A stretch of DNA of 53,108 bases, from the NCBI GenBank assembly GCA_022843745.1, contig JALHNB010000016.1, positions 1-53,108 of the forward strand. The letters run 5' to 3'. Each line of letters begins with the position of its first letter. The stretch's first letter is position 1. The translations under genes were made by a program, and so were the position numbers. Origin of the DNA: Anaerolineae bacterium (GTDB lineage Bacteria; Chloroflexota; Anaerolineae; Aggregatilineales; Phototrophicaceae). Shown here piece after piece: positions 1 through 53,108 of the stretch. The notes beneath the pieces were generated by a model. It was not told where the DNA came from. It saw only the letters and a program-made list of their open reading frames with translations, and searched no databases.

Positions 1-1
1 T

Positions 2-1297
2 GGCTCAACAGATGACACCCCTAATATGGTGAAACAGTATGAGGGTCGGATCATCTATATTCGTAAGCAAAATGAAGGAGGAACCGCTGCCCGAAATACG
101 GGAATAAAAGTGGCACACGGAGAATATTTCAATTTCCTTGATCATGATGATGTCTTCCTGCCCACCAAAATTGAACGTCAGGTGGAAATTTTGAACACAC
201 GACCAGAAGTCGGCCTGGTTCACTGCGGATACTATCGTATGGATAAAGACGGGCAGTATATTGATATTGTCAACTTCCTACCCGAAGGCGATGTTCGCCC
301 TGTAATCGTCCTCGGTTGCTTCTGTTGGTCAGGTGCGCCACTCATACGCCGTGAGTGCATTGATAAAGTCGGCATGTTTGATGAAAAAGTCTGGAGTTCG
401 GATGCTGATATGTGGCTGAAGATTGCTATTGCAGGCTACCAGTTTGGCTGTATACAAGAGCCTCTCGGCTGTTATCGCATATTGAGTGATAGTTCGATGG
501 CCGATGTCGAGCGAACTGAACGGATGGATATAGCGATTCTGGATCGCGTGTTTGCCGATCCTGCACTGCCCAAGCAAGCTTTCGATATGAAAGACTCTGC
601 CTACTTTAACCAGCGATTTTGGCTAGCCTGCCGCTATTATACGCTCAGAAAACAGGACGATGCACAGCGCAATTTACGAGAAGCGCTGCGGTTACGTCCA
701 GGTCTATTGATCCGCTGGCAAGAACTGTTGCAACTATTTTGCACCAATGCGCTCGACCCACGTGTCGATAATCCTGTCGAGTGGGTCGATTATGTTTTTG
801 ATAATCTCATTCCTGAAGTCGAAGTGCTCATCAGTAGCCAGCGGAATTACTTGAAAAGCTGGGTATTGATGGGTCTTTCTATGCGCAATTACGCGTATGG
901 GCGATTGAGCGAGGCCAAATGCCAATTCACTGATGCGATAGCTTTTGACCCCAGTTTGGCTAAAGACGAGGATGGCTTCTCGCGCACATTAACCGATTAT
1001 GCACTGCGTTTACCTGTTGTGTCGCACGAATATGTGGATTATGTGCTGTCGAATTTGCCAGTCGAAGGAGCACACCTGGCGAGTCTGCGTGACCACATTT
1101 TCAGCGAGGTCAATATTGCGTCCGCGTTTCGTGATTACCGCATCGGACACCTTGACTCTGTCCCACCAAAAGTGCTATCTGCTGTTCGAAGCCGCCCTGT
1201 TTGGCTAAAAAATCGCGGTGTTTTATCGATCCTGGTGAAATCTTTGCCTGATTGGTTCATGCAAAGTGTTTGGCTTTCAAGGCGGTTCAGTACATGA
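2..1297 (+). CDS. Family 2 glycosyltransferase with C-terminal helical extension (5' end outside window)
   Basis: The reading frame is open from base 2, where it already encodes GSTDDTP, the nucleotide-binding end of the GT-A fold, so the true start lies upstream of the window. The acceptor/donor core follows, with QNEGGTAARNTG and a DxD-type FLDHDD motif. GT2 enzymes transfer a sugar from a nucleotide sugar, usually into surface polysaccharide, at the cytoplasmic face. After about residue 190 comes a long helical region with TPR-like character (ACRYYTL, NLREALRLRP), ending in the signature RGVLSILVKSLP that the next two genes share. The stop overlaps the next start in an ATGA, indicating translational coupling. 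Family assignment is secure; donor and acceptor are unknown. Confidence 0.9.
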   Translation, partial: GSTDDTPNMVKQYEGRIIYIRKQNEGGTAARNTGIKVAHGEYFNFLDHDDVFLPTKIERQVEILNTRPEVGLVHCGYYRMDKDGQYIDIVNFLPEGDVRPVIVLGCFCWSGAPLIRRECIDKVGMFDEKVWSSDADMWLKIAIAGYQFGCIQEPLGCYRILSDSSMADVERTERMDIAILDRVFADPALPKQAFDMKDSAYFNQRFWLACRYYTLRKQDDAQRNLREALRLRPGLLIRWQELLQLFCTNALDPRVDNPVEWVDYVFDNLIPEVEVLISSQRNYLKSWVLMGLSMRNYAYGRLSEAKCQFTDAIAFDPSLAKDEDGFSRTLTDYALRLPVVSHEYVDYVLSNLPVEGAHLASLRDHIFSEVNIASAFRDYRIGHLDSVPPKVLSAVRSRPVWLKNRGVLSILVKSLPDWFMQSVWLSRRFST

Positions 1298-2697
1298 GCG
1301 ATCAGCCTCTGGTTTCGATCATCATCCCTACCTTCAACCGCGCGAAGAGCATCTCAGAGACTCTGGAAAGTGTATTCAAGCTAACCTATCAAAACCTCGA
1401 AATCATTGTGGTTGACGATGGCTCAACGGACGATACCGCCGCTGTGATCGCTTCCTATGGGGATAAAGTGCGTTATCACCACCACGAAAATCAGGGCGTT
1501 GAACGAGCGCGCCGGCTGGGTGTTCAGGTTTCAAAGGGCGCTTATATCAATTTTCTGGATGACGACGACCTGATGATACCGGACAAAATTGAACGGCAAG
1601 TGAAGTTGTTTCAGGAACATCCGCAACTGGGCATTGTTCACTGTGGCTATCATTACATCGATAAAGATGGCGGCTTATTGGAAACTACCGGACAATTGCC
1701 CGAAGGCGATGTGCGCAAACAGCTTGCCTGGGGATGTTTTCCGTGGTCAGGTGGACCACTTGTACGCCGTGAATGCCTTGAGGTAATCGGCGAAAATGAA
1801 CACCGCGATTGGCACGGTGACTGGGGTATGTGGCTGCGAGTAGCGCTAGCTGGTTTTTACTTTGGCTGTATACAGGAGCCTTTAGGTTCATACCGCATTG
1901 TCCCCGGCAGCATGACGGATGAAAAAGTGGCAAACGCCGAACGATTGGTATTCCACATTTTGGATGAAGTTTTCACCAAATATGAACTTCCACCCGAAAC
2001 ACTTATCGAGAAAAATCAGATTTATGCAGGTTGGCATTTCTGGATAGCCTGCCGCTACTATGTTGGAGGCTTTTGGGAAGAAGCGAAACGCAGCCTGACC
2101 AGCACACTCACCTATCGCCCGGATTTGCTTGAAAAACCGGATGATCTGTTTCAACTTTTTTATTGGGATGCGCTCAGCCCGCGTGGTCGCGTAGGGAATC
2201 CAGTAAAATTTATCAGCGACATCTTTGATCATCTCCCTGAAATTGCTGCGCCCATCAGAATTTACCGGAAGCGATTCCTCGCCCGGATCTATATGGGGTT
2301 AGCGTTACACGATTACGGTGCAGATCGTACCGATGCAGGGCGTCACAAGCTGACTGAAGCATTGTTGCTTGATCCCAATTCACTTCAACAGCCAGATGAT
2401 TTTCTGGTTTCCCTGTACGATTATGCCAGTAAAATGAGGCTGACTTCCCCCGCTGATTATGTAAACACGGTGTTCGAGAATCTTCCGCCGCACGCGGATG
2501 CGCTCTTAAAGACAAAAAGGCGGATACTAGGCAACATAAACATTGCTCACGCTTTCCAGGATTATGAGAGGGGTGATCGTCAGCATGTGCCGGGACGTGT
2601 CATCACTGCACTCTATAATCAGCCTCACCTGCTGAAAAATCGCGGCGTGTTATCCATCCTGGTCAAGTCACTTCCCTCATACTTAAAGAAACATTAG
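1294..2697 (+). CDS. Family 2 glycosyltransferase, tandem paralogue 2
   Basis: The start is the ATG in the ATGA overlap with the preceding stop, giving MSDQPLVSIIIPTFNRAKS, the usual GT2 beginning. Motifs in order are IIVVDDGSTDDT (UDP-sugar binding), ENQGVERARRLG, and FLDDDD as the metal-binding DxD equivalent. The segment CGYHYIDKDG...LPEGDVR...GCFPWSGGPLVRRECL closely matches the flanking paralogues. The C-terminal half carries the same helical extension (ACRYYVGGFWEEAKRSLTS) and ends with RGVLSILVKSLP. The gene probably arose by tandem duplication and acts on the same surface glycan as its neighbours. The helical half may hold the enzymes together or bind the acceptor; this is inference. 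Confidence 0.92.
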   Translation: MSDQPLVSIIIPTFNRAKSISETLESVFKLTYQNLEIIVVDDGSTDDTAAVIASYGDKVRYHHHENQGVERARRLGVQVSKGAYINFLDDDDLMIPDKIERQVKLFQEHPQLGIVHCGYHYIDKDGGLLETTGQLPEGDVRKQLAWGCFPWSGGPLVRRECLEVIGENEHRDWHGDWGMWLRVALAGFYFGCIQEPLGSYRIVPGSMTDEKVANAERLVFHILDEVFTKYELPPETLIEKNQIYAGWHFWIACRYYVGGFWEEAKRSLTSTLTYRPDLLEKPDDLFQLFYWDALSPRGRVGNPVKFISDIFDHLPEIAAPIRIYRKRFLARIYMGLALHDYGADRTDAGRHKLTEALLLDPNSLQQPDDFLVSLYDYASKMRLTSPADYVNTVFENLPPHADALLKTKRRILGNINIAHAFQDYERGDRQHVPGRVITALYNQPHLLKNRGVLSILVKSLPSYLKKH

Positions 2698-2700
2698 CTT

Positions 2701-4083
2701 ATGAAACCGCTAGTCTCAGTCATTATTCCAACTTATAATCGGTGGTCATATTTACAAATGACCATAGACAGCGTGCTGGCGCAGACCTATCCGCACATTG
2801 AAATCATCGTTGTGAATGATGGTTCGACGGATCAGACCGCCGAGATGCTACTTGAATATTCCAATCGCGTTCGCGTCATATCTCAGACCAATCAAGGCGG
2901 TACTGCTGCTCGAAATACTGGGTTGAGCAAGGCTAGGGGGACATATATCACCTTTCTTGATCATGACGATTTGATGCTCCCAAATAAGCTGGAACGCCAG
3001 ATCGCACTGCTTGAACAGTATCCTGAAATCGCCGTGGCACACTGTCGTTGGCAGTATATTGGTGTGCAAGGAAATATCCTGGATCGAATTGGCCCGCTTC
3101 CAGAGGGTAATCTTTTCCAAACGCTTGTTTTAGGTTGTTTCCTATGGTCGGGCGCTCCTGTTATCCGCCGCGATTGTTTCAATCATGTGGGTAACTTTGA
3201 TACCAGCATCTGGAGTTCCGATTGGGATATGTGGCTACGATTAGCCAAAGCGGGTTACAAATTCGGTTGTGTGCAGGAAATCCTCGGCTCATACCGTATT
3301 ATGCCCGATAGCACCATGTCGGATGTGACCCGCACTGAAGCTATGGATATCCGGCTGTTGGATAAAACCTTTGCCAGTTCACAAGAGATTCCTCAGTCTA
3401 TACTGGCAGTAAAGGATGAAGCCTATGCGAACTGGCGCTTCTGGCTCAGCCGCCGCTATTACGCAACTAATTCACCCCAGGATGGTGAGCGGAATCTAGG
3501 AGAAGCGTTTCGACTTTATCCAGAAATCCTGGCCAATCGCAATGATTTTCTCGAAGTTTTATGTAATGAAGCGCTTGATGTCCGTGTGAACGATCCATTC
3601 GCGTTTGTAGAAATGGTTTTTAGCCATTTGCCGCCCGCAGCAAAACCCATTCAGGATGAGTGTAAATTTGTATTGAGTCAGGTGCATATTGGCCTGGCGT
3701 TGCGGGCTTATGCGAGTGATAACTTTGAGATCGGACGGAACCACATATATAAAGCCTTCGCTTTGTACGCTGATCAAACTGAGCATTTTGCTAAACGCTG
3801 TGTAGCCTATGCGATGCGCCTGTCACTCAAGCCAACAGATTTTGTGAAAACCGTGTTGGATCACTTACCGCCAGAAACTGCCTCCTTGAAAACGCTTCGC
3901 TCTCGATTAATGAGCGATGTAACAATTGCCAGCGCGTTTGAAGATTATTTCGCAGGGCAGCATAGACGCGCCGGACGACAAATAGTAAGCGCCATCGTTT
4001 GGCAGCCATCCTGGTTAAAAAATAAAGGTGTTCTGTCCGTGCTGGCAAAGTCGCTGCCAGCAATTTTATTAAATAGAGATTGA
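2701..4083 (+). CDS. Family 2 glycosyltransferase, tandem paralogue 3
   Basis: The gene begins three bases after the previous stop with MKPLVSVIIPTYNRWSYLQ. It has IIVVNDGSTDQT, QGGTAARNTG and FLDHDDLM. It resembles the first gene of the window most closely: both have GGTAARNTG, FLDHDD and WSGAP.IRR. The catalytic part is followed by the helical extension (WLSRRYYATNSPQDGERNLGEAF) and the terminal signature KGVLSVLAKSLP. The length of 460 residues is well above a minimal GT2 (about 250-330), and the extension explains the difference. The gene is in an operon with the other four transferases. The product is likely cytoplasmic or peripheral, since no membrane segment is visible. Confidence 0.92.
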   Translation: MKPLVSVIIPTYNRWSYLQMTIDSVLAQTYPHIEIIVVNDGSTDQTAEMLLEYSNRVRVISQTNQGGTAARNTGLSKARGTYITFLDHDDLMLPNKLERQIALLEQYPEIAVAHCRWQYIGVQGNILDRIGPLPEGNLFQTLVLGCFLWSGAPVIRRDCFNHVGNFDTSIWSSDWDMWLRLAKAGYKFGCVQEILGSYRIMPDSTMSDVTRTEAMDIRLLDKTFASSQEIPQSILAVKDEAYANWRFWLSRRYYATNSPQDGERNLGEAFRLYPEILANRNDFLEVLCNEALDVRVNDPFAFVEMVFSHLPPAAKPIQDECKFVLSQVHIGLALRAYASDNFEIGRNHIYKAFALYADQTEHFAKRCVAYAMRLSLKPTDFVKTVLDHLPPETASLKTLRSRLMSDVTIASAFEDYFAGQHRRAGRQIVSAIVWQPSWLKNKGVLSVLAKSLPAILLNRD

Positions 4084-4087
4084 AATT

Positions 4088-5224
4088 ATGTCACTTATAT
4101 CCGTTATCATCCCCAGTTATAACCAGGAAAGTTACATCATCGACGCTGTTGAAAGTGTCCTGGCGCAAACCTATACTGATTGCGAGATTATCGTCGTTGA
4201 CGACGGTTCTATCGATAATACTCATGCCCGCCTCACCTCGTATTTTGATCGTATTCGATACCTTCATCAGGCTAATAAAGGTCTTTCTGGTGCTCGTAAT
4301 GCTGGGCTTGCTGCCTCTCATGGTGATTACATTCTGTTTTTAGACGGCGACGATTTGCTGCGTTCCGACGCACTCGAAAAGCTATCGTGTATTCTTGACC
4401 AGTCACCAGATGATGGTCTGGTTTATAGCGCCTGGCAGCAGGTAAGCGCCGATGACAAATCGGTTTTGAGCGAAATTCATCCGCGTCAGGTTGGGCATCT
4501 ATTGAAGTCACTCCTGCTACGAGAGTTTTTCTTCTTTGGTAGTTCAACTCTCATCCGCCGCAGTGTTTTGGAACAGGTTGGGCCGTTTGATGAAACCCTG
4601 ACTTGGGGAGACGATGCCGATATGTGGCTTCGGATCGGTCTGGCTGGTTGGTCATTTGGCTATCTGGATGAACCTATCCTACAGTATCGTGTCCACCATG
4701 CCAGTATGACCGCCACTGTCAGCACACATCAGATTGAAAGCTGGCAAGCAGGATTGAGAAAATTTTTTGCAATGCCTGATCTTACACCAGAGCTGCGTTC
4801 GCTGGAAAAGCAAGCTTGTGCCGTACTCTATTTCGAGACGGCAGGTCGTTATTTTCGCGCTGGAGAATATGAGTTGGGTCGGGAGTTGTTGTGTCAGGCA
4901 CTGCAAGTTAACGGTATACCTGATACCGATTGGTTCCTTAATTGGCTCGCTGGAACAGCTCTCGACCCGCGCACTGGAAACCCAATAGAGTTCATTGAAC
5001 GGATCTTTGATCAGCTACCTCCTGAAGCGATTGGTCTGCGCACTTTAAGAAGGCGAGCCCAAGGTCGTTATCATACTGCGGCGAGCTTTACTGCCCATCT
5101 TAGCCATAATTCTGCCGCAGTCCGGCAGCATATCCTTCCCGCCCTGCTCAACGATCCCACTAACATCGCCAATCGCGGATTTATGAAAGTTGCGTTTAAT
5201 TCCCTTTTGCAGATTGGCGACTGA
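4088..5224 (+). CDS. Family 2 glycosyltransferase, shorter paralogue 4
   Basis: The start ATG gives MSLISVIIPSYNQESYIID, four bases after the previous stop. The motifs are IIVVDDGSIDNT, LSGARNAG and FLDGDDLL. The core is complete, and the WGDDADMWLRIGLAG...EPILQYRVHH stretch matches the other paralogues. The C-terminal extension is present but trimmed: one helical unit (AGRYFRAGEYELGRELLCQAL) and the TALDPRTGNPIEFIERIFDQLPPEA block, then a diverged end (NRGFMKVAFNSLL) in place of the full signature. This makes it the most diverged of the four paralogues. It presumably adds a different sugar or linkage to the same glycan. Confidence 0.92.
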   Translation: MSLISVIIPSYNQESYIIDAVESVLAQTYTDCEIIVVDDGSIDNTHARLTSYFDRIRYLHQANKGLSGARNAGLAASHGDYILFLDGDDLLRSDALEKLSCILDQSPDDGLVYSAWQQVSADDKSVLSEIHPRQVGHLLKSLLLREFFFFGSSTLIRRSVLEQVGPFDETLTWGDDADMWLRIGLAGWSFGYLDEPILQYRVHHASMTATVSTHQIESWQAGLRKFFAMPDLTPELRSLEKQACAVLYFETAGRYFRAGEYELGRELLCQALQVNGIPDTDWFLNWLAGTALDPRTGNPIEFIERIFDQLPPEAIGLRTLRRRAQGRYHTAASFTAHLSHNSAAVRQHILPALLNDPTNIANRGFMKVAFNSLLQIGD

Positions 5225-5227
5225 ATC

Positions 5228-6211
5228 ATGTCCTTTTATCTTCCAACTGTCAGCGTGATTATTCCAGTCTATAATGGCGAACGAACATTAGCCATCTGCC
5301 TGGAAAGCCTGTTAAACCAGAATTACCCCCGTGACTCGTATGAAATCATCGTGGTCGAAAATGGCTCAACCGACAGAACAGCAGCGATTGCTCAGAGCTA
5401 TCAGGTACGTCTCTTGCATAGCGCCGAGCGCGGCCCATCCGCAGCCCGCAACCTGGGCATCGCCAGCAGCCACGCGGAGATCATCGCTTTCACGGATGCA
5501 GACTGTATCGCCCACGTTGACTGGCTGCGCGAGTTGGTTCAACCGTATTCGGATGCCAGAGTAGGTGGTGTAGCAGGCGAAATTCTGGCCTATAAACATG
5601 ATGAACTCAACATTATTGAAAACTTTCTGGATGAATTTCCGCCGCTCCAAAATTTCATGAAGGGCGAAGTTGAATTTCGGCCGTATCTATTCACAGCCAA
5701 TGCCTCTTATCGTCGCGATATACTTCAGAAACTGAATGGCTTTAATACGTCTCTGTTTACCGCAGAAGATGTAGATTTATCATGGCGTGTACAAATTATT
5801 ACTGAGTTTAATGTATGCTATGCACCCCAGGCTATCATCTACCATCACCATCGATCAACATTAAAAGGATTATGCCGCCAGTATAGGCAGTATGGCTTTG
5901 GGGAAATTACTCTAGATATGATCTATAAATCGCAGCCTGGTTATCCACGTAACCTTTCATTCCAGCTGCGGCGTATTCTCAAGCAGATTTGTACTTTACC
6001 CAACTACCTCATTTCAACAGGAATCCGTCATTATCGACTTCGGCGTGGATATATCACCCCTTATCAAGCGGCAATCCCAATTTTAACGTTACTGGTTGAA
6101 AGCAGTAATATTTGGGGCAAATTAGAGGCTTTAGTCGCGACTCGATTGATGACAAATACCGATACTTTCACTCAGAAAAAAATCGCCGACTATATCCAGC
6201 GATACTATTGA
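5228..6211 (+). CDS. Family 2 glycosyltransferase, distinct subfamily
   Basis: The start ATG lies three bases after the previous stop and gives MSFYLPTVSVIIPVYNGERTL. It has VVENGSTDRT, RGPSAARNLG and FTDADC (DxD). It also has the late GT2 motif FTAEDVDLSWRV, where the ED/xxR part supplies catalytic base and acceptor contacts. It lacks the helical extension of the four upstream paralogues. Instead its C-terminal part, with RQYRQYGFGEI and a basic RHYRLRRGYITPYQ stretch, is typical of stand-alone GT2 enzymes of exopolysaccharide loci. It is the last gene of the tandem array. The roughly 140 bases between it and the next small gene show no clear terminator. Confidence 0.9.
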   Translation: MSFYLPTVSVIIPVYNGERTLAICLESLLNQNYPRDSYEIIVVENGSTDRTAAIAQSYQVRLLHSAERGPSAARNLGIASSHAEIIAFTDADCIAHVDWLRELVQPYSDARVGGVAGEILAYKHDELNIIENFLDEFPPLQNFMKGEVEFRPYLFTANASYRRDILQKLNGFNTSLFTAEDVDLSWRVQIITEFNVCYAPQAIIYHHHRSTLKGLCRQYRQYGFGEITLDMIYKSQPGYPRNLSFQLRRILKQICTLPNYLISTGIRHYRLRRGYITPYQAAIPILTLLVESSNIWGKLEALVATRLMTNTDTFTQKKIADYIQRYY

Positions 6212-6354
6212 TCCCATCGCAAATACCAACTACCAGTGACTATAGCAAGAAAACACTTTGATCAACCGGCAAGACATCACATTTACACCTTTGACCGGAT
6301 AAAGGCCGATTATTGTCGGTTAGCACAAGATGAACGCCAAGTGATATAGCGACT

Positions 6355-6504
6355 TCAATTTTCAGCCTCAGCATACCCTTCTAAAAAGCGGACTTCCACG
6401 TGCCCAGGGCGACCATCAACTGGACTATCTGCCATGACAAGTTCTCCTAGAGCAACAATTGCTACAAGCGCTACTATTCCAATGATTAGCTTTTGTATTT
6501 TCAT
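6355..6504 (-). CDS. Small secreted or membrane-anchored peptide, 49 residues, unknown function
   Basis: Reading the minus strand, an ATG at 6504 follows a strong ribosome binding site (TAAGGAGA, 6511-6518) by seven bases. It encodes 49 residues ending at TGA 6355. The N-terminus MKIQKLIIGIVALVAIVALG is a classic hydrophobic signal or anchor sequence. A polar, acidic tail (DSPVDGRPGHVEVRFLEGY) follows. The gene lies directly beside the left end of an IS5-type element, whose TTA target duplication forms the upstream edge of the ribosome binding site, so the native promoter has probably been displaced. I recognise no family. The signal, ribosome binding site and codon structure support a real gene, but function cannot be stated. 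Confidence 0.6.
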   Translation of the reverse strand: MKIQKLIIGIVALVAIVALGELVMADSPVDGRPGHVEVRFLEGYAEAEN

Positions 6505-6518
6505 TCTAAATCTCCTTA

Positions 6519-7405
6519 GAGGCCATTTGAAAATTAAGGAACGAGACGCTTGAGCAAAGTATGAATAGAAGCGAGGTAAATCATGCCCTCACTGCTACGG
6601 GTGCATTCCTCATAATCTTTGCTCAGGCGACGATAATTACCCAGCCAAGCGAAAGTGCGTTCCACGACCCAGCGTCTTGGTAAAACGTGGAAACCAGATT
6701 GATCGTGGGCGGGCAACACAATCTCCAGAGTGATCTGGAAGCATTGCAGACACCAGCGCAGGAGAGCGCCTCTGTAAGCGCCATCGGCCCAGATTTGCAA
6801 CAGGCGCAAACGCAGCATCGGCAGGAGCGCCGCCAGCAAGAGTTTAGCACCATCCCGATCTTGAATATCGCCACGATGCACCACCACGTGCAATAAATGA
6901 CCCTGAGTATCCACCAGAATATGGCGTTTGCGCCCCTTGACCTTCTTACCCGCATCATAGCCGTGTTCTCCGCCTACCTCTGTCGTTTTCACACTTTGAC
7001 TGTCCATGATGGCCGCACTCGGATGCGGATTGCGTCCCGCTTGCCGCCGCACCGCATAGCACAAAGCGCGGTTGATCCGCTCCCGCGTTCCGTCCAAACA
7101 CCATTTGCGATAATCGTAGTAGACCCTGTGGGCATTCGGAAAATGAGACGGTAGATTCGCCCATTGACATCCCGTTTTCACAATATACAGCATCCCATTC
7201 ACCGCCGCCTGTAGATCGATACTGATCGGTCTGCCTGCTCCTGAGCGTTCTAACGCTAACAATTCCTTGATCCGTTCCCACTGTTTCTGGCTCAGATCAC
7301 TGGTATATCGCCGCTTTTTGTGACACACTTTTCTTTATTCCTTTTCGGTCTGAATGGTTTGGTTGGTCCCTCCATTCTACCGAATTGGAATTTTCAAATG
7401 GCCTC
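6519..7405 (-). mobile_element. IS5-family insertion sequence, complete, 887 bp
   Basis: Perfect 17-bp terminal inverted repeats, beginning GAGGCCATTTGAAAATT, lie at 6519-6535 and 7389-7405. Both sides carry the 3-bp direct repeat TTA (6516-6518 and 7406-7408), a short target duplication as expected of IS5-family members. The element holds one intact transposase gene whose stop codon lies inside the left repeat. Intact repeats, open frame and target duplication suggest recent insertion. Confidence 0.92.
6534..7328 (-). CDS. IS5-family transposase (DDE)
   Basis: The 264-residue product has an N-terminal helix-turn-helix-like region (SDLSQKQWERIKELL), then GCQWANLP. The DDE catalytic residues appear in MDSQSVKTTE (first Asp), WADGAY (second Asp) and RRWVVERTFAWLGNYRRL (Glu). 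The central GKKVKGRKRHILVDTQG is diagnostic of the IS5/IS427-like group. Length and motifs are complete, so the enzyme is probably active. It catalyses cut-and-paste movement of the surrounding 887-bp element. No frameshift is needed, unlike some IS5 relatives with a split gene. Confidence 0.93.
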   Translation of the reverse strand: MCHKKRRYTSDLSQKQWERIKELLALERSGAGRPISIDLQAAVNGMLYIVKTGCQWANLPSHFPNAHRVYYDYRKWCLDGTRERINRALCYAVRRQAGRNPHPSAAIMDSQSVKTTEVGGEHGYDAGKKVKGRKRHILVDTQGHLLHVVVHRGDIQDRDGAKLLLAALLPMLRLRLLQIWADGAYRGALLRWCLQCFQITLEIVLPAHDQSGFHVLPRRWVVERTFAWLGNYRRLSKDYEECTRSSEGMIYLASIHTLLKRLVP

Positions 7406-7409
7406 TTAT

Positions 7410-8848
7410 ACTTTGCACCATCAAGCAGCGTAGCACAAGGTGGAGAGAAGGGCATCAAATAAGGGTTTGGGGATTTTAAGCATGTCGGGTTCGTCCTTGG
7501 ATATTCGGAAAGTCGGAAAGGCAAACCACAGATGTTGACGTACCAGGGCAAGGGCGTCGGAGAAAGTGGGCAGGGGTTTGGTGTACCAGGCGGCTTGACG
7601 AGGAGAGGACGTAGGGTTGAGAGAGTAGAGCGCATCGGCAACCAACGTGACCCAAGAGAAGAGACCCAACAAGAGCGGGGTGGTGCGGGCAATGGCTTTG
7701 TCCGACCACTGGCGTTGGGTTTCCAATCCCAGATGGCGACGGGCTTCTTCAAAGGTGACTTCCAACTGCCAGCGCTGAACGAAGCAGGCCAGGATATAGG
7801 CAGGCGTTTGCAGAGGGTCGCTACACAGCACAGCCACAGGGGCGTATTCCCGCTGCGGATCACGGATCAAGACCCAGCGGATGGGGACAGATGGTTTGGC
7901 GGTGTGGTACCACACGGCACAACCCGAAGCAATGTCCATCACGCGCTGCTGCCCATCGTACCAAGTCAACGAAATGCTCGTCCAAACGGTGTCCGGATCG
8001 GTCAGGATCTGGGCCAAAGTTGGCAGACGCTTGCCTTTCTTGCGTGGTCGTCCGCGTCTGCTGTAAGGTGGTGCAGGTTCGTACAAGGCCGCATCCATTC
8101 TCAGGCGGCAGACAACGGCGATTTTCATCCCCTGCATCTGGCTCAGAAAGTCCAGCGCCGCATAGGCACTGTCGCCCACCAGCACCAGCTCGCGCTGCGG
8201 CAACCAGCGGCGCAACAAGGCCAGCATTTGGCGACTGCGCTGCAAATTGCTTTTAGGACTGCGTCCGCGTTGTTGGTAATAACGCTCGGAAGGCGACAGC
8301 ACCGTCATCACGGGCAAAGCCCAGATGCGCTGTGCCCAGGAAATGCGCGTCAGCAGCATCAGACTAATCCAGCGCAAGCCGCTGGTTTTGACAAAGTGAC
8401 TATCACTGGAGCGTACCGGGTCACGATAAATGCCGCGGGCTGCGATCTTGCGTCCCCAACGCCGTTCTATCGTCGTGTCAATCCCAAACACCAACGCTTG
8501 CTCTCGCTCACCAAACGCGCTCAGCAGCAGCTTCAGCAGCACGCCTGCCAAGTCCAAAGGCGACCACACCGCCCGATTCAGCACGTGATGATACTGCGCG
8601 AATTGCTTGCTCTCGCTCAAGCCCATCACCCGCAGCGTTTCACTCACCACCCGTTTTCCCGGTGTCAAGATCGCACCCACCAACAGCCTTTTCGCTTTTT
8701 CCCAAGTCGTTACCCCGTAAAAACATGGCGCAAACGGGTTTACTCTGTCCATAATTACCCAAGGCAGGTTCAGCATCGTTTCATCCTTTACCAGAGGTTT
8801 GAAACAGCTTATCCTGCCTCCCTTTTTTCAGCTACCTATGTGCAAAGT
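7410..8848 (-). mobile_element. IS4/IS701-like insertion sequence, about 1.44 kb
   Basis: The ends are placed at short inverted repeats: ACTTTGCAC at 7410-7418 and its complement at 8840-8848. Beyond nine bases the ends match only loosely. The transposase gene fills the element. No convincing target duplication is visible. The left end sits only four bases from the IS5-type element, which may have altered the original junction. The boundaries are therefore less certain than those of its neighbour. Confidence 0.7.
7421..8776 (-). CDS. DDE transposase, IS4 superfamily (IS701-like)
   Basis: The 451-residue product has the RNase H-like DDE fold. The first Asp is in FGIDTTIERRWG, the second in VLVGDSAYAAL, and the Glu is in QRWQLEVTFEEARRHLG, the Y/W-x-x-E helix typical of IS4-superfamily enzymes. 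A basic linker (YSRRGRPRKKGKR) follows the second Asp. RGIYRDPVRSSDSHFVKTSGLRW is characteristic of a group common in Planctomycetes and Chloroflexota; that is from memory, not a search. The frame is intact from ATG to TGA, so it appears functional. The assignment to IS701 rather than another IS4-like family is tentative. Confidence 0.85.
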   Translation of the reverse strand: MLNLPWVIMDRVNPFAPCFYGVTTWEKAKRLLVGAILTPGKRVVSETLRVMGLSESKQFAQYHHVLNRAVWSPLDLAGVLLKLLLSAFGEREQALVFGIDTTIERRWGRKIAARGIYRDPVRSSDSHFVKTSGLRWISLMLLTRISWAQRIWALPVMTVLSPSERYYQQRGRSPKSNLQRSRQMLALLRRWLPQRELVLVGDSAYAALDFLSQMQGMKIAVVCRLRMDAALYEPAPPYSRRGRPRKKGKRLPTLAQILTDPDTVWTSISLTWYDGQQRVMDIASGCAVWYHTAKPSVPIRWVLIRDPQREYAPVAVLCSDPLQTPAYILACFVQRWQLEVTFEEARRHLGLETQRQWSDKAIARTTPLLLGLFSWVTLVADALYSLNPTSSPRQAAWYTKPLPTFSDALALVRQHLWFAFPTFRISKDEPDMLKIPKPLFDALLSTLCYAA

Positions 8849-8987
8849 CGAGCTTAGCGAACCTCCAGAACCGTATGCCGAATCTCCGTAGCGTTATCGA
8901 CAGGCAAAAACCATGAACATCGCGTACTTCCAGCCAAAGTTAAGCACATGTTGAGCGCAAAAGGAATGAATTGATGCTAAAATCAAT

Positions 8988-9110
8988 AGACTTGTGTACC
9001 GCTGATTGGGGTTGACTGTTAAAGTTGTATACCCTTGATTTGGGTAACTGTTGAAATTGTGTACCCCTTAATTTGGGTAACTGTTGAAGATGTATATCGG
9101 GTATGCTCTT
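8988..9110 (+). repeat. Tandem imperfect 33-bp repeats upstream of the phosphosignalling operon
   Basis: About three and a half copies of a 32-33 bp unit lie head to tail: 8988-9020, 9021-9052, 9053-9085 and a partial copy at 9086-9110. Each full unit contains TTGTRTACC, then an AT-rich centre, then GGGT and ACTGTT. Within a unit, TACCC and GGGTA form a small inverted repeat. The array ends about 20 bases before the first gene of the operon. The rest of the 8849-9130 gap shows no other gene. Confidence 0.75.
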
Positions 9111-9130
9111 GATGTTCGGAGGTATCGCTT

Positions 9131-9637
9131 ATGCAGTGTCCTAATTGCAAACATTGGAATGAAGATGGTTCTCGTTTCTGCGAAGAATGTGGTTTCGAGC
9201 TGAAGGAAGAAAGTCGCGCATCGGTTTCCGTTTCTGTGCGCCCGGCTGATGCTTTACCAATTCCACAACCTGATTTACCCCAACCACCCCCACAGACTTT
9301 AATTCCGATTGATGCGCCACCCGCCGCGCCTTATACTGGCCCTCGGCTTGTGCTGAATTCCACTGGCTCGATCTTCAAGCTGGGCGACGCAGCCGTGATC
9401 GGACGCGAAGACGCTTCTCTGCAAATTGATTTCGATGGCTACCCAGAAGGTAAATACATAAGCCACCGACATGCTCAGGTCATCAAAATGAACGGCAAAT
9501 ACTATCTTGAAGACCTCGGCAGTTCGAATCACACTTATGTAAACGACATTAAGCTGGCAGAAGGTCAGGCCGAGCCGCTGCAAGAAGGCGATAAAGTACG
9601 CTTCGGTAAAATTGAGTTAACGTTTCATGAGTCATAA
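9131..9637 (+). CDS. Zinc ribbon-FHA domain protein
   Basis: The start follows a good ribosome binding site (GGAGGT, 9118-9123). Residues 1-22 form a CxxC...CxxC zinc ribbon (C3, C6, C17, C20). A proline-rich linker (about 40-68) leads to an FHA domain (about 70-166). The phosphothreonine-binding residues are visible: GRE at 91-93, S111 and H114 in SHRHAQV, and SSNHTYVN at 131-138. FHA domains read phosphothreonine, so this is the likely reader or substrate of the kinase encoded next. The following gene starts four bases after the stop. There is no signal peptide; the protein is cytoplasmic. Domain calls are firm, the partner is inference. Confidence 0.92.
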   Translation: MQCPNCKHWNEDGSRFCEECGFELKEESRASVSVSVRPADALPIPQPDLPQPPPQTLIPIDAPPAAPYTGPRLVLNSTGSIFKLGDAAVIGREDASLQIDFDGYPEGKYISHRHAQVIKMNGKYYLEDLGSSNHTYVNDIKLAEGQAEPLQEGDKVRFGKIELTFHES

Positions 9638-9640
9638 ACC

Positions 9641-11764
9641 ATGAGTACAGAAACGACAGCAACAATTGAGTGTCCGCATTGCCACAAGATGACCTCCAAT
9701 GCAAGCGGATTCTGCGATGAGTGTGGGCTGGAACTGGCGACCCAGGCATTAAAGCCAGTCACAGCAGCGCAGCTTATGCAAACGGGCACAATGGAAATGG
9801 CTGACCGTTCCAAATGTCCCAACTGTGGTCATGCCTTACGCCCTAACGCGCGTCACTGCCCCAACTGTGGCAAAAAGCTGCCACGTGCCGATGCACCAGT
9901 TGCACCTAAAGCGGACGGCCCACCGAGTGCACTTCAGGTTGGTCTGGTCATCGCAGACCGCTATGGCCTGGAGAGTGTGCTTGGCGAAGGCGGCATGGGA
10001 CGCGCCTGGAAAGCTTTTGATCGCAATCTCAAAAAATATGTTGTCATTAAAACGATGGTGGCGCAAGACGATGCGCTGCGCCGGGAATTGCAAAAAGAAG
10101 CTGAAGTTCTCATCAACATCCGGCATCCCAATATCATCTCCGTATTCGACTTTTTTTCTGTCGAAAATGAATTGTGCTATGTCATGGAGTTCGTCTCCGG
10201 GCCAAGCTGGGCAGATGAAATCGAAGAACCAGGGACGCGCAAACTCGTGCTGCCCATGTCAGCGGAACAGGCGCTTTCACGTGTAAAAGGTCTGCTACCC
10301 GCTTTTCGCTATTTGCATGACCTTAAGCCACCGATCATTTATTGCGATTTTAAGCCGTCTAACGTGAAGGGCATGACACTCGCCAACGGCGATCAGATCG
10401 AAGTTCTGCTCGATTTCGGCACGGCTTATAAATATGACCCCAAAGTTCCGCCCAAGCCCGCGCGTGGCACACCGGGCTATCACTCCCAGCAAGCCCAACA
10501 TCCCGACTGGCGCGACGACTATTTCACGATTGGTCGCACGATTGCCGAGCTTATCGGTATGGCCGAAGTCCACACCGAGCAATATCGTTTTACACTCACG
10601 CCACCTGACCAATTTCCCTGGATTCAATATGACGAATCCCTGCGGTATCTGGTTGAATGGCTGACCGCGCCAGAACGCGATGATCGCCCGCAAAATGTGG
10701 ATGCGATTATGGCCGAAATCGACGGCGTGATGGGCTATGTTAAAGGCCAGAAGCCCGATGCACGCGCTATGAAACAGCATCGTCAGAAAGCTAACTTCGC
10801 CGGAGTCACGGTAGAAACGATGCGTGCTGCAACCCGCACAGGCATGGTCACAGGCACAGCCAAGATTGACCTCCCCCAAGCGCCGCCAACCAATCCTGCT
10901 TCGACAGTTTTACTGAGCGCACAGGAAGCGTATCAACAGCGCGACATGACGCGGGCGCTGCTGCTGGCAAATCAGGCCATCAATAATAACGGTGGCGCCT
11001 CCGCCTATATTCTGCGTTCGCTGATTCACAACCAAACCGGCAATATCGGCGATGCAGAAACCGACCTCAAATACGCACAGAGCATGTCCGATCCGCAGGT
11101 TCGCTGGGAAATGCTGCTTGCCGAGGGACAGTTACTCGAAAATTCAGGAAAATTCGAAGAGGCTGCCGAACGCTACCGCCGGATGATGGCTTTGAAACCG
11201 GGCGATCATCGCGGACGTTTACTGCTGGCCGATCTTTACCGCCGAAGCAATAACCATAATCAGGCGATCAACGAATATCGCGCGATTATCCAGGCGAAAC
11301 CCGGTGTTGGCCCAGCTTATCTGGGTGCTTCAAAAGCTTATCTCGCCAACGATCAGCTTGAAGATGCGATCAAGGTATTAGAGGACGTGAGCAGCCGCAA
11401 CACCAGCTACAACGAAGTCATGATGGAATTGATTGCACTTTACAACCAGAAAGCGATGAGTGGCAATGCAACGATCCTGGAACAGACTGCCCGTGCGGTT
11501 GATGTACTACAGGAAAATGGCATCGAGTCGCGCGTATTTTATCGACTGATCGCCGAATTTTATTACACAGCATTCCAGATCGCGAAAGCTACGGGTCAAC
11601 TGCCACAGGTCACATGGCCGGATGAGAAGATTACGAGTATCGCGGATTTATCCAGAGCCAATGAACGCGCATGGCGTGAATACCTGACACGCGATGAAGA
11701 AGCAGATCGCGACGACATTATCAATAACCGCATCATGAACGCACGTACATGGGCGTTGATTTAG
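9641..11764 (+). CDS. Zinc ribbon-Ser/Thr protein kinase-TPR protein
   Basis: The 707-residue protein begins with two zinc ribbons (C11/C14/C25/C28 and C59/C62/C73/C76). A eukaryotic-type kinase domain spans about 103-375: glycine loop GEGGMG (115-120), ATP lysine in VVIKTM (K137), catalytic loop YCDFKPSN (D236, N241), DFG (D258) and GTPGY (276-280). The residues before the catalytic Asp are Y-C instead of the usual H-R, so this is a non-RD kinase. From about 420 to 630 there are TPR-type helical repeats (for example NSGKFEEAAERYRRMMALKPGD). No membrane segment is present, unlike PknB-type receptors. Neighbours supply an FHA reader, a vWA protein and a PP2C phosphatase. Confidence 0.93.
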   Translation: MSTETTATIECPHCHKMTSNASGFCDECGLELATQALKPVTAAQLMQTGTMEMADRSKCPNCGHALRPNARHCPNCGKKLPRADAPVAPKADGPPSALQVGLVIADRYGLESVLGEGGMGRAWKAFDRNLKKYVVIKTMVAQDDALRRELQKEAEVLINIRHPNIISVFDFFSVENELCYVMEFVSGPSWADEIEEPGTRKLVLPMSAEQALSRVKGLLPAFRYLHDLKPPIIYCDFKPSNVKGMTLANGDQIEVLLDFGTAYKYDPKVPPKPARGTPGYHSQQAQHPDWRDDYFTIGRTIAELIGMAEVHTEQYRFTLTPPDQFPWIQYDESLRYLVEWLTAPERDDRPQNVDAIMAEIDGVMGYVKGQKPDARAMKQHRQKANFAGVTVETMRAATRTGMVTGTAKIDLPQAPPTNPASTVLLSAQEAYQQRDMTRALLLANQAINNNGGASAYILRSLIHNQTGNIGDAETDLKYAQSMSDPQVRWEMLLAEGQLLENSGKFEEAAERYRRMMALKPGDHRGRLLLADLYRRSNNHNQAINEYRAIIQAKPGVGPAYLGASKAYLANDQLEDAIKVLEDVSSRNTSYNEVMMELIALYNQKAMSGNATILEQTARAVDVLQENGIESRVFYRLIAEFYYTAFQIAKATGQLPQVTWPDEKITSIADLSRANERAWREYLTRDEEADRDDIINNRIMNARTWALI

Positions 11765-11777
11765 GCAAGAGGGGAAA

Positions 11778-13019
11778 ATGACAAACGCATTTAGCTTTAA
11801 GGTGTACTACAACCCACATATCAACCCGACCACCAACTCTTTCTGGGGTGTGGTGTCGATTGCTGCGAACGAAACGTCACAGCAGGCACAGGAAACAGTC
11901 ATCTCGCTCATCTGCGATGTATCCGGCTCAATGCAGGGTGCGAAATTTAACAACATGATCGAAACGACAGAGGACCTGCTACGCACCGCGCCAGATGGTC
12001 TGCTGTTGAATGTTGTCGTGTTCTATAACACCGGCGAGGAGGTTGTTCCCATCACCTTGCTTCAGCCAGGGATGAATCGCGAATCGCTCGTGCAAACTTT
12101 CCGCCGCAATATGAAGCGCGTTCAGGTTTTTGGCGGTACATCTATGTCCACAGGCATCGAGCAGGCACTCCGTGCGCAGGAAGCTGTACCCGGAAATGTC
12201 GCTCGTTACGGGATTTTCCTGAGCGATGGGCAAAATACGGAGCCTGAATCCCAACTTGCTGCCGCTGTCAAAAAGGCTGCTGATGCCCGTATGCACCTGT
12301 GCGCCTACGGTTATGGGAAAGACTGGGATGCCCAACAACTCACGCTGATGGCGCAAATTACGCAGGGCTGGATGCCAAAAGCAGTGCCGGAAGCCGATGC
12401 CTTACGCGCAGAATTTTCAGCACTGGTTGCCCGCATGGCAAAAACCGTTGCCTCCGATGTGGCATTGCAGCTTTGGACACCTGTGGGTGCGCGTATTCTG
12501 TCACTCTCTCAGGCTTATCCCGATTGGGTGCGTGGAGAGGCCGCACCGCAGGGCGACGATCACACCTGGGTTGTACCTGTTCCGCCGATGTCGTCCAAAG
12601 ATCATCGTGATTTTGTCGTCCATATTGAACTCGCGAACGTCGGCGCACGGGTATTGGCGTGCAGGCCGTCGGTTGTCTATGTCGCTGGTGGGCAGCGTGT
12701 CGAAGAAAAAGGCGACCAATCCACATGGATGATTCTGGAACAAACTAATGACCCTGCACTTTATAATCAGGTTCATCCGGTAGTCGCGGGCTATCTCGGA
12801 CAAGGCCAGCTTGCCAGTTCAACCCGCGCCATGACCGAAGCGCTGGCCGCCGGAGATCAGACCGCCGCAGAACGTCATCGCACCGAAGCGCTGGAAATCG
12901 CCCAGGCCACCGGCAACCGCCCCATGACCGAAATTTTGCAGGCTGCCGGAAGTGGCAGCGAAGTTGCGCGTAAGACGGCTGCGTTGGGAACATCAACCGT
13001 CAGCCTGACTGAAGAATAG
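11778..13019 (+). CDS. vWA domain protein
   Basis: The start follows AGAGGGGAAA. The vWA domain (about 40-225) has a full MIDAS metal site: DVSGS (D47, S49, S51), the Thr in GGTSMSTGIE, and Asp in FLSDGQN. After it comes a beta-rich region with PVGARILSLSQ and a helical C-terminal part (about 335-400) rich in Ala and Glu. vWA domains bind proteins through a coordinated metal and often act as scaffolds. The pairing with a Ser/Thr kinase and PP2C resembles the TerY-P triad known from comparative genomics. No Ter genes are present here, so that parallel is structural only. Confidence 0.9.
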   Translation: MTNAFSFKVYYNPHINPTTNSFWGVVSIAANETSQQAQETVISLICDVSGSMQGAKFNNMIETTEDLLRTAPDGLLLNVVVFYNTGEEVVPITLLQPGMNRESLVQTFRRNMKRVQVFGGTSMSTGIEQALRAQEAVPGNVARYGIFLSDGQNTEPESQLAAAVKKAADARMHLCAYGYGKDWDAQQLTLMAQITQGWMPKAVPEADALRAEFSALVARMAKTVASDVALQLWTPVGARILSLSQAYPDWVRGEAAPQGDDHTWVVPVPPMSSKDHRDFVVHIELANVGARVLACRPSVVYVAGGQRVEEKGDQSTWMILEQTNDPALYNQVHPVVAGYLGQGQLASSTRAMTEALAAGDQTAAERHRTEALEIAQATGNRPMTEILQAAGSGSEVARKTAALGTSTVSLTEE

Positions 13020-13027
13020 CTCAATTC

Positions 13028-13579
13028 ATGAGCGCTGAATCTTCGGTTAATCGCAAGCCTTGCCCCAAGTGTGGACACGCCAACCGTCCGACGGCGAAAG
13101 TCTGCTCAAAATGTGGGTATGGCTTTGTTTCCGTGCGTGAGGACGGCGCACTGCGCAAATTCTGTACGCAATGCGGCACGGAAAATCGAATCCGGGCGCG
13201 GGTATGTGTTCAATGTGGGAAACTTTTTCGCGGTGTTCGCCCTGTCATCAAGGTGCGCGGGCAAAAATGGTGTCCGCAGTGTGGCAAACCGCGCCGCCAG
13301 CAGGCAAAAGTATGTTCCAACTGTGGCTATCGCTTCAAAATTATTCCACACGAAGAACCCCTTGTCCCGCAAGCTCCGCATCCCCTCACGCTGCCTCGGC
13401 AGTTTGACCTGCCACCTGTGCTGCCCCCGGAGCGCACACCGAAACGGCCTGTACCGCTTGAGGGTGAACCCGCACCCTATCTCACCAACGATGAAATTAA
13501 TCAGCTTCGTGGAGGCGGCGTGTATAATCAAAATCTTGCGGCGCGTGTTCTCTACACATTCACCAGGAAAAAGCGTTGA
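13028..13579 (+). CDS. Triple zinc-ribbon protein
   Basis: The 183-residue protein consists of three successive CxxC...CxxC zinc ribbons (CPKCGHANRPTAKVCSKCG, then FCTQCG...CVQCG, then WCPQCG...CSNCG), about 30-35 residues apart. A proline-rich linker and a short conserved-looking tail (YLTNDEINQLRGGGVYNQ) follow. It has no catalytic motif. The ribbons match those fused to the FHA protein and the kinase in the same operon, so it may be an adaptor linking these proteins. The gene starts eight bases after the vWA gene and overlaps the phosphatase gene by one base. Confidence 0.88.
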   Translation: MSAESSVNRKPCPKCGHANRPTAKVCSKCGYGFVSVREDGALRKFCTQCGTENRIRARVCVQCGKLFRGVRPVIKVRGQKWCPQCGKPRRQQAKVCSNCGYRFKIIPHEEPLVPQAPHPLTLPRQFDLPPVLPPERTPKRPVPLEGEPAPYLTNDEINQLRGGGVYNQNLAARVLYTFTRKKR

Positions 13580-14511
13580 TGACCATCTACCACTACATCC
13601 AGGCTTCGATTGAGCATCTTGAACGCTGCGAAGACGCTTTTATGATTTTTCCCGGCAACGGCAAAGCACCCGTTTATTCGGCGATTGACGGCATGGGGGG
13701 ACACCAGCGGCAGACGGCAAGCGGCGAAATGATTACCGGGCGTGAAGCTTCGCAAATGGTACGCAGTGTTTTGATCGAAGATTTGCAGCATCTCCCGGCA
13801 GACGTAGATGGCTCCCCTGGCGGTTTAGCCGAACAGCGCGTGATTGCGGCTATCAATCGCGCACACCAGCGAGTCTATAATGAGCTTAATCTGGGCGGTG
13901 CGCTGCCGCTAAACCAGTGTGTGGGCGCAGTCGCAACCGTTGTCGTCGTCTGCGAAAACGGCCAACGGTTACTCACCGTACAGGTCGGCGATACACGCGG
14001 CTATTTATTTTCAATCGACGAGATTATTCAGCTTTGCCCGGATGAGGATAATGTCGAACATCTCGTCCGGCAAGGCGCTTTGAGCAGCGAAGACGGCTCA
14101 CGTGTTACCGAAATTCTCAACAGCTACGATGGCGTGAACCTCCCCAAAGCTGAAGGCACGATCACCATTGGCGGGCAGCCCTATGAACTCTATCTGGCAT
14201 GGCGCTGGTTTATGGTGGGCAACAGCGCCCTCAATATCCCCGGCGCGAATATCGTCATCAGTGCGCTTGGCATCCACGCCGCTAATCCTCTGCCACTATC
14301 GTCCCGAATCGAAGTTGGCGCAGGCGACAAAATATTCCTGTGTTCGGACGGCTTGTATAAAAATCTGACCGAGGCGGAGATTCTGGCTGGATTGCAGCAA
14401 CCCGGCGATGGCGCGACTCCACTGGGCGAGGCCGCCTATGCGCGTTCACAGGATCGCAGCAACCGCCGCCGGACACCGGACGACATTACCGCGATCATCG
14501 TGGAACTTTGA
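13579..14511 (+). CDS. PP2C-family protein phosphatase
   Basis: The ATG at 13579 is chosen; it overlaps the previous stop in TGATG and keeps the operon coupled. An in-frame TTG one codon earlier is less likely. PP2C motifs in order are AIDGMGGH (D37, metal), VQVGDTRGYLF, CSDGL and PDDITAIIVEL, so all metal-coordinating aspartates are present. A segment around YELYLAWRWFMVGN appears inserted relative to compact PP2C enzymes. The 310-residue length is somewhat above the bacterial minimum of about 240. The enzyme removes phosphate from Ser/Thr and probably reverses the kinase of this operon. It is the last gene of the cluster and convergent with the next one. Confidence 0.92.
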   Translation: MTIYHYIQASIEHLERCEDAFMIFPGNGKAPVYSAIDGMGGHQRQTASGEMITGREASQMVRSVLIEDLQHLPADVDGSPGGLAEQRVIAAINRAHQRVYNELNLGGALPLNQCVGAVATVVVVCENGQRLLTVQVGDTRGYLFSIDEIIQLCPDEDNVEHLVRQGALSSEDGSRVTEILNSYDGVNLPKAEGTITIGGQPYELYLAWRWFMVGNSALNIPGANIVISALGIHAANPLPLSSRIEVGAGDKIFLCSDGLYKNLTEAEILAGLQQPGDGATPLGEAAYARSQDRSNRRRTPDDITAIIVEL

Positions 14512-14528
14512 ATTTTTCTACTCGATAG

Positions 14529-15959
14529 CTAAAGTTCGCGATAGCGGTGATAAATGCCAACCGCGACCAGTGCCATCACCAGCAGATAACCTAACACGCC
14601 AAAAAGCACCTGATTGCGCGGCAAAGAATCGCGCTGCGCATTCCAGATGTCGTCAAATACAGTCCGGTTAATCTGATTGACCTGCTCCATCGCCTGAGTA
14701 AAACGACCAAATGCTTCTTCACTGCCGCCCGCATCAGAACGGGTATTCAATTCGACTGCGCCTGTTAAGTCACCTGTTTTAATCAACTCACGCAGTTGGG
14801 TGTTAATGGTACGGTAATCGATAAACGCGAGACGCGCTTGTTCCAACGCTTCCGCCTCCCCCGCGAACGTGATATTCGCCATCAATGGCACAACACCGTC
14901 CAAAATATCGCTGGCAGAGGTGATTTGCTGTGCTGTCGCCACCACAGAGGAATTGGGTGTATCTGCACCCACGAGAAATGATTGATCCATACATCCCGGC
15001 GCTCCGCACAGGCGCAGTTCAACCGACTGCACATTATCATCAAAAATCTGATGCCAGTATTTTGGGCGCAAATAGTCGATAATCGTGCTGCTTTCGGCGC
15101 GATTCGCCTGATTTGCCACCACCAGCACGCGCGAACTGCCGCTGATGCTGTAATACGAATCACGAATCATCGTATTAAGCTGCCCTGGCATCTGCGTGAG
15201 GTTAATCACCATTAAGCCGATTAACACCCAACCCAAAATCGCGGCGACGTCAATGCCAGGAGTCAGATAGCGGCGAACTTTTTGGCGCAGCCAGAATGAG
15301 AGATAGGTCAACCCAAGCGCCAGCCCGACAGCCGGGATGACCAGCAAAATGACTTGTGCGATAATTCCGGCTTCGGCTTGTTCACCTTCGTCCACCATCG
15401 CCTGGAAATTGAGCGCCTCTAATTCCTGTAGCGCTGGGATGATTCGATTGCGAAGATGATTATCGGCAGAGAGATATTCGCGCCGTGCTGCCTCGATATT
15501 ACTGCGCTGCGAGAGTAGATTGCTCACATGTCGCCAGAAACGGCTGTAGGTATAGGTATCGGCAACAGTAAAAGCGGTTTGATCTTCTGGCGTATGTAAG
15601 TTTTCGCGAAGAATGAACATTTGGTCACGAAAACGATGAAAATTGCGGAAAATGTTATTTTGCGCCTGCTCAAACAAAGGTGTATCGGATGTCAGCGCGG
15701 CGTAATCGGCGGTAGCCTGGCTGGTATTGGCGAGATATTGAAGTGCTTGTTCGGCGGCATCGACATTGGTGCTGTTGACGATGGCGATATTCTCAAACAT
15801 CGCATAAGTGCTGTTATAAGCATTCACCGCGAGCGAAATAACGATCAGCGCGACCAATATCGCCACTCCCCCGGCAGCAACGAGGCGATAGCGCGTTTGC
15901 CAGCGAAACCCAGTTTGGCTTACTTCGCGATGAGGCACAGCAGCTTGAACAGCAGACAT
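14529..15959 (-). CDS. Four-helix membrane protein with large extracytoplasmic domains, unknown function
   Basis: The ATG at 15959 (MSAVQAAVPHREVSQ) is preferred over an upstream in-frame TTG; AAGGA lies ten bases before it. The protein is about 476 residues. Membrane helices lie near residues 26-48, 200-222 and 232-255 and at the C-terminus (NQVLFGVLGYLLVMALVAVGIY). Between the first and second is a long helical region (AEQALQYLANTSQATADYAAL), like the four-helix sensor bundle of chemoreceptors. A second such region follows helix three. There is no HAMP, kinase or methyl-accepting domain. The gene is convergent with the phosphatase gene, 17 bases away, and could be a sensor for that cluster; this is speculative. 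Confidence 0.75.
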   Translation of the reverse strand: MSAVQAAVPHREVSQTGFRWQTRYRLVAAGGVAILVALIVISLAVNAYNSTYAMFENIAIVNSTNVDAAEQALQYLANTSQATADYAALTSDTPLFEQAQNNIFRNFHRFRDQMFILRENLHTPEDQTAFTVADTYTYSRFWRHVSNLLSQRSNIEAARREYLSADNHLRNRIIPALQELEALNFQAMVDEGEQAEAGIIAQVILLVIPAVGLALGLTYLSFWLRQKVRRYLTPGIDVAAILGWVLIGLMVINLTQMPGQLNTMIRDSYYSISGSSRVLVVANQANRAESSTIIDYLRPKYWHQIFDDNVQSVELRLCGAPGCMDQSFLVGADTPNSSVVATAQQITSASDILDGVVPLMANITFAGEAEALEQARLAFIDYRTINTQLRELIKTGDLTGAVELNTRSDAGGSEEAFGRFTQAMEQVNQINRTVFDDIWNAQRDSLPRNQVLFGVLGYLLVMALVAVGIYHRYREL

Positions 15960-16004
15960 TATTAGCGCATCCTTGATTATCAAACTTCTCTCAAAATGTC
16001 AGTT

Positions 16005-16033
16005 GTAGGGGCTGGTCTGAGACCCGCCCCTAC
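16005..16033. repeat. Palindromic GTAGGGGC...GCCCCTAC element
   Basis: GTAGGGGC (16005-16012) pairs with GCCCCTAC (16026-16033), and an inner GGTC/GACC stem closes on a TGA loop. It lies between two divergently transcribed genes, so it is not a normal terminator position. Related palindromes occur at 38033-38062, 47098-47120 and around 32695-32912. Confidence 0.75.
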
Positions 16034-16127
16034 CAAACCATCATAGACCATCCGGCATGATGCCGCAAACGGGTAATTTGGCTACAATCATGGTGTCTGT
16101 TGATTACACAAAACTTAAGGACAAAAA

Positions 16128-16823
16128 ATGACCGAGAAAGTAGATTATAAGGCCTGGATGACACAACCGTTGATCTGGGCGGAGCGCTGCCGGGGACGCG
16201 GACTCGTCTGGACACCCGATGCAAGCTGGTTTATCAACGATCCACTTGGCCCCAAGCCGCATTCGCACGACGACGCTACCGAAATTCTCTATATATCACA
16301 GGGCAGCATGGAGATCGAAGTCGGCGGCAGCAAGCGGATTTACAATGCAGGCGATCTGATCCTGATGCCACCGGACAAATTTCATAATTACTGGTTTAAG
16401 GGAAGCGAAACCGTTTGCCTGTTCGTTGCCGTCGCCCCGAACCACAAATATAACCGCTGGCGTTTGAAAGATTTCAAGCCGGGCGCACACGAAGGCGATA
16501 CGCCTTATGCCAATGTCTATGAAACCGATCAGCTTCCGTCTGATGCCCATTTCGAATCGAAGCGCGTCACCCTCAATCCTGGCGAGTCGGAAGGCTTACA
16601 CAGTTTCGACCTTCAAGACCGCATTATCTACGTCGTTAGCGGGACAGCCAGCCTGAAATTGAACGCGCTCTCCGGGCCGCTGACGGCGCACCAGTATCAG
16701 CACATTCCGGCTACTGTTCGCCACGAAATCAGCAACGCCGGATATGAGCCGCTGGTTTATATGTCGTTTATGATTACCGACCCTTACACTGCCCACAGCA
16801 CCGAACCAGAAGAGCATGATTAG
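16128..16823 (+). CDS. Bicupin protein
   Basis: Two cupin beta-barrels lie in tandem in 231 residues. The first (about 35-110) has the metal-binding set HSHDDATE...MPPDKFHNYWF (two His, Glu, later His) and GDLILMPP. The second (about 140-220) has LNPGESEGLHSFD...IPATVRHEISNAG, with fewer metal ligands. Bicupins include dioxygenases, isomerases and sugar or amino-acid binding proteins, so the substrate cannot be told. The start follows AAGGACAAAAA. A 13-bp palindrome (CGGCAT-G-ATGCCG, 16053-16065) lies upstream. The gene is monocistronic or loosely linked to the ABC importer that follows. Confidence 0.85.
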   Translation: MTEKVDYKAWMTQPLIWAERCRGRGLVWTPDASWFINDPLGPKPHSHDDATEILYISQGSMEIEVGGSKRIYNAGDLILMPPDKFHNYWFKGSETVCLFVAVAPNHKYNRWRLKDFKPGAHEGDTPYANVYETDQLPSDAHFESKRVTLNPGESEGLHSFDLQDRIIYVVSGTASLKLNALSGPLTAHQYQHIPATVRHEISNAGYEPLVYMSFMITDPYTAHSTEPEEHD

Positions 16824-16849
16824 AGTCTGATAATCATTTCAGATGATTT

Positions 16850-16878
16850 TTGCGACATTGTGTGGCAAAGGCTATACT
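16850..16878 (+). promoter_or_regulatory. Predicted sigma70 promoter of the family 5 importer
   Basis: A -35 box TTGCGA (16850-16855) and a -10 box TATACT (16873-16878) are separated by exactly 17 bases. Transcription would start near 16885, leaving a leader of about 115 bases before the binding-protein gene. Confidence 0.55.
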
Positions 16879-16906
16879 TTTCGAACCTTAATGACACTCG
16901 AAAAGT
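16876..16906. promoter_or_regulatory. Inverted repeat over the transcription start, operator candidate
   Basis: Perfect 9-bp arms ACTTTTCGA (16876-16884) and TCGAAAAGT (16898-16906) have centres 22 bases apart, two helical turns. The repeat overlaps the predicted -10 box and start site, where a dimeric repressor would act. Confidence 0.5.
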
Positions 16907-16998
16907 AATTAATCTAAAGTTGATGGATTTTCCGTTAACAAGTTAGATGCTGATTTCATGAGGTGTCGGCATTTTTCGTAAAACACAAGGAGTAAAGC

Positions 16999-18795
16999 AT
17001 GAAAAGTATTTCCAAATGGCTTGTGCTGGGCCTATGCCTTGCACTCTTAGGTACGCTTGTCATTCCCGTAATTGCACAGGAAGATATTTCTGGCCCCGGC
17101 GAAGGTGGCATTATTATCACGGGTAACACCGCTGATGACCCTGCGACCTTCAACCCCCTTCTCGCCAACGATACATCTTCATTTGATATTGTTCAGTGGC
17201 TCTACCCAGCACTGTTCACGGTCAACTGGCAAACTGGCGAAAGTGAGCCGAATCAACCCGGTGGTCTGGCCGAAAGCTGGTCATATGACGAAACAGGCAC
17301 GATTTTAACGATCAACCTGCGTCAAGACCTCGCATGGAATGACGGTACGCCGATCACTTCTGCCGACTATCTGTATGCAGTGAATGCTGTCCGCAGCGGT
17401 CAGATCGACAATTCCTATGCCAGCACTTTTGAAACAATGGCCGACGGATCACCTGCTGGTGGCAAAGTCGCCAGTGTAGAAGCGCCCGATCCCTATACTG
17501 TTGTCGTCACTTTCACGGAAGCTGACTGCGTGGCCTTCGAATCCGTGAATGACATTCAGGTTGTCCCTGCCCATGTCTTCCAGGAACTCTATGGCGAAGA
17601 CTACGCCGCGATGATGGAAGACCCGCGCTCGATCCCAACCGTTTCGTTTGGTGCATTCAAAGACATTGAGTTCGCCCCGGCGCAGCGTGTGAGCCTTGTC
17701 GCCGATCAGTCGTATCCCGACAGCCTCCTGGGTTATGTCAGCCCGGAAGAATGGGTCTATCTCTCGGTACCCGATGAGAATGTCGAAACCGAACGTTTCA
17801 TCGCGGGTGAGATCACCGTTCTGGCTGTTCCATCCACTCGCCAGAACGATTTCAAAACCGATCCGGCGCTGGCTGATTTTAAGACCTACGAATTTACCGG
17901 CAACGGCTTCACCTTCTTCGCCATGAACACCGCCGATCCCAGCAACCCACAACCCGGCCTGGACGAAGACGGTAATGCTCTCCCACAAATACCACATCCG
18001 GTTCTGGGTGATGTCCTCGTCCGCCGCGCTATTACCCAGGCAGTGGATATGGACGCGATTCTTGAAGGTATCCGCGATGGCAACGGCATCAAGGTCGCCA
18101 CGCACACCATCCCGACATCCTGGGTTTATAACCCCGACCTGCAATATACTTTCGATACTGCGGCTGCCCAGGCTCTGCTCGACGAAGCTGGATGGGTGGA
18201 TGATGACGGCGATGCTTCTACCCCGCGTGTCTGCCAGAACTGCCTGTATGCTCGTGAAGTAGACCCTGCTTTCGAAGGTTCACCTCTGTCACTCAAACTG
18301 CGCGTCCCCGAGGGCGGTGTGGTCGGTTCGCAGATAGGCGAATTTTTCAAGGCATCGCTGGACGAAATTGGCTTCAGCACCGATTTCCAGGCGATTGACT
18401 GGGGCAGCGCATTCCTGCCGGAACTGACAGGCCAGACATTCGATATGGCTCTGCTTTCGTGGAGTCTTGGCCTGCCTGTCGAGCCAGATGTTACTGACTT
18501 CTATACCCCAGCAGTGGACGTTCCTGGCGCTGGTTTCAATTTCACCTCCTACTACAACGAAGAATTGAACCAGATTCTTGCCGAAGCCCGCGTTGTCCCT
18601 GGCTGCGACCCTGAAGCCCGCAAGGCACTCTACCTGCGCGCACAGGAAATTCTGTTCAACGACGCGCCGTACTACTATATGTACGTCACCGAGTCGATGA
18701 CTGCCGTCCAGCCGAACCTCGAAAACTGGAACCCGACACCGTACTCCCGTATCTGGGATACCGATGCCTGGGCGTTGCTCGATCAACCGGAATAA
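16999..18795 (+). CDS. ABC transporter substrate-binding protein, family 5 (peptide/nickel type)
   Basis: AAGGAG lies eight bases before the ATG. Residues 1-26 form a signal peptide (KWLVLGLCLALLGTLVIPVIAQ). The mature protein shows family 5 hallmarks: DDPATFNPLLANDTSS, LAESW.YDETGTILTINLRQDLAWNDGTPITSADYLYAV, and the C-terminal NDAPYYYMYVTE. Length (598) fits DppA/OppA relatives. There is no lipobox Cys, so it is probably anchored otherwise or free outside the membrane. The permease genes follow after a hairpin; no ATPase gene is adjacent. The substrate is probably a peptide or other small solute, not determinable here. Confidence 0.92.
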   Translation: MKSISKWLVLGLCLALLGTLVIPVIAQEDISGPGEGGIIITGNTADDPATFNPLLANDTSSFDIVQWLYPALFTVNWQTGESEPNQPGGLAESWSYDETGTILTINLRQDLAWNDGTPITSADYLYAVNAVRSGQIDNSYASTFETMADGSPAGGKVASVEAPDPYTVVVTFTEADCVAFESVNDIQVVPAHVFQELYGEDYAAMMEDPRSIPTVSFGAFKDIEFAPAQRVSLVADQSYPDSLLGYVSPEEWVYLSVPDENVETERFIAGEITVLAVPSTRQNDFKTDPALADFKTYEFTGNGFTFFAMNTADPSNPQPGLDEDGNALPQIPHPVLGDVLVRRAITQAVDMDAILEGIRDGNGIKVATHTIPTSWVYNPDLQYTFDTAAAQALLDEAGWVDDDGDASTPRVCQNCLYAREVDPAFEGSPLSLKLRVPEGGVVGSQIGEFFKASLDEIGFSTDFQAIDWGSAFLPELTGQTFDMALLSWSLGLPVEPDVTDFYTPAVDVPGAGFNFTSYYNEELNQILAEARVVPGCDPEARKALYLRAQEILFNDAPYYYMYVTESMTAVQPNLENWNPTPYSRIWDTDAWALLDQPE

Positions 18796-18815
18796 TCGGT
18801 AGATATTGAACTTCC

Positions 18816-18857
18816 AAATGCAGTGCCAGGGATAACCTCTGGTGCTGCATTTATTTC
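18816..18857 (+). terminator. Intra-operon hairpin between binding protein and permease genes
   Basis: AAATGCAG (18816-18823) pairs with CTGCATTT (18845-18852). The stem continues inward through GCCAG/CTGGT, and ATTTCTT follows. It probably ends or slows part of the transcripts, giving more binding protein than permease. Confidence 0.6.
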
Positions 18858-18891
18858 TTACCGCACGGGCAGTTGTTAGCAGGTCGTTTTT

Positions 18892-19965
18892 ATGAACCAC
18901 TTCATCATTCGCCGACTTATTCAGGCGATTCCCACCTTTTTTGGTATCACGATTATCTCGTATTTCATTATCGCAGCCGCACCGGGCGACCCGGTTTCCA
19001 TCCTGACATTTAATCCCCGAACAAGCATGGAGGAACGCCAGCGGTTAGCCGCCCGTTTAGGCGTGAATGATCCCATTTATCTTCAGTATTTGCGCTGGCT
19101 CGTTGGCGATGACTGGATGCGTTGGGATACCGACGGTGATGGACTGTCAGATCGTTCCATCTTGATCCCGTTGGACGCAGATGGAGATGGCGAACCGGAT
19201 CCACCAGGGGAACGCCTGGGCATTCTACGCGGCGATTTTGGACGCTCATTCACTTATCGCGAAAACCCTCTGAAATTGATCGGCGAACGGCTTCCGGCGA
19301 CCATTGAGCTGAATATCGCCACGCTGCTCATCAGTGTACCACTAGGCATTACGATAGGCATTTTAGCGGCGATCTGGCGCGGGAAAAGCTTTGACCAATC
19401 GGCGCGTGTTCTGGCTGTGGTTGGAGATTCCGTGCCTAGCTTTTTGATGGCTTTCGGTTTGATTATGATTTTCGGTGCGCCTACATTCAATCTGCTGCCG
19501 ATGGGCGGCATGTGCGCCCCGGTGCGCGGTGGCTGCCCGCCCATTTATCAACGCCTGGAATATCTTGTTCTGCCGACCATTGCGCTTTCACTCGGCGGCA
19601 TTGCCGGGTGGTCACGCTTCATGCGTGCCGCGATGCTCGAAACGATCACCAGTGATTACGTTCGCACAGCCAAAGCCAAAGGACTCAGTAACCGAGCCGT
19701 CTGGTTCCGCCACAGCGCCCGTAACGCCCTGATCCCAATGGCAACATTCCTGGGGCCGACGTTCGTCAGTTTGCTCGGCGGCGCGACCATTATCGAAACC
19801 ATTTTTTCGTGGCCTGGAGTTGGGCGCTTGCTGACACAATCCGTAAGTGCGCAGGATTATCCGGTCATTATGGCATCCGTCGTCATTGGTTCGGTGCTGA
19901 CCATTCTAGGATTTCTGATTTCCGATATTCTCTACGCGGTGTTTGACCCGCGCATCCGGCTCTAA
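18892..19965 (+). CDS. ABC transporter permease, DppB type, with EF-hand-like insertion
   Basis: The 357-residue integral membrane protein starts MNHFIIRRLIQAIPTFFGITIISYFII, the standard DppB beginning. The ATPase-coupling EAA loop appears as RAAMLETITSDYVRTAKAKGLS, and the end LISDILYAVFDPRIRL is typical. Six transmembrane helices are expected. Unusually, the first extracytoplasmic loop carries two DxDxDG loops, DTDGDGLSD (residues 79-87) and DADGDGEPD (95-103), which look like calcium-binding repeats. The stop lies 16 bases before the partner permease start. Confidence 0.92.
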   Translation: MNHFIIRRLIQAIPTFFGITIISYFIIAAAPGDPVSILTFNPRTSMEERQRLAARLGVNDPIYLQYLRWLVGDDWMRWDTDGDGLSDRSILIPLDADGDGEPDPPGERLGILRGDFGRSFTYRENPLKLIGERLPATIELNIATLLISVPLGITIGILAAIWRGKSFDQSARVLAVVGDSVPSFLMAFGLIMIFGAPTFNLLPMGGMCAPVRGGCPPIYQRLEYLVLPTIALSLGGIAGWSRFMRAAMLETITSDYVRTAKAKGLSNRAVWFRHSARNALIPMATFLGPTFVSLLGGATIIETIFSWPGVGRLLTQSVSAQDYPVIMASVVIGSVLTILGFLISDILYAVFDPRIRL

Positions 19966-19981
19966 GGTGTCACGAGGAATT

Positions 19982-20896
19982 ATGACCGCACAACCATCCA
20001 TCACGAAAATCGGAATACCTTTACACGAAGAAATCCGCACCAAATCGCTGCTGCAAAAGGCGCTTTATCGCGTCTGGCATGACCGGCTCACTATGACCGC
20101 GCTCATCATCATCGTCATCCTCACAACACTGGCGATCCTAGCACCATTTATAAGCAACCAAATTCTCCAGGTTGAGTATGATAAACCTGACCTCCGCAAT
20201 AATTATGCCCCTATTGGCGCACCAGGGCATATCCTGGGTACAGACGACCTGGGGCGCGATCATCTCGCCCGGCTGCTGTATGGGGGGCAGGTTTCGCTGG
20301 GGATCGCATTTTTTGCCGCGATTCTCGCGATTATTATCGGCGTAACGGTTGGCGTGATCTCTGGTTACTACGGCGGGTTCATTGATGATTTTGTCATCTG
20401 GTTCATCACGACACTCGATTCGATCCCATCGTTGTTCCTGCTGCTGATTATCAGCGCTGTTCTTTCCCCTGGCCCATTCAGTCTGGTACTTATTCTCGCA
20501 TTTTTGGGATGGATTGGCGCGACACGTATTGTTCGCGGTGAAACTTTTTCGCTGCGTGAGCGCGATTTTACACTAGCTGCGCGTTCAATGGGTGCTTCCG
20601 ATTGGCGTATCATGTTCGTGCATATCGTACCCAATGTCGCCTCGCTGCTGATTATTTCCCTGACATCGGCTATCGGCGGTCTGATTTTGACCGAATCGGC
20701 GCTCAGTTTTCTCGGTTTTGGTGTCAAAGCGCCCACGCCAAGTTGGGGCAATATGCTCAGTGGCGGGATTGATTTGCTGCGGCGTGCGCCACATCTGATC
20801 TTTGTTCCCGGAATTCTTATCTCACTCACCGTGTTTTGCTTGTATTTGATTGGTGATGGCCTGCGCGATGCCTTTGACCCGCGAATTTCTGATTAA
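19982..20896 (+). CDS. ABC transporter permease, DppC type
   Basis: The ATG at 19982 is chosen because it follows CGAGGA; an earlier in-frame ATG at 19943 lies inside the upstream permease gene. The product (304 residues) has the DppC N-terminal helix (LTMTALIIIVILTTLAILAPFI), the signature GTDDLGRDHLARLLYGGQVSLGIAF, and the EAA loop with LAARSMGASDWRIMFVHIVPN. It ends LRDAFDPRISD. With DppB it forms the membrane channel for the family 5 binding protein. The cognate ATPase genes must be elsewhere. Confidence 0.93.
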   Translation: MTAQPSITKIGIPLHEEIRTKSLLQKALYRVWHDRLTMTALIIIVILTTLAILAPFISNQILQVEYDKPDLRNNYAPIGAPGHILGTDDLGRDHLARLLYGGQVSLGIAFFAAILAIIIGVTVGVISGYYGGFIDDFVIWFITTLDSIPSLFLLLIISAVLSPGPFSLVLILAFLGWIGATRIVRGETFSLRERDFTLAARSMGASDWRIMFVHIVPNVASLLIISLTSAIGGLILTESALSFLGFGVKAPTPSWGNMLSGGIDLLRRAPHLIFVPGILISLTVFCLYLIGDGLRDAFDPRISD

Positions 20897-20919
20897 TTTT
20901 ATTGCGGCCAGGTTGAGAA

Positions 20920-20952
20920 TCAAAAATCCGTCTCTCAGGTGAGAAACGGATT
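20920..20952 (-). terminator. Rho-independent terminator of tRNA-Pro
   Basis: On the minus strand an AATCCGT...ACGGATT stem, with an inner TCTC/GAGA stem and a 4-base loop, is followed by a T tract (20922-20926). It lies six bases beyond the tRNA 3' end. On the plus strand no T run follows, so it mainly serves the tRNA. Confidence 0.8.
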
Positions 20953-20957
20953 ATTAG

Positions 20958-21031
20958 TCGGGGCGGCGGGATTCGAACCCACGACCTCTTGCACCCCATG
21001 CAAGCGCGCTACCAGGCTGCGCCACGCCCCG
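20958..21031 (-). tRNA. tRNA-Pro (anticodon GGG)
   Basis: The minus strand folds into a complete cloverleaf. The acceptor stem CGGGGCG/CGCCCCG has seven pairs, with discriminator A at 20958. The D arm is GCGC AGCCTGGTA GCGC. The anticodon stem is CTTGC/GCAAG with loop ATGGGGT, so the anticodon is GGG and reads CCC/CCU. The T arm is GTGGG TTCGAAT CCCGC. The 3' CCA is not encoded. Confidence 0.96.
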
Positions 21032-21044
21032 TAAAATCTCGGCA

Positions 21045-21073
21045 AGTATAGCCGATGGCTGAAGGGGTTGCAA
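21045..21073 (-). promoter_or_regulatory. Predicted sigma70 promoter of tRNA-Pro
   Basis: On the minus strand TTGCAA (21068-21073) and TATACT (21045-21050) are separated by exactly 17 bases. The -10 box ends 13 bases before the mature tRNA 5' end, leaving a very short leader. Confidence 0.65.
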
Positions 21074-21099
21074 GTCTCAAAGCGGATAGGTTGTAATGT

Positions 21100-21195
21100 T
21101 TATACGTTCACGTTAATACCCTCAATATCGTCGATGATGACCTGCGTGATGCCTTCTATATCATCGCGGTGGTATGCGTGATGCCCTTAATCCCG
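21100..21195 (-). repeat. Degenerate 30-33 bp repeats, possible relic of a coding repeat
   Basis: On the minus strand three related units follow one another with 30- and 33-base spacing. Two lie in one frame and encode DDIEGITQVIID and DDIEGIN, differing mainly at third codon positions; the first is frameshifted. There is no start codon and stops flank it. The rest of the 21041-21245 gap shows no gene. Confidence 0.3.
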
Positions 21196-21245
21196 AACCC
21201 GCAGACTATAGCCGTTCGATTTATTGCTGAAGTGATCGCTTAACG

Positions 21246-21752
21246 CTAGTTTCCAGGGCTTTGATACTGGGTCTCTAACTGCGCTTTGAGTTCATTCTGT
21301 TGTGCAATGATGCGATCAATCTCACCGATAATCTCTGCCACGATATTTCCCAGGCTGTCAACATCCCCGTTAGCATACGCCTGAAAATTATCGACTGCTT
21401 TGTTCATGCTATCAATCATCAGCATTTGAACGCCCTGTGCGCAATCCGGTGTCACCACTTTGCTGGCTTCGTTACGCACTTTCGACATATGAATAATAGT
21501 ATCGTGCATCTCCTGGCGGTTTTGGGTCGCAGCCGTATTGACCGATTTCATGAATTCCGCCACAAAAAATTCGGATGCCTGCGCCCAGGTATCAAGGCCT
21601 TGAGTCTGGCTGCAATCGCCTTCGAAAACGGTGGTCGGTGGCGGCTCCAGCGTAATTGGCACAGGCGTACCTGCTGGCGCATCACCAATCGCGCAGGCCG
21701 TCAACACCAGTAAAGATAGACCAATCAGGCAATACCGTAAAATTGCGCGCAT
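21246..21752 (-). CDS. Small putative lipoprotein, unknown function
   Basis: The N-terminus MRAILRYCLIGLSLLVLTACAIG has a hydrophobic segment ending in the lipobox LTAC, so the protein is predicted to be lipidated at Cys20 and anchored outside the cytoplasmic membrane. The remaining 148 residues are polar and mostly helical (ASEFFVAEFMKSVNTAATQNRQEMHDTIIHMSKVR). They include two further cysteines (in GDCSQTQG and TPDCAQG) that could form a disulfide. No known domain is recognised. It is divergent from the FtsK-like gene, sharing an upstream region with repeats. Confidence 0.75.
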   Translation of the reverse strand: MRAILRYCLIGLSLLVLTACAIGDAPAGTPVPITLEPPPTTVFEGDCSQTQGLDTWAQASEFFVAEFMKSVNTAATQNRQEMHDTIIHMSKVRNEASKVVTPDCAQGVQMLMIDSMNKAVDNFQAYANGDVDSLGNIVAEIIGEIDRIIAQQNELKAQLETQYQSPGN

Positions 21753-21798
21753 CCAGAACTCCTCATCATGAGCGTTTCAATTAGCCTAACATGAGCTA

Positions 21799-21855
21799 TT
21801 GATCGCGTCAATTGAGGCAATAACCCGGCCAATTGATGGGTTGATCGCGGCAATT
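21799..21855. repeat. Paired 15-bp direct repeats in a divergent promoter region
   Basis: TTGATCGCGTCAATT (21799-21813) and TTGATCGCGGCAATT (21841-21855) differ at one base and start 42 bases apart, about four helical turns. Between them lies a further CCAATTGA. The second copy touches the predicted -35 box of the FtsK-like gene. Confidence 0.5.
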
Positions 21856-21882
21856 TGCGAAGTATGAAGAATCGCATAGAAT
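21855..21882 (+). promoter_or_regulatory. Predicted promoter of the FtsK-like gene
   Basis: TTGCGA (21855-21860) and TAGAAT (21877-21882) are 16 bases apart. The match is moderate. GAGAGGGG before the ATG at 21921 is the likely ribosome binding site. Confidence 0.4.
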
Positions 21883-21920
21883 CAATCATAGGAACATGCA
21901 CACTTTAGAGAGGGGTTCAC

Positions 21921-23486
21921 ATGCCTCAGTTACTCAGCCGACGGGACGAAACCGGTTGGTTAACGCCATCAATGGCCGATATTTTAAAACAAGGGACAGC
22001 AGCGCTGCCAGCTGAAGACCTCATTCGCAGTCAGGTGAATGAGATTCAACAAATGCTCACTGAACTCGAAACACCCGCGCGAATCATTGATGTGCGTCCA
22101 TCGCCCTCTCATATCCTGTATATCGCCCGTCCTGAAATTGTCGGACGGCGCAGTAACCGCAGACCCGTCACGCCCGCAGAAATTCGGCGCAGCCTGGGGA
22201 CGATTGCGGAAAGACGTACAGATTGGACGCTGGGATTTCTTCCAAAGATTCTGGATGATGATGAAAGCATCGGTATTCTACTGCGAACCGAAGAACATCA
22301 GCCGCTTAAGCTGCGCCAGCTCGTCATCGGCAATGCGTTCTTGCACCATCAATCGACGTTAGCCCTGGTACTTGGTGTCACCGTCGATCAGCAGATGATC
22401 GTGCGTGACCTGACGGCGCTCAAAAATTTACTTATTGTTGGTTCAGACAGCGCCCGGCGGCATCTCATTCGCGAAATTTTGCTGACTCTGGGTTTATTTA
22501 ACACCCCGGCTGAAATGCGTTTTGCGCTTGTCGGGGAGAACGCCAAAACATTCGACGATTTCTCCGCTGCCCCACACCTGCTGGGGAAAGTGGTTCATGA
22601 GGTCGAGGGTGGCATTCGCTTGCTCGACGGAATGCTCAAGGAATCCGAGCGACGGCGGCAGTGGTTCCTCGAAGCTCAGGTTGAGTCGTTTCAAGACTAT
22701 AACGTCTATCTCCAAAGACAAAACGAACCACCCATCCCGCGCATTCTGCTCATTCTTGACTTACTTTCGGATGTGGGCTGGCAGGAAGCGCATGAGCGTT
22801 GGATTCCTACCATCTACGATCTGCTCGTTAATGGTGCAAAAGTCGGCATTCATCTGTTGCTGACCGCTACCCAGCAAACGGATGTACCTGAAACGCTCGA
22901 AAACGCGCTGGATACTCAATTTATCATGCGCTCGGCGAATCCGGATTTAGCTGAGAACCTGAAAAATTTTCATAGTTCAGCCTTACGTTTCATTGATGCT
23001 TTTATTATCGACAAGAAACAAACAACTGTGATTACTCCAGTTGAACTGTGCGCTGTTGGCGACGATGAAATCCAGCGATTGACCACATACTGGCGGCAGA
23101 TGGCAACCCAACGCGCCCAAGACCCCAAGATACAGGTTCGGAAAACGGGACTCACTGACCTGCTCCCTGAAGTCGATCACGAACCCCGTATGGCCGCGCC
23201 AATGCCCACCCGAACGCGCGTCGGCACACTGGCCAAAGCAACGCAGGCGCTTTCCAGCAATGTTGAAGATCGAATCCTGGGGCAAGCTCAGGCTCTCGCG
23301 GCTTATTTAGGCTGGATCGGGATGGGACCACTGCGGGATGTGCTGGGGTTATCTTCCGGTGAGGCTCGCGCAATTCTGGCCGCATTGCAAAATCTCGGCA
23401 TCGTTGAAAATGGCGATACGCCCATTTTGCGCTTTGTCCGGCTTGTCGATAATCCTCTGTTTGATAGCGACCAGGAACAACCATAA
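21921..23486 (+). CDS. FtsK/SpoIIIE-like protein with degenerate nucleotide site
   Basis: The 521-residue protein matches the FtsK motor outline without membrane helices. A beta-rich part (about 50-165) precedes the RecA-like core. Recognisable FtsK landmarks are GGIRLLDGMLKESERRRQWF with QDYNVYLQ (about 230-265) and NGAKVGIHLLLTATQQTD (about 304-321). At the Walker A position (about 174-180) it reads GSDSARR, with no GK[ST]. Walker B is ILLILD followed by L instead of E. The C-terminus (about 450-510) looks like a winged helix (LGWIGMGPLRDVLGLSSGEARAILAALQNLGIV). It is therefore probably not an ATP-driven DNA pump and may be a structural or regulatory subunit. No partner gene is adjacent. 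Confidence 0.8.
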   Translation: MPQLLSRRDETGWLTPSMADILKQGTAALPAEDLIRSQVNEIQQMLTELETPARIIDVRPSPSHILYIARPEIVGRRSNRRPVTPAEIRRSLGTIAERRTDWTLGFLPKILDDDESIGILLRTEEHQPLKLRQLVIGNAFLHHQSTLALVLGVTVDQQMIVRDLTALKNLLIVGSDSARRHLIREILLTLGLFNTPAEMRFALVGENAKTFDDFSAAPHLLGKVVHEVEGGIRLLDGMLKESERRRQWFLEAQVESFQDYNVYLQRQNEPPIPRILLILDLLSDVGWQEAHERWIPTIYDLLVNGAKVGIHLLLTATQQTDVPETLENALDTQFIMRSANPDLAENLKNFHSSALRFIDAFIIDKKQTTVITPVELCAVGDDEIQRLTTYWRQMATQRAQDPKIQVRKTGLTDLLPEVDHEPRMAAPMPTRTRVGTLAKATQALSSNVEDRILGQAQALAAYLGWIGMGPLRDVLGLSSGEARAILAALQNLGIVENGDTPILRFVRLVDNPLFDSDQEQP

Positions 23487-23499
23487 GCACAAATTGATA

Positions 23500-23539
23500 A
23501 TGCGATAAGAGTAGGTGCTGTCACTTGCCCTTATCGCAT
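23500..23539. terminator. Inverted repeat between convergent genes, possible bidirectional terminator
   Basis: Perfect 10-bp arms ATGCGATAAG (23500-23509) and CTTATCGCAT (23530-23539) lie between the convergent FtsK-like and LCP genes. An inner GTG/CAC pair could extend the structure. T tracts are weak on both strands, so efficiency is uncertain. Confidence 0.5.
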
Positions 23540-23569
23540 CATTTTACGCAGAATTCAGGTGTGATGCCC

Positions 23570-25288
23570 TTATTCGCCTTCGACTTCCCCTTCGCTCGCC
23601 CCTACTGGAAGCACTGCAAAGGTACATGAATTATAGCTACTGCCCAGAATCACCTCAAAATCAGACTGACGATTGGGGTCTGGCTGCACAAGAATATTCT
23701 CTGGCTTGATATTAAGAATCTTGGCGATTTCGTCGCGACTGCTGCCTTTGCTTTGTCCCGTGTAATCAACTAAAGTCGTCTCAACATAATCAGTACGGTC
23801 AGCCGTTCCCATTGGGATAGCGCTCAAACCACTCCAGCCTAACCGATCCGCCGCGACACGATCCCAATCAGCATTCGTCGTGCCATTCAGGACGCGAATC
23901 TGCGCACCGTCAATGACAATCTGGCTTTCGGTAGGCGGCTGATAAAAATCTTCCAGCAGCGGCCTGAGCGTGTCATAAAGCGGCAGTTGGACATAATCCC
24001 CGTCCGGTGTCTGCCAGGGCAGCGTATGATACGTGCGCGTCAGGGCGAAATTTTCGATAGAGCCGGGGTTGAGATTCAGCGCAATCGGCAAGAGTCCAAG
24101 CATATCCTCAAGGCCAAGATTCGTATCGACCACCTGGGTAACTTGCCCCCAGAGTTGTGGCAAATTGGCAAGCTCGCCTGTATCGCGTGCTTTACGCCAT
24201 ATGGCACGAAGGATTTGCTGTTGGCGGCGACCACGATCAAAATCGGTACTGTTAAAGCGTGAACGGGCATACCACAGCGCTTCCGGCCCTGTCAGGTGAT
24301 AATAGCCCACATCCAGCGCAAAATAGCCCTCTTCGTTCACACGACGCGCCATAGAGGGTACTTCTGCGCCCACCAGCGGCAAATCTTCAATCGCGCAATC
24401 GACGGTCACATCCACGCCGCCAATCGTGTCGATAATTTCTTTAAAGCCGCTGAGGTCAATCATGGCATAGTAATGCACGTTAACGCCAAAATTATACAGA
24501 AGCATCTGGCGCATCAGTTCAAATGTACCGTCTGACCAGCCTCCACTTTGCCCACGCGCATAGGTCTGGTTAATACGCGCCATTCTCCAGGCAGGAATAT
24601 AGACGAACAGATCGCGCGGGAGGCTCAACATGCCGACGGTGCCTGTCGTCCGGTTGATCGAGAGGATAATCATCGTGTCCGTGCGGACAAATCCATCGTT
24701 GGTGATTTCGCCATCACTGCCTAATAGAAGCACATTAAACAGGTCATATCCGTGTCGATCAATCGGCTCGACACGCGTCGGAATGGCTGTCACATCGACT
24801 TGTCCGGCATCAGGATCACCCAGAAACATCACCGTTGGCAGCGGGCGCGTGGCCTGTAACGTAATGGGTGGCTGTGTGGCAGCAAGTGTCACTTCAAGCG
24901 TTGCAGCGCTGGTATTCGTAGCAAGAAGTTCAGGCGCATGAGGAGTATTGGTTGCAAAGGCCTGCGCGATAATAACCGGCTCTGGTGTAGCCGTTGGAGC
25001 GACATCAACGGGTGGCTTAACATTCTGGGCGTTACTCATTTTATAAAATGAGACTGAGCGCAAATCTTTCGCACTGGGACTCATCAGAGTCGGCGCAAGC
25101 ACTGTTGCCGTCAGCGGGTAGATGCTGCTGCGCTGCTCGGCCTCGACCTGTTCCCCAACGCGGCGTACATAAGCCTGGATAATACCCAACGCCGCCCAGA
25201 GAATCGCCACCATCAAAATGAATGGCACAATGCGAAAGGCGATAAATCCGGCGGTGCGTCGTAAGCGGGATGGATTACGAACAGACAT
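23570..25288 (-). CDS. LytR-CpsA-Psr (LCP) family protein with LytR C-terminal domain
   Basis: CGGAG lies before the ATG (MSVRNPSRLRRTAG). One membrane helix (about 15-36) is followed by a Thr/Pro-rich linker. The LCP domain (about 195-390) has TDTMIILSINRTTGTVGMLSLPRDLFV, GGVDVTVDC and YARSRFNSTDFDRGRRQQQIL, where the arginines bind the polyprenyl pyrophosphate head group. A LytR_C-type domain follows (about 445-550, IRVLNGT...). LCP enzymes attach glycopolymers to the cell wall outside the membrane. That fits the glycosyltransferase array in this window, though the two are 18 kb apart. The length of 572 is long because of the linker and extra domain. Confidence 0.93.
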   Translation of the reverse strand: MSVRNPSRLRRTAGFIAFRIVPFILMVAILWAALGIIQAYVRRVGEQVEAEQRSSIYPLTATVLAPTLMSPSAKDLRSVSFYKMSNAQNVKPPVDVAPTATPEPVIIAQAFATNTPHAPELLATNTSAATLEVTLAATQPPITLQATRPLPTVMFLGDPDAGQVDVTAIPTRVEPIDRHGYDLFNVLLLGSDGEITNDGFVRTDTMIILSINRTTGTVGMLSLPRDLFVYIPAWRMARINQTYARGQSGGWSDGTFELMRQMLLYNFGVNVHYYAMIDLSGFKEIIDTIGGVDVTVDCAIEDLPLVGAEVPSMARRVNEEGYFALDVGYYHLTGPEALWYARSRFNSTDFDRGRRQQQILRAIWRKARDTGELANLPQLWGQVTQVVDTNLGLEDMLGLLPIALNLNPGSIENFALTRTYHTLPWQTPDGDYVQLPLYDTLRPLLEDFYQPPTESQIVIDGAQIRVLNGTTNADWDRVAADRLGWSGLSAIPMGTADRTDYVETTLVDYTGQSKGSSRDEIAKILNIKPENILVQPDPNRQSDFEVILGSSYNSCTFAVLPVGASEGEVEGE

Positions 25289-25367
25289 AAAAACTCCGAT
25301 ATAGCTTCAAAATCGGAGATAAGTTTAGCTGATCTATGGGTTGGTTGCGATGCTTAGTTGAAAATCA

Positions 25368-25439
25368 TAGGGATAGCGCAGAGTTCAACAGCCTGTCACC
25401 CGGCCTGCTGTTAGGGATAAGTCAGAGTTCAACAGGCTG
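25368..25439. repeat. Pair of 28-bp direct repeats upstream of the LCP gene
   Basis: Copies at 25368-25395 and 25412-25439 match at 24 of 28 positions. Each contains TAGGGATA, then CAGAGTTCAACAG, then CTG. An inverted AACAGC/GCTGTT lies between them. They occupy most of the gap between the LysM gene end and the LCP start. Confidence 0.6.
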
Positions 25440-25454
25440 CTTTTGATACTGCGT

Positions 25455-26948
25455 TTATTCAAATATCACCGGAATCACGCAAGGCGATGTGTTAATCGCG
25501 CCGTTGAGATCAACCACAATCAGGCGTATCCAGTAAAGCCCTGGGGCAAACAAGTCTGCATCAATCTGCCCAAGAACGCCGTTGGTTACAGGTTTATCTG
25601 AGCGTGCATAGAAATTATAGACGGTTGCAATATCGGCACGCACTTCAATTTTGTAGTACCAAAAATTGTCCAGCGAAGCAGTGCCATAAAGCGAAAACAC
25701 ACCACTCAGGCGCTGCCCTGGTATCGGACTGCTGATCTGCGTGCTGGGGTCGGTGCAGCCCAATGCCTCAAATAGCGAATCTGGCTCGATAGACTCTGGC
25801 GTGATGGTCTGAACCACACCTTCTGGCAATTGTGGCACATACACAACATCACCAACGTACACCTGTTCAGTGTTTTCCAGACAATTTGCCGCCCGCAAAT
25901 CAGTCTCGTTGCTGCGGGTCGCCCGCGCGATCGAAAGCAATGTATTGCCTGTCTGCACCGTATAAGCCACCCACCCAAACGGCGCGATGCAAATTGTGGC
26001 ATTCGAAGGCGTTTCAGTAATGGGTGTGCTGATGGGTGTTCCCGTATGGGTTGGACTCACGATTTTCGTGGGAGTAGCGCTCGGCGTTGTGGTCAAGGTT
26101 GCTGTCAGTGTCGAAGTTAGTGTTGGTGTCAGCGTCCTGGTGAGAGTCGGCGTTAGGGTTGCAGTAGCACTCGGCGTAAAAGTTGGAACAGCCGTGTTGG
26201 TCGCTGTGGGCGGGACGGGTGTCGGTGTCGCGCTTGGTGTATTGGTAAACGTTGGCGTTAAAGTCGATGTAGCTGTCGGGACAACGGTATTTGTCAACGT
26301 CGGCGTGGCTGTCGATGCGATTGTCGATGTGAATGTGGGGGCAACCGTATCCGTCAATGTCGGCGGGATAGGTGTCGAGGTTGAGGTTGGTGGTACTGGT
26401 GTGGCTGTTGGCGGCTCTGGCGTGAATGTCCGAGTCGCTTGAATGGCTTGTGGTGTCGTTGGTTTGGGTGTGGATGTCAATGGCACTGATGTGGAAGTTG
26501 GCGGTACAGGTGTCGCTGTCGGCGGCTCTGGTGTTGAGGTTTCGCTCGGCTGGATCGGCTCTGGCGTTGCCGTTAGTGGGACAGGTGTCGCAGTTGGCGG
26601 CTCTGGTGTCGAGGTTTCGCTCGGTTGGATCGGCTCTGGTGTTGCCATCGATGGCACAGGTGTCGCTGTCGGAAGATCAGGTACTGAGGTCGATGGCACA
26701 GATGTGAAGGTTTCGCTCTGTTGAACCGCTATTGCAGTCGAGGTGAGCAAAACCGTTGACGAAGACTCCTGCTCAACTGTCACCGTTGCCGACTCACTCA
26801 GCGGGATTTGCGTGGCAACGTTGCTCTGCGCTGTGCCGCTGTTGTTCGAATTGGTCAGCGATAAAATGATGCCAAATGTCAGCGCGAACGCGAGGACGGC
26901 AACGGCTATGATGGCGACGATGAGTTCATTTCCGATATCGCGCTGCAT
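25455..26948 (-). CDS. Membrane-anchored Pro/Thr-rich LysM protein
   Basis: A single N-terminal membrane helix (about 9-32) is followed by roughly 270 residues of Pro/Thr/Ser repeats of the PTATPVPPTSTP kind, a flexible wall-spanning linker. A LysM domain (about 330-378, YTVQTGNTLLSIARATRSN...VYVGDVVYVPQ) should bind peptidoglycan. The C-terminal domain (about 400-497) has GVFSLYGTASLDNFWYYKIE and TNGVLGQIDADLFAPGLYWIRL, a beta-sandwich type often attached to LysM in Chloroflexota (from memory). The start ATG lies three bases after the stop of the large sensor gene, so the two are co-transcribed. Confidence 0.88.
   Translation of the reverse strand: MQRDIGNELIVAIIAVAVLAFALTFGIILSLTNSNNSGTAQSNVATQIPLSESATVTVEQESSSTVLLTSTAIAVQQSETFTSVPSTSVPDLPTATPVPSMATPEPIQPSETSTPEPPTATPVPLTATPEPIQPSETSTPEPPTATPVPPTSTSVPLTSTPKPTTPQAIQATRTFTPEPPTATPVPPTSTSTPIPPTLTDTVAPTFTSTIASTATPTLTNTVVPTATSTLTPTFTNTPSATPTPVPPTATNTAVPTFTPSATATLTPTLTRTLTPTLTSTLTATLTTTPSATPTKIVSPTHTGTPISTPITETPSNATICIAPFGWVAYTVQTGNTLLSIARATRSNETDLRAANCLENTEQVYVGDVVYVPQLPEGVVQTITPESIEPDSLFEALGCTDPSTQISSPIPGQRLSGVFSLYGTASLDNFWYYKIEVRADIATVYNFYARSDKPVTNGVLGQIDADLFAPGLYWIRLIVVDLNGAINTSPCVIPVIFE
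26521..26670 (-). repeat. 75-bp tandem repeat inside the Pro/Thr linker
   Basis: Two nearly identical units start at 26521 and 26596 and encode a 25-residue period with PIQPSETSTPEPPTATPVP. The near identity at DNA level suggests recent slippage or unequal crossing-over, changing linker length. Confidence 0.7.
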
Positions 26949-26951
26949 GAA

Positions 26952-29900
26952 TTAGTGTTGAACCTCAACTCTGGTTTCCAGGGGAAGCGTAAAATTAAAT
27001 GCGCTTCCAACTTTCTCATGGCTATCCAGCCACAGTCTGCCGCCGTGCGCCTCGACCAACGATTTTGCAATCGCCAGCCCGACCCCCGTGTCTCCTAATC
27101 CTTGAATCAAGGGATTATCCGCTTTATATTTCCGACTGAATACCCGTGCCTGATCTTCCGGCGCGATACCCCCACCCCGATCTTCAATCGAGACAAACAG
27201 CATGTCCACCGCTTCACGATGTCCATTATCCGCGCGCATCATCGACTGGCAGCGGGCGGTGATAAAAATTTCGCTGTTAGTCGGCGATACGAGATACGCA
27301 TTGGTCAACAGTTGTCCCACGATCTGGCTGAGTGCGTCCTGGTCAGCCGCCAGCATCGGAATTTCCTCGTCCAGATTCAGATGTACCGTCAGCCCTTTTT
27401 CGCGGAACTGGCTGCTCGAACTGGTAATCGCGTCCTCAATCAAGCCAACAATATCGACTGGCTGCTGCACCAGCACGAACTGTCCGGTATCCAGGGCGGT
27501 GATGCGTGTAAGATCGTCGAGCATCGTGGTCAGGCGCGAAACGTTAGTCGAAACGCGCTGTAAAAATTTGCGCTGCATCTCGCCTAAAATTCCTGCCGAC
27601 TCCGCCAGCAGCAAATCAACATAGCCAACAATCGAGGTCATCGGCGTGCGCAATTCCTGCACCATGCCCAGAATCAGGGCTGGATCGTCAGGTCGCTGTG
27701 CAGATGATAAGGGCTGCGCGTTGGCTCGGACATTCAGCATTTCAATTCTGTCTTCGGCTGCTGCCAATGCCGTGTGCGCTTCATTCAATTTGCGTTCGAG
27801 ATGATTGCGCTGTTCGGTCATTTCTTCGATGATTCGCGTCATTGACCCCACACCATCCGCGCCTAACTGCTGCAAACGCCCACGATCTCCCTCAACGCGC
27901 GCCAAAAATTGATCGCGTTCGTTTTCAATCGCCTGTTTTTCAGCCTTGAGGCGGTCAATGATGCTTTCAAAATCGCTGCGCTGTCCCGCCAATTCCTGAC
28001 GTTCCTTGCGCAGTTCTGCCAGTGTTTCGTGCGCCTCTTCCAGTTCCAAACGGTAGGCTTCGGATTCAGCCAAAAGGCGAGCGCGATGTTCCTTAATCGC
28101 GTCCTGTTTGACAAGCAGTTCATCGCGTTCGCTGCGCAGCTTGTCGCGCTGTTTTAAGGCGGCTTCCCGATCTGTCGCCAGATTTTTGACATCCGTCTGT
28201 AAAGTCTGAAGCTGCTTATCGCGCTCTTTCTCATGTCTCATGCTGTCTTCAAGAGTTACGCGCTCATTAAACAGAGCATCGCGCTCACGTTTGAGCGAAT
28301 CGTAGCGAGTCTGAAGGGTTGACCGCTGTTCGTGAAGTTGACCGACAAGCTGCACCAAACCGGCTGTGCCATTCTCAATTCCCAGCGCTTGCAACTGTCC
28401 TTCAATATCACTCAATTTGTTGCTTAACTGGTCGCGTTCCTGCTCAAGACGAGTCTTCTCGCTGCTCATCGTCTTCAGAACTTCCTGGACCGCGCTCGGT
28501 ACAGGCTCCTGGCCGGTTTCACGCAAATCTTTAAGCTGCGCCTTCAGACTCTCGCGCTGCGACACCAGATCATCTTTTTCGCGGCGCAGCACCTCAATCA
28601 TGGTGCGGAAAACACCTTCGTCGTTCGCTCCCGTTGCGCCAGCCAGTGCCGTTTCAGCTTCCTGTAACCGCGCCAGAAGTTGGCTGCGTTCATCCTGCAA
28701 AAGCTGCTGTTCGTCGTTCAGCGCGATAATCCGCTGGGAAATGGACAATCCTTCTTCGGTATCGCCCATCACGGATGCGACGCGACTACGTTCGAAATCC
28801 AGTTCAATTTTGAGCTGTGTCACCTGCTGATTCAGGGATGTAATCTGCTCACGCGCCATTTCCATGCTGGCTTGCATTTCCTGGCGGGCAACCATCACCT
28901 CACCATCCTCGATGGTGTCGATGTGAACCCCTTGAACCATCGCTTCAATCGCGCGTTCCTCGGCTTTCACGCGGGCTTCATTGGCCTCATGACTGAGGAC
29001 GAGCAGGCCGCTGGCGATAATGGCAATGCCTTTGAGTCGTTCACGTTCAGGATCGGTGAGTTCGCGACCTGAATACGGCAGCCCAATCACCAGAATCGCG
29101 ATCAATTCGTCATTTCGCGCCAGTGGTTGAAAATAAGTCGGCCCAATCTGACCAATATCGAGACGCGTGTAGAGGTCTTGCAATTCTTCGACGTTGCGAT
29201 CCGGATAAAGTGGACGCTGCATCCGCCGTTCGATGGCATTGACCAACGTTGGCTGATCTCCCAGATTCAGTGACATCGCCGAGATAGGCCGCCGCATCAC
29301 ATTATCGTAAGCGTAAAAAATATCCGCGTAATTAGCATCCTGCAACCGCAGCAGTAAAGCAATATCAGCTTTCAGAATATCCAGCGCGGCGCTGACAACC
29401 TGCTGCGGAATTTCCGAAGGTGTCGCGTTCTCCAGAATCAACCCAAGCGCCTTCAGCAGTTGTACCGACTCGCGCTCCAGAGGCGATGTGATCTGTGCTT
29501 CTTCAAGCCTTACAGGGGGAACATAGGGTTCACGTTCATTCTGGATCGGCAGCTCAACATTAGATGAATCGCCGCTTTCGGATTTTAAATGGCTCACGAC
29601 CAGACGGTAAATAACAGCAGGCATAATCGGCAAAGCCGCCAGGAAAGCCAGCCGTGACAAACCGGAATAATCACCAATAATCGTACCCTGCGCCATTTGG
29701 AGCAGCGTCCCGACGTTACCCAGAACCAATACCGCAAAAAATACCAGTTTTAGCGGGGCATCCGTTACCAGTCGGAAATATGCCAGCATCAGAATCAAGC
29801 CAAGCAGCGACACCACCGCCGGGATTAAAGTCCACGTCATCCCAAAGCGTGTCAGGTTAAAATCCATCGTCCCGGCCAGGCTCGGCCACTGTGCGCCCGT

Positions 29901-30296
29901 AAGGATATACCCCACGATCACAACAGCGATCAAGGCCAGCACAACCAGATTTGGCACTCGACCCCAGTGTGGATGATCGGCGGTTAGAAAAGCCCAACCC
30001 AGCAATAAGATCGTGATGACCTGCGCGGCACGTTCCAGCGGTGGCAAAATGATGGCGGAGTCCTGCCGCGACAGGAGCGCGAACAACGCACCAACCATCA
30101 GCAGCGCCCACACCAGCGTGATGCCTAAACCCGCCAGCACATAGCGCCCCGCCCCAACATCCTCTGGCGCATGCAGGCGGCGTTCCAGTGCCATAAATAA
30201 ACCAGCCTGGGTAATCATCACAACCGCCAGGAAAAATAGCAGATCACCTGGAGATCGAACAAAAAGATTCACGAAATCAACGGGTGCTTGAGACAA
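26952..30296 (-). CDS. Large membrane sensor: 7TM-GAF-coiled coil-histidine kinase-like, phospho-His replaced by Gln
   Basis: The TTG at 30296 (MSQAPVDFVN) is preferred because AAGGGA precedes it; an in-frame ATG at 30317 has no such site. Seven N-terminal membrane helices (first about 230 residues) lead to a GAF-like domain (about 265-430) and then some 400 residues of coiled coil. The C-terminal kinase core has the H-box VQELRTPMTSIVGYVDLL, with Gln (codon 27657-27659) where the phospho-accepting His normally stands. The ATP-binding parts are intact: N-box LLTNAYLV, EDRGGGI and GVGLAIAKSLVEAHGG. It may bind ATP and signal allosterically, or be inactive as an autokinase. Confidence 0.87.
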   Translation of the reverse strand: MSQAPVDFVNLFVRSPGDLLFFLAVVMITQAGLFMALERRLHAPEDVGAGRYVLAGLGITLVWALLMVGALFALLSRQDSAIILPPLERAAQVITILLLGWAFLTADHPHWGRVPNLVVLALIAVVIVGYILTGAQWPSLAGTMDFNLTRFGMTWTLIPAVVSLLGLILMLAYFRLVTDAPLKLVFFAVLVLGNVGTLLQMAQGTIIGDYSGLSRLAFLAALPIMPAVIYRLVVSHLKSESGDSSNVELPIQNEREPYVPPVRLEEAQITSPLERESVQLLKALGLILENATPSEIPQQVVSAALDILKADIALLLRLQDANYADIFYAYDNVMRRPISAMSLNLGDQPTLVNAIERRMQRPLYPDRNVEELQDLYTRLDIGQIGPTYFQPLARNDELIAILVIGLPYSGRELTDPERERLKGIAIIASGLLVLSHEANEARVKAEERAIEAMVQGVHIDTIEDGEVMVARQEMQASMEMAREQITSLNQQVTQLKIELDFERSRVASVMGDTEEGLSISQRIIALNDEQQLLQDERSQLLARLQEAETALAGATGANDEGVFRTMIEVLRREKDDLVSQRESLKAQLKDLRETGQEPVPSAVQEVLKTMSSEKTRLEQERDQLSNKLSDIEGQLQALGIENGTAGLVQLVGQLHEQRSTLQTRYDSLKRERDALFNERVTLEDSMRHEKERDKQLQTLQTDVKNLATDREAALKQRDKLRSERDELLVKQDAIKEHRARLLAESEAYRLELEEAHETLAELRKERQELAGQRSDFESIIDRLKAEKQAIENERDQFLARVEGDRGRLQQLGADGVGSMTRIIEEMTEQRNHLERKLNEAHTALAAAEDRIEMLNVRANAQPLSSAQRPDDPALILGMVQELRTPMTSIVGYVDLLLAESAGILGEMQRKFLQRVSTNVSRLTTMLDDLTRITALDTGQFVLVQQPVDIVGLIEDAITSSSSQFREKGLTVHLNLDEEIPMLAADQDALSQIVGQLLTNAYLVSPTNSEIFITARCQSMMRADNGHREAVDMLFVSIEDRGGGIAPEDQARVFSRKYKADNPLIQGLGDTGVGLAIAKSLVEAHGGRLWLDSHEKVGSAFNFTLPLETRVEVQH

Positions 30297-30382
30297 CTTA
30301 CAATCCCTTAACCACACATAGAGGTTTGTTTAGTTAAAGTATAGCATAATCAAATAAACCTGCTGATTTTATTGAGGTTAGG

Positions 30383-30493
30383 ATGACATTAGAGGATGGT
30401 TTAGATTGGTTGACGAAGCTTGTTAGTGTCGTTACACTCAACAATTTGGTTGAGGCTGATCGTTATTTGACGAGTAAATATGGCGGAAAGTAA
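30383..30493 (+). CDS. Candidate 36-residue upstream peptide
   Basis: An ATG after TTGAGGTTAGG encodes 36 residues (MTLEDGLDWLTKLVSVVTLN...) and ends at TAA 30491, overlapping the Nudix start at 30480 in another frame. The overlap and ribosome binding site suggest translational coupling. No family is recognised, and it may be chance. Confidence 0.35.
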   Translation: MTLEDGLDWLTKLVSVVTLNNLVEADRYLTSKYGGK

Positions 30494-30965
30494 GTTCTGG
30501 CGCAGTGTCGCGACAATCATCCGACGAGCGCCCTGGCTTGCCCTGGTGGCGCGGTTTTTCTGGCGTATCCGGCAGGCGCGATTTACCGCAGGTGTCGCAG
30601 GTGTCGTTTTTAACGAAACGGGCGATGTGCTGCTGGTTGAGCATGTTTTTCACCCCTATCTCCCCTGGGGATTGCCGGGTGGTTGGGTTGACCGTCGCGA
30701 AGACCCTGCCAATGCGCTGCAACGCGAGATGCAGGAAGAACTCCAGTTAACGGTTGAGATCGGCCCCATCCTCGTCCTAAAAGTCGATTACGGCAATCAC
30801 ATTGATGTGGCTTATTTGTGTTATTCCTCTGGGCCAATCGGCAAACTCAGCAGTGAGCTTCTCGGTTATCGCTGGGTTGCCCCGGCGAATCTGCCGCAAA
30901 TTCACTCGTTCCATAACCGCGCGATCCGTCGCGCTATAGAATTAACAACACCCATATCAACATGA
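30480..30965 (+). CDS. Nudix hydrolase
   Basis: The Nudix box fits the GX5EX7REUXEEXXU pattern: G-WVDRR-E-DPANALQ-REMQEELQL, at about residues 66-88, with all metal-binding glutamates. The family cleaves nucleoside diphosphates linked to another group. An N-terminal basic/hydrophobic stretch (RSVATIIRRAPWLALVARFFWRIRQ) is longer than in minimal Nudix proteins and may associate with the membrane. Substrate cannot be inferred. It is divergent from the large sensor gene, with a short AT-rich intergenic region holding a candidate upstream peptide. Confidence 0.9.
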   Translation: MAESKFWRSVATIIRRAPWLALVARFFWRIRQARFTAGVAGVVFNETGDVLLVEHVFHPYLPWGLPGGWVDRREDPANALQREMQEELQLTVEIGPILVLKVDYGNHIDVAYLCYSSGPIGKLSSELLGYRWVAPANLPQIHSFHNRAIRRAIELTTPIST

Positions 30966-30993
30966 CCATAAAATTAACATCACGAGTATCAAT

Positions 30994-32637
30994 ATGACCG
31001 CATTAAGTGGCTTAGGTACTAAACGACGACGATCCGGTCTGCCCCTCCTATCGATCCTCTCGACATTGATGATCCTGGGAGCAGCCGGAATTTTTGTGCT
31101 TCAACTCGTCACCTTCAGCCAGCAGCAGGAACGTCTGCCCGATGGCGTTTTTGTCGCAGGCGTTGATGTCAGCGGAATGCTGCCGGGAGAAGCTGTCGCC
31201 CAGTGGGAAAACGCGCTCTATCAGCCCGTAACGTTGTGGTATGGCGAAAGCCCCATCTCACTACGTCCAGAGGGCGTTGGTTTTCGAATCAACAGCGCCA
31301 GTATGATCGCCGAGGCCGAATCCGCTGGCGGGGCTGCGGGCGAAAACTGGGGACGCTTTTTCGACCACCTCACAGGACAGGAATCGCAAAGTGTTGTCAA
31401 TATCAATCTGTCGGCTGAGTATCAGGAAAATCTGCTCGACCAGTTTTTGATGGAAATCAGCCGCCGTTATGACCGCGCACCCGGAAAAGCCGATTTTGAC
31501 CTGCAAACCCTCACCCTCCGCCCCGACTCTGGCGGGTTCGCGCTCAATGTCCGCGCGGCTGTGCCTTTGATTGATGCCGCACTGCGCGACCCGAACAACC
31601 GCAGCGTCAGGCTGCCAATTGGCGACACCGGTGCTGGCTCGACAGACATTTCGATCCTGCGCGATCTCATCATTTCGTATCTCGATTCGCAAAGCTTTAT
31701 CTATGATGGTCAAACCACTGTCGCCTCGGTTTATATCATGGACTTGCAGACAGGCGAAGAAATCAACCTGAATGGCGATGTTGCATTTTCTGCCGCCAGC
31801 ACGATCAAAGTCCCTATCTTGATCGACTATTATCGTCACCTGTCGCTTGCGCCAACTGACGACGAAGCATTTTTGATGGCGAACTCGCTGCTGTGCAGTA
31901 ACAATTCCTCGTCAAATCTGATTATGCAGATCATCGGCGGTGGGACAGAAAACGACATTTTTAGGGGTATCGGCGAAGTGACAGAAGATGCCCAATATCT
32001 CGGCGCACGGAATACTTTTCTCACTGCCCCACTGTACCTGGGTGTCGAAGGCCAGCAGCTTGGCTCCATCCCCGCACCCTCAACGACCCCAAATCAAAAC
32101 TTCAATACAGGCGCTGACCCATATAACCAGACGACTGCTGAAGATATGGGGACGCTGTTTGGGCTGATCTACGATTGCGCGAACTATGGCTCTGGCCTGA
32201 TAGCCGCCTACCCCAATGGCGAATTTACCCAGAATGAGTGCAGGCAGATGTTGGAACTCATGAGCGCCAACGACCTGGAACGACTCCTGCAAGGAGGCAT
32301 TCCGAAAGACACGCGAATCTCGCACAAAAACGGCTGGCTCGACAACATTCATGGCGATGCAGGCATCGTTTACCCACCCAATGGTCGCAATTACATTATC
32401 GCCGTTTTTCTGTGGCAGGATGTTGAATTTTTCAGCTTCGCAACGGCCTGGCCGCTGATGGAGGGCATTTCACGGGCAGCCTGGAATTACTTCAGTCCAG
32501 AATCGCCCCTTCTGACACCACGTACCGATTTGCCAGAAACCGCACAGGAATGCAACCCAGCAGGTGGTCAAGGATTTTTGCCACCATTTGGCGAGGTTAA
32601 CCTGAACGACATTAATGCGTGGCGAGCAAATCAATAG
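30994..32637 (+). CDS. Membrane-anchored serine hydrolase, class A beta-lactamase/PBP fold, with YoaR-like N-terminus
   Basis: A membrane helix (about 17-40) anchors the protein outside the cytoplasm. The next part (about 48-205: GVFVAGVDVSGMLPGEAVAQWE, VTLWYGESPISLRPEGVGFRI) resembles the putative peptidoglycan-binding module of YoaR/VanW-type proteins. The C-terminal hydrolase domain (about 243-505) has the active-site SxxK (S269-T-I-K272), an SxN equivalent (SNNSSSN) and a KTG-like KNG. These are the three motifs of class A beta-lactamases and DD-peptidases. With the N-terminal module, a wall-modifying role is as likely as antibiotic resistance. The ribosome binding site is weak. Confidence 0.87.
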   Translation: MTALSGLGTKRRRSGLPLLSILSTLMILGAAGIFVLQLVTFSQQQERLPDGVFVAGVDVSGMLPGEAVAQWENALYQPVTLWYGESPISLRPEGVGFRINSASMIAEAESAGGAAGENWGRFFDHLTGQESQSVVNINLSAEYQENLLDQFLMEISRRYDRAPGKADFDLQTLTLRPDSGGFALNVRAAVPLIDAALRDPNNRSVRLPIGDTGAGSTDISILRDLIISYLDSQSFIYDGQTTVASVYIMDLQTGEEINLNGDVAFSAASTIKVPILIDYYRHLSLAPTDDEAFLMANSLLCSNNSSSNLIMQIIGGGTENDIFRGIGEVTEDAQYLGARNTFLTAPLYLGVEGQQLGSIPAPSTTPNQNFNTGADPYNQTTAEDMGTLFGLIYDCANYGSGLIAAYPNGEFTQNECRQMLELMSANDLERLLQGGIPKDTRISHKNGWLDNIHGDAGIVYPPNGRNYIIAVFLWQDVEFFSFATAWPLMEGISRAAWNYFSPESPLLTPRTDLPETAQECNPAGGQGFLPPFGEVNLNDINAWRANQ

Positions 32638-32702
32638 CGCCAATCGGCAAATGACAGACATCAGAGACTTGATGCTCTCGAAACGCGCGGTATTGTAGGG
32701 GC

Positions 32703-32908
32703 GCAAGGTCTTGCATAGGCATTAAGCTAAGGAATTATACCCGTTTTTGAGGGCATTTCGGGGTGCGAGTCGGTCAAGATTCGCGCCGAAACCCTCCAAA
32801 AATGAGCATCACATTAGGTAAAACGATAAGGCAGAAGTTCAAAAAGCACCTTTTTCAGCAAGTTTTACCCTCAAAATGTCTTAGCTTAATGCGTATGCAA
32901 GGTCTTGC
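32703..32908. mobile_element. MITE-like element (32715-32896) with flanking 12-bp direct repeats
   Basis: A 182-bp segment is bounded by 17-bp inverted repeats (left ATAGGCATTAAGCTAAG; right arm 32880-32896; 16 of 17 match). It is flanked by exact direct copies of GCAAGGTCTTGC (32703-32714 and 32897-32908). A second inner inverted motif TTTTGAGGG/CCCTCAAAA follows. It encodes nothing. The outer context (GGGGC...GCCC) looks like a member of the palindromic repeat family into which it inserted. Confidence 0.7.
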
Positions 32909-32937
32909 GCCCGATCATTGCACAAACGAAGGTTGTA

Positions 32938-33795
32938 CTAGCCTTTTGTCGCGCCCGCCGTCAAACCGCGAATATAATATCGCTGCAAGACGATGAACAG
33001 CAGGATCACCGGAACAATCGTGATGAGTGATCCCGCCATACGCACATTCCATTGAATGACCGCCTGCAAATCGAGGTCACGTAATTTCAGCGGCAGTGTA
33101 AACCAATCAGAATTGTTGATGACCAGCGAAGGCCAGACAAAGCCATTCCAACTGCCGATAAAATTCAAAATACCCACTGTCGCGATCACGGGTGCTGACA
33201 GTGGCAAGTAAATGCGAAGATAAATTCCCCATTCGCTGCATCCGTCGACTCGCGCCGCATCGCGCAGTTCACCGGGAAGCGTGTTATAAAAATTGCGAAA
33301 AAAGAAAATCGCAAATGGGCCGCCGCCATTAATCATCGGAATGACAAGTCCAGCATAGGTTGAAAACTGTGTAGAGTCGGGGCCGATAAATCCCAGGGCG
33401 CGCAGCAGTTGCATCAGGGGTATGAGAACGGTGACACCGGGAACCAGCAGCAAGCCGAGGAACGCCATAAAAAACAGATCACGTCCCCAGAATTTCGTCT
33501 TTGCAAACCCATAGCCTGCCATCGAATACACGACGATGATGCCAAGAACAACCGCAATCGAGATCACGGCGCTGTTGACGAAATACTTGAAAAAATCGAG
33601 TTGATTCCAGGTATCGACAAACACGTTAAACATGATTTCATTTGGGATCAGCGATTTATTTCGTAGCACTTCTCTGTTGGGCTTCAGCGCGGAAGAAACC
33701 ATCCATAAAAACGGATAGATGCTGATAATCGTGTAAGCAGTCAGCACGATATAATAAAACAAGGTGGAGGGAACAAAATTGCGTAATTTCGCCAC
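32938..33795 (-). CDS. Sugar ABC transporter permease, MalG type (CUT1)
   Basis: The GTG at 33795 is chosen: it lies one base after the upstream permease stop and follows TAAGGAGGA. Longer forms would overlap the upstream gene heavily. The protein (285 residues) begins VAKLRNFVPSTLFYYIVLTAYTIISIYPFLWMVSSALKP, and the EAA loop reads ELRDAARVDGCSEWGIYLRIYLPLSAPVI. It ends YYIRGLTAGATKG, a common CUT1 signature. It is the second channel subunit and the last gene of its operon; the ATPase is not encoded nearby. Confidence 0.93.
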   Translation of the reverse strand: MAKLRNFVPSTLFYYIVLTAYTIISIYPFLWMVSSALKPNREVLRNKSLIPNEIMFNVFVDTWNQLDFFKYFVNSAVISIAVVLGIIVVYSMAGYGFAKTKFWGRDLFFMAFLGLLLVPGVTVLIPLMQLLRALGFIGPDSTQFSTYAGLVIPMINGGGPFAIFFFRNFYNTLPGELRDAARVDGCSEWGIYLRIYLPLSAPVIATVGILNFIGSWNGFVWPSLVINNSDWFTLPLKLRDLDLQAVIQWNVRMAGSLITIVPVILLFIVLQRYYIRGLTAGATKG

Positions 33796-33796
33796 C

Positions 33797-34792
33797 TCAA
33801 TCCTCCTTAGCCTGGAAAAAGCGCAGATTGACCAGCGCGACGATAAAAGCGAGAGCGAATAACATCCATGACATCGCGCTTGCCATGCCAAGCTGTCGTT
33901 GGTCGCCGAATCCATAGTTGAAGATTTGCAATCCAACGACTTCGGTATGACCTGCTGGACTGCCGTTGGTCATCAAATAGACCATTTCATACTCTTGCAG
34001 CGCTCGATTCAGGCTGGTGATGACGATAATCACCGTGATCGGACGCAGCAAAGGCCATGTAATCCGCCACAGCAGATGCCACGCATTCGCCCCATCAATA
34101 ATAGCTGCTTCGTACAGCTCTCGCTCAATCGTCTGCAAGCCCGCCAGATAGAGGATCATAGCCGAGGGCACAGCACCCCAGATCATCACGATCATCAACG
34201 CAAGCAGGGCAGTATTGGGCTGCCCAAGCCATCCTTGTTTTGCCTGTAACGATCCCAGACCTATCGTTTCTAAAATACTGTTCAAAACGCCATTCGGCTG
34301 ATAAATAAATGTCCAGGAATAATAGACAGCGATACCCGCCGTAACCATTGGCAGCAGCATCAATGTGCGATAGAGCGACTGTCCGCGCACGGCTCGATTC
34401 AAGGCCATCGCCAGCGGCAGCGCGATTAAGATCGTTCCAACAGTGACGAAAACCGCGATGATGATATTATTTTCGAAGGCCTTCCAGAAAAACTGCGACT
34501 GCGTGGGGTTAGAGTACAAAAATTCCTGGAAATTCCTCAAACCCACAAAAGCGCAGGCGGGGTCTTCGCAAGCGGGAGGCAGGAGCGAAAATTGCCCAAA
34601 GCCATTCCAGCGAAAAAAACTAAGCACAAAGGAATAAACAACAGTATAGAGGCCAAACACCAGAAAAATTAACATGGCGGGCAAAATAAACAAAAATCCG
34701 CTGTTATCTTTCAGTATTTGCCGGACCGTTTTGCGGGGCTTCACGCCAAGCGGCGCAGAGCCATAAGCAGACTTGAGCTGCGTTTGTGTCAT
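33797..34792 (-). CDS. Sugar ABC transporter permease, MalF/UgpA type (CUT1)
   Basis: The 331-residue integral membrane protein starts with a short cytoplasmic tail and the first helix at SGFLFILPAMLIFLVFGLYTVVYSFVLSFF. The EAA loop is ELYEAAIIDGANAWHLLWRITWPLLRPI. Six helices are expected. It pairs with the MalG-type permease and the family 1 binding protein encoded around it. CUT1 systems import oligosaccharides, polyols or glycerol-phosphate compounds; the specific substrate is not evident. Confidence 0.93.
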   Translation of the reverse strand: MTQTQLKSAYGSAPLGVKPRKTVRQILKDNSGFLFILPAMLIFLVFGLYTVVYSFVLSFFRWNGFGQFSLLPPACEDPACAFVGLRNFQEFLYSNPTQSQFFWKAFENNIIIAVFVTVGTILIALPLAMALNRAVRGQSLYRTLMLLPMVTAGIAVYYSWTFIYQPNGVLNSILETIGLGSLQAKQGWLGQPNTALLALMIVMIWGAVPSAMILYLAGLQTIERELYEAAIIDGANAWHLLWRITWPLLRPITVIIVITSLNRALQEYEMVYLMTNGSPAGHTEVVGLQIFNYGFGDQRQLGMASAMSWMLFALAFIVALVNLRFFQAKED

Positions 34793-34812
34793 GCCCGTGA
34801 CTCCTGATTATG

Positions 34813-34851
34813 AAAAACATGGCATGGTCAAGATTTAGACCATGCCATGTT
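34813..34851 (-). terminator. Strong hairpin between binding protein and permease genes
   Basis: A perfect 14-bp stem AACATGGCATGGTC (34816-34829; complement at 34838-34851) with an 8-base loop is followed on the minus strand by a T run (34813-34817). It would partially end transcription after the binding protein gene, or protect its mRNA. Confidence 0.8.
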
Positions 34852-34871
34852 AAAATTACTCCAGATTTAAA

Positions 34872-36218
34872 TCAGGAACCGAGCTGTTCCCAGGCTGCTG
34901 TATTCGCCTCATCAATCGCAGGCGCGAGTTCTTCAGGGGTTATTTCGCCCGTGATGAACTGCTGCAAACCAAGCTGCAAAACCGACGAAGGTTCCTGCAA
35001 CTGCTGCGCGGTGGATTCCTGGAAAGGTGAATAGTCGCTGATGGCGTTCAACAGACCAGGCATCACCGAACCAACAATTTCTGGGTCAGATGAAACTTTT
35101 ACGGCTGGCAGATCGCCATTAATCTTTGCGAAAACCGACATTTGCTCTGGTGTGGTCATATATTGCAGGAATTGCAGCGCCTCGTCAGGGTGTTCGCTGT
35201 TCTTTGTCACCATCACGTCGATCAGCGGTGCAGGGGCGATTTCCAGAATCGGGAAAACCGAGCCTTCCAGCGGGGGAACGGCGAACGAGACGATGTTTTC
35301 GGGATCCATGCCCTGGGCGATCAGGAAGCCGAGCGTGTAGGTGCCGCCGAGGTCGAAAGCAGCCATTTCTTGCGAGAAGGCCACGTCCGCCGGGTCGATA
35401 TTGGTTTGGAGAATACCGGGCATCCACAGATCATTGGTGGACATCGCATAGAACCATTCCAGCACTTTCATCGCGCAGGGGTTGGTAAAGCTGTCCTCAC
35501 CACTCCAAATCGCGTCGTAGGTTTCCACGCCGCAGCTTGTAATCATGAGTGGGTTGAAAAGCCAGAAATGGAGAACGGCAGGATTCTGCACGCCAGTCAC
35601 CAAACCAGCATTGCCAGTGGTTTCCTTAATCGTGAGCATCATGTCCATCCACTCTTCGGCGGTGGCGGGTGTCACATTGGGGTCGAATCCGGCATCAGCG
35701 ATCATTTGTTTGTTGCCAAACAGGAAGAATGCCTGACCAGCGAGCATCGGCACACTAAAGACCTGACCGACCTCGATGTTGGAATAGGTGCAGTCGGCAT
35801 CCTGCTGACAGAAGTCATAGGTGCTCTGGGTCATGACCGATTGCAGCTCGAAAGTTCCAGGGAGGAACTCGCTCTGCCAGGATTCATCGACCACATCCGT
35901 CAGTTCGACCAGCATATCGGTTGCGGCCAGTTCCCACTGCCCACCAGACCAGAACGAGAGAATATCTGGCAGATCGCCCGACTGTGCTGATGTCGTAATC
36001 TTTGTACGATAAACTTCATCGGGGTTATAGGCTTCGACATTGACCTTGATGCCTGTCTCAGCCTCGAAATTAGCAGCGATAGCTTCCAGACCCGGCACAT
36101 GGAATATTTTCCACGTCCACATCGTCAGTTCGATGGGGTCTTGAGCCATCGCACCGCCGGATAGCGATAACACGATCAAAGCGACTGCAAGAACAAAAAA
36201 ACGTTTCCGCGTTAACAT
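34872..36218 (-). CDS. Extracellular solute-binding protein, family 1 (sugar type)
   Basis: A signal peptide (KRFFVLAVALIVLSLSGGAMAQ) precedes the family 1 fold: PIELTMWTWKIFHVPGLEAIAANFEAETGIKVNVE, DILSFWSGGQWELAATDMLVELTD, and the later NSEHPDEALQFLQYMTTPEQM hinge region. The length of 448 is normal for CUT1 binding proteins. There is no lipobox. It delivers sugar to the permease pair encoded downstream. It is the first gene of the operon behind a near-consensus promoter, which with the following hairpin explains an expected excess of binding protein. Confidence 0.93.
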   Translation of the reverse strand: MLTRKRFFVLAVALIVLSLSGGAMAQDPIELTMWTWKIFHVPGLEAIAANFEAETGIKVNVEAYNPDEVYRTKITTSAQSGDLPDILSFWSGGQWELAATDMLVELTDVVDESWQSEFLPGTFELQSVMTQSTYDFCQQDADCTYSNIEVGQVFSVPMLAGQAFFLFGNKQMIADAGFDPNVTPATAEEWMDMMLTIKETTGNAGLVTGVQNPAVLHFWLFNPLMITSCGVETYDAIWSGEDSFTNPCAMKVLEWFYAMSTNDLWMPGILQTNIDPADVAFSQEMAAFDLGGTYTLGFLIAQGMDPENIVSFAVPPLEGSVFPILEIAPAPLIDVMVTKNSEHPDEALQFLQYMTTPEQMSVFAKINGDLPAVKVSSDPEIVGSVMPGLLNAISDYSPFQESTAQQLQEPSSVLQLGLQQFITGEITPEELAPAIDEANTAAWEQLGS

Positions 36219-36267
36219 AAGTTTTTCCTTCTACTTTCTAGAGAGGCGATATAAGAATATATACACG

Positions 36268-36301
36268 GGGTATTCAGAACGCCCCTAATTCTAGAATACC
36301 C
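36268..36301. promoter_or_regulatory. Inverted repeat over the sugar importer promoter, operator candidate
   Basis: GGGTATTC (36268-36275) and GAATACCC (36294-36301) are perfect 8-bp arms. One touches the -10 box inside the spacer, the other lies just past the start site. A repressor bound here would block RNA polymerase. Confidence 0.5.
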
Positions 36302-36316
36302 TCCAGGGGGTGTCAA
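36288..36316 (-). promoter_or_regulatory. Near-consensus sigma70 promoter of the sugar importer
   Basis: On the minus strand TTGACA (36311-36316) and TAGAAT (36288-36293) are separated by exactly 17 bases. Transcription would start near 36281, about 60 bases before the binding protein start. Confidence 0.75.
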
Positions 36317-36352
36317 CAAAATTGGTCTGACTAACATAACCAATCGAACAGA

Positions 36353-37162
36353 CTATTTCGAATTAAACTTATGGTTGGCGAGGGCCTCGTTGAGGGATTT
36401 GAAGACCGTAAACACGAGATCGAAGCCAATGAGCATAAAAACCTCGCGCACCGATGGGGTCAATCCCGCAAGGATCAAGTCACCCCGCTGATCGCGTGTG
36501 CGCTTCCACAGGCTGACCAGAATTTTCAGCCCGCCGCTGGCAATATAATCCACTTTGCTCATGTCTAAAATCAGATTTCTATGACCATCGCCCAGTTCTT
36601 TAACAACTACCGCTTCCAGGCGGCGGCTCGATGCAATGTCCAAACGTCCGCTTGGCGCTATCGACCAGTTGTTATTGGGGTACGATGAAACCAAAATCGG
36701 GGTTGGCTCAAGCGGTTTTCGCGTATTCTCGGACAGTCCTGTTTTGGATTTCAAACGCTTGACCATCGTGAGACGGTTGCGCCCCTGGCTGTAATCATAG
36801 GTGAGTTCATCCATCATCTTCTTGATGAAATACACCCCCCACCCACCTATACGGCGATCTTCAAGCTCACTGGTAGGGTCAGGATCGGTGCGGCCCAGCG
36901 GGTCAAACGGGAAGCTGTCATCGAGAATCTGGACAACAAAACGATTGTCATATTTCTGGCAGATAATATCAATGAAACGTTCATCGTCGGCAAGGCCATA
37001 ACCATGCTCAATAATGTTGGTACATATTTCATCAACCGCCAATTGGCAATGATGGGCATCGCGTTCGTCCAGGCCTGCGCTTTCGGCCTCGGCGACCACA
37101 AAGTCACACGCCGTCGCGATGTCTTTAATTTGAGCAGATATGCGTAATTTTTTCTCGTTCAC
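36353..37162 (-). CDS. Anti-sigma kinase (RsbW-like HATPase) fused to a STAS domain
   Basis: The GTG at 37162 (VNEKKLRISAQIKDI) is preferred: GGGAG lies nine bases before it and the upstream stop is 25 bases away. The first half (about 1-140) is an RsbW/SpoIIAB-type ATPase with the N-box AVDEICTNIIEHGYG, DDSFPFDP and GGWGVYFIKKMMDEL. The second half (about 165-265) is a STAS domain with LILDMSKVDYIASGGLKILVSL; the Ser of ASGG aligns with the phosphorylated Ser of SpoIIAA. Kinase and antagonist domains in one chain would allow internal phosphorylation control of a partner-switching system. No sigma factor is adjacent. Confidence 0.9.
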   Translation of the reverse strand: MNEKKLRISAQIKDIATACDFVVAEAESAGLDERDAHHCQLAVDEICTNIIEHGYGLADDERFIDIICQKYDNRFVVQILDDSFPFDPLGRTDPDPTSELEDRRIGGWGVYFIKKMMDELTYDYSQGRNRLTMVKRLKSKTGLSENTRKPLEPTPILVSSYPNNNWSIAPSGRLDIASSRRLEAVVVKELGDGHRNLILDMSKVDYIASGGLKILVSLWKRTRDQRGDLILAGLTPSVREVFMLIGFDLVFTVFKSLNEALANHKFNSK

Positions 37163-37187
37163 AGTTTGGCGCTCCCTTCCGGTAACG

Positions 37188-37523
37188 CTAGTAACTGTTG
37201 ATAGCCTCGGCTTGACTGGCAAAAACCTGAATTTCACTATCCAGACCAGACATTTCGATCACTTCGACCACGCGCGGCGAAGGTTGAGCAATCCGCAAAT
37301 CACCGGAAGCCCGTCGCAGTTTCTTTAAAGCAGAAACGATCTCGCGTAAACCCGCGCTGCTCATATACCCCACCGCCGATAAATCCAGCACAAGCTGGGT
37401 GTGGCCTTCGTCAATTACGCCACTCAGCGCATCGCCCAGGAGATTCGCGTTCGAGCTATCAATACGGCCACTGGCTTCGATCAGCGTTACCGGGTCTGAC
37501 TGAGAAACGTTAAAATCCAACAT
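37188..37523 (-). CDS. STAS domain anti-sigma factor antagonist
   Basis: The 111-residue single-domain protein has ASGRIDSSNANLLGDAL, LVLDLSAVGYMSSAGLREIVSAL (phosphorylatable Ser in the MSSAGL loop) and a final helix. It is the classic RsbV/SpoIIAA size. Phosphorylation by an RsbW-type kinase normally blocks its binding to the anti-sigma factor. The kinase-STAS fusion gene directly downstream is the obvious partner; the two form one operon. Confidence 0.92.
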   Translation of the reverse strand: MLDFNVSQSDPVTLIEASGRIDSSNANLLGDALSGVIDEGHTQLVLDLSAVGYMSSAGLREIVSALKKLRRASGDLRIAQPSPRVVEVIEMSGLDSEIQVFASQAEAINSY

Positions 37524-37568
37524 GACGCTTTGCTCCTGATTTCAAATTGCTGCGCACATCCGATATTC

Positions 37569-37596
37569 ATTATATCGAGTTTATTGGCAGGGGCAA
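37569..37596 (-). promoter_or_regulatory. Predicted promoter of the STAS operon
   Basis: On the minus strand TTGCCC (37591-37596) and a perfect TATAAT (37569-37574) are separated by 16 bases. The -10 box lies within an inverted CGATAT/ATATCG repeat (37561-37577), and the -35 box falls in the first of two direct repeats. Confidence 0.5.
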
Positions 37597-37641
37597 AACC
37601 GACCTTACATCGAGTTTATCGACAGGGGCAAAACTGGCCTT
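37574..37641. repeat. Two tandem 33-bp repeats at the STAS operon promoter
   Basis: Copies at 37574-37606 and 37609-37641 share ATCGAGTTTAT, CAGGGGCAAAAC and CCTT, with a period of 35. The first contains the -35 box. Repeated sites at a promoter suggest cooperative regulator binding. Confidence 0.6.
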
Positions 37642-37738
37642 TTTGTTGAGGTATTCATATGTCGCTCTCAAGGCGCGTTAAGGCACGTTATAATACGAGT
37701 GCATTCAAGTGACCATCACGAAGAAAGATTTTTAAGCA

Positions 37739-38020
37739 ATGAACTGGGGATCGTTTATCATATTGACAGGCTGGTTTGGCATGATGTTCCTGCTCATCCA
37801 GCGGGCAGAAATCCGCCGACGGCGCACCGTGACAATTCTGATGATTTTCGCCGGGGTTTTGACATTCATGTGGGCAAATGGGCAAAATTTAACAGGCGCT
37901 CTGGTTGCTGCCTTTATCACCGCCCTGATTTTCAATTTCTTGTTCTGGCTTTTGATCGGGCGTTACAACCCCGTCGGCAGCAGTGAAGATATTCGCGTCA
38001 TCCGCATGGACGATCCATAG
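37739..38020 (+). CDS. Small three-helix membrane protein, unknown function
   Basis: The 93-residue protein has hydrophobic segments at about 5-20 (FIILTGWFGMMFLLI), 30-45 (VTILMIFAGVLTFMWA) and 52-75 (LTGALVAAFITALIFNFLFWLLIG), separated by a basic loop (QRAEIRRRRT). The tail NPVGSSEDIRVIRMDDP is acidic and cytoplasmic or external depending on topology. A TATAAT box at 37689-37694 may be its -10. It is divergent from the STAS operon and convergent with mrp. No family is recognised. Confidence 0.7.
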   Translation: MNWGSFIILTGWFGMMFLLIQRAEIRRRRTVTILMIFAGVLTFMWANGQNLTGALVAAFITALIFNFLFWLLIGRYNPVGSSEDIRVIRMDDP

Positions 38021-38032
38021 GGGTTTATGGTC

Positions 38033-38062
38033 TGTAGGGGCGACGCATGCCTCGCCCCTACA
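38033..38062. repeat. Palindromic TGTAGGGGCGA...TCGCCCCTACA element
   Basis: Perfect 11-bp arms (38033-38043 and 38052-38062) enclose an 8-base loop containing GCATGC. It lies between convergent genes and could act as a bidirectional hairpin, but it belongs to the dispersed palindrome family also seen at 16005 and 47098. Confidence 0.8.
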
Positions 38063-38073
38063 ACAAGTATGTT

Positions 38074-39126
38074 CTATCCAATCACATTCAGCGGGATGAC
38101 ATCCGCGCTTTGCAGCATCAGCAGGCTGGTACGGGCGGCAACAGCCTCCGCGACGCTCTGTAGCGCCTTCCCTGCTGGGCTATCCGGCTCGGTAATGACA
38201 ACGGGGCGACCATAATCGCCACCTTTACGCACCGCCGCTGCCAGAGGAACACGCCCCAAAAATGGCACGTTGCGCTCTTTTGCCAAACGTTCGCCACCAC
38301 CCTCACCGAAAAATTCGCCCGCCATATTTTCGACAACACCAATAATCGGTACATTCAGGGTTTCGAACATCGCGATACTGCGCAGCGCATCCGACACGGC
38401 AACTTCCTGCGGTTGTGTGACAATAATCACCCCTGTCAGCGGGAACGATTGCGCCAACGACAGCGGTGCATCACCTGTCCCTGGTGGCAAATCGACGATC
38501 ATGTAATCGAGTTTGCCCCATTCGACATCGGTAAAAAACTGGCGAATCGCACTGTGGAGCATCGGCCCGCGCAGAATCATCGGCTTGTCGGGCGTGGTCA
38601 GAAATCCGGTGCTGATGAGCTTAAAACCATAAGCTTCCATCGGCAGCATTTTGTTATCCACCACGCGAGGACGACCATAGCCCAACCCCGTCATCATCGG
38701 GATATTCGGGTTCAGAATATCTGCATCAATCAGGCCGACTTTTGCGCCTGCTTCTGCCAGTGCCGCAGCCAGATTGGTCGAAATGGTACTTTTGCCCACA
38801 CCACCTTTACCGCTGGCGACAGCAATCAGGCTGTTCATCGGCACGTCAAGTCGTCCGATCATCCGGCGATCCGTCGGCACTTGTGCGTCCCAGGCAATGT
38901 CGATCTTCTGGATTCCCGGCACATGACCGATAAGCGCCGCTGCACAACGATCCTGAAACACATTTTTCAGTGGGCAAGCAGGTGTCGTCAGGACGATTGT
39001 AAATTTCGCTGTATCGCCCACTACTTCCAGGTCGCGTACCATATTCAGAGAAACAATGTCTTTATGGAGTTCCGGCTCAATCACAGTTGAAAGCGCCGTC
39101 ATAATTTGTTTTTGTATGTCGCTCAT
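38074..39126 (-). CDS. mrp: Mrp/ApbC-family P-loop ATPase (Fe-S cluster carrier type), without CxxC
   Basis: The N-terminal MIP18-like domain (about 1-80: MTALSTVIEPELHKDIVSLNMVRDL, CPLKNVF) precedes a ParA/MinD-type ATPase with the deviant Walker A GKGGVGKS (106-113) and the switch VDLPPGTGD. This is the Mrp/ApbC/Ind1 layout; such proteins carry Fe-S clusters to apo-targets, and mitochondrial Ind1 serves complex I. Here the segment after ENM (266-268) runs directly into FFGEGGGERLA, so the CxxC that normally binds the cluster is missing. The gene is downstream of nuoI on the same strand, separated by a terminator. Confidence 0.9.
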   Translation of the reverse strand: MSDIQKQIMTALSTVIEPELHKDIVSLNMVRDLEVVGDTAKFTIVLTTPACPLKNVFQDRCAAALIGHVPGIQKIDIAWDAQVPTDRRMIGRLDVPMNSLIAVASGKGGVGKSTISTNLAAALAEAGAKVGLIDADILNPNIPMMTGLGYGRPRVVDNKMLPMEAYGFKLISTGFLTTPDKPMILRGPMLHSAIRQFFTDVEWGKLDYMIVDLPPGTGDAPLSLAQSFPLTGVIIVTQPQEVAVSDALRSIAMFETLNVPIIGVVENMAGEFFGEGGGERLAKERNVPFLGRVPLAAAVRKGGDYGRPVVITEPDSPAGKALQSVAEAVAARTSLLMLQSADVIPLNVIG

Positions 39127-39210
39127 AACACTCTCGCTTCAATAGACGAAACATGATGTGAATAAGTATAACAAATATAAGCAAAATTAGTCAGTGCTTT
39201 TTGTCACAAA

Positions 39211-39238
39211 TAAAAAGCCCGGCTAGTTAACCGGGCTT
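39211..39238 (-). terminator. Rho-independent terminator of the nuo operon
   Basis: An 8-bp stem AAGCCCGG (39215-39222)/CCGGGCTT (39231-39238) with an 8-base loop is followed on the minus strand by TTTTTATTT. It lies 23 bases after the nuoI stop. On the plus strand GATTTTT follows, so it may work weakly in both directions. Confidence 0.85.
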
Positions 39239-39261
39239 GATTTTTGTAGATCAAACGAACG

Positions 39262-40119
39262 CTATTGTGAACCAGCTTCTTTAGAAAGCTTGCGGGCAAG
39301 TGCTTCCTGGCGCTTACGCAGGCGTTCGGCTTTCAGCGCGTCTTCGGCGCTTGGCCCGGCTTGGGCAACCGCAGCAGCGCTACGTTCAGCGGTAGGCGCG
39401 GCCTCGGCAGCCGGAGCAGGCTCTGGCATGGTTGCGCGGATCATCTGCATGACTTGTGATGGATCCGTCGTCGGTGTATAAGCCACAGACGGTACGCCAG
39501 CTTTCTTCTTAGATTTTACAGTATCGGAATGTTCCCAGCTACCACGCGCTTCTGCTTCTTCATTCGCCGTTGTCGGGGCGATATTCAGCCAATAGCTAAA
39601 TGGTTTGGAGAGCTTTTCCTTGTCATGAATGTGCGCCGTCGTGCGGTCATAGCTTGCCATTTCGTAATCGTGATCCATCTTGATGGCATCGAAGGGGCAA
39701 AATTCCGCACAGTACCCGCAGTTCATGCAGATGTCGATGTCGATGTAAAACGCCTGTGGTTCGGGAATCGGGCGTTTGGTTACAGGGTCTTCGCCGCGCA
39801 CAATCCAGATACACTGGGGTGGGCAAACCTTCGCGCAGATACCGCAGCTTGTACACCAGTCCTCGCCGGGGCGCTCTGGGTGATCGGCATCTTCCACGAC
39901 CAGAAATGGCGTAAAGCGAAAACGTTCCGGCACAGCGATTTTCTCCTCAGGATACTGAACGGTATAAATACCTTCCGTTTTCATACCCTGGCGCAGTTCG
40001 AATTCGCTCTGGTTAAAATACTTCTTGCCCATATAGCGCATGTCATTGAAGTACGTTCTGACCAGGTGACGTAAGGTAATCGTCAAGCCTCTTAAAATGC
40101 CTTGTCCGTACATTGTCAT
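39262..40119 (-). CDS. nuoI: NADH-quinone oxidoreductase subunit I with C-terminal extension
   Basis: Two ferredoxin-type 4Fe-4S motifs are present, CTSCGICAKVCPPQC and CMNCGYCAEFCPFDA, which carry clusters N6a/N6b of complex I. N-terminal GLTITLRHLVRTYF is typical of NuoI. Usual NuoI proteins are about 160-180 residues; this one has 285. After about residue 200 there is an Ala/Pro-rich linker and a basic helix ending [21 protein letters not shown]. Nearly the same tail ends NuoB in this operon. An alternative ATG two codons later is possible. Confidence 0.93.
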   Translation of the reverse strand: MTMYGQGILRGLTITLRHLVRTYFNDMRYMGKKYFNQSEFELRQGMKTEGIYTVQYPEEKIAVPERFRFTPFLVVEDADHPERPGEDWCTSCGICAKVCPPQCIWIVRGEDPVTKRPIPEPQAFYIDIDICMNCGYCAEFCPFDAIKMDHDYEMASYDRTTAHIHDKEKLSKPFSYWLNIAPTTANEEAEARGSWEHSDTVKSKKKAGVPSVAYTPTTDPSQVMQMIRATMPEPAPAAEAAPTAERSAAAVAQAGPSAEDALKAERLRKRQEALARKLSKEAGSQ

Positions 40120-40130
40120 GTTTATCCGTC

Positions 40131-41990
40131 CTAACGATCCGTCTCGCCCAGCACAATGTCAATACTGCCCAGAATAGTCACCACATCGGCGACCTTGTAC
40201 CCTTTAGACATCGGCCCCAACGCCGTCAAATTGATGAAACTTGGGGCGCGGATGTGATAACGCCAGGGATTCTGCGGCCCTTTTTCGTCACCAGCGGAGA
40301 CGACATAATAGCCAAGTTCGCCCTTCGGATTTTCAACGCGGCCATAGGATTCTCCAATCGGCACACGTCCCAAATAATTGAACTTTGAAACCACCTCTTC
40401 ACCTTTGGTACGTTCCAATCGGGGAAGAATTTGCTTGAGGATGCGCAGGCTTTCGCGTATCTCGTACACACGCACCATAAAGCGATCATAAATGTCGCCA
40501 TTTTGACCCACTGGAATATCAAAATCCAGTTCGGGGTAAATGCTGTAAGGGTCGGATCGGCGTATGTCATAGGCTACACCACTCCCGCGCAGCAGCGGCC
40601 CGCAGGTGCTGTAGGCAATCGCACGGTCAGCCGGAAGAACACCCACGCCAACGGTGCGCGTCTTGAGAATTTCGTTGTTAACCAGCAGGCGCTCATATTC
40701 GTCCATGAAACGCGGCAGGCGCTCGTTAATCATCTCGGTGAGATAATCCATCGTGTTATAGTCGCGCACTTTGTCGTTAACCATATTCACGACACTGTGA
40801 ATGCGCTCCGGGATGTCCTTGAACACGCCGCCAAAACGCATGTAATTGCACATCAGGCGGCTACCTGCTGTTGCCTCGAAAAAGTCGAGGATTTTTTCGC
40901 GTTCGTTATTGGCATAAAGCATCGGCGTAAAGAATGCACCCAGGTCATTGAGCAGGAAGCCGAGCGACCAGAGGTGGTTAACAATGCGCGTCAGTTCGGC
41001 CATCAGGACGCGAATGACTTCAGCGCGATAGGTCGGGGGCTGGTAACGTGCGCCCAACGCAAGAAGCTGCTCAACGGCCAGCGCATAGCCGAGATTGTTG
41101 CTCATGCTGGAAATGTAATCCAGGCGATCCGTGAACGGCATATTTTGCAGGAACGAATTGCGCTCACCAATTTTTTCGTGATTACGGTGCAGATAGCCCA
41201 TCACCGGATCGAGCGTTTCAATCGTTTCGCCGTCGAGCGTCACCACCATGCGGAACACACCATGTGTACTGGGATGATGCGGCCCCAGATTGACAACCAG
41301 ACGATCCGTTTTAATGCCGCCCTCACCCGTCAGGTCTTGAACATCAACTCCAAGACCCAAGCTGTTATAGAGGGATTCTTCCGATGTATCGGTGAGACGC
41401 GAGAGGTCAAGGTCAGCCGGATACATGACGTTGTGACCGTAAGCATTCTTTTCTTCGATGCGGTGGACATGCCCCGCAGGCCAACGGCTTTCGAAGGGCT
41501 TATGATCCTCTTCGAAATAGGCTTCCTTCCAATCCTTGCGCATCGGGTGGCCGTTAAAGCCCTCCCACAGCAGGATTCGCTGTAGATTCGGATGCCCAGG
41601 GAAGCGAATGCCGTACAAATCCCAGACTTCGCGCTCCTGGAAATCAACACCCGGCCACACATCGATCAACGATGGGATTTCGGGGTTGTCGCGGGGTGTT
41701 TGCGCCTTAAAGACCAGCGCAGGCCCGCCTGTGGTGCGGTAGGCATGATAGACCATCTCCATCTCATCAGCGATGCCCAGGTAATCTACACCTGTCGCGC
41801 TGGAGAGATAATCAAAGCCAAATTCATCACGTATCGAGGTCGCAACCTCAACCAATTTACTTTTATCGACGATAACGCCCTTATAGCCCTGGCGGGTATC
41901 ATTTTTGACAGCTTCGGGAAATTTTTCCTTCAGCTTGTCAATGACGGCGTTAACATCTACATCTACGGTTTGGGGTGCAGCGATTACCAT
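40131..41990 (-). CDS. nuoCD: NADH-quinone oxidoreductase subunits C and D, fused
   Basis: Residues about 1-190 are NuoC (FDYLSSATGVDYLG, FQEREVWDLYGIRFPGHPNLQRILLWEGF). Residues about 235-619 are NuoD (LGPHHPSTHGVFR, VMGYLHRNHEKIGE, LLRGSGVAYDIRRSDPY, DPKG-type C-terminus ending SIDIVLGETDR). Together they form the quinone-site part of the peripheral arm. Fusion of C and D is known from enterobacteria and some other phyla. The linker between them contains acidic residues (TDTSEESLYNSLG). Gene order nuoB-nuoCD-nuoI lacks the other subunits, which must be elsewhere. Confidence 0.95.
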   Translation of the reverse strand: MVIAAPQTVDVDVNAVIDKLKEKFPEAVKNDTRQGYKGVIVDKSKLVEVATSIRDEFGFDYLSSATGVDYLGIADEMEMVYHAYRTTGGPALVFKAQTPRDNPEIPSLIDVWPGVDFQEREVWDLYGIRFPGHPNLQRILLWEGFNGHPMRKDWKEAYFEEDHKPFESRWPAGHVHRIEEKNAYGHNVMYPADLDLSRLTDTSEESLYNSLGLGVDVQDLTGEGGIKTDRLVVNLGPHHPSTHGVFRMVVTLDGETIETLDPVMGYLHRNHEKIGERNSFLQNMPFTDRLDYISSMSNNLGYALAVEQLLALGARYQPPTYRAEVIRVLMAELTRIVNHLWSLGFLLNDLGAFFTPMLYANNEREKILDFFEATAGSRLMCNYMRFGGVFKDIPERIHSVVNMVNDKVRDYNTMDYLTEMINERLPRFMDEYERLLVNNEILKTRTVGVGVLPADRAIAYSTCGPLLRGSGVAYDIRRSDPYSIYPELDFDIPVGQNGDIYDRFMVRVYEIRESLRILKQILPRLERTKGEEVVSKFNYLGRVPIGESYGRVENPKGELGYYVVSAGDEKGPQNPWRYHIRAPSFINLTALGPMSKGYKVADVVTILGSIDIVLGETDR

Positions 41991-41995
41991 CTTAA

Positions 41996-42814
41996 CTATT
42001 CACCTTTCGCAGCGTGCTTGCGTGCCAACGCTTCTTCACGTTTGCGCAGCCGTTCAGCTTTCGCAGCGTCAACTTCTCCGCCATCAGCAGCGGCGGCAGC
42101 AGGTGCAGCACCTTTGGCAGCAACTACTGCTTTCATTTGCGGCGCAGGCAGTTCACGGACACCATAAGGCTTGCCCAGCGCGGCTAATTCAGCCTGCCGC
42201 CGGATAATATCCATCTGGCGCGGGTCAATAACATCCGGGCCGAGGATCGGAATAGGCGTCGGCTCAGATGGCCCAACACCGTACCAGGGCACATCGTCCA
42301 TATTCGCCAACGATTGACCGTCAATCTTCTTTTGCAGCGCGATCAACCCATGAATCAGAGCTTGCGGGGTTGGCGGGCAGCCAGGAACATAAACATCCAC
42401 CGGCAAATATTTGTCAACGCCGGAAACGACGTTATAGCCCTCTTTGAACGGCCCGCCACCGCTGGCGCAAGCGCCCATCGCCAGCACATATTTCGGCTCT
42501 GGCATCTGGTTATACAGGCGCACAATCGGCACGATCATCTTCTTGGTCACGGTGCCGGAAACGATCATCAGATCGGATTGACGTGGGCTGCCGCGCATGA
42601 CTTCCATGCCGAAACGTGAAAAGTCGAAGCGCGAAGCCGCCGTGCCAATCATCTCAATCGCGCAGCAGGCCAATCCAAACAGCAGCGGCCACATGGATGA
42701 GCGACGACTCCAATTATAGACTTTGCTCAGGCTGGTGATCGCGAGGTTGCTCTGTAACTCATCCGGAATCGGAAATTCCGTATTGTGCAGTTCGCGCAGG
42801 TTTAAATCGCTCAT
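41996..42814 (-). CDS. nuoB: NADH-quinone oxidoreductase subunit B with C-terminal extension
   Basis: The cluster N2 ligands are visible: the tandem cysteines in GLACCAIEM, Cys in GACASGGG and Cys in [11 protein letters not shown]. The core (about 1-175) is normal NuoB. The remaining roughly 95 residues are unusual: a Pro-rich part, an Ala-rich linker, and a basic helix [20 protein letters not shown] matching the end of NuoI. The start overlaps the stop of the upstream IscX-like gene by four bases. NuoB holds the terminal Fe-S cluster that reduces quinone. Confidence 0.95.
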
Positions 42815-43026
42815 ATAGGATTGCTCTCCTCATACCATTCGCGCAAAATATCGTGAAGAATGTCTTGTGTTACGATTTCGGGGTCATCGGCAAAATCTGG
42901 AAGCGCGATAATCCATTCGCGTAACTGCTCGATGCCCACTGTATCAATCTCAACATCCGGGTAAGCCTCCATGAGTGCTAACACAATCTCAAAAGAAGCA
43001 TCCCAGAATAATCTACCTTGATTCAT
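42811..43026 (-). CDS. iscX: IscX-like Fe-S assembly protein
   Basis: The 71-residue acidic protein aligns by eye with IscX/YfhJ along its full length: [21 protein letters not shown], then [33 protein letters not shown], matching the IscX pattern W-D-EIA-L-YPD...W...L-DF-DDP...ILE-I...W. IscX binds the cysteine desulfurase IscS and modulates Fe-S cluster assembly. Here the gene is translationally coupled to nuoB (ATGA overlap) and is apparently the first gene of the nuo operon, so it may support loading of complex I clusters. No iscS or iscU is nearby. Confidence 0.8.
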
Positions 43027-43084
43027 CTCTCTAGCTTACCGCATTCCGGCTCGAATTTCGACAAAACAATCGGTTCTTTGGACA

Positions 43085-43137
43085 TTTCAACCTGACCGAT
43101 CTAGCCTCTAGATGTTTCAACCTGACCCGATCTAGCC
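43085..43137. repeat. Direct repeat overlapping the aldehyde dehydrogenase stop codon
   Basis: TTTCAACCTGACCGATCTAGCC at 43085-43106 recurs with one inserted C at 43115-43137. The second copy includes the TAG stop of the dehydrogenase gene, so the repeat may have arisen by local duplication of the gene end. Confidence 0.6.
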
Positions 43138-44622
43138 ATTCAAAATGCGTTCGGTGTCAATCTGCGCCCGCTGTAAACGCCCGCTGTAATCGACATAGAC
43201 GGATTTCCACTCGGTAAAGCTGTCCAGCCCGACCTGCCCTGCCTCACGCATCCCGTTGCCTGTGCCGCGTGTGCCACCAAACGGGAATTGAATCTCCGCG
43301 CCCGTTGTGCCGTGATTAATGTAAACAATACCCGTCGTCAGGTCGCGGATGGCACGGAAAGCAGCGTTGACATTTTCGGTAAAAATGCTGCTGGAGAGGC
43401 CGTAAGCGACACCGTTGTTGACTTCAATCGCTTCCTCCATACTGCCGACTTCTACAATCGACAACACCGGGCCAAAAATTTCTTCCTGCTCTACGCGCAT
43501 TCCACGTTCTACGCCATCAAACAAAGTCGGCTGAAAGAAAAAGCCTTTGTCCATGTCCGACGGACGTTCGCCACCGATCAAAACTTTAACACCTTCGTGC
43601 TTCGCGATTTTGATGTAACCGGAAACTTTTTCCAGCGCCTTCTGGTTAACCAGCGGCCCCATATTGACGCTTTCGTCCAGGCCATTACCCAATTTCAGCC
43701 CCCGCGCCTTCTCGACCAGCGCCTCAACTAATTGGGGCTTGATCCCGCTTTGGACAATCAAACGGCTGGTGGCGGTACAGCGCTGTCCTGTCGTACCGAA
43801 TGCGCTCCACGTAATCGCATCGACAGCCAGATCGAGATTCGCGTCATCCAGGACGATAATCGCATTTTTGCCACCCATTTCCAGCGAGACTTTTTTGCCG
43901 ATGGAAGCGGCTTTCGCATAAACCTTGAGTCCGGTTTGCGTCGAACCCGTAAATGAAATGACGCGCACACCCTGATGCGTCACCAGAAAATCACCGACCT
44001 CACCCGCGCCAAGCACGAGGTTCAAAACCCCCGGCGGCAACCCCGCATCCTGGAAAACGCGCACAAATTCGGCTGCGGTAGCGGGAGTATCTTCACCGGG
44101 TTTGAAAACAATCGCGTTTCCGGCGATCAGCGCGGGCAATATCTTCCAGCTTGGCACAGCAATCGGGAAATTCCAGGGAGTAATCAGGCCAATGACACCG
44201 ACAGAATCACGCAAAGCCATCCCAAATTTATTCGGCATTTCGACAGGCGCAGTATAGCCCATCAATCGCCGTCCCTCACCGCCCATATAGTAAGCCATGT
44301 CAATGGCTTCCTGGACATCGCCGCGTGTCTCGCTGATGATCTTGCCCATTTCCTGCGTCATCAGGCTGGCAAGCTGCTCTTTGCGCTCGGCAAGAAGCTG
44401 CGCCACACGAAAGAGAATTTCACCTCGGCGCGGCGCAGGCGTTAAGCGCCAATTTTTATACGCTTCTTTGGCAGCATCCACAGCCGCGTTCACGTCTGCC
44501 GATCCACTTTGGGCAACAGGCGCGATCACTTCCTCGGTAGCCGGGTTATAGGTATTGAAGGTCGCGCCAGAACGCGATTCGACCCATTCGCCGCCTATAA
44601 AATTTCGCACGAGGTCAGGCAT
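43132..44622 (-). CDS. NAD(P)-dependent aldehyde dehydrogenase
   Basis: The product has the full ALDH fold of 496 residues. [32 protein letters not shown] begins the cofactor site, [11 protein letters not shown] follows, the general base Glu is in SLEMGGKN and the catalytic Cys in [12 protein letters not shown]. The C-terminal [13 protein letters not shown] and [22 protein letters not shown] follow. The latter resembles succinate-semialdehyde and 2-oxoglutarate-semialdehyde dehydrogenases, but the substrate is uncertain. An ATG one codon earlier (44625) is equally possible; AAGGAAA precedes both. A near-consensus promoter lies about 60 bases upstream. Confidence 0.92.
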
Positions 44623-44680
44623 CATTCATTTCCTTAAAGCGAAACAATTTGAGAGGAAAAATAACGTCATTTTGGATTTA

Positions 44681-44709
44681 AGTATAGTTTGGCGAAAGTT
44701 AATTGTCAA
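44681..44709 (-). promoter_or_regulatory. Near-consensus sigma70 promoter of the aldehyde dehydrogenase
   Basis: On the minus strand TTGACA (44704-44709) and TATACT (44681-44686) are separated by exactly 17 bases. The start of transcription would fall near 44674, leaving a leader of about 50 bases. Confidence 0.75.
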
Positions 44710-44784
44710 GAATTTCACAATTTACTATGGTTAACATTTCGGCATTTTATGGGCGGGATAATTTTCGAATCCAGACATCAGATT

Positions 44785-45726
44785 TTATGCCAGATTCAAC
44801 ACCCGCGCACCTTCGATCCCGACCTGTGTATGTCGTGCCGCGCTGCCCATGCCTTCTTCAGAGTAGACATCTTTCATGGCTGCTGCTGCCGCTTTCGCGA
44901 TACCCTCGCTGTCGCATACCGCGCAGAGAGTCGGCCCTGCTCCACTAATAACCATGCCAAGCGCTCCAGCTTTTTTGGCGGCGACGCGCACTTCGACGAG
45001 CATTGGCATCAAATGGGCGCGGGCTGGCTCGACCACCGTGTCCAGTTCCATAGCGGCGGCCATTTCCTCTATATCACCACGATAAAGCGCACTCACGAGT
45101 CTCGCGACTGCCGCCGTCTGTGTCACCATTGCCTGAAGTGGGATCATTTTGGGCAGCACCGCGCGAGCCTCAGAGGTTGGCACACCAACATTGGGTGTCA
45201 CCAGCGCGAGATGTAAATTCGGCGGCACAGGCAGCTTGTGAATCTGCCCAGCCTCAACACCCATCACCAACGTGATCCCGCCGAACAGACTCGGCGCGAC
45301 GTTATCTGCATGATAGCCGCTGACACATGCCTCTCCCTCCAGACATGCAGGCAACAATTCAGCTAATGTTAACGGTGAGCCGAACAGCGCGTTCACTGCC
45401 ACTACCGCCGCAACCGCGCTGGCGGCGCTGCTGCCTAGTCCACTCGCAAGTGGCAGGTGCTTATAAACCGTCATTTCCACGCCGTCCTGTGCGTCAATTG
45501 TTTGAAGGAAGGCATTCGCCGCCACAGAAGCTGTATTTTTCCGGGAATCGCGCGTCAAAACGCCGCCATCCCCCTCGATTCCGACAATCGAGACGCCGGG
45601 CTGCTCACGCCGCACCACACGCACAATATCGCCCGGTTCGCACAGCGCCAAACCCAAAATATCGAACCCAACACCCAGGTTCGCCATCGTCGCCGGGGCG
45701 AATGCTTCTGCTCTGGTAAAACTCAT
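44785..45726 (-). CDS. thrB: Homoserine kinase
   Basis: A GHMP-family kinase of 313 residues. The N-terminal APATMANLGVGFDILGLAL is typical of ThrB, and the ATP loop is PLASGLGSSAASAVAAV. The C-terminal motif MVISGAGPTLCAV closes the active site. It phosphorylates homoserine, giving the substrate of threonine synthase, which is encoded divergently with the two starts about 60 bases apart. The short shared control region suggests joint regulation. Confidence 0.94.
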   Translation of the reverse strand: MSFTRAEAFAPATMANLGVGFDILGLALCEPGDIVRVVRREQPGVSIVGIEGDGGVLTRDSRKNTASVAANAFLQTIDAQDGVEMTVYKHLPLASGLGSSAASAVAAVVAVNALFGSPLTLAELLPACLEGEACVSGYHADNVAPSLFGGITLVMGVEAGQIHKLPVPPNLHLALVTPNVGVPTSEARAVLPKMIPLQAMVTQTAAVARLVSALYRGDIEEMAAAMELDTVVEPARAHLMPMLVEVRVAAKKAGALGMVISGAGPTLCAVCDSEGIAKAAAAAMKDVYSEEGMGSAARHTQVGIEGARVLNLA

Positions 45727-45784
45727 AATTGATTGTTATCCTTACAGGCGTGAAACCTTCTTGCGCATGGGCGGGAAAAATACA

Positions 45785-47086
45785 ATGTTGAGTATATTAC
45801 AATGTATGAATTGCAATCGGCAATACCCGATTGATGCAGTCATTTATACGTGTGAAGAGTGTGGCGGCCTGCTGGATGTCCAGCATGATTTGGATACCCT
45901 GCGTAAGACAGTCACACGCGACACTTTTGACCAGCGACTGGGTACTTATGAAGCACCGTACAACAGCGGTGTCTGGCGCTATAAAGAGCTAATCTACCCG
46001 GATGTCAAACAAGAGTACATCGTCAGCCGTCCAGAAGGCAACACCAATCTCTATCATTCTCCCAAATTGGCGCAGTGGGCAGGTGTCAAAACGCTCTATC
46101 TGAAGCATGAAGGCGAAAATCCCACTGGCTCGTTCAAAGATCGCGGCATGACGGGCGGCCTCACCCAGGCGCGTGTACTGGGTATGAAACGTGTCGCCTG
46201 CGCCTCAACCGGCAATACATCAGCGTCACTGGCAGCTTATGCGGCTTTTGGCGGGCTGGAAGGCATCGTTTTCTTTCAAAACAAACAGATCGCGCTTGGC
46301 AAACTCTCGCAGGCGATTGCATACGGCTCGACGTGTATCCAGATCGCCGCCGATTTCGACAAGAATCTGGAACTTGTCCGGCAGGTCGGCATCGAACTCG
46401 GCATTTACGTGCTGAACTCGATTAACCCCTTCCGGCTCGAAGGTCAAAAATCCATCGTCATCGAGGCGATTCAGCAGCTTCGCTGGAAAGTGCCAGACTG
46501 GATTGTCCTTCCAGGTGGTAATCTGGGCAATACGTCAGCTTTCAGCAAGGCGCTCTACGAATTGCACAAGCTTGGCCTGATTGACCGAATCCCGCGTCTG
46601 GCGATTATCCAGGCGGAAGGCGCAAACCCCCTTTATCGGAGCTTCGTCAAGGAATTTGAATCCTACGAACCGATGCACGCCGAAACCCTAGCGACGGCGA
46701 TCAAAATTGGCAACCCGGTCAATTATCCAAAAGCCGTTCGCGCCGTCATGTGGACGGATGGCGTGGTCGAGCAAGTCAGCGATCAGGAAATTCTGGATGC
46801 CAAAGCCTTAATTGATGGGCAAGGCATCGGGTGTGAACCCGCATCTGGTTGTTCATTAGCAGGTGTCCGCAAACTCGTGAATGGCGGCATTATCAAGCCA
46901 ACTGAAACTGTTGTCGGCATCCTCACCGGACATCTGCTCAAAGACCCGGACGCAACCATCAGCTATCACCGTGACGAATTGGGTACGCTCAAAGCCAACT
47001 ATCCCAATCATCTGCACCAGGCAGAGCCATCGGTAGAAGCCATTTCACAAATTCTGATGGGCAAAGGCGAAGCACAAACCGCCTGA
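45785..47086 (+). CDS. thrC: Threonine synthase, zinc-ribbon type
   Basis: The ATG at 45785 (MLSILQCMNCNRQ) is preferred; earlier in-frame TTG/ATG codons at 45761 and 45767 extend the protein only by a non-conserved octapeptide. An N-terminal CxxC...CxxC ribbon (CMNCNRQYPIDAVIYTCEECGG) is typical of archaeal and Chloroflexota-type ThrC. The PLP lysine lies in NPTGSFKDRGMT, and CASTGNTSASLAAYAAF and VLPGGNLGNTSAF bind the cofactor phosphate and substrate. It converts O-phosphohomoserine to threonine. Confidence 0.94.
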   Translation: MLSILQCMNCNRQYPIDAVIYTCEECGGLLDVQHDLDTLRKTVTRDTFDQRLGTYEAPYNSGVWRYKELIYPDVKQEYIVSRPEGNTNLYHSPKLAQWAGVKTLYLKHEGENPTGSFKDRGMTGGLTQARVLGMKRVACASTGNTSASLAAYAAFGGLEGIVFFQNKQIALGKLSQAIAYGSTCIQIAADFDKNLELVRQVGIELGIYVLNSINPFRLEGQKSIVIEAIQQLRWKVPDWIVLPGGNLGNTSAFSKALYELHKLGLIDRIPRLAIIQAEGANPLYRSFVKEFESYEPMHAETLATAIKIGNPVNYPKAVRAVMWTDGVVEQVSDQEILDAKALIDGQGIGCEPASGCSLAGVRKLVNGGIIKPTETVVGILTGHLLKDPDATISYHRDELGTLKANYPNHLHQAEPSVEAISQILMGKGEAQTA

Positions 47087-47097
47087 AATCAAACATT

Positions 47098-47120
47098 GTA
47101 GGGCGTAGCGTGCTGCGCCC
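47098..47120. repeat. Diverged palindromic repeat downstream of thrC
   Basis: GGGCGTAGC (47101-47109) pairs with GCTGCGCCC (47112-47120) with one G-T wobble, preceded by TGTA. It resembles the GTAGGGGC palindromes at 16005 and 38033 and may also work as a weak terminator of thrC, although no T run follows. Confidence 0.5.
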
Positions 47121-47234
47121 TTGTCGCACATTTCACTTGCCTACCCTAAATCCCCTCAAAATTAAGCTCAAAAACTCAAATCCGAAGAAATTGTGAATAT
47201 TCCGTAAAACAAGCATGAATTTTGTTCACAACTA

Positions 47235-47264
47235 TTGACTGGCAACAATTTTCTGTGATATTGT
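47235..47264 (+). promoter_or_regulatory. Predicted promoter of the pilin gene
   Basis: TTGACT (47235-47240) and TATTGT (47259-47264) are separated by 18 bases. The leader of about 55 bases is AT-rich and repeats GCAACAATT from the spacer at 47282-47290. Confidence 0.45.
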
Positions 47265-47323
47265 ATAAACATGTTGCACTTAGCAACAATTATTCATTCG
47301 CAATCATATGGAGATTTCCCAAC

Positions 47324-47470
47324 ATGTTGTACATGCCCCGTGAAGAAGGTCAAGGTCTCGTCGAATATGCTCTGATCCTCGTGCTGGTCGCCGTCGTCGT
47401 TATCGTCATTCTGGCGCTGCTCGGCCCCGCCATCGGCAACATTTTCTCGAACCTCATCAACAACATCTAG
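47324..47470 (+). CDS. Flp-type (type IVb) pilin, 48 residues
   Basis: GGAGA lies ten bases before the ATG at 47324. The peptide reads MLYMPREEGQGLVEYALILVLVAVVV...: a short basic leader, then GQGLVEYALIL, the Flp/Fap pilin prepilin-peptidase motif with Glu at position +5 after the cut. A single hydrophobic helix follows, ending GNIFSNLINNI. These small pilins assemble into Tad fibres for adhesion. No tad secretion gene is in the window, so it is an orphan here. A strong promoter-like sequence and terminator flank it, consistent with high expression of a structural protein. Confidence 0.88.
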   Translation: MLYMPREEGQGLVEYALILVLVAVVVIVILALLGPAIGNIFSNLINNI

Positions 47471-47491
47471 TTCGTCATCATTGCTACAACG

Positions 47492-47525
47492 AAACGAGCG
47501 GCCTCCGGGTCGCTCGTTTTTATTT
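47492..47525 (+). terminator. Rho-independent terminator of the pilin gene
   Basis: AAACGAGCG (47492-47500) pairs with CGCTCGTTT (47511-47519) around a loop with an inner CC/GG stem. A T-rich tract TTTTATTT follows. It lies 22 bases after the pilin stop. Confidence 0.88.
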
Positions 47526-47601
47526 CCCATCGTCATCGGGCGCAAAGTTTTGCGCACCTACAGTCCCAGGTTTTTAACTCAGCACTTGGCACTTTCCACT
47601 T

Positions 47602-48840
47602 TTAACTGGCTAAGGCTTGATCGAGATCGTTCAGTATATCGTCGGTGTCCTCGATGCCAGCGGCAAAGCGCACCAGATTATCTTTGATGCCCAATTCCAG
47701 CCGTTCTTCTGTCGTCTTTTCGTAATAACTCATCAATGCGGGCTGCTCAATCAGGCTTTCGACACCGCCGAGGCTGGGCGCAATGTATGGAATTTTCAAT
47801 GCGTCGATAAAATTGGATGTCGTTTTGAGATCGCCCGCGACCTCGAAGCTGACCACGCCGCCAAATCCACTCATCTGCGCAGCCGCGACGGTGTGATCGG
47901 GATGCGACTCCAGGCCGGGATACCAGACGCGCTCAATCCGGGGATGCGATTCCAGGAATCGTGCAACGGCCAGCGCATTATGATTCTGCTGCCGCACACG
48001 TACCCCCAGCGTTTTAATACCGCGATCCAACAAAAATGCGTTTTGCGGGTCAACCACGCCGCCCAGAATCCCGCGAGCATCACGCAGCGCCTTGATACGA
48101 TCCGCACTGCCAACAACCACGCCTGCTAACAAATCATTGTGACCCGATAAATATTTGGTCGCGCTGTGAATGACGAAATCGATTCCCCATTCAAGCGGAC
48201 GCTGGTTAATGGGCGTGGCAAATGTGCTGTCGATCAGGGTCTTCACGCGATATTTACGTCCCAGGTCAGCAACTTTTTCAAGATCAGCAATTCGCAAATA
48301 GGGGTTGGTGGGGCTTTCAGAGACGATAAAGCGGGTTTTCTTGGGGATAATCGCGGCTTCCAGAGCTTCATAGTCGCCGTTAGGGACGACAGTCGTTTCT
48401 ATACCGAAACGCTTCAGAAAGGTCTGACAGAACTGCCGTGTACGCCGATAACAGTCGCTCGTCATGATGATATGCGCACCGCTTGGCAGCACCGACAACA
48501 GCACCGACGTCACCGCGTTCATGCCGGAAGCGTAGAGTACAGCATCCTCGCCCCCGTCCAGCGCCGCGAGTTTACGCTCGACAGCGGCAACAGTCGGATT
48601 ACCATAGCGACCATATTCTTCGCGGCTGTCGCCATCCCCCCAGGTTTTATTCTCCATGAAGTCGATCAAATCCTGGGTGTCATCAAATGTATAGGTCGCG
48701 GTCTGGACAATCGGCGTGTGCAGCGAATTAAACGCCTTCTTCCGTCGTGTGCCACCATGAACCGAGCGCGTGCTGCTACCAGACGCTTGATCTTCGGTTT
48801 TACTGTTTTGTGTTTCGTCCAGGTCTCTCAAAGCCGCCAT
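47602..48840 (-). CDS. Cystathionine gamma-synthase family PLP enzyme
   Basis: The 412-residue protein has the Cys/Met-metabolism PLP fold: YGRYGNPT with the family tyrosine, ALYASGMNAVTSVLL-type loop, IDSTFATP, and the PLP lysine in VIHSATKYLSGHNDLLAG. The C-terminal APSLGGVESLIEQPALMSYY is standard. Members make cystathionine or homocysteine from activated homoserine, or split cystathionine. The SAM-I riboswitch upstream points to methionine synthesis, so MetB or a related sulfhydrylase is most likely. Substrate specificity cannot be settled. It has an N-terminal polar tail of about 25 residues. Confidence 0.9.
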   Translation of the reverse strand: MAALRDLDETQNSKTEDQASGSSTRSVHGGTRRKKAFNSLHTPIVQTATYTFDDTQDLIDFMENKTWGDGDSREEYGRYGNPTVAAVERKLAALDGGEDAVLYASGMNAVTSVLLSVLPSGAHIIMTSDCYRRTRQFCQTFLKRFGIETTVVPNGDYEALEAAIIPKKTRFIVSESPTNPYLRIADLEKVADLGRKYRVKTLIDSTFATPINQRPLEWGIDFVIHSATKYLSGHNDLLAGVVVGSADRIKALRDARGILGGVVDPQNAFLLDRGIKTLGVRVRQQNHNALAVARFLESHPRIERVWYPGLESHPDHTVAAAQMSGFGGVVSFEVAGDLKTTSNFIDALKIPYIAPSLGGVESLIEQPALMSYYEKTTEERLELGIKDNLVRFAAGIEDTDDILNDLDQALAS

Positions 48841-48863
48841 TTCCTGTCCCTTTATCGAAATAT

Positions 48864-48903
48864 AAAAAAACCCGGTTAGATATCTTTTATCCAGACCGGG
48901 TTT
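48864..48903 (-). terminator. Second (distal) terminator in the SAM riboswitch leader
   Basis: A 9-bp stem AAACCCGGT/ACCGGGTTT (48868-48876 and 48895-48903) is followed on the minus strand by seven T. The 18-base loop contains TCTGGATAAAAGATAT, which is complementary at 15 of 16 positions to the 5' end of the riboswitch. It ends 24 bases before the start codon. Confidence 0.8.
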
Positions 48904-48920
48904 CCATACATTTCACCAAT

Positions 48921-48944
48921 AAAAAAAGACTTCGGCTGAAGTCT
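48921..48944 (-). terminator. First (proximal) terminator in the SAM riboswitch leader
   Basis: The stem AGACTTC/GAAGTCT (48927-48944) with a 4-base loop is followed by seven T on the minus strand. It lies 46 bases after the aptamer and is the expected expression platform of an S-box leader. Confidence 0.88.
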
Positions 48945-48990
48945 CTTGAGTTCGGGGTTTATGACCTGACATCAATATGTCAAGTTTCCG

Positions 48991-49094
48991 CTCTCATCTC
49001 CACAGAATATTCTGTCGGAGTTGGCACCTTCCCGTTTTTAACAGGGGTTGCCGCGGTTTCGTAGGGCCGTTCCCTCCACCGCTCTGGATAAGAG
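48991..49094 (-). promoter_or_regulatory. SAM-I (S-box) riboswitch aptamer
   Basis: The minus strand carries the conserved S-box core. The P1 strands CTCTTATC and GATGAGAG form the basal stem. Between them lie AGAGCGGTGGAGGGA, then ACGGCCCTACGAAACCGCGGCAACC, then AAGGTGCCAACTCC, and a P4 hairpin around ACAGAATATTCTGT. The order and spacing match SAM-I. Bound S-adenosylmethionine normally favours termination, lowering expression of methionine genes. Confidence 0.95.
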
Positions 49095-49689
49095 ATATAT
49101 AATTGTTAAACTGCATTGGGGAAACTTTATCATGAATCGTATCGAAAAGCAAGCAATTCGACATTTTTGGGAGTGGCTAAAAGCAAAGATGTACATTAGG
49201 TTGAATGATAAATACATGTCTATTCATATTACTTTGCGTAACAAAATCCAGAGAACAAGTTGAGAGCAATCATGCTATTTCACCCCTACAAAGGACTATA
49301 AATATATCCCCCAGAAGATGGATGTATCGGGTAAGGACAGGTTTTACAATACTCATAGGGTATATTGCCAAACACACGTCTAAAGCCCTCTACAGCAACA
49401 ACTTTGAAGCTACCCGAATAAGCTTCTAAAACTTGAAAAGCGCGTTGATGACCCGCAGACTTTCATCAACTTAAGTTTGATGATGCCCGTTGAACCTTGT
49501 TATCGTCTTAAACAAGATTCAGGCATATCCTGCTCACCAAACAAAACCTCAGACCTTATTCATTCCTCCCATACTTAGCTTCAACAATTTTCATATTGTT
49601 GACAGCTCCTACACAACTTTTACCTTTGCGTGTCGCAGCATCAAGGGCTGAAATCAATTTGTTAGCTGCTATTTAGAAAGCGGTGCAAT
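49095..49689. other. Gene-poor stretch between the riboswitch and the receiver genes
   Basis: I see no convincing gene here. A 43-codon frame at 49132-49263 (MNRIEKQAIRHFWEWL...) has only a weak GGGGAAA upstream and no recognised family. An inverted CATCAA/TTGATG repeat around CTTAAG lies at 49464-49482. The sequence is AT-richer than its neighbours. Confidence 0.5.
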
Positions 49690-50151
49690 ATGACGACGCG
49701 AATTATGGTCATCAACAACTCCGATGACATCCTGGCATTGTTTAAGAAAATCCTGGAGACGGATGACTGCGAGGTCTTTCTCCAACTGTTTTTAAACTCA
49801 GACTTACGTGAAGTACGCAGAATAAAGCCTGACCTGATCATTCTTGACTATTATGTAGGACGAGAAGGCGTGGGTTGGGAATTTCTGCAACTGCTCAAGA
49901 TGGAAGATTCGACTACTGGTATCCCTGTCCTGATCTGTACAACAGCAGTACGACTTGCCCAGGAAATAGGCGGTTATCTCGCCACCAAACGGGTGTCGAT
50001 CCTGCGCAAGCCCTTTGAAAGTCGAGATTTAGCCAATGCCGTTCGACTCGCCCTGATGGATGAGCATATCACCTCTTCACCAGAGCAGGTTCTGCCCAAA
50101 TCTGACGGATCGAGCCAGGACAGCAAATCAAAAAAGCGTCCAGCGGAATAA
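49690..50151 (+). CDS. Single-domain response regulator (receiver)
   Basis: A CheY-like receiver of about 120 residues is followed by a short polar tail with no output domain. The phospho-acceptor Asp is in LIILDYYV (about residue 55), with Thr in LICTTA and Lys in LRKPF. The acidic pair near the N-terminus is shifted (INNSDD instead of VDDD). It closely resembles the first receiver of the next gene (WEFLQLLKMEDSTTGIPVLI against WRFLQLLKMEDETAKIPILI), so the two probably arose by duplication. No histidine kinase is adjacent. Confidence 0.88.
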   Translation: MTTRIMVINNSDDILALFKKILETDDCEVFLQLFLNSDLREVRRIKPDLIILDYYVGREGVGWEFLQLLKMEDSTTGIPVLICTTAVRLAQEIGGYLATKRVSILRKPFESRDLANAVRLALMDEHITSSPEQVLPKSDGSSQDSKSKKRPAE

Positions 50152-50224
50152 CACTTTTTTACGACCAGATTCCGCAAGCTGAATCGTTCCCTGCTAGAAG
50201 TTCATGTTCTCAACAAGAGGCGTT

Positions 50225-50992
50225 ATGGAAACACGTATTGTAGTCATCGATAATGATGAGAGTATGCGAGACCTTTTTACTTTGGCTTTAAAAAGAGAAG
50301 GTTGGCGAGTCTCTGGCTACGCTTATGCCCAGGTAGAGATAGCTACTCTGTTACAAGACCGACCCGGCCTTATTATCCTCGATTTCACCGCTCAAAGCGG
50401 TGGAACAGGATGGCGGTTTCTACAACTGCTCAAAATGGAAGATGAGACGGCTAAAATCCCTATCCTGATCACCACAACCGCGTTCAATTTGTCAGCAGAT
50501 ATACGGGGCTATCTATCATCACTGGAGATCGGCATCATACAAAAGCCTTTCGATCTCAACACCTTTCTGGCGCTTGTGCAAAAAACCATTACACAGGCAA
50601 GTCTCGCAGGGATTATCGTTTCCGGTGACCGTATCCTGCCCATTTTAGTGGTTGATGATATGGAAGATTTAAATGACACCATCACATTGGTTTTAAGGCT
50701 AGAGGGCTATCAGGTCGTCACCGCCTCTAATGGGATGCAGGCGCTTGATGCTGTCTCTCGCGGCGATCATTCCCTGATTCTGCTCGATATTGACATGCCG
50801 ATTATGAATGGGTTTGAATTTTTAGCAGCTTATGACCGGCTGTTGAAACCCCACTCCCCGGTCATTATCGTCAGTGGTGAGGCCGATATATGGACCCTGG
50901 GCCTCCCCTCTTTTGTGGTTGATGTTCTCCCAAAACCTTTTACAATCACGCAATTACTCCAGATAGTAGGAAAGTTTACACAGCCAGCCTGA
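50225..50992 (+). CDS. Double-receiver response regulator
   Basis: The ATG at 50225 (METRIVVIDNDESMRDLF) is preferred over 50204 because AAGAGG lies seven bases before it. Receiver 1 (about 1-120) has IDNDES, Asp in LIILDFTAQ and Lys in IQKPF. Receiver 2 (about 135-250) has VVDDME, Asp in LILLDIDMPIMNG, Ser in IIVSGEA and Lys in LPKPF. The second has the more canonical DMP motif. With no output domain, it probably acts as a phosphate relay or protein-interaction switch. The preceding gene encodes a related single receiver. Confidence 0.9.
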   Translation: METRIVVIDNDESMRDLFTLALKREGWRVSGYAYAQVEIATLLQDRPGLIILDFTAQSGGTGWRFLQLLKMEDETAKIPILITTTAFNLSADIRGYLSSLEIGIIQKPFDLNTFLALVQKTITQASLAGIIVSGDRILPILVVDDMEDLNDTITLVLRLEGYQVVTASNGMQALDAVSRGDHSLILLDIDMPIMNGFEFLAAYDRLLKPHSPVIIVSGEADIWTLGLPSFVVDVLPKPFTITQLLQIVGKFTQPA

Positions 50993-51165
50993 TGCAGACT
51001 TCCACGTCTAAAATCTGTATCCATCCCCCTGCAAATTGATTGTCAATAGACTTGTTCGCAAAGCAAATTTATATTCAATCCCCAATTATATTGCGCAGAT
51101 CAAGCAACATGTCTAGCCACAATTGAAAAACACACAAAATATATGACCTATTACATCCCCTACGA

Positions 51166-51195
51166 TTGAACGGGGGTGAAAAAAACGTGTATACT
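51166..51195 (+). promoter_or_regulatory. Predicted sigma70 promoter of the FHA/Clp-N operon
   Basis: TTGAAC (51166-51171) and TATACT (51190-51195) are 18 bases apart. Transcription would begin near 51202. The rest of the 50993-51229 gap holds no gene. Confidence 0.55.
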
Positions 51196-51229
51196 TACAA
51201 AAGGAATACTTTAGAGGAAAGTCAGGCGT

Positions 51230-51592
51230 TTGAGTCACGAATTATCTGTCACGGTGATGAGCGGTGTCGATGATGGCTCGCTGCTCAAGTGCAGCGCTGA
51301 AAATGGCGATGGACACCTCCATGAAGATGGTACGTGGGTGTTCAACATCGGGCGGCACGACAGCAACGATATCTGCCTTAATAACGACACATTCATTTCA
51401 CGGATGCACGCACGGATTTTTTGGAACGAGAATCACTGGTGGGTCGAGGACTGTGAAAGCACCAACGGCACATTCATCGAAACCCCGGACGAGGATAAAC
51501 CAGTCAAGGAAGCCATTTCGGTTGCACCAGGGCAACTATTTCGGATCGGACGCACATGGTTGCGTATAGAACCGGACGGTTCAGAAGAGTGA
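51230..51592 (+). CDS. Stand-alone FHA domain protein
   Basis: A TTG at 51230 preceded by GAGGAAA gives MSHELSVTVMSG; an ATG at 51257 would trim the first strand of the domain. The 120-residue protein is one FHA domain, with the phosphothreonine-binding residues in FNIGRHDSNDICL, FISRMHARIF and DCESTNGTFI. It is a small adaptor that binds phosphothreonine. The next gene, a Clp-N/kinase-like fusion, starts six bases later, so they form an operon and probably a functional pair. Confidence 0.88.
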   Translation: MSHELSVTVMSGVDDGSLLKCSAENGDGHLHEDGTWVFNIGRHDSNDICLNNDTFISRMHARIFWNENHWWVEDCESTNGTFIETPDEDKPVKEAISVAPGQLFRIGRTWLRIEPDGSEE

Positions 51593-51598
51593 CACCTT

Positions 51599-53108
51599 AT
51601 GACCATCGACCTGAAAGATATTCTCATCAGCGCCCGGCAGGAATCGCACCGGATGCAGCATTTTTATATCGGTGTCGAGCATCTCTTTATCGCTTTGCTG
51701 GAAATTCCAAGCGGAATCGCACGCGGTATTTTGCAGGAACATGGCTTAACGCCTGATTATGTGATTGACGGTGTGCGGCAGAAAATCGGCAAAGGCAGCA
51801 AGCGCCGCATCTGGTCAGGAACGCCCTCGACTCCCCGCGCGAATGTGATCCTCGCTATCGCCAACGAGATCGCGATGGATGAAGGCCGCCCGGACATCAA
51901 TGAGCGCGATCTGCTAACAGCCATTCTAGAAGAAAACGAAAACATGCCCGTGCGCGTCCTCAAACGGCTCGGCCTAGATATTCCCACCCTCATCAATGAA
52001 GCTCAATATCGTTCAGTGGAGCGTGTTGCAGCGCAGCCCTTCATTAATATCGACTATGCGCCAGAATTTGATAATAGTTCGCTCAACGACGAACACATGG
52101 TCATTTTGCGGCGCATGTTTTACGGTTATGCCGGAATTCGCCTTGAGAGCCGCCTGACCGGGGGATATACCAAAGCCCTTGTGCTGGTCGTGACACCACT
52201 CAATTCTGATGGGCGTGAAGATGCTGCCGTTGTCGTCAAAATTGATGACACTGACGAAATTTTAGACGAAGCCCAACGCTATGAAACGCACGTCAAAGGT
52301 ACGCTACCTCCGCTCACCGCTCGGCTGGAAGATAAGCCCGTCGCGCCGGAAATTTGCTCACTCGCAGGTGTGAAGTACACCATCGTCACCAAGCCGGATA
52401 AAACGCCCCAGGATTTAGGCTCTGCGATTGCCGAAATGGGTGTGGACAAGCTGGGCTATTGGCTCCGGCAGCAGCTTTACACGCAGTTCGGAAGAACATG
52501 GTGGCAGCAGCGGCGTACTTTTCGCTTCCAGGTGTGGACAGAATATGACTGGATTCTGCCGCCCATTCTAACCATGCAATATATCCCGGAAACCGAAGCC
52601 TCCACCAGCGGGCATATGGTTCGTGTACCTGTCAACCGTTCAAAACTCAAGCAGATTGCGTCTGGCGACGTTGTAACATTAGAAAACTTTACTGTCCAGC
52701 GCGTCTACCCTGAGCAAGGCGCAATCCAATTGGCGATTGGACGGGGCAACGAAGCGACACGCCGCGCTTACAAGATTATGCTGCATGGCATTGATCTCGA
52801 AAAAGATTTTCATTATCGGGGTGAGGTGATTGACCGCATCGTCGGGCGCGTGCGTAAAAATCGGCATGACTCGCTGATGAACGCTGCTATACTCCTCCAT
52901 ACCCCGTTCGACTTGAATGCTGAAACGATCACGATTAACAGTTTTAAGCAGCGCACGCTACCTAATCCAATTTTCGCTTACGAAGAACTGCTTCATCTGC
53001 ATATCAACGGCTCAACCAGTAAGATTCACGGCGATTTACATCTGGGCAATATTCTGGTCGGCCCTGGCGACAGCCCATTTTTGATCGACTTCGCCCACAG
53101 CCGCGAGG
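51599..53108 (+). CDS. Clp-N domain fused to a kinase-like (phosphotransferase-fold) domain, 3' end outside window
   Basis: The ATG at 51599 opens a frame without stop to the window end (503 complete codons). Residues about 1-145 match the Clp/Hsp100 N-terminal double repeat: LISARQESHRMQHFYIGVEHLFIALLE and ANEIAMDEGRPDINERDLLTAILEE. In ClpC/ClpA this domain binds substrates or adaptors. No AAA+ domain follows. Instead there is a long region with KALVLVVTP and AAVVVKIDD (N-lobe-like), ending in HGDLHLGNIL (D479, N484) and LIDFAHS (D497). This is the catalytic loop and metal site of the aminoglycoside-phosphotransferase/protein kinase fold. Activity and substrate are unknown. Confidence 0.82.
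   Translation, partial: MTIDLKDILISARQESHRMQHFYIGVEHLFIALLEIPSGIARGILQEHGLTPDYVIDGVRQKIGKGSKRRIWSGTPSTPRANVILAIANEIAMDEGRPDINERDLLTAILEENENMPVRVLKRLGLDIPTLINEAQYRSVERVAAQPFINIDYAPEFDNSSLNDEHMVILRRMFYGYAGIRLESRLTGGYTKALVLVVTPLNSDGREDAAVVVKIDDTDEILDEAQRYETHVKGTLPPLTARLEDKPVAPEICSLAGVKYTIVTKPDKTPQDLGSAIAEMGVDKLGYWLRQQLYTQFGRTWWQQRRTFRFQVWTEYDWILPPILTMQYIPETEASTSGHMVRVPVNRSKLKQIASGDVVTLENFTVQRVYPEQGAIQLAIGRGNEATRRAYKIMLHGIDLEKDFHYRGEVIDRIVGRVRKNRHDSLMNAAILLHTPFDLNAETITINSFKQRTLPNPIFAYEELLHLHINGSTSKIHGDLHLGNILVGPGDSPFLIDFAHSRE

Follow-up and report, generated by a model that had tools for sequence, protein, structure and literature searches.

Positions 9131 to 15983 of the window (the whole 53,108-nucleotide stretch of Anaerolineae DNA that was analysed) probably hold a rearranged Anaerolineae variant of the PknG–GlnX signalling module. 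Five same-strand open reading frames (the last counted from its ATG) are separated by 3, 13, 8 and −1 bases, the −1 junction being a TGATG stop/start overlap between the ribbon gene and the PP2C gene. A putative GlnX-family gene lies 17 bases from the end of this operon and is convergent with it.

9131–9637, + strand: zinc ribbon (Cys 3, 6, 17, 20) and FHA protein, 168 residues; PF00498, 59.2 bits.
9641–11764, + strand: PknG-like Ser/Thr kinase, 707 residues, with two N-terminal zinc ribbons, kinase domain and C-terminal TPR; PF00069, 84.7 bits, and PF16918.
10856–11521, + strand: PknG-type TPR domain, kinase residues 406–627; PF16918 match.
11778–13019, + strand: vWA protein, 413 residues, with MIDAS motif and a C-terminal part; PF00092, 46.5 bits.
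13028–13579, + strand: triple zinc-ribbon protein, 183 residues, with a Pro-rich and basic tail; DZR, 66.1 bits, six CxxC.
13579–14511, + strand: PP2C phosphatase, 310 residues, without ribbon; PF13672 (PP2C_2), 29.3 bits (cut-off 24).
14529–15983, − strand: putative GlnX-family membrane receptor, 484 residues, four TM segments with two long helical segments between them; from profiles, TM topology and an AF2 model.

The first-pass annotation had described five tightly spaced genes with zinc ribbons in three of the products, and the spacing and ribbons are as it said. Pfam matches to FHA, Pkinase, VWA, DZR and PP2C_2 bear out its domain set, and CxxC pairs are present at 3/17 in the FHA protein, 11/25 and 59/73 in the kinase, and 12/26, 46/60 and 82/96 in the ribbon protein. 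A motif scan of the five proteins found no CxxC zinc ribbon in the vWA and PP2C proteins, and located catalytic or binding motifs in the kinase, vWA, PP2C and FHA proteins. The intact motifs and the conserved neighbourhood (below) support the proposal that the operon may be a self-contained phospho-signalling unit. The statement that no membrane receptor gene is present was wrong, as the GlnX-family gene adjoins the operon. No Ter or MoxR gene was seen by eye among the ORF translations read, and promoter and terminator scans gave signal no higher than shuffled sequence. A simple longest-frame rule was used to call ORFs; in high-GC loci this leaves some overlong or overlapping frames and guessed starts.

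The kinase has the C-terminal architecture of PknG. Its C-terminus matches PF16918 (PknG_TPR) with 43.4 bits against a cut-off of 27, and the TPR region is helical in the AF2 model from residue 421 onward. A PDB sequence search ranks the PknG structures 7mxb, 7mxj and 2pzi first; PknG also leads the full-length fold search (2pzi, E = 4e-22; 7mxb, E = 2e-21), where the next match is at 8e-13. Ten PknG-like kinases, none of them from Anaerolineae, give a profile that retrieves the window kinase at 3.8e-60 (model positions 112–690 of 740). In a kinase-domain tree, made by a quick method that carries a long-branch warning, with the Anaerolineae kinases themselves on a long branch, 36 PknG-like rows picked by their TPR fall on one side of a branch (SH-aLRT 97), with YegI and 12 other kinases opposite. 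The two N-terminal ribbons span residues 11–28 and 59–76. Pfam gives no match to the PknG rubredoxin (PF16919, PknG_rubred) in the window kinase; it matches one cyanobacterial and one Mycolicibacterium kinase. Cys 59, 73 and 76 are invariant in 20 aligned rows and Cys 62 nearly so. Within the linker between the ribbons, Thr34 and Thr41 are invariant (5/5) and Thr48 is kept in 4/5, being Ser in L012. An N-terminal TETT sequence was considered as a GarA-like site and rejected, as it is not kept in four close relatives.

Hydropathy places the TM segments of the membrane protein at residues 35–53, 207–225, 244–262 and 459–477, leaving a C-terminal tail of 7 residues; GlnX is described in PMC9769921 as having four TM segments and two periplasmic domains. 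The AF2 model (pLDDT 85.8) is nearly all helix, the putative two-bundle fold being read from helix order, and a fold search with it returned no solved fold at E ≤ 0.001. A GLNX profile made from Anaerolineae sequences only finds the module GLNX of cyanobacteria (4e-20) and of a Burkholderiales MAG (5e-19), reaches actinobacterial GLNX at no better than 2e-4, and misses the Mycolicibacterium and Amycolatopsis proteins even at E ≤ 10. BLASTP of the window protein against a Nonomuraea protein gives E = 0.002 only. Profile–profile comparison scores Anaerolineae against mycobacterial-type GlnX at 91.6% over 109 columns, and a chain runs from Anaerolineae to cyanobacterial (98.4%) and from cyanobacterial to mycobacterial-type profiles (98.9%), two permease controls remaining at ≤0.1%. 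By these comparisons the window protein would belong to the mycobacterial GlnX family as a distant member.

All five genes occur together in three of four close orthologous loci (L013, L014 and L015), all with GlnX also near the operon; the fourth, L012, is cut short by a contig end within the vWA gene. More widely, genes within 8 kb of 36 PknG-like kinases include vWA (27 loci), FHA (26), GLNX (30), PP2C (21) and GLNH (16), against 1, 5, 1, 7 and 0 for 45 other kinases; the class was assigned on the best kinase per locus by our own cut-off of 100 TPR positions (L011 left out of both sets), close relatives (several Nonomuraea, Nostocaceae, Glycomyces) are among the 36 loci, so that the counts do not represent independent events, and the 45 include two cut-off contigs of likely PknG-like kinases (L036 and L038, the latter with the sole GLNX of that set). 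In 25 of the 36, vWA, FHA and GlnX are all near the kinase. When sampling starts from vWA instead, 18 of the 19 new loci contain a PknG-like kinase. Kinase, vWA, GLNX and FHA distance matrices (Mantel, 24 loci holding all four) correlate at 0.89–0.96, with 0 of 2000 permutations as high, species relatedness yielding part of this correlation. The FHA and PP2C profiles were built on domain parts with kinases excluded, as early profiles drifted into kinases via shared zinc ribbons; L010 is the L016 contig and L099 falls within L014. Some of the genome searches scored no more than the best few first-look candidates per genome, and counts from these may be lower bounds. A split module in Propionibacteriaceae was rejected, since L023, L026 and L027 come from genomes that have a second, fuller cluster (L123–L125).

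The frequency of GLNX beside PknG-like kinases, usually co-directional with the kinase outside Anaerolineae (exceptions L065 and L117), and the functional GlnX–PknG link reported for actinobacteria in PMC6069109 argue against reading GlnX as a mere neighbour with its own binding protein, next to a PknG-like enzyme module that would answer to a cytoplasmic signal (zinc, or redox via the ribbons). We regard that alternative as unlikely, although it fits the convergent orientation of GlnX, its position in L013, L014 and L015 directly downstream of an adjoining same-strand gene for an SBP_bac_8 protein, the extra gene between PP2C and GlnX in L014, and L114 and L119, which have kinase and vWA only among the families searched. 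No match to GLNH, the GlnH-type (SBP_bac_3) gene, was found near the window operon; in the window genome the binding protein of the relatives' GlnX neighbourhood is encoded elsewhere, the 61% homologue of the L015 SBP_bac_8 protein lying at C39. L103 has a Peripla_BP_6 protein beside a PknG-like kinase and vWA. The relatives have a different binding protein beside GlnX, in the place of GlnH in actinobacteria.

The variant PknG–GlnX module has in common with the PknG–GlnX–GlnH system of Mycobacterium and Corynebacterium an N-terminal Cys4 element (not in Corynebacterium), a non-RD kinase domain, the PknG TPR, a four-TM GlnX whose periplasmic parts are helical, and an FHA protein as likely partner. 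It differs in its double zinc ribbon in place of a Pfam-recognisable rubredoxin, in its FHA, PP2C, vWA and ribbon genes in cis, in its convergent GlnX, and in having no GlnH-type gene found at the window, with SBP_bac_8 beside GlnX in relatives. GlnX, GlnH and GarA/OdhI are described as PknG partners, and the system is treated as essentially actinobacterial, in the accounts of PMC6069109 and PMC8546545. Another counterpart is a seven-gene cluster of Actinomycetota, Cyanobacteriota and others, not found as such in the literature searched, which encodes a protein of ∼400 residues (coiled coil by eye), PknG-like kinase, ribbon-PP2C, vWA, ribbon-FHA, GlnX and, in actinobacteria, also GlnH. The window shares the kinase, PP2C, vWA, ribbon-FHA and GlnX families with this cluster but has the order FHA–kinase–vWA–ribbon–PP2C, a convergent GlnX, and a ribbon-less PP2C with a separate triple-ribbon gene; the ∼400-residue protein has no match in the window or L012–L015.

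The window PP2C retains the motifs DGMGGH, GDTRGY, CSDGL and DDIT, and in L013, L014 and L015, as in the window, a triple-ribbon orthologue lies upstream of a ribbon-less PP2C. Because PP2C carries its own ribbons (2–4 CxxC) in other PknG-like clusters and has none here, where a separate triple-ribbon gene precedes it, the sequences suggest that this gene may be the detached ribbon part of a ribbon-PP2C, i.e. a gene fission. Ribbons had been predicted to covary across loci, and in one respect they do: a separate ribbon gene accompanies PP2C that lacks ribbons, and none was observed alongside PP2C that carries them.

FHA residues G91, R92, S111, H114 and N133 are invariant in 12 rows (motifs at 90, 111 and 131), and the ribbon-FHA protein could be the kinase's phosphothreonine-binding partner or its substrate. 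It differs from GarA/OdhI in having a ribbon and in the absence of the ETTS phosphosite from its N-terminal part. The start of the L013 FHA gene is probably 747 rather than 624. The vWA protein has an intact MIDAS (DVSGS from residue 47, T121, D150), with D47, S49, S51, T121 and D150 invariant in 10 rows, and its residues 28–389 match PDB 4fx5 (E = 8.8e-23).

A signal route GlnH–GlnX–PknG TPR–GarA (PMC6069109) and docking of FHA on autophosphorylated N-terminal threonines of PknG (PMC8546545) have been described, and by analogy we infer a similar working for the window locus. A periplasmic solute-binding protein would report its ligand to GlnX at the helical domains that GlnX has in the periplasm, and GlnX would relay the signal through the membrane to the cytoplasmic kinase, at its TPR domain (residues 406–627, the expected GlnX dock). 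This would relieve inhibition by the N-terminal ribbons, as stand-ins for the PknG rubredoxin, and the kinase would autophosphorylate threonines in the flexible inter-ribbon linker (candidates Thr34, Thr41 and Thr48). The ribbon-FHA protein may then dock on the phosphorylated linker, become phosphorylated and carry the output. PP2C, targeted by the separate ribbon protein, would reset the system, and the vWA protein may be a metal-dependent scaffold of the complex. As to ligand and output, and to what the vWA and ribbon proteins do, this scheme is our own proposal.

The locus had earlier been likened to the TerY-P triad, its FHA and ribbon genes perhaps defining a separate variant. Such a triad with added genes would be a stress or defence phospho-switch and not a nutrient sensor. 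The likeness extends to the bare list of kinase, PP2C and vWA, the same three enzyme or scaffold classes. The E. coli set YegI/PphC/YegL, which we take to be of TerY-P type, served for comparison: YegI gives no match to the window kinase profile at 1e-3, and YegL (219 residues against 413 in the window vWA protein) reaches 14 bits only on the vWA profile, the set holding no TerY from a ter operon. The TerY-P kinase carries a C-terminal zinc-ribbon fusion (PMC11090510), whereas the window kinase has N-terminal ribbons and a C-terminal PknG TPR, and groups with PknG in the tree. TerY-P membership was rejected on this kinase architecture and on the YegI and YegL results. The PADLOC models PD-T4-6 and mad6 do match the kinase, but within a domain that many Hanks kinases share, and the other four proteins have no PADLOC match at 0.01; a defence system was likewise rejected. 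A TerY-P-like switch is very improbable, and what stands of the earlier proposal is variant status, with PknG–GlnX rather than TerY-P as the parent system.

Chance assembly of widespread signalling genes in a genome rich in kinases (47 FHA matches; at 1e-5 the window kinase has 28 matches, itself among them) has a negligible probability, contradicted because the neighbourhoods are conserved: the order persists in L013, L014 and L015, the two samplings from kinase and from vWA speak against it, and the single GLNX match of the genome at 1e-3 is the gene beside the operon.

These comparisons suggest that the mycobacterial glnX–glnH–pknG operon may be a reduced form of a larger module that distant bacteria possess. 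Somewhat short of an even chance, in our estimate, PknG derives from an older, receptor-swappable module and was not born as a three-gene mycobacterial pathway, the phosphatase, vWA and FHA genes having dropped out of the mycobacterial locus. That module would comprise GlnX, PknG kinase, PP2C, vWA, FHA, zinc ribbons and often the ∼400-residue protein, in at least seven phyla by record label; exchange of its binding protein (SBP_bac_3, SBP_bac_8, Peripla_BP_6) would connect one phosphorylation core to different nutrients. PknG is a heavily studied kinase, to which these neighbourhoods add a co-encoded phosphatase, an FHA partner, a vWA protein and a further conserved protein. Cyanobacterial and actinobacterial isolates hold such clusters, so each link is testable there, and natural receptor swaps give a way to ask how a single Ser/Thr kinase core comes to be coupled to different ligands outside the cell.

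The module is sporadic in its phylum. The five genes had been expected together in many Chloroflexota, and they are not: among 251 genomes of the phylum, 2 have the kinase at E ≤ 1e-40, and among 396 of the class, 5 have the vWA at 1e-15 (own genome included in both). The five vWA genomes comprise two with close orthologues (the window's own and G586, the genome of L014) and three with distant ones. Among plasmids, the kinase search gave 244 records, none with 80% query coverage at one place, and the vWA search one record, from Nonomuraea.

Five same-strand ORFs occupy positions 9131-14511 with spacings of 3, 13, 8 and -1 bases, which bears out the tightly spaced genes of the first-pass annotation. 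By Pfam they encode a ribbon-FHA protein (a ribbon being a zinc ribbon of CxxC pairs), a ribbon-kinase-TPR protein, a vWA protein, a triple ribbon and a PP2C. The kinase, vWA, PP2C and FHA proteins carry the key motifs of their families; YCD instead of HRD marks the kinase as non-RD.

Motifs of the window proteins, with positions
Kinase: GEGGMG 115, VVIK 134, YCDFKPSN 234, LLDFG 256
vWA: DVSGSM 47, GGTSMS 119, SDGQN 149
PP2C: DGMGGH 37, GDTRGY 137, CSDGL 255, DDIT 301
FHA: IGR 90, SHRH 111, SSN 131

Features of the window around the operon
26-6211: five glycosyltransferase-like genes in a row (by eye), upstream of the transposases
6534-7328 and 7421-8776 (-): two transposase genes, one DDE_Tnp_1/DUF4096 and one DDE_5, adjoining the operon on its upstream side
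9008-9034, 9039-9067 and 9072-9101: three imperfect short repeats of the GGGTAACTGTTGAAATTGTGTACCC type, just 5' of the FHA gene
14529-15983 (-): 484-residue membrane protein (GLNX), separated by 17 bases from the stop codon of PP2C
16008-16030: inverted repeat, GC-rich and possibly a dispersed one, with GLNX on one side and a divergent cupin gene on the other
51230-51592: second FHA protein, without ribbon

The window kinase is PknG-like. PknG_TPR (PF16918) scores 43.4 bits on it (cut-off 27), and its top PDB matches by sequence are 7mxb and 7mxj, given as C. glutamicum PknG in PMC8546545, together with 2pzi, M. tuberculosis PknG. In a fold search with its AF2 model (mean pLDDT 78.3), 2pzi_B, 2pzi_A and 7mxb head the list of 2000 candidates, aligning across 687-717 columns at E 4e-22 to 2e-21 (next match 8e-13), with moderate TM-scores of 0.55-0.60 on the query. 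A profile built from ten PknG-like kinases, none of them from Anaerolineae, finds it at 3.8e-60, the match covering positions 112-690 of the 740 in the model. In a quick kinase-domain tree, for which the program gave a warning about long branches that meet and in which locus L032 fills only 12% of columns, a branch with SH-aLRT 97 separates the 36 rows assigned by TPR coverage from E. coli YegI and 12 other kinases. The five Anaerolineae-type rows group together in a subclade with strong support and a long branch. Pfam finds no rubredoxin in the window kinase, which has two ribbons in its place; the cysteines of the second align with those of relatives, and among these relatives Pfam does recognise a rubredoxin in one cyanobacterial and one Mycolicibacterium kinase.

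The first-pass annotation had reported no membrane receptor; the GLNX gene beside the PP2C overturns this. Compared pairwise with the protein at the GlnX position in Nonomuraea, the window protein gives a faint match (E 0.002). A profile of four Anaerolineae GLNX proteins finds the module membrane proteins of non-actinobacterial groups (cyanobacteria, a Burkholderiales MAG, Clostridium, Bryobacterales, a Nitrospiraceae MAG and a Bacillota MAG) at 4e-20 to 1e-6 and actinobacterial GLNX at 2e-4 and weaker; those of Mycolicibacterium and Amycolatopsis are absent from this search at E<=10. In hhalign comparisons, the Anaerolineae set gives 98.4% with the cyanobacterial set and 91.6% (109 columns) with a GlnX set from Mycolicibacterium, Amycolatopsis and Propionibacterium, the cyanobacterial set gives 98.9% with that same GlnX set, and two window permeases used as controls give <=0.1%. 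Intermediates are thus the main route by which window GLNX is linked to true GlnX. Hydropathy places four similarly spaced TM segments in eight GLNX proteins, Mycolicibacterium included. The AF2 model of window GLNX (pLDDT 85.8) is nearly all helix, and its predicted helix order, as distinct from 3D packing, fits two helical bundles; the fold search returned no solved fold at E<=0.001. At 1e-3 the window protein is the sole GLNX match in its genome.

A kinase-alignment scan of genome contigs gave 80 loci, the best 80 of 97 candidates. With the window, TPR coverage by iterated profiles assigns 36 to PknG-like kinases and 45 to other kinases; the 36 contain sets of close relatives and are not 36 independent cases. 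Within 8 kb of PknG-like kinases lie vWA in 27/36, FHA in 26/36, GLNX in 30/36, PP2C in 21/36 and the GlnH-type binding protein (GLNH) in 16/36; for other kinases the figures are 1/45, 5/45, 1/45, 7/45 and 0/45. vWA, FHA and GLNX occur jointly at 25 of the 36.

PknG-like loci without the full vWA/FHA/GLNX trio
L012, L016, L022, L026: contigs <=8.9 kb
L023, L028, L033, L035: GLNX, GLNH and kinase, with vWA and FHA not nearby
L027, L032: no partner within 8 kb
L065: FHA missing

By record label the PknG-like loci belong to Actinomycetota, Cyanobacteriota, Acidobacteriota, Bacillota, Pseudomonadota, Nitrospirota and Chloroflexota, the isolates among named loci being Actinomycetota and Cyanobacteriota and the remainder MAG contigs with possibly wrong labels. 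The Bacteroidetes label of L013 is probably wrong, its kinase being 75% identical to that of the window. Outside Anaerolineae the usual order starts with a protein of about 400 residues and continues with kinase, ribbon-PP2C, vWA, ribbon-FHA and GLNX, actinobacteria adding GLNH at the end; in L018, L024, L025 and L037 the vWA-FHA-GLNX block precedes the kinase. The about-400-residue protein is conserved (L011 3694-4881, L017 8010-9215 and others), has no Pfam match in L011 or L017, and in the majority of full non-Anaerolineae clusters its gene lies 5' of that for the PknG-like kinase; it looks like a further module member.

The vWA alignment, searched at E<=1e-60 in five phyla, matched 5/194 genomes of Cyanobacteriota (centre L017), 9/217 of Actinomycetota (L039), 2/217 of Acidobacteriota (L019), 1/299 of Bacillota (L025) and 1/378 of Pseudomonadota (L024), counts that include the centre genome and may be lower bounds. 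All 16 new places in the first three phyla, with three from a vWA search of the locus genomes, gave 19 further vWA loci. A PknG-like kinase adjoins vWA in 18 (the exception, L111, is a 4.5-kb contig), accompanied by FHA in 17 of the 19, GLNX in 16, PP2C in 15, the about-400-residue protein in 14 and GLNH in 9; of the module families searched, L114 and L119 have kinase and vWA only. Among the genomes of 20 loci without L021, 15/19 have vWA at E<=1e-15, and none was found at this threshold in two Mycolicibacterium genomes, the Amycolatopsis genome or that of L022. Since the Mycolicibacterium and Amycolatopsis kinases are nested, in the quick kinase-domain tree, within an actinobacterial, mostly module-bearing clade, reduction of the module to the mycobacterial-type set is a simpler reading than gain elsewhere.

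The window and its close orthologous loci L013, L014 and L015 share the order FHA, kinase, vWA, ribbon, PP2C, have GLNX transcribed towards these genes, and have no match to the about-400-residue protein. Their PP2C lacks CxxC, and a distinct gene for three ribbons (two in L014) stands ahead of it, whereas the PP2C of other PknG-like clusters in the kinase-based sample has 2-4 CxxC of its own; we read the arrangement as fission of a ribbon-PP2C. The transposase position is taken in L012, L013 and L015 by a divergent gene, which in L015 shows a weak TPR signal.

In L013, L014 and L015 the gene immediately 5' of GLNX, in the same orientation, encodes an SBP_bac_8 binding protein that looks PotD-like by eye; in its place the window has a small intergenic gap and the divergent cupin gene. 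Homologues 61% and 51% identical lie on other contigs of the window's genome, the former lacking an immediately neighbouring transporter gene. In L103 the order is Peripla_BP_6 binding protein (5061-6299, 13 bases upstream of the kinase gene, stop codon counted), PknG-like kinase, vWA. With GLNH, three binding-protein families thus accompany PknG-like kinases as gene neighbours.

A route GlnH to GlnX to PknG TPR to GarA is proposed in PMC6069109, and all its protein classes are present in the window except an adjacent binding protein. According to PMC8546545, PknG recruits its FHA substrate via autophosphorylated N-terminal threonines. Between the ribbons of the window kinase, Thr34 and Thr41 are invariant (5/5, window and L012-L015) and Thr48 is present in 4/5; residues 34-54 have pLDDT <50 in the AF2 model. 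These threonines are candidate sites on which the FHA protein would dock, vWA may act as a scaffold and the ribbon protein could target PP2C. PMC8546545 also names Ktedonobacter and Calothrix as having PknG homologues and describes orthologues as largely limited to Actinobacteria; PMC7159879 places kinase, PP2C and vWA genes alongside actinobacterial GAP1-N2 systems. One open paper on kinase domain architectures contains both 'PknG' and 'vWA', and its passages on them do not describe this cluster; no description of the seven-gene cluster was found in the open literature searched.

Within its lineage the system is seldom found: the kinase occurs in 2/251 phylum genomes (E<=1e-40) and vWA in 5/396 class genomes (E<=1e-15), its own included and two being close orthologues, which contradicts the expectation that the genes stay together in many Chloroflexota. 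Over 24 loci, kinase, vWA, GLNX and FHA distances correlate at r 0.89-0.96 (0/2000 permutations), clade structure contributing; therefore the four appear to travel as a set. The window's genome is rich in signalling genes, with 47 FHA-domain matches and 28 window-kinase matches at 1e-5. The second FHA gene of the window lies, by eye, downstream of two response-regulator-like genes and ahead of a protein with a Clp-like N-terminus.
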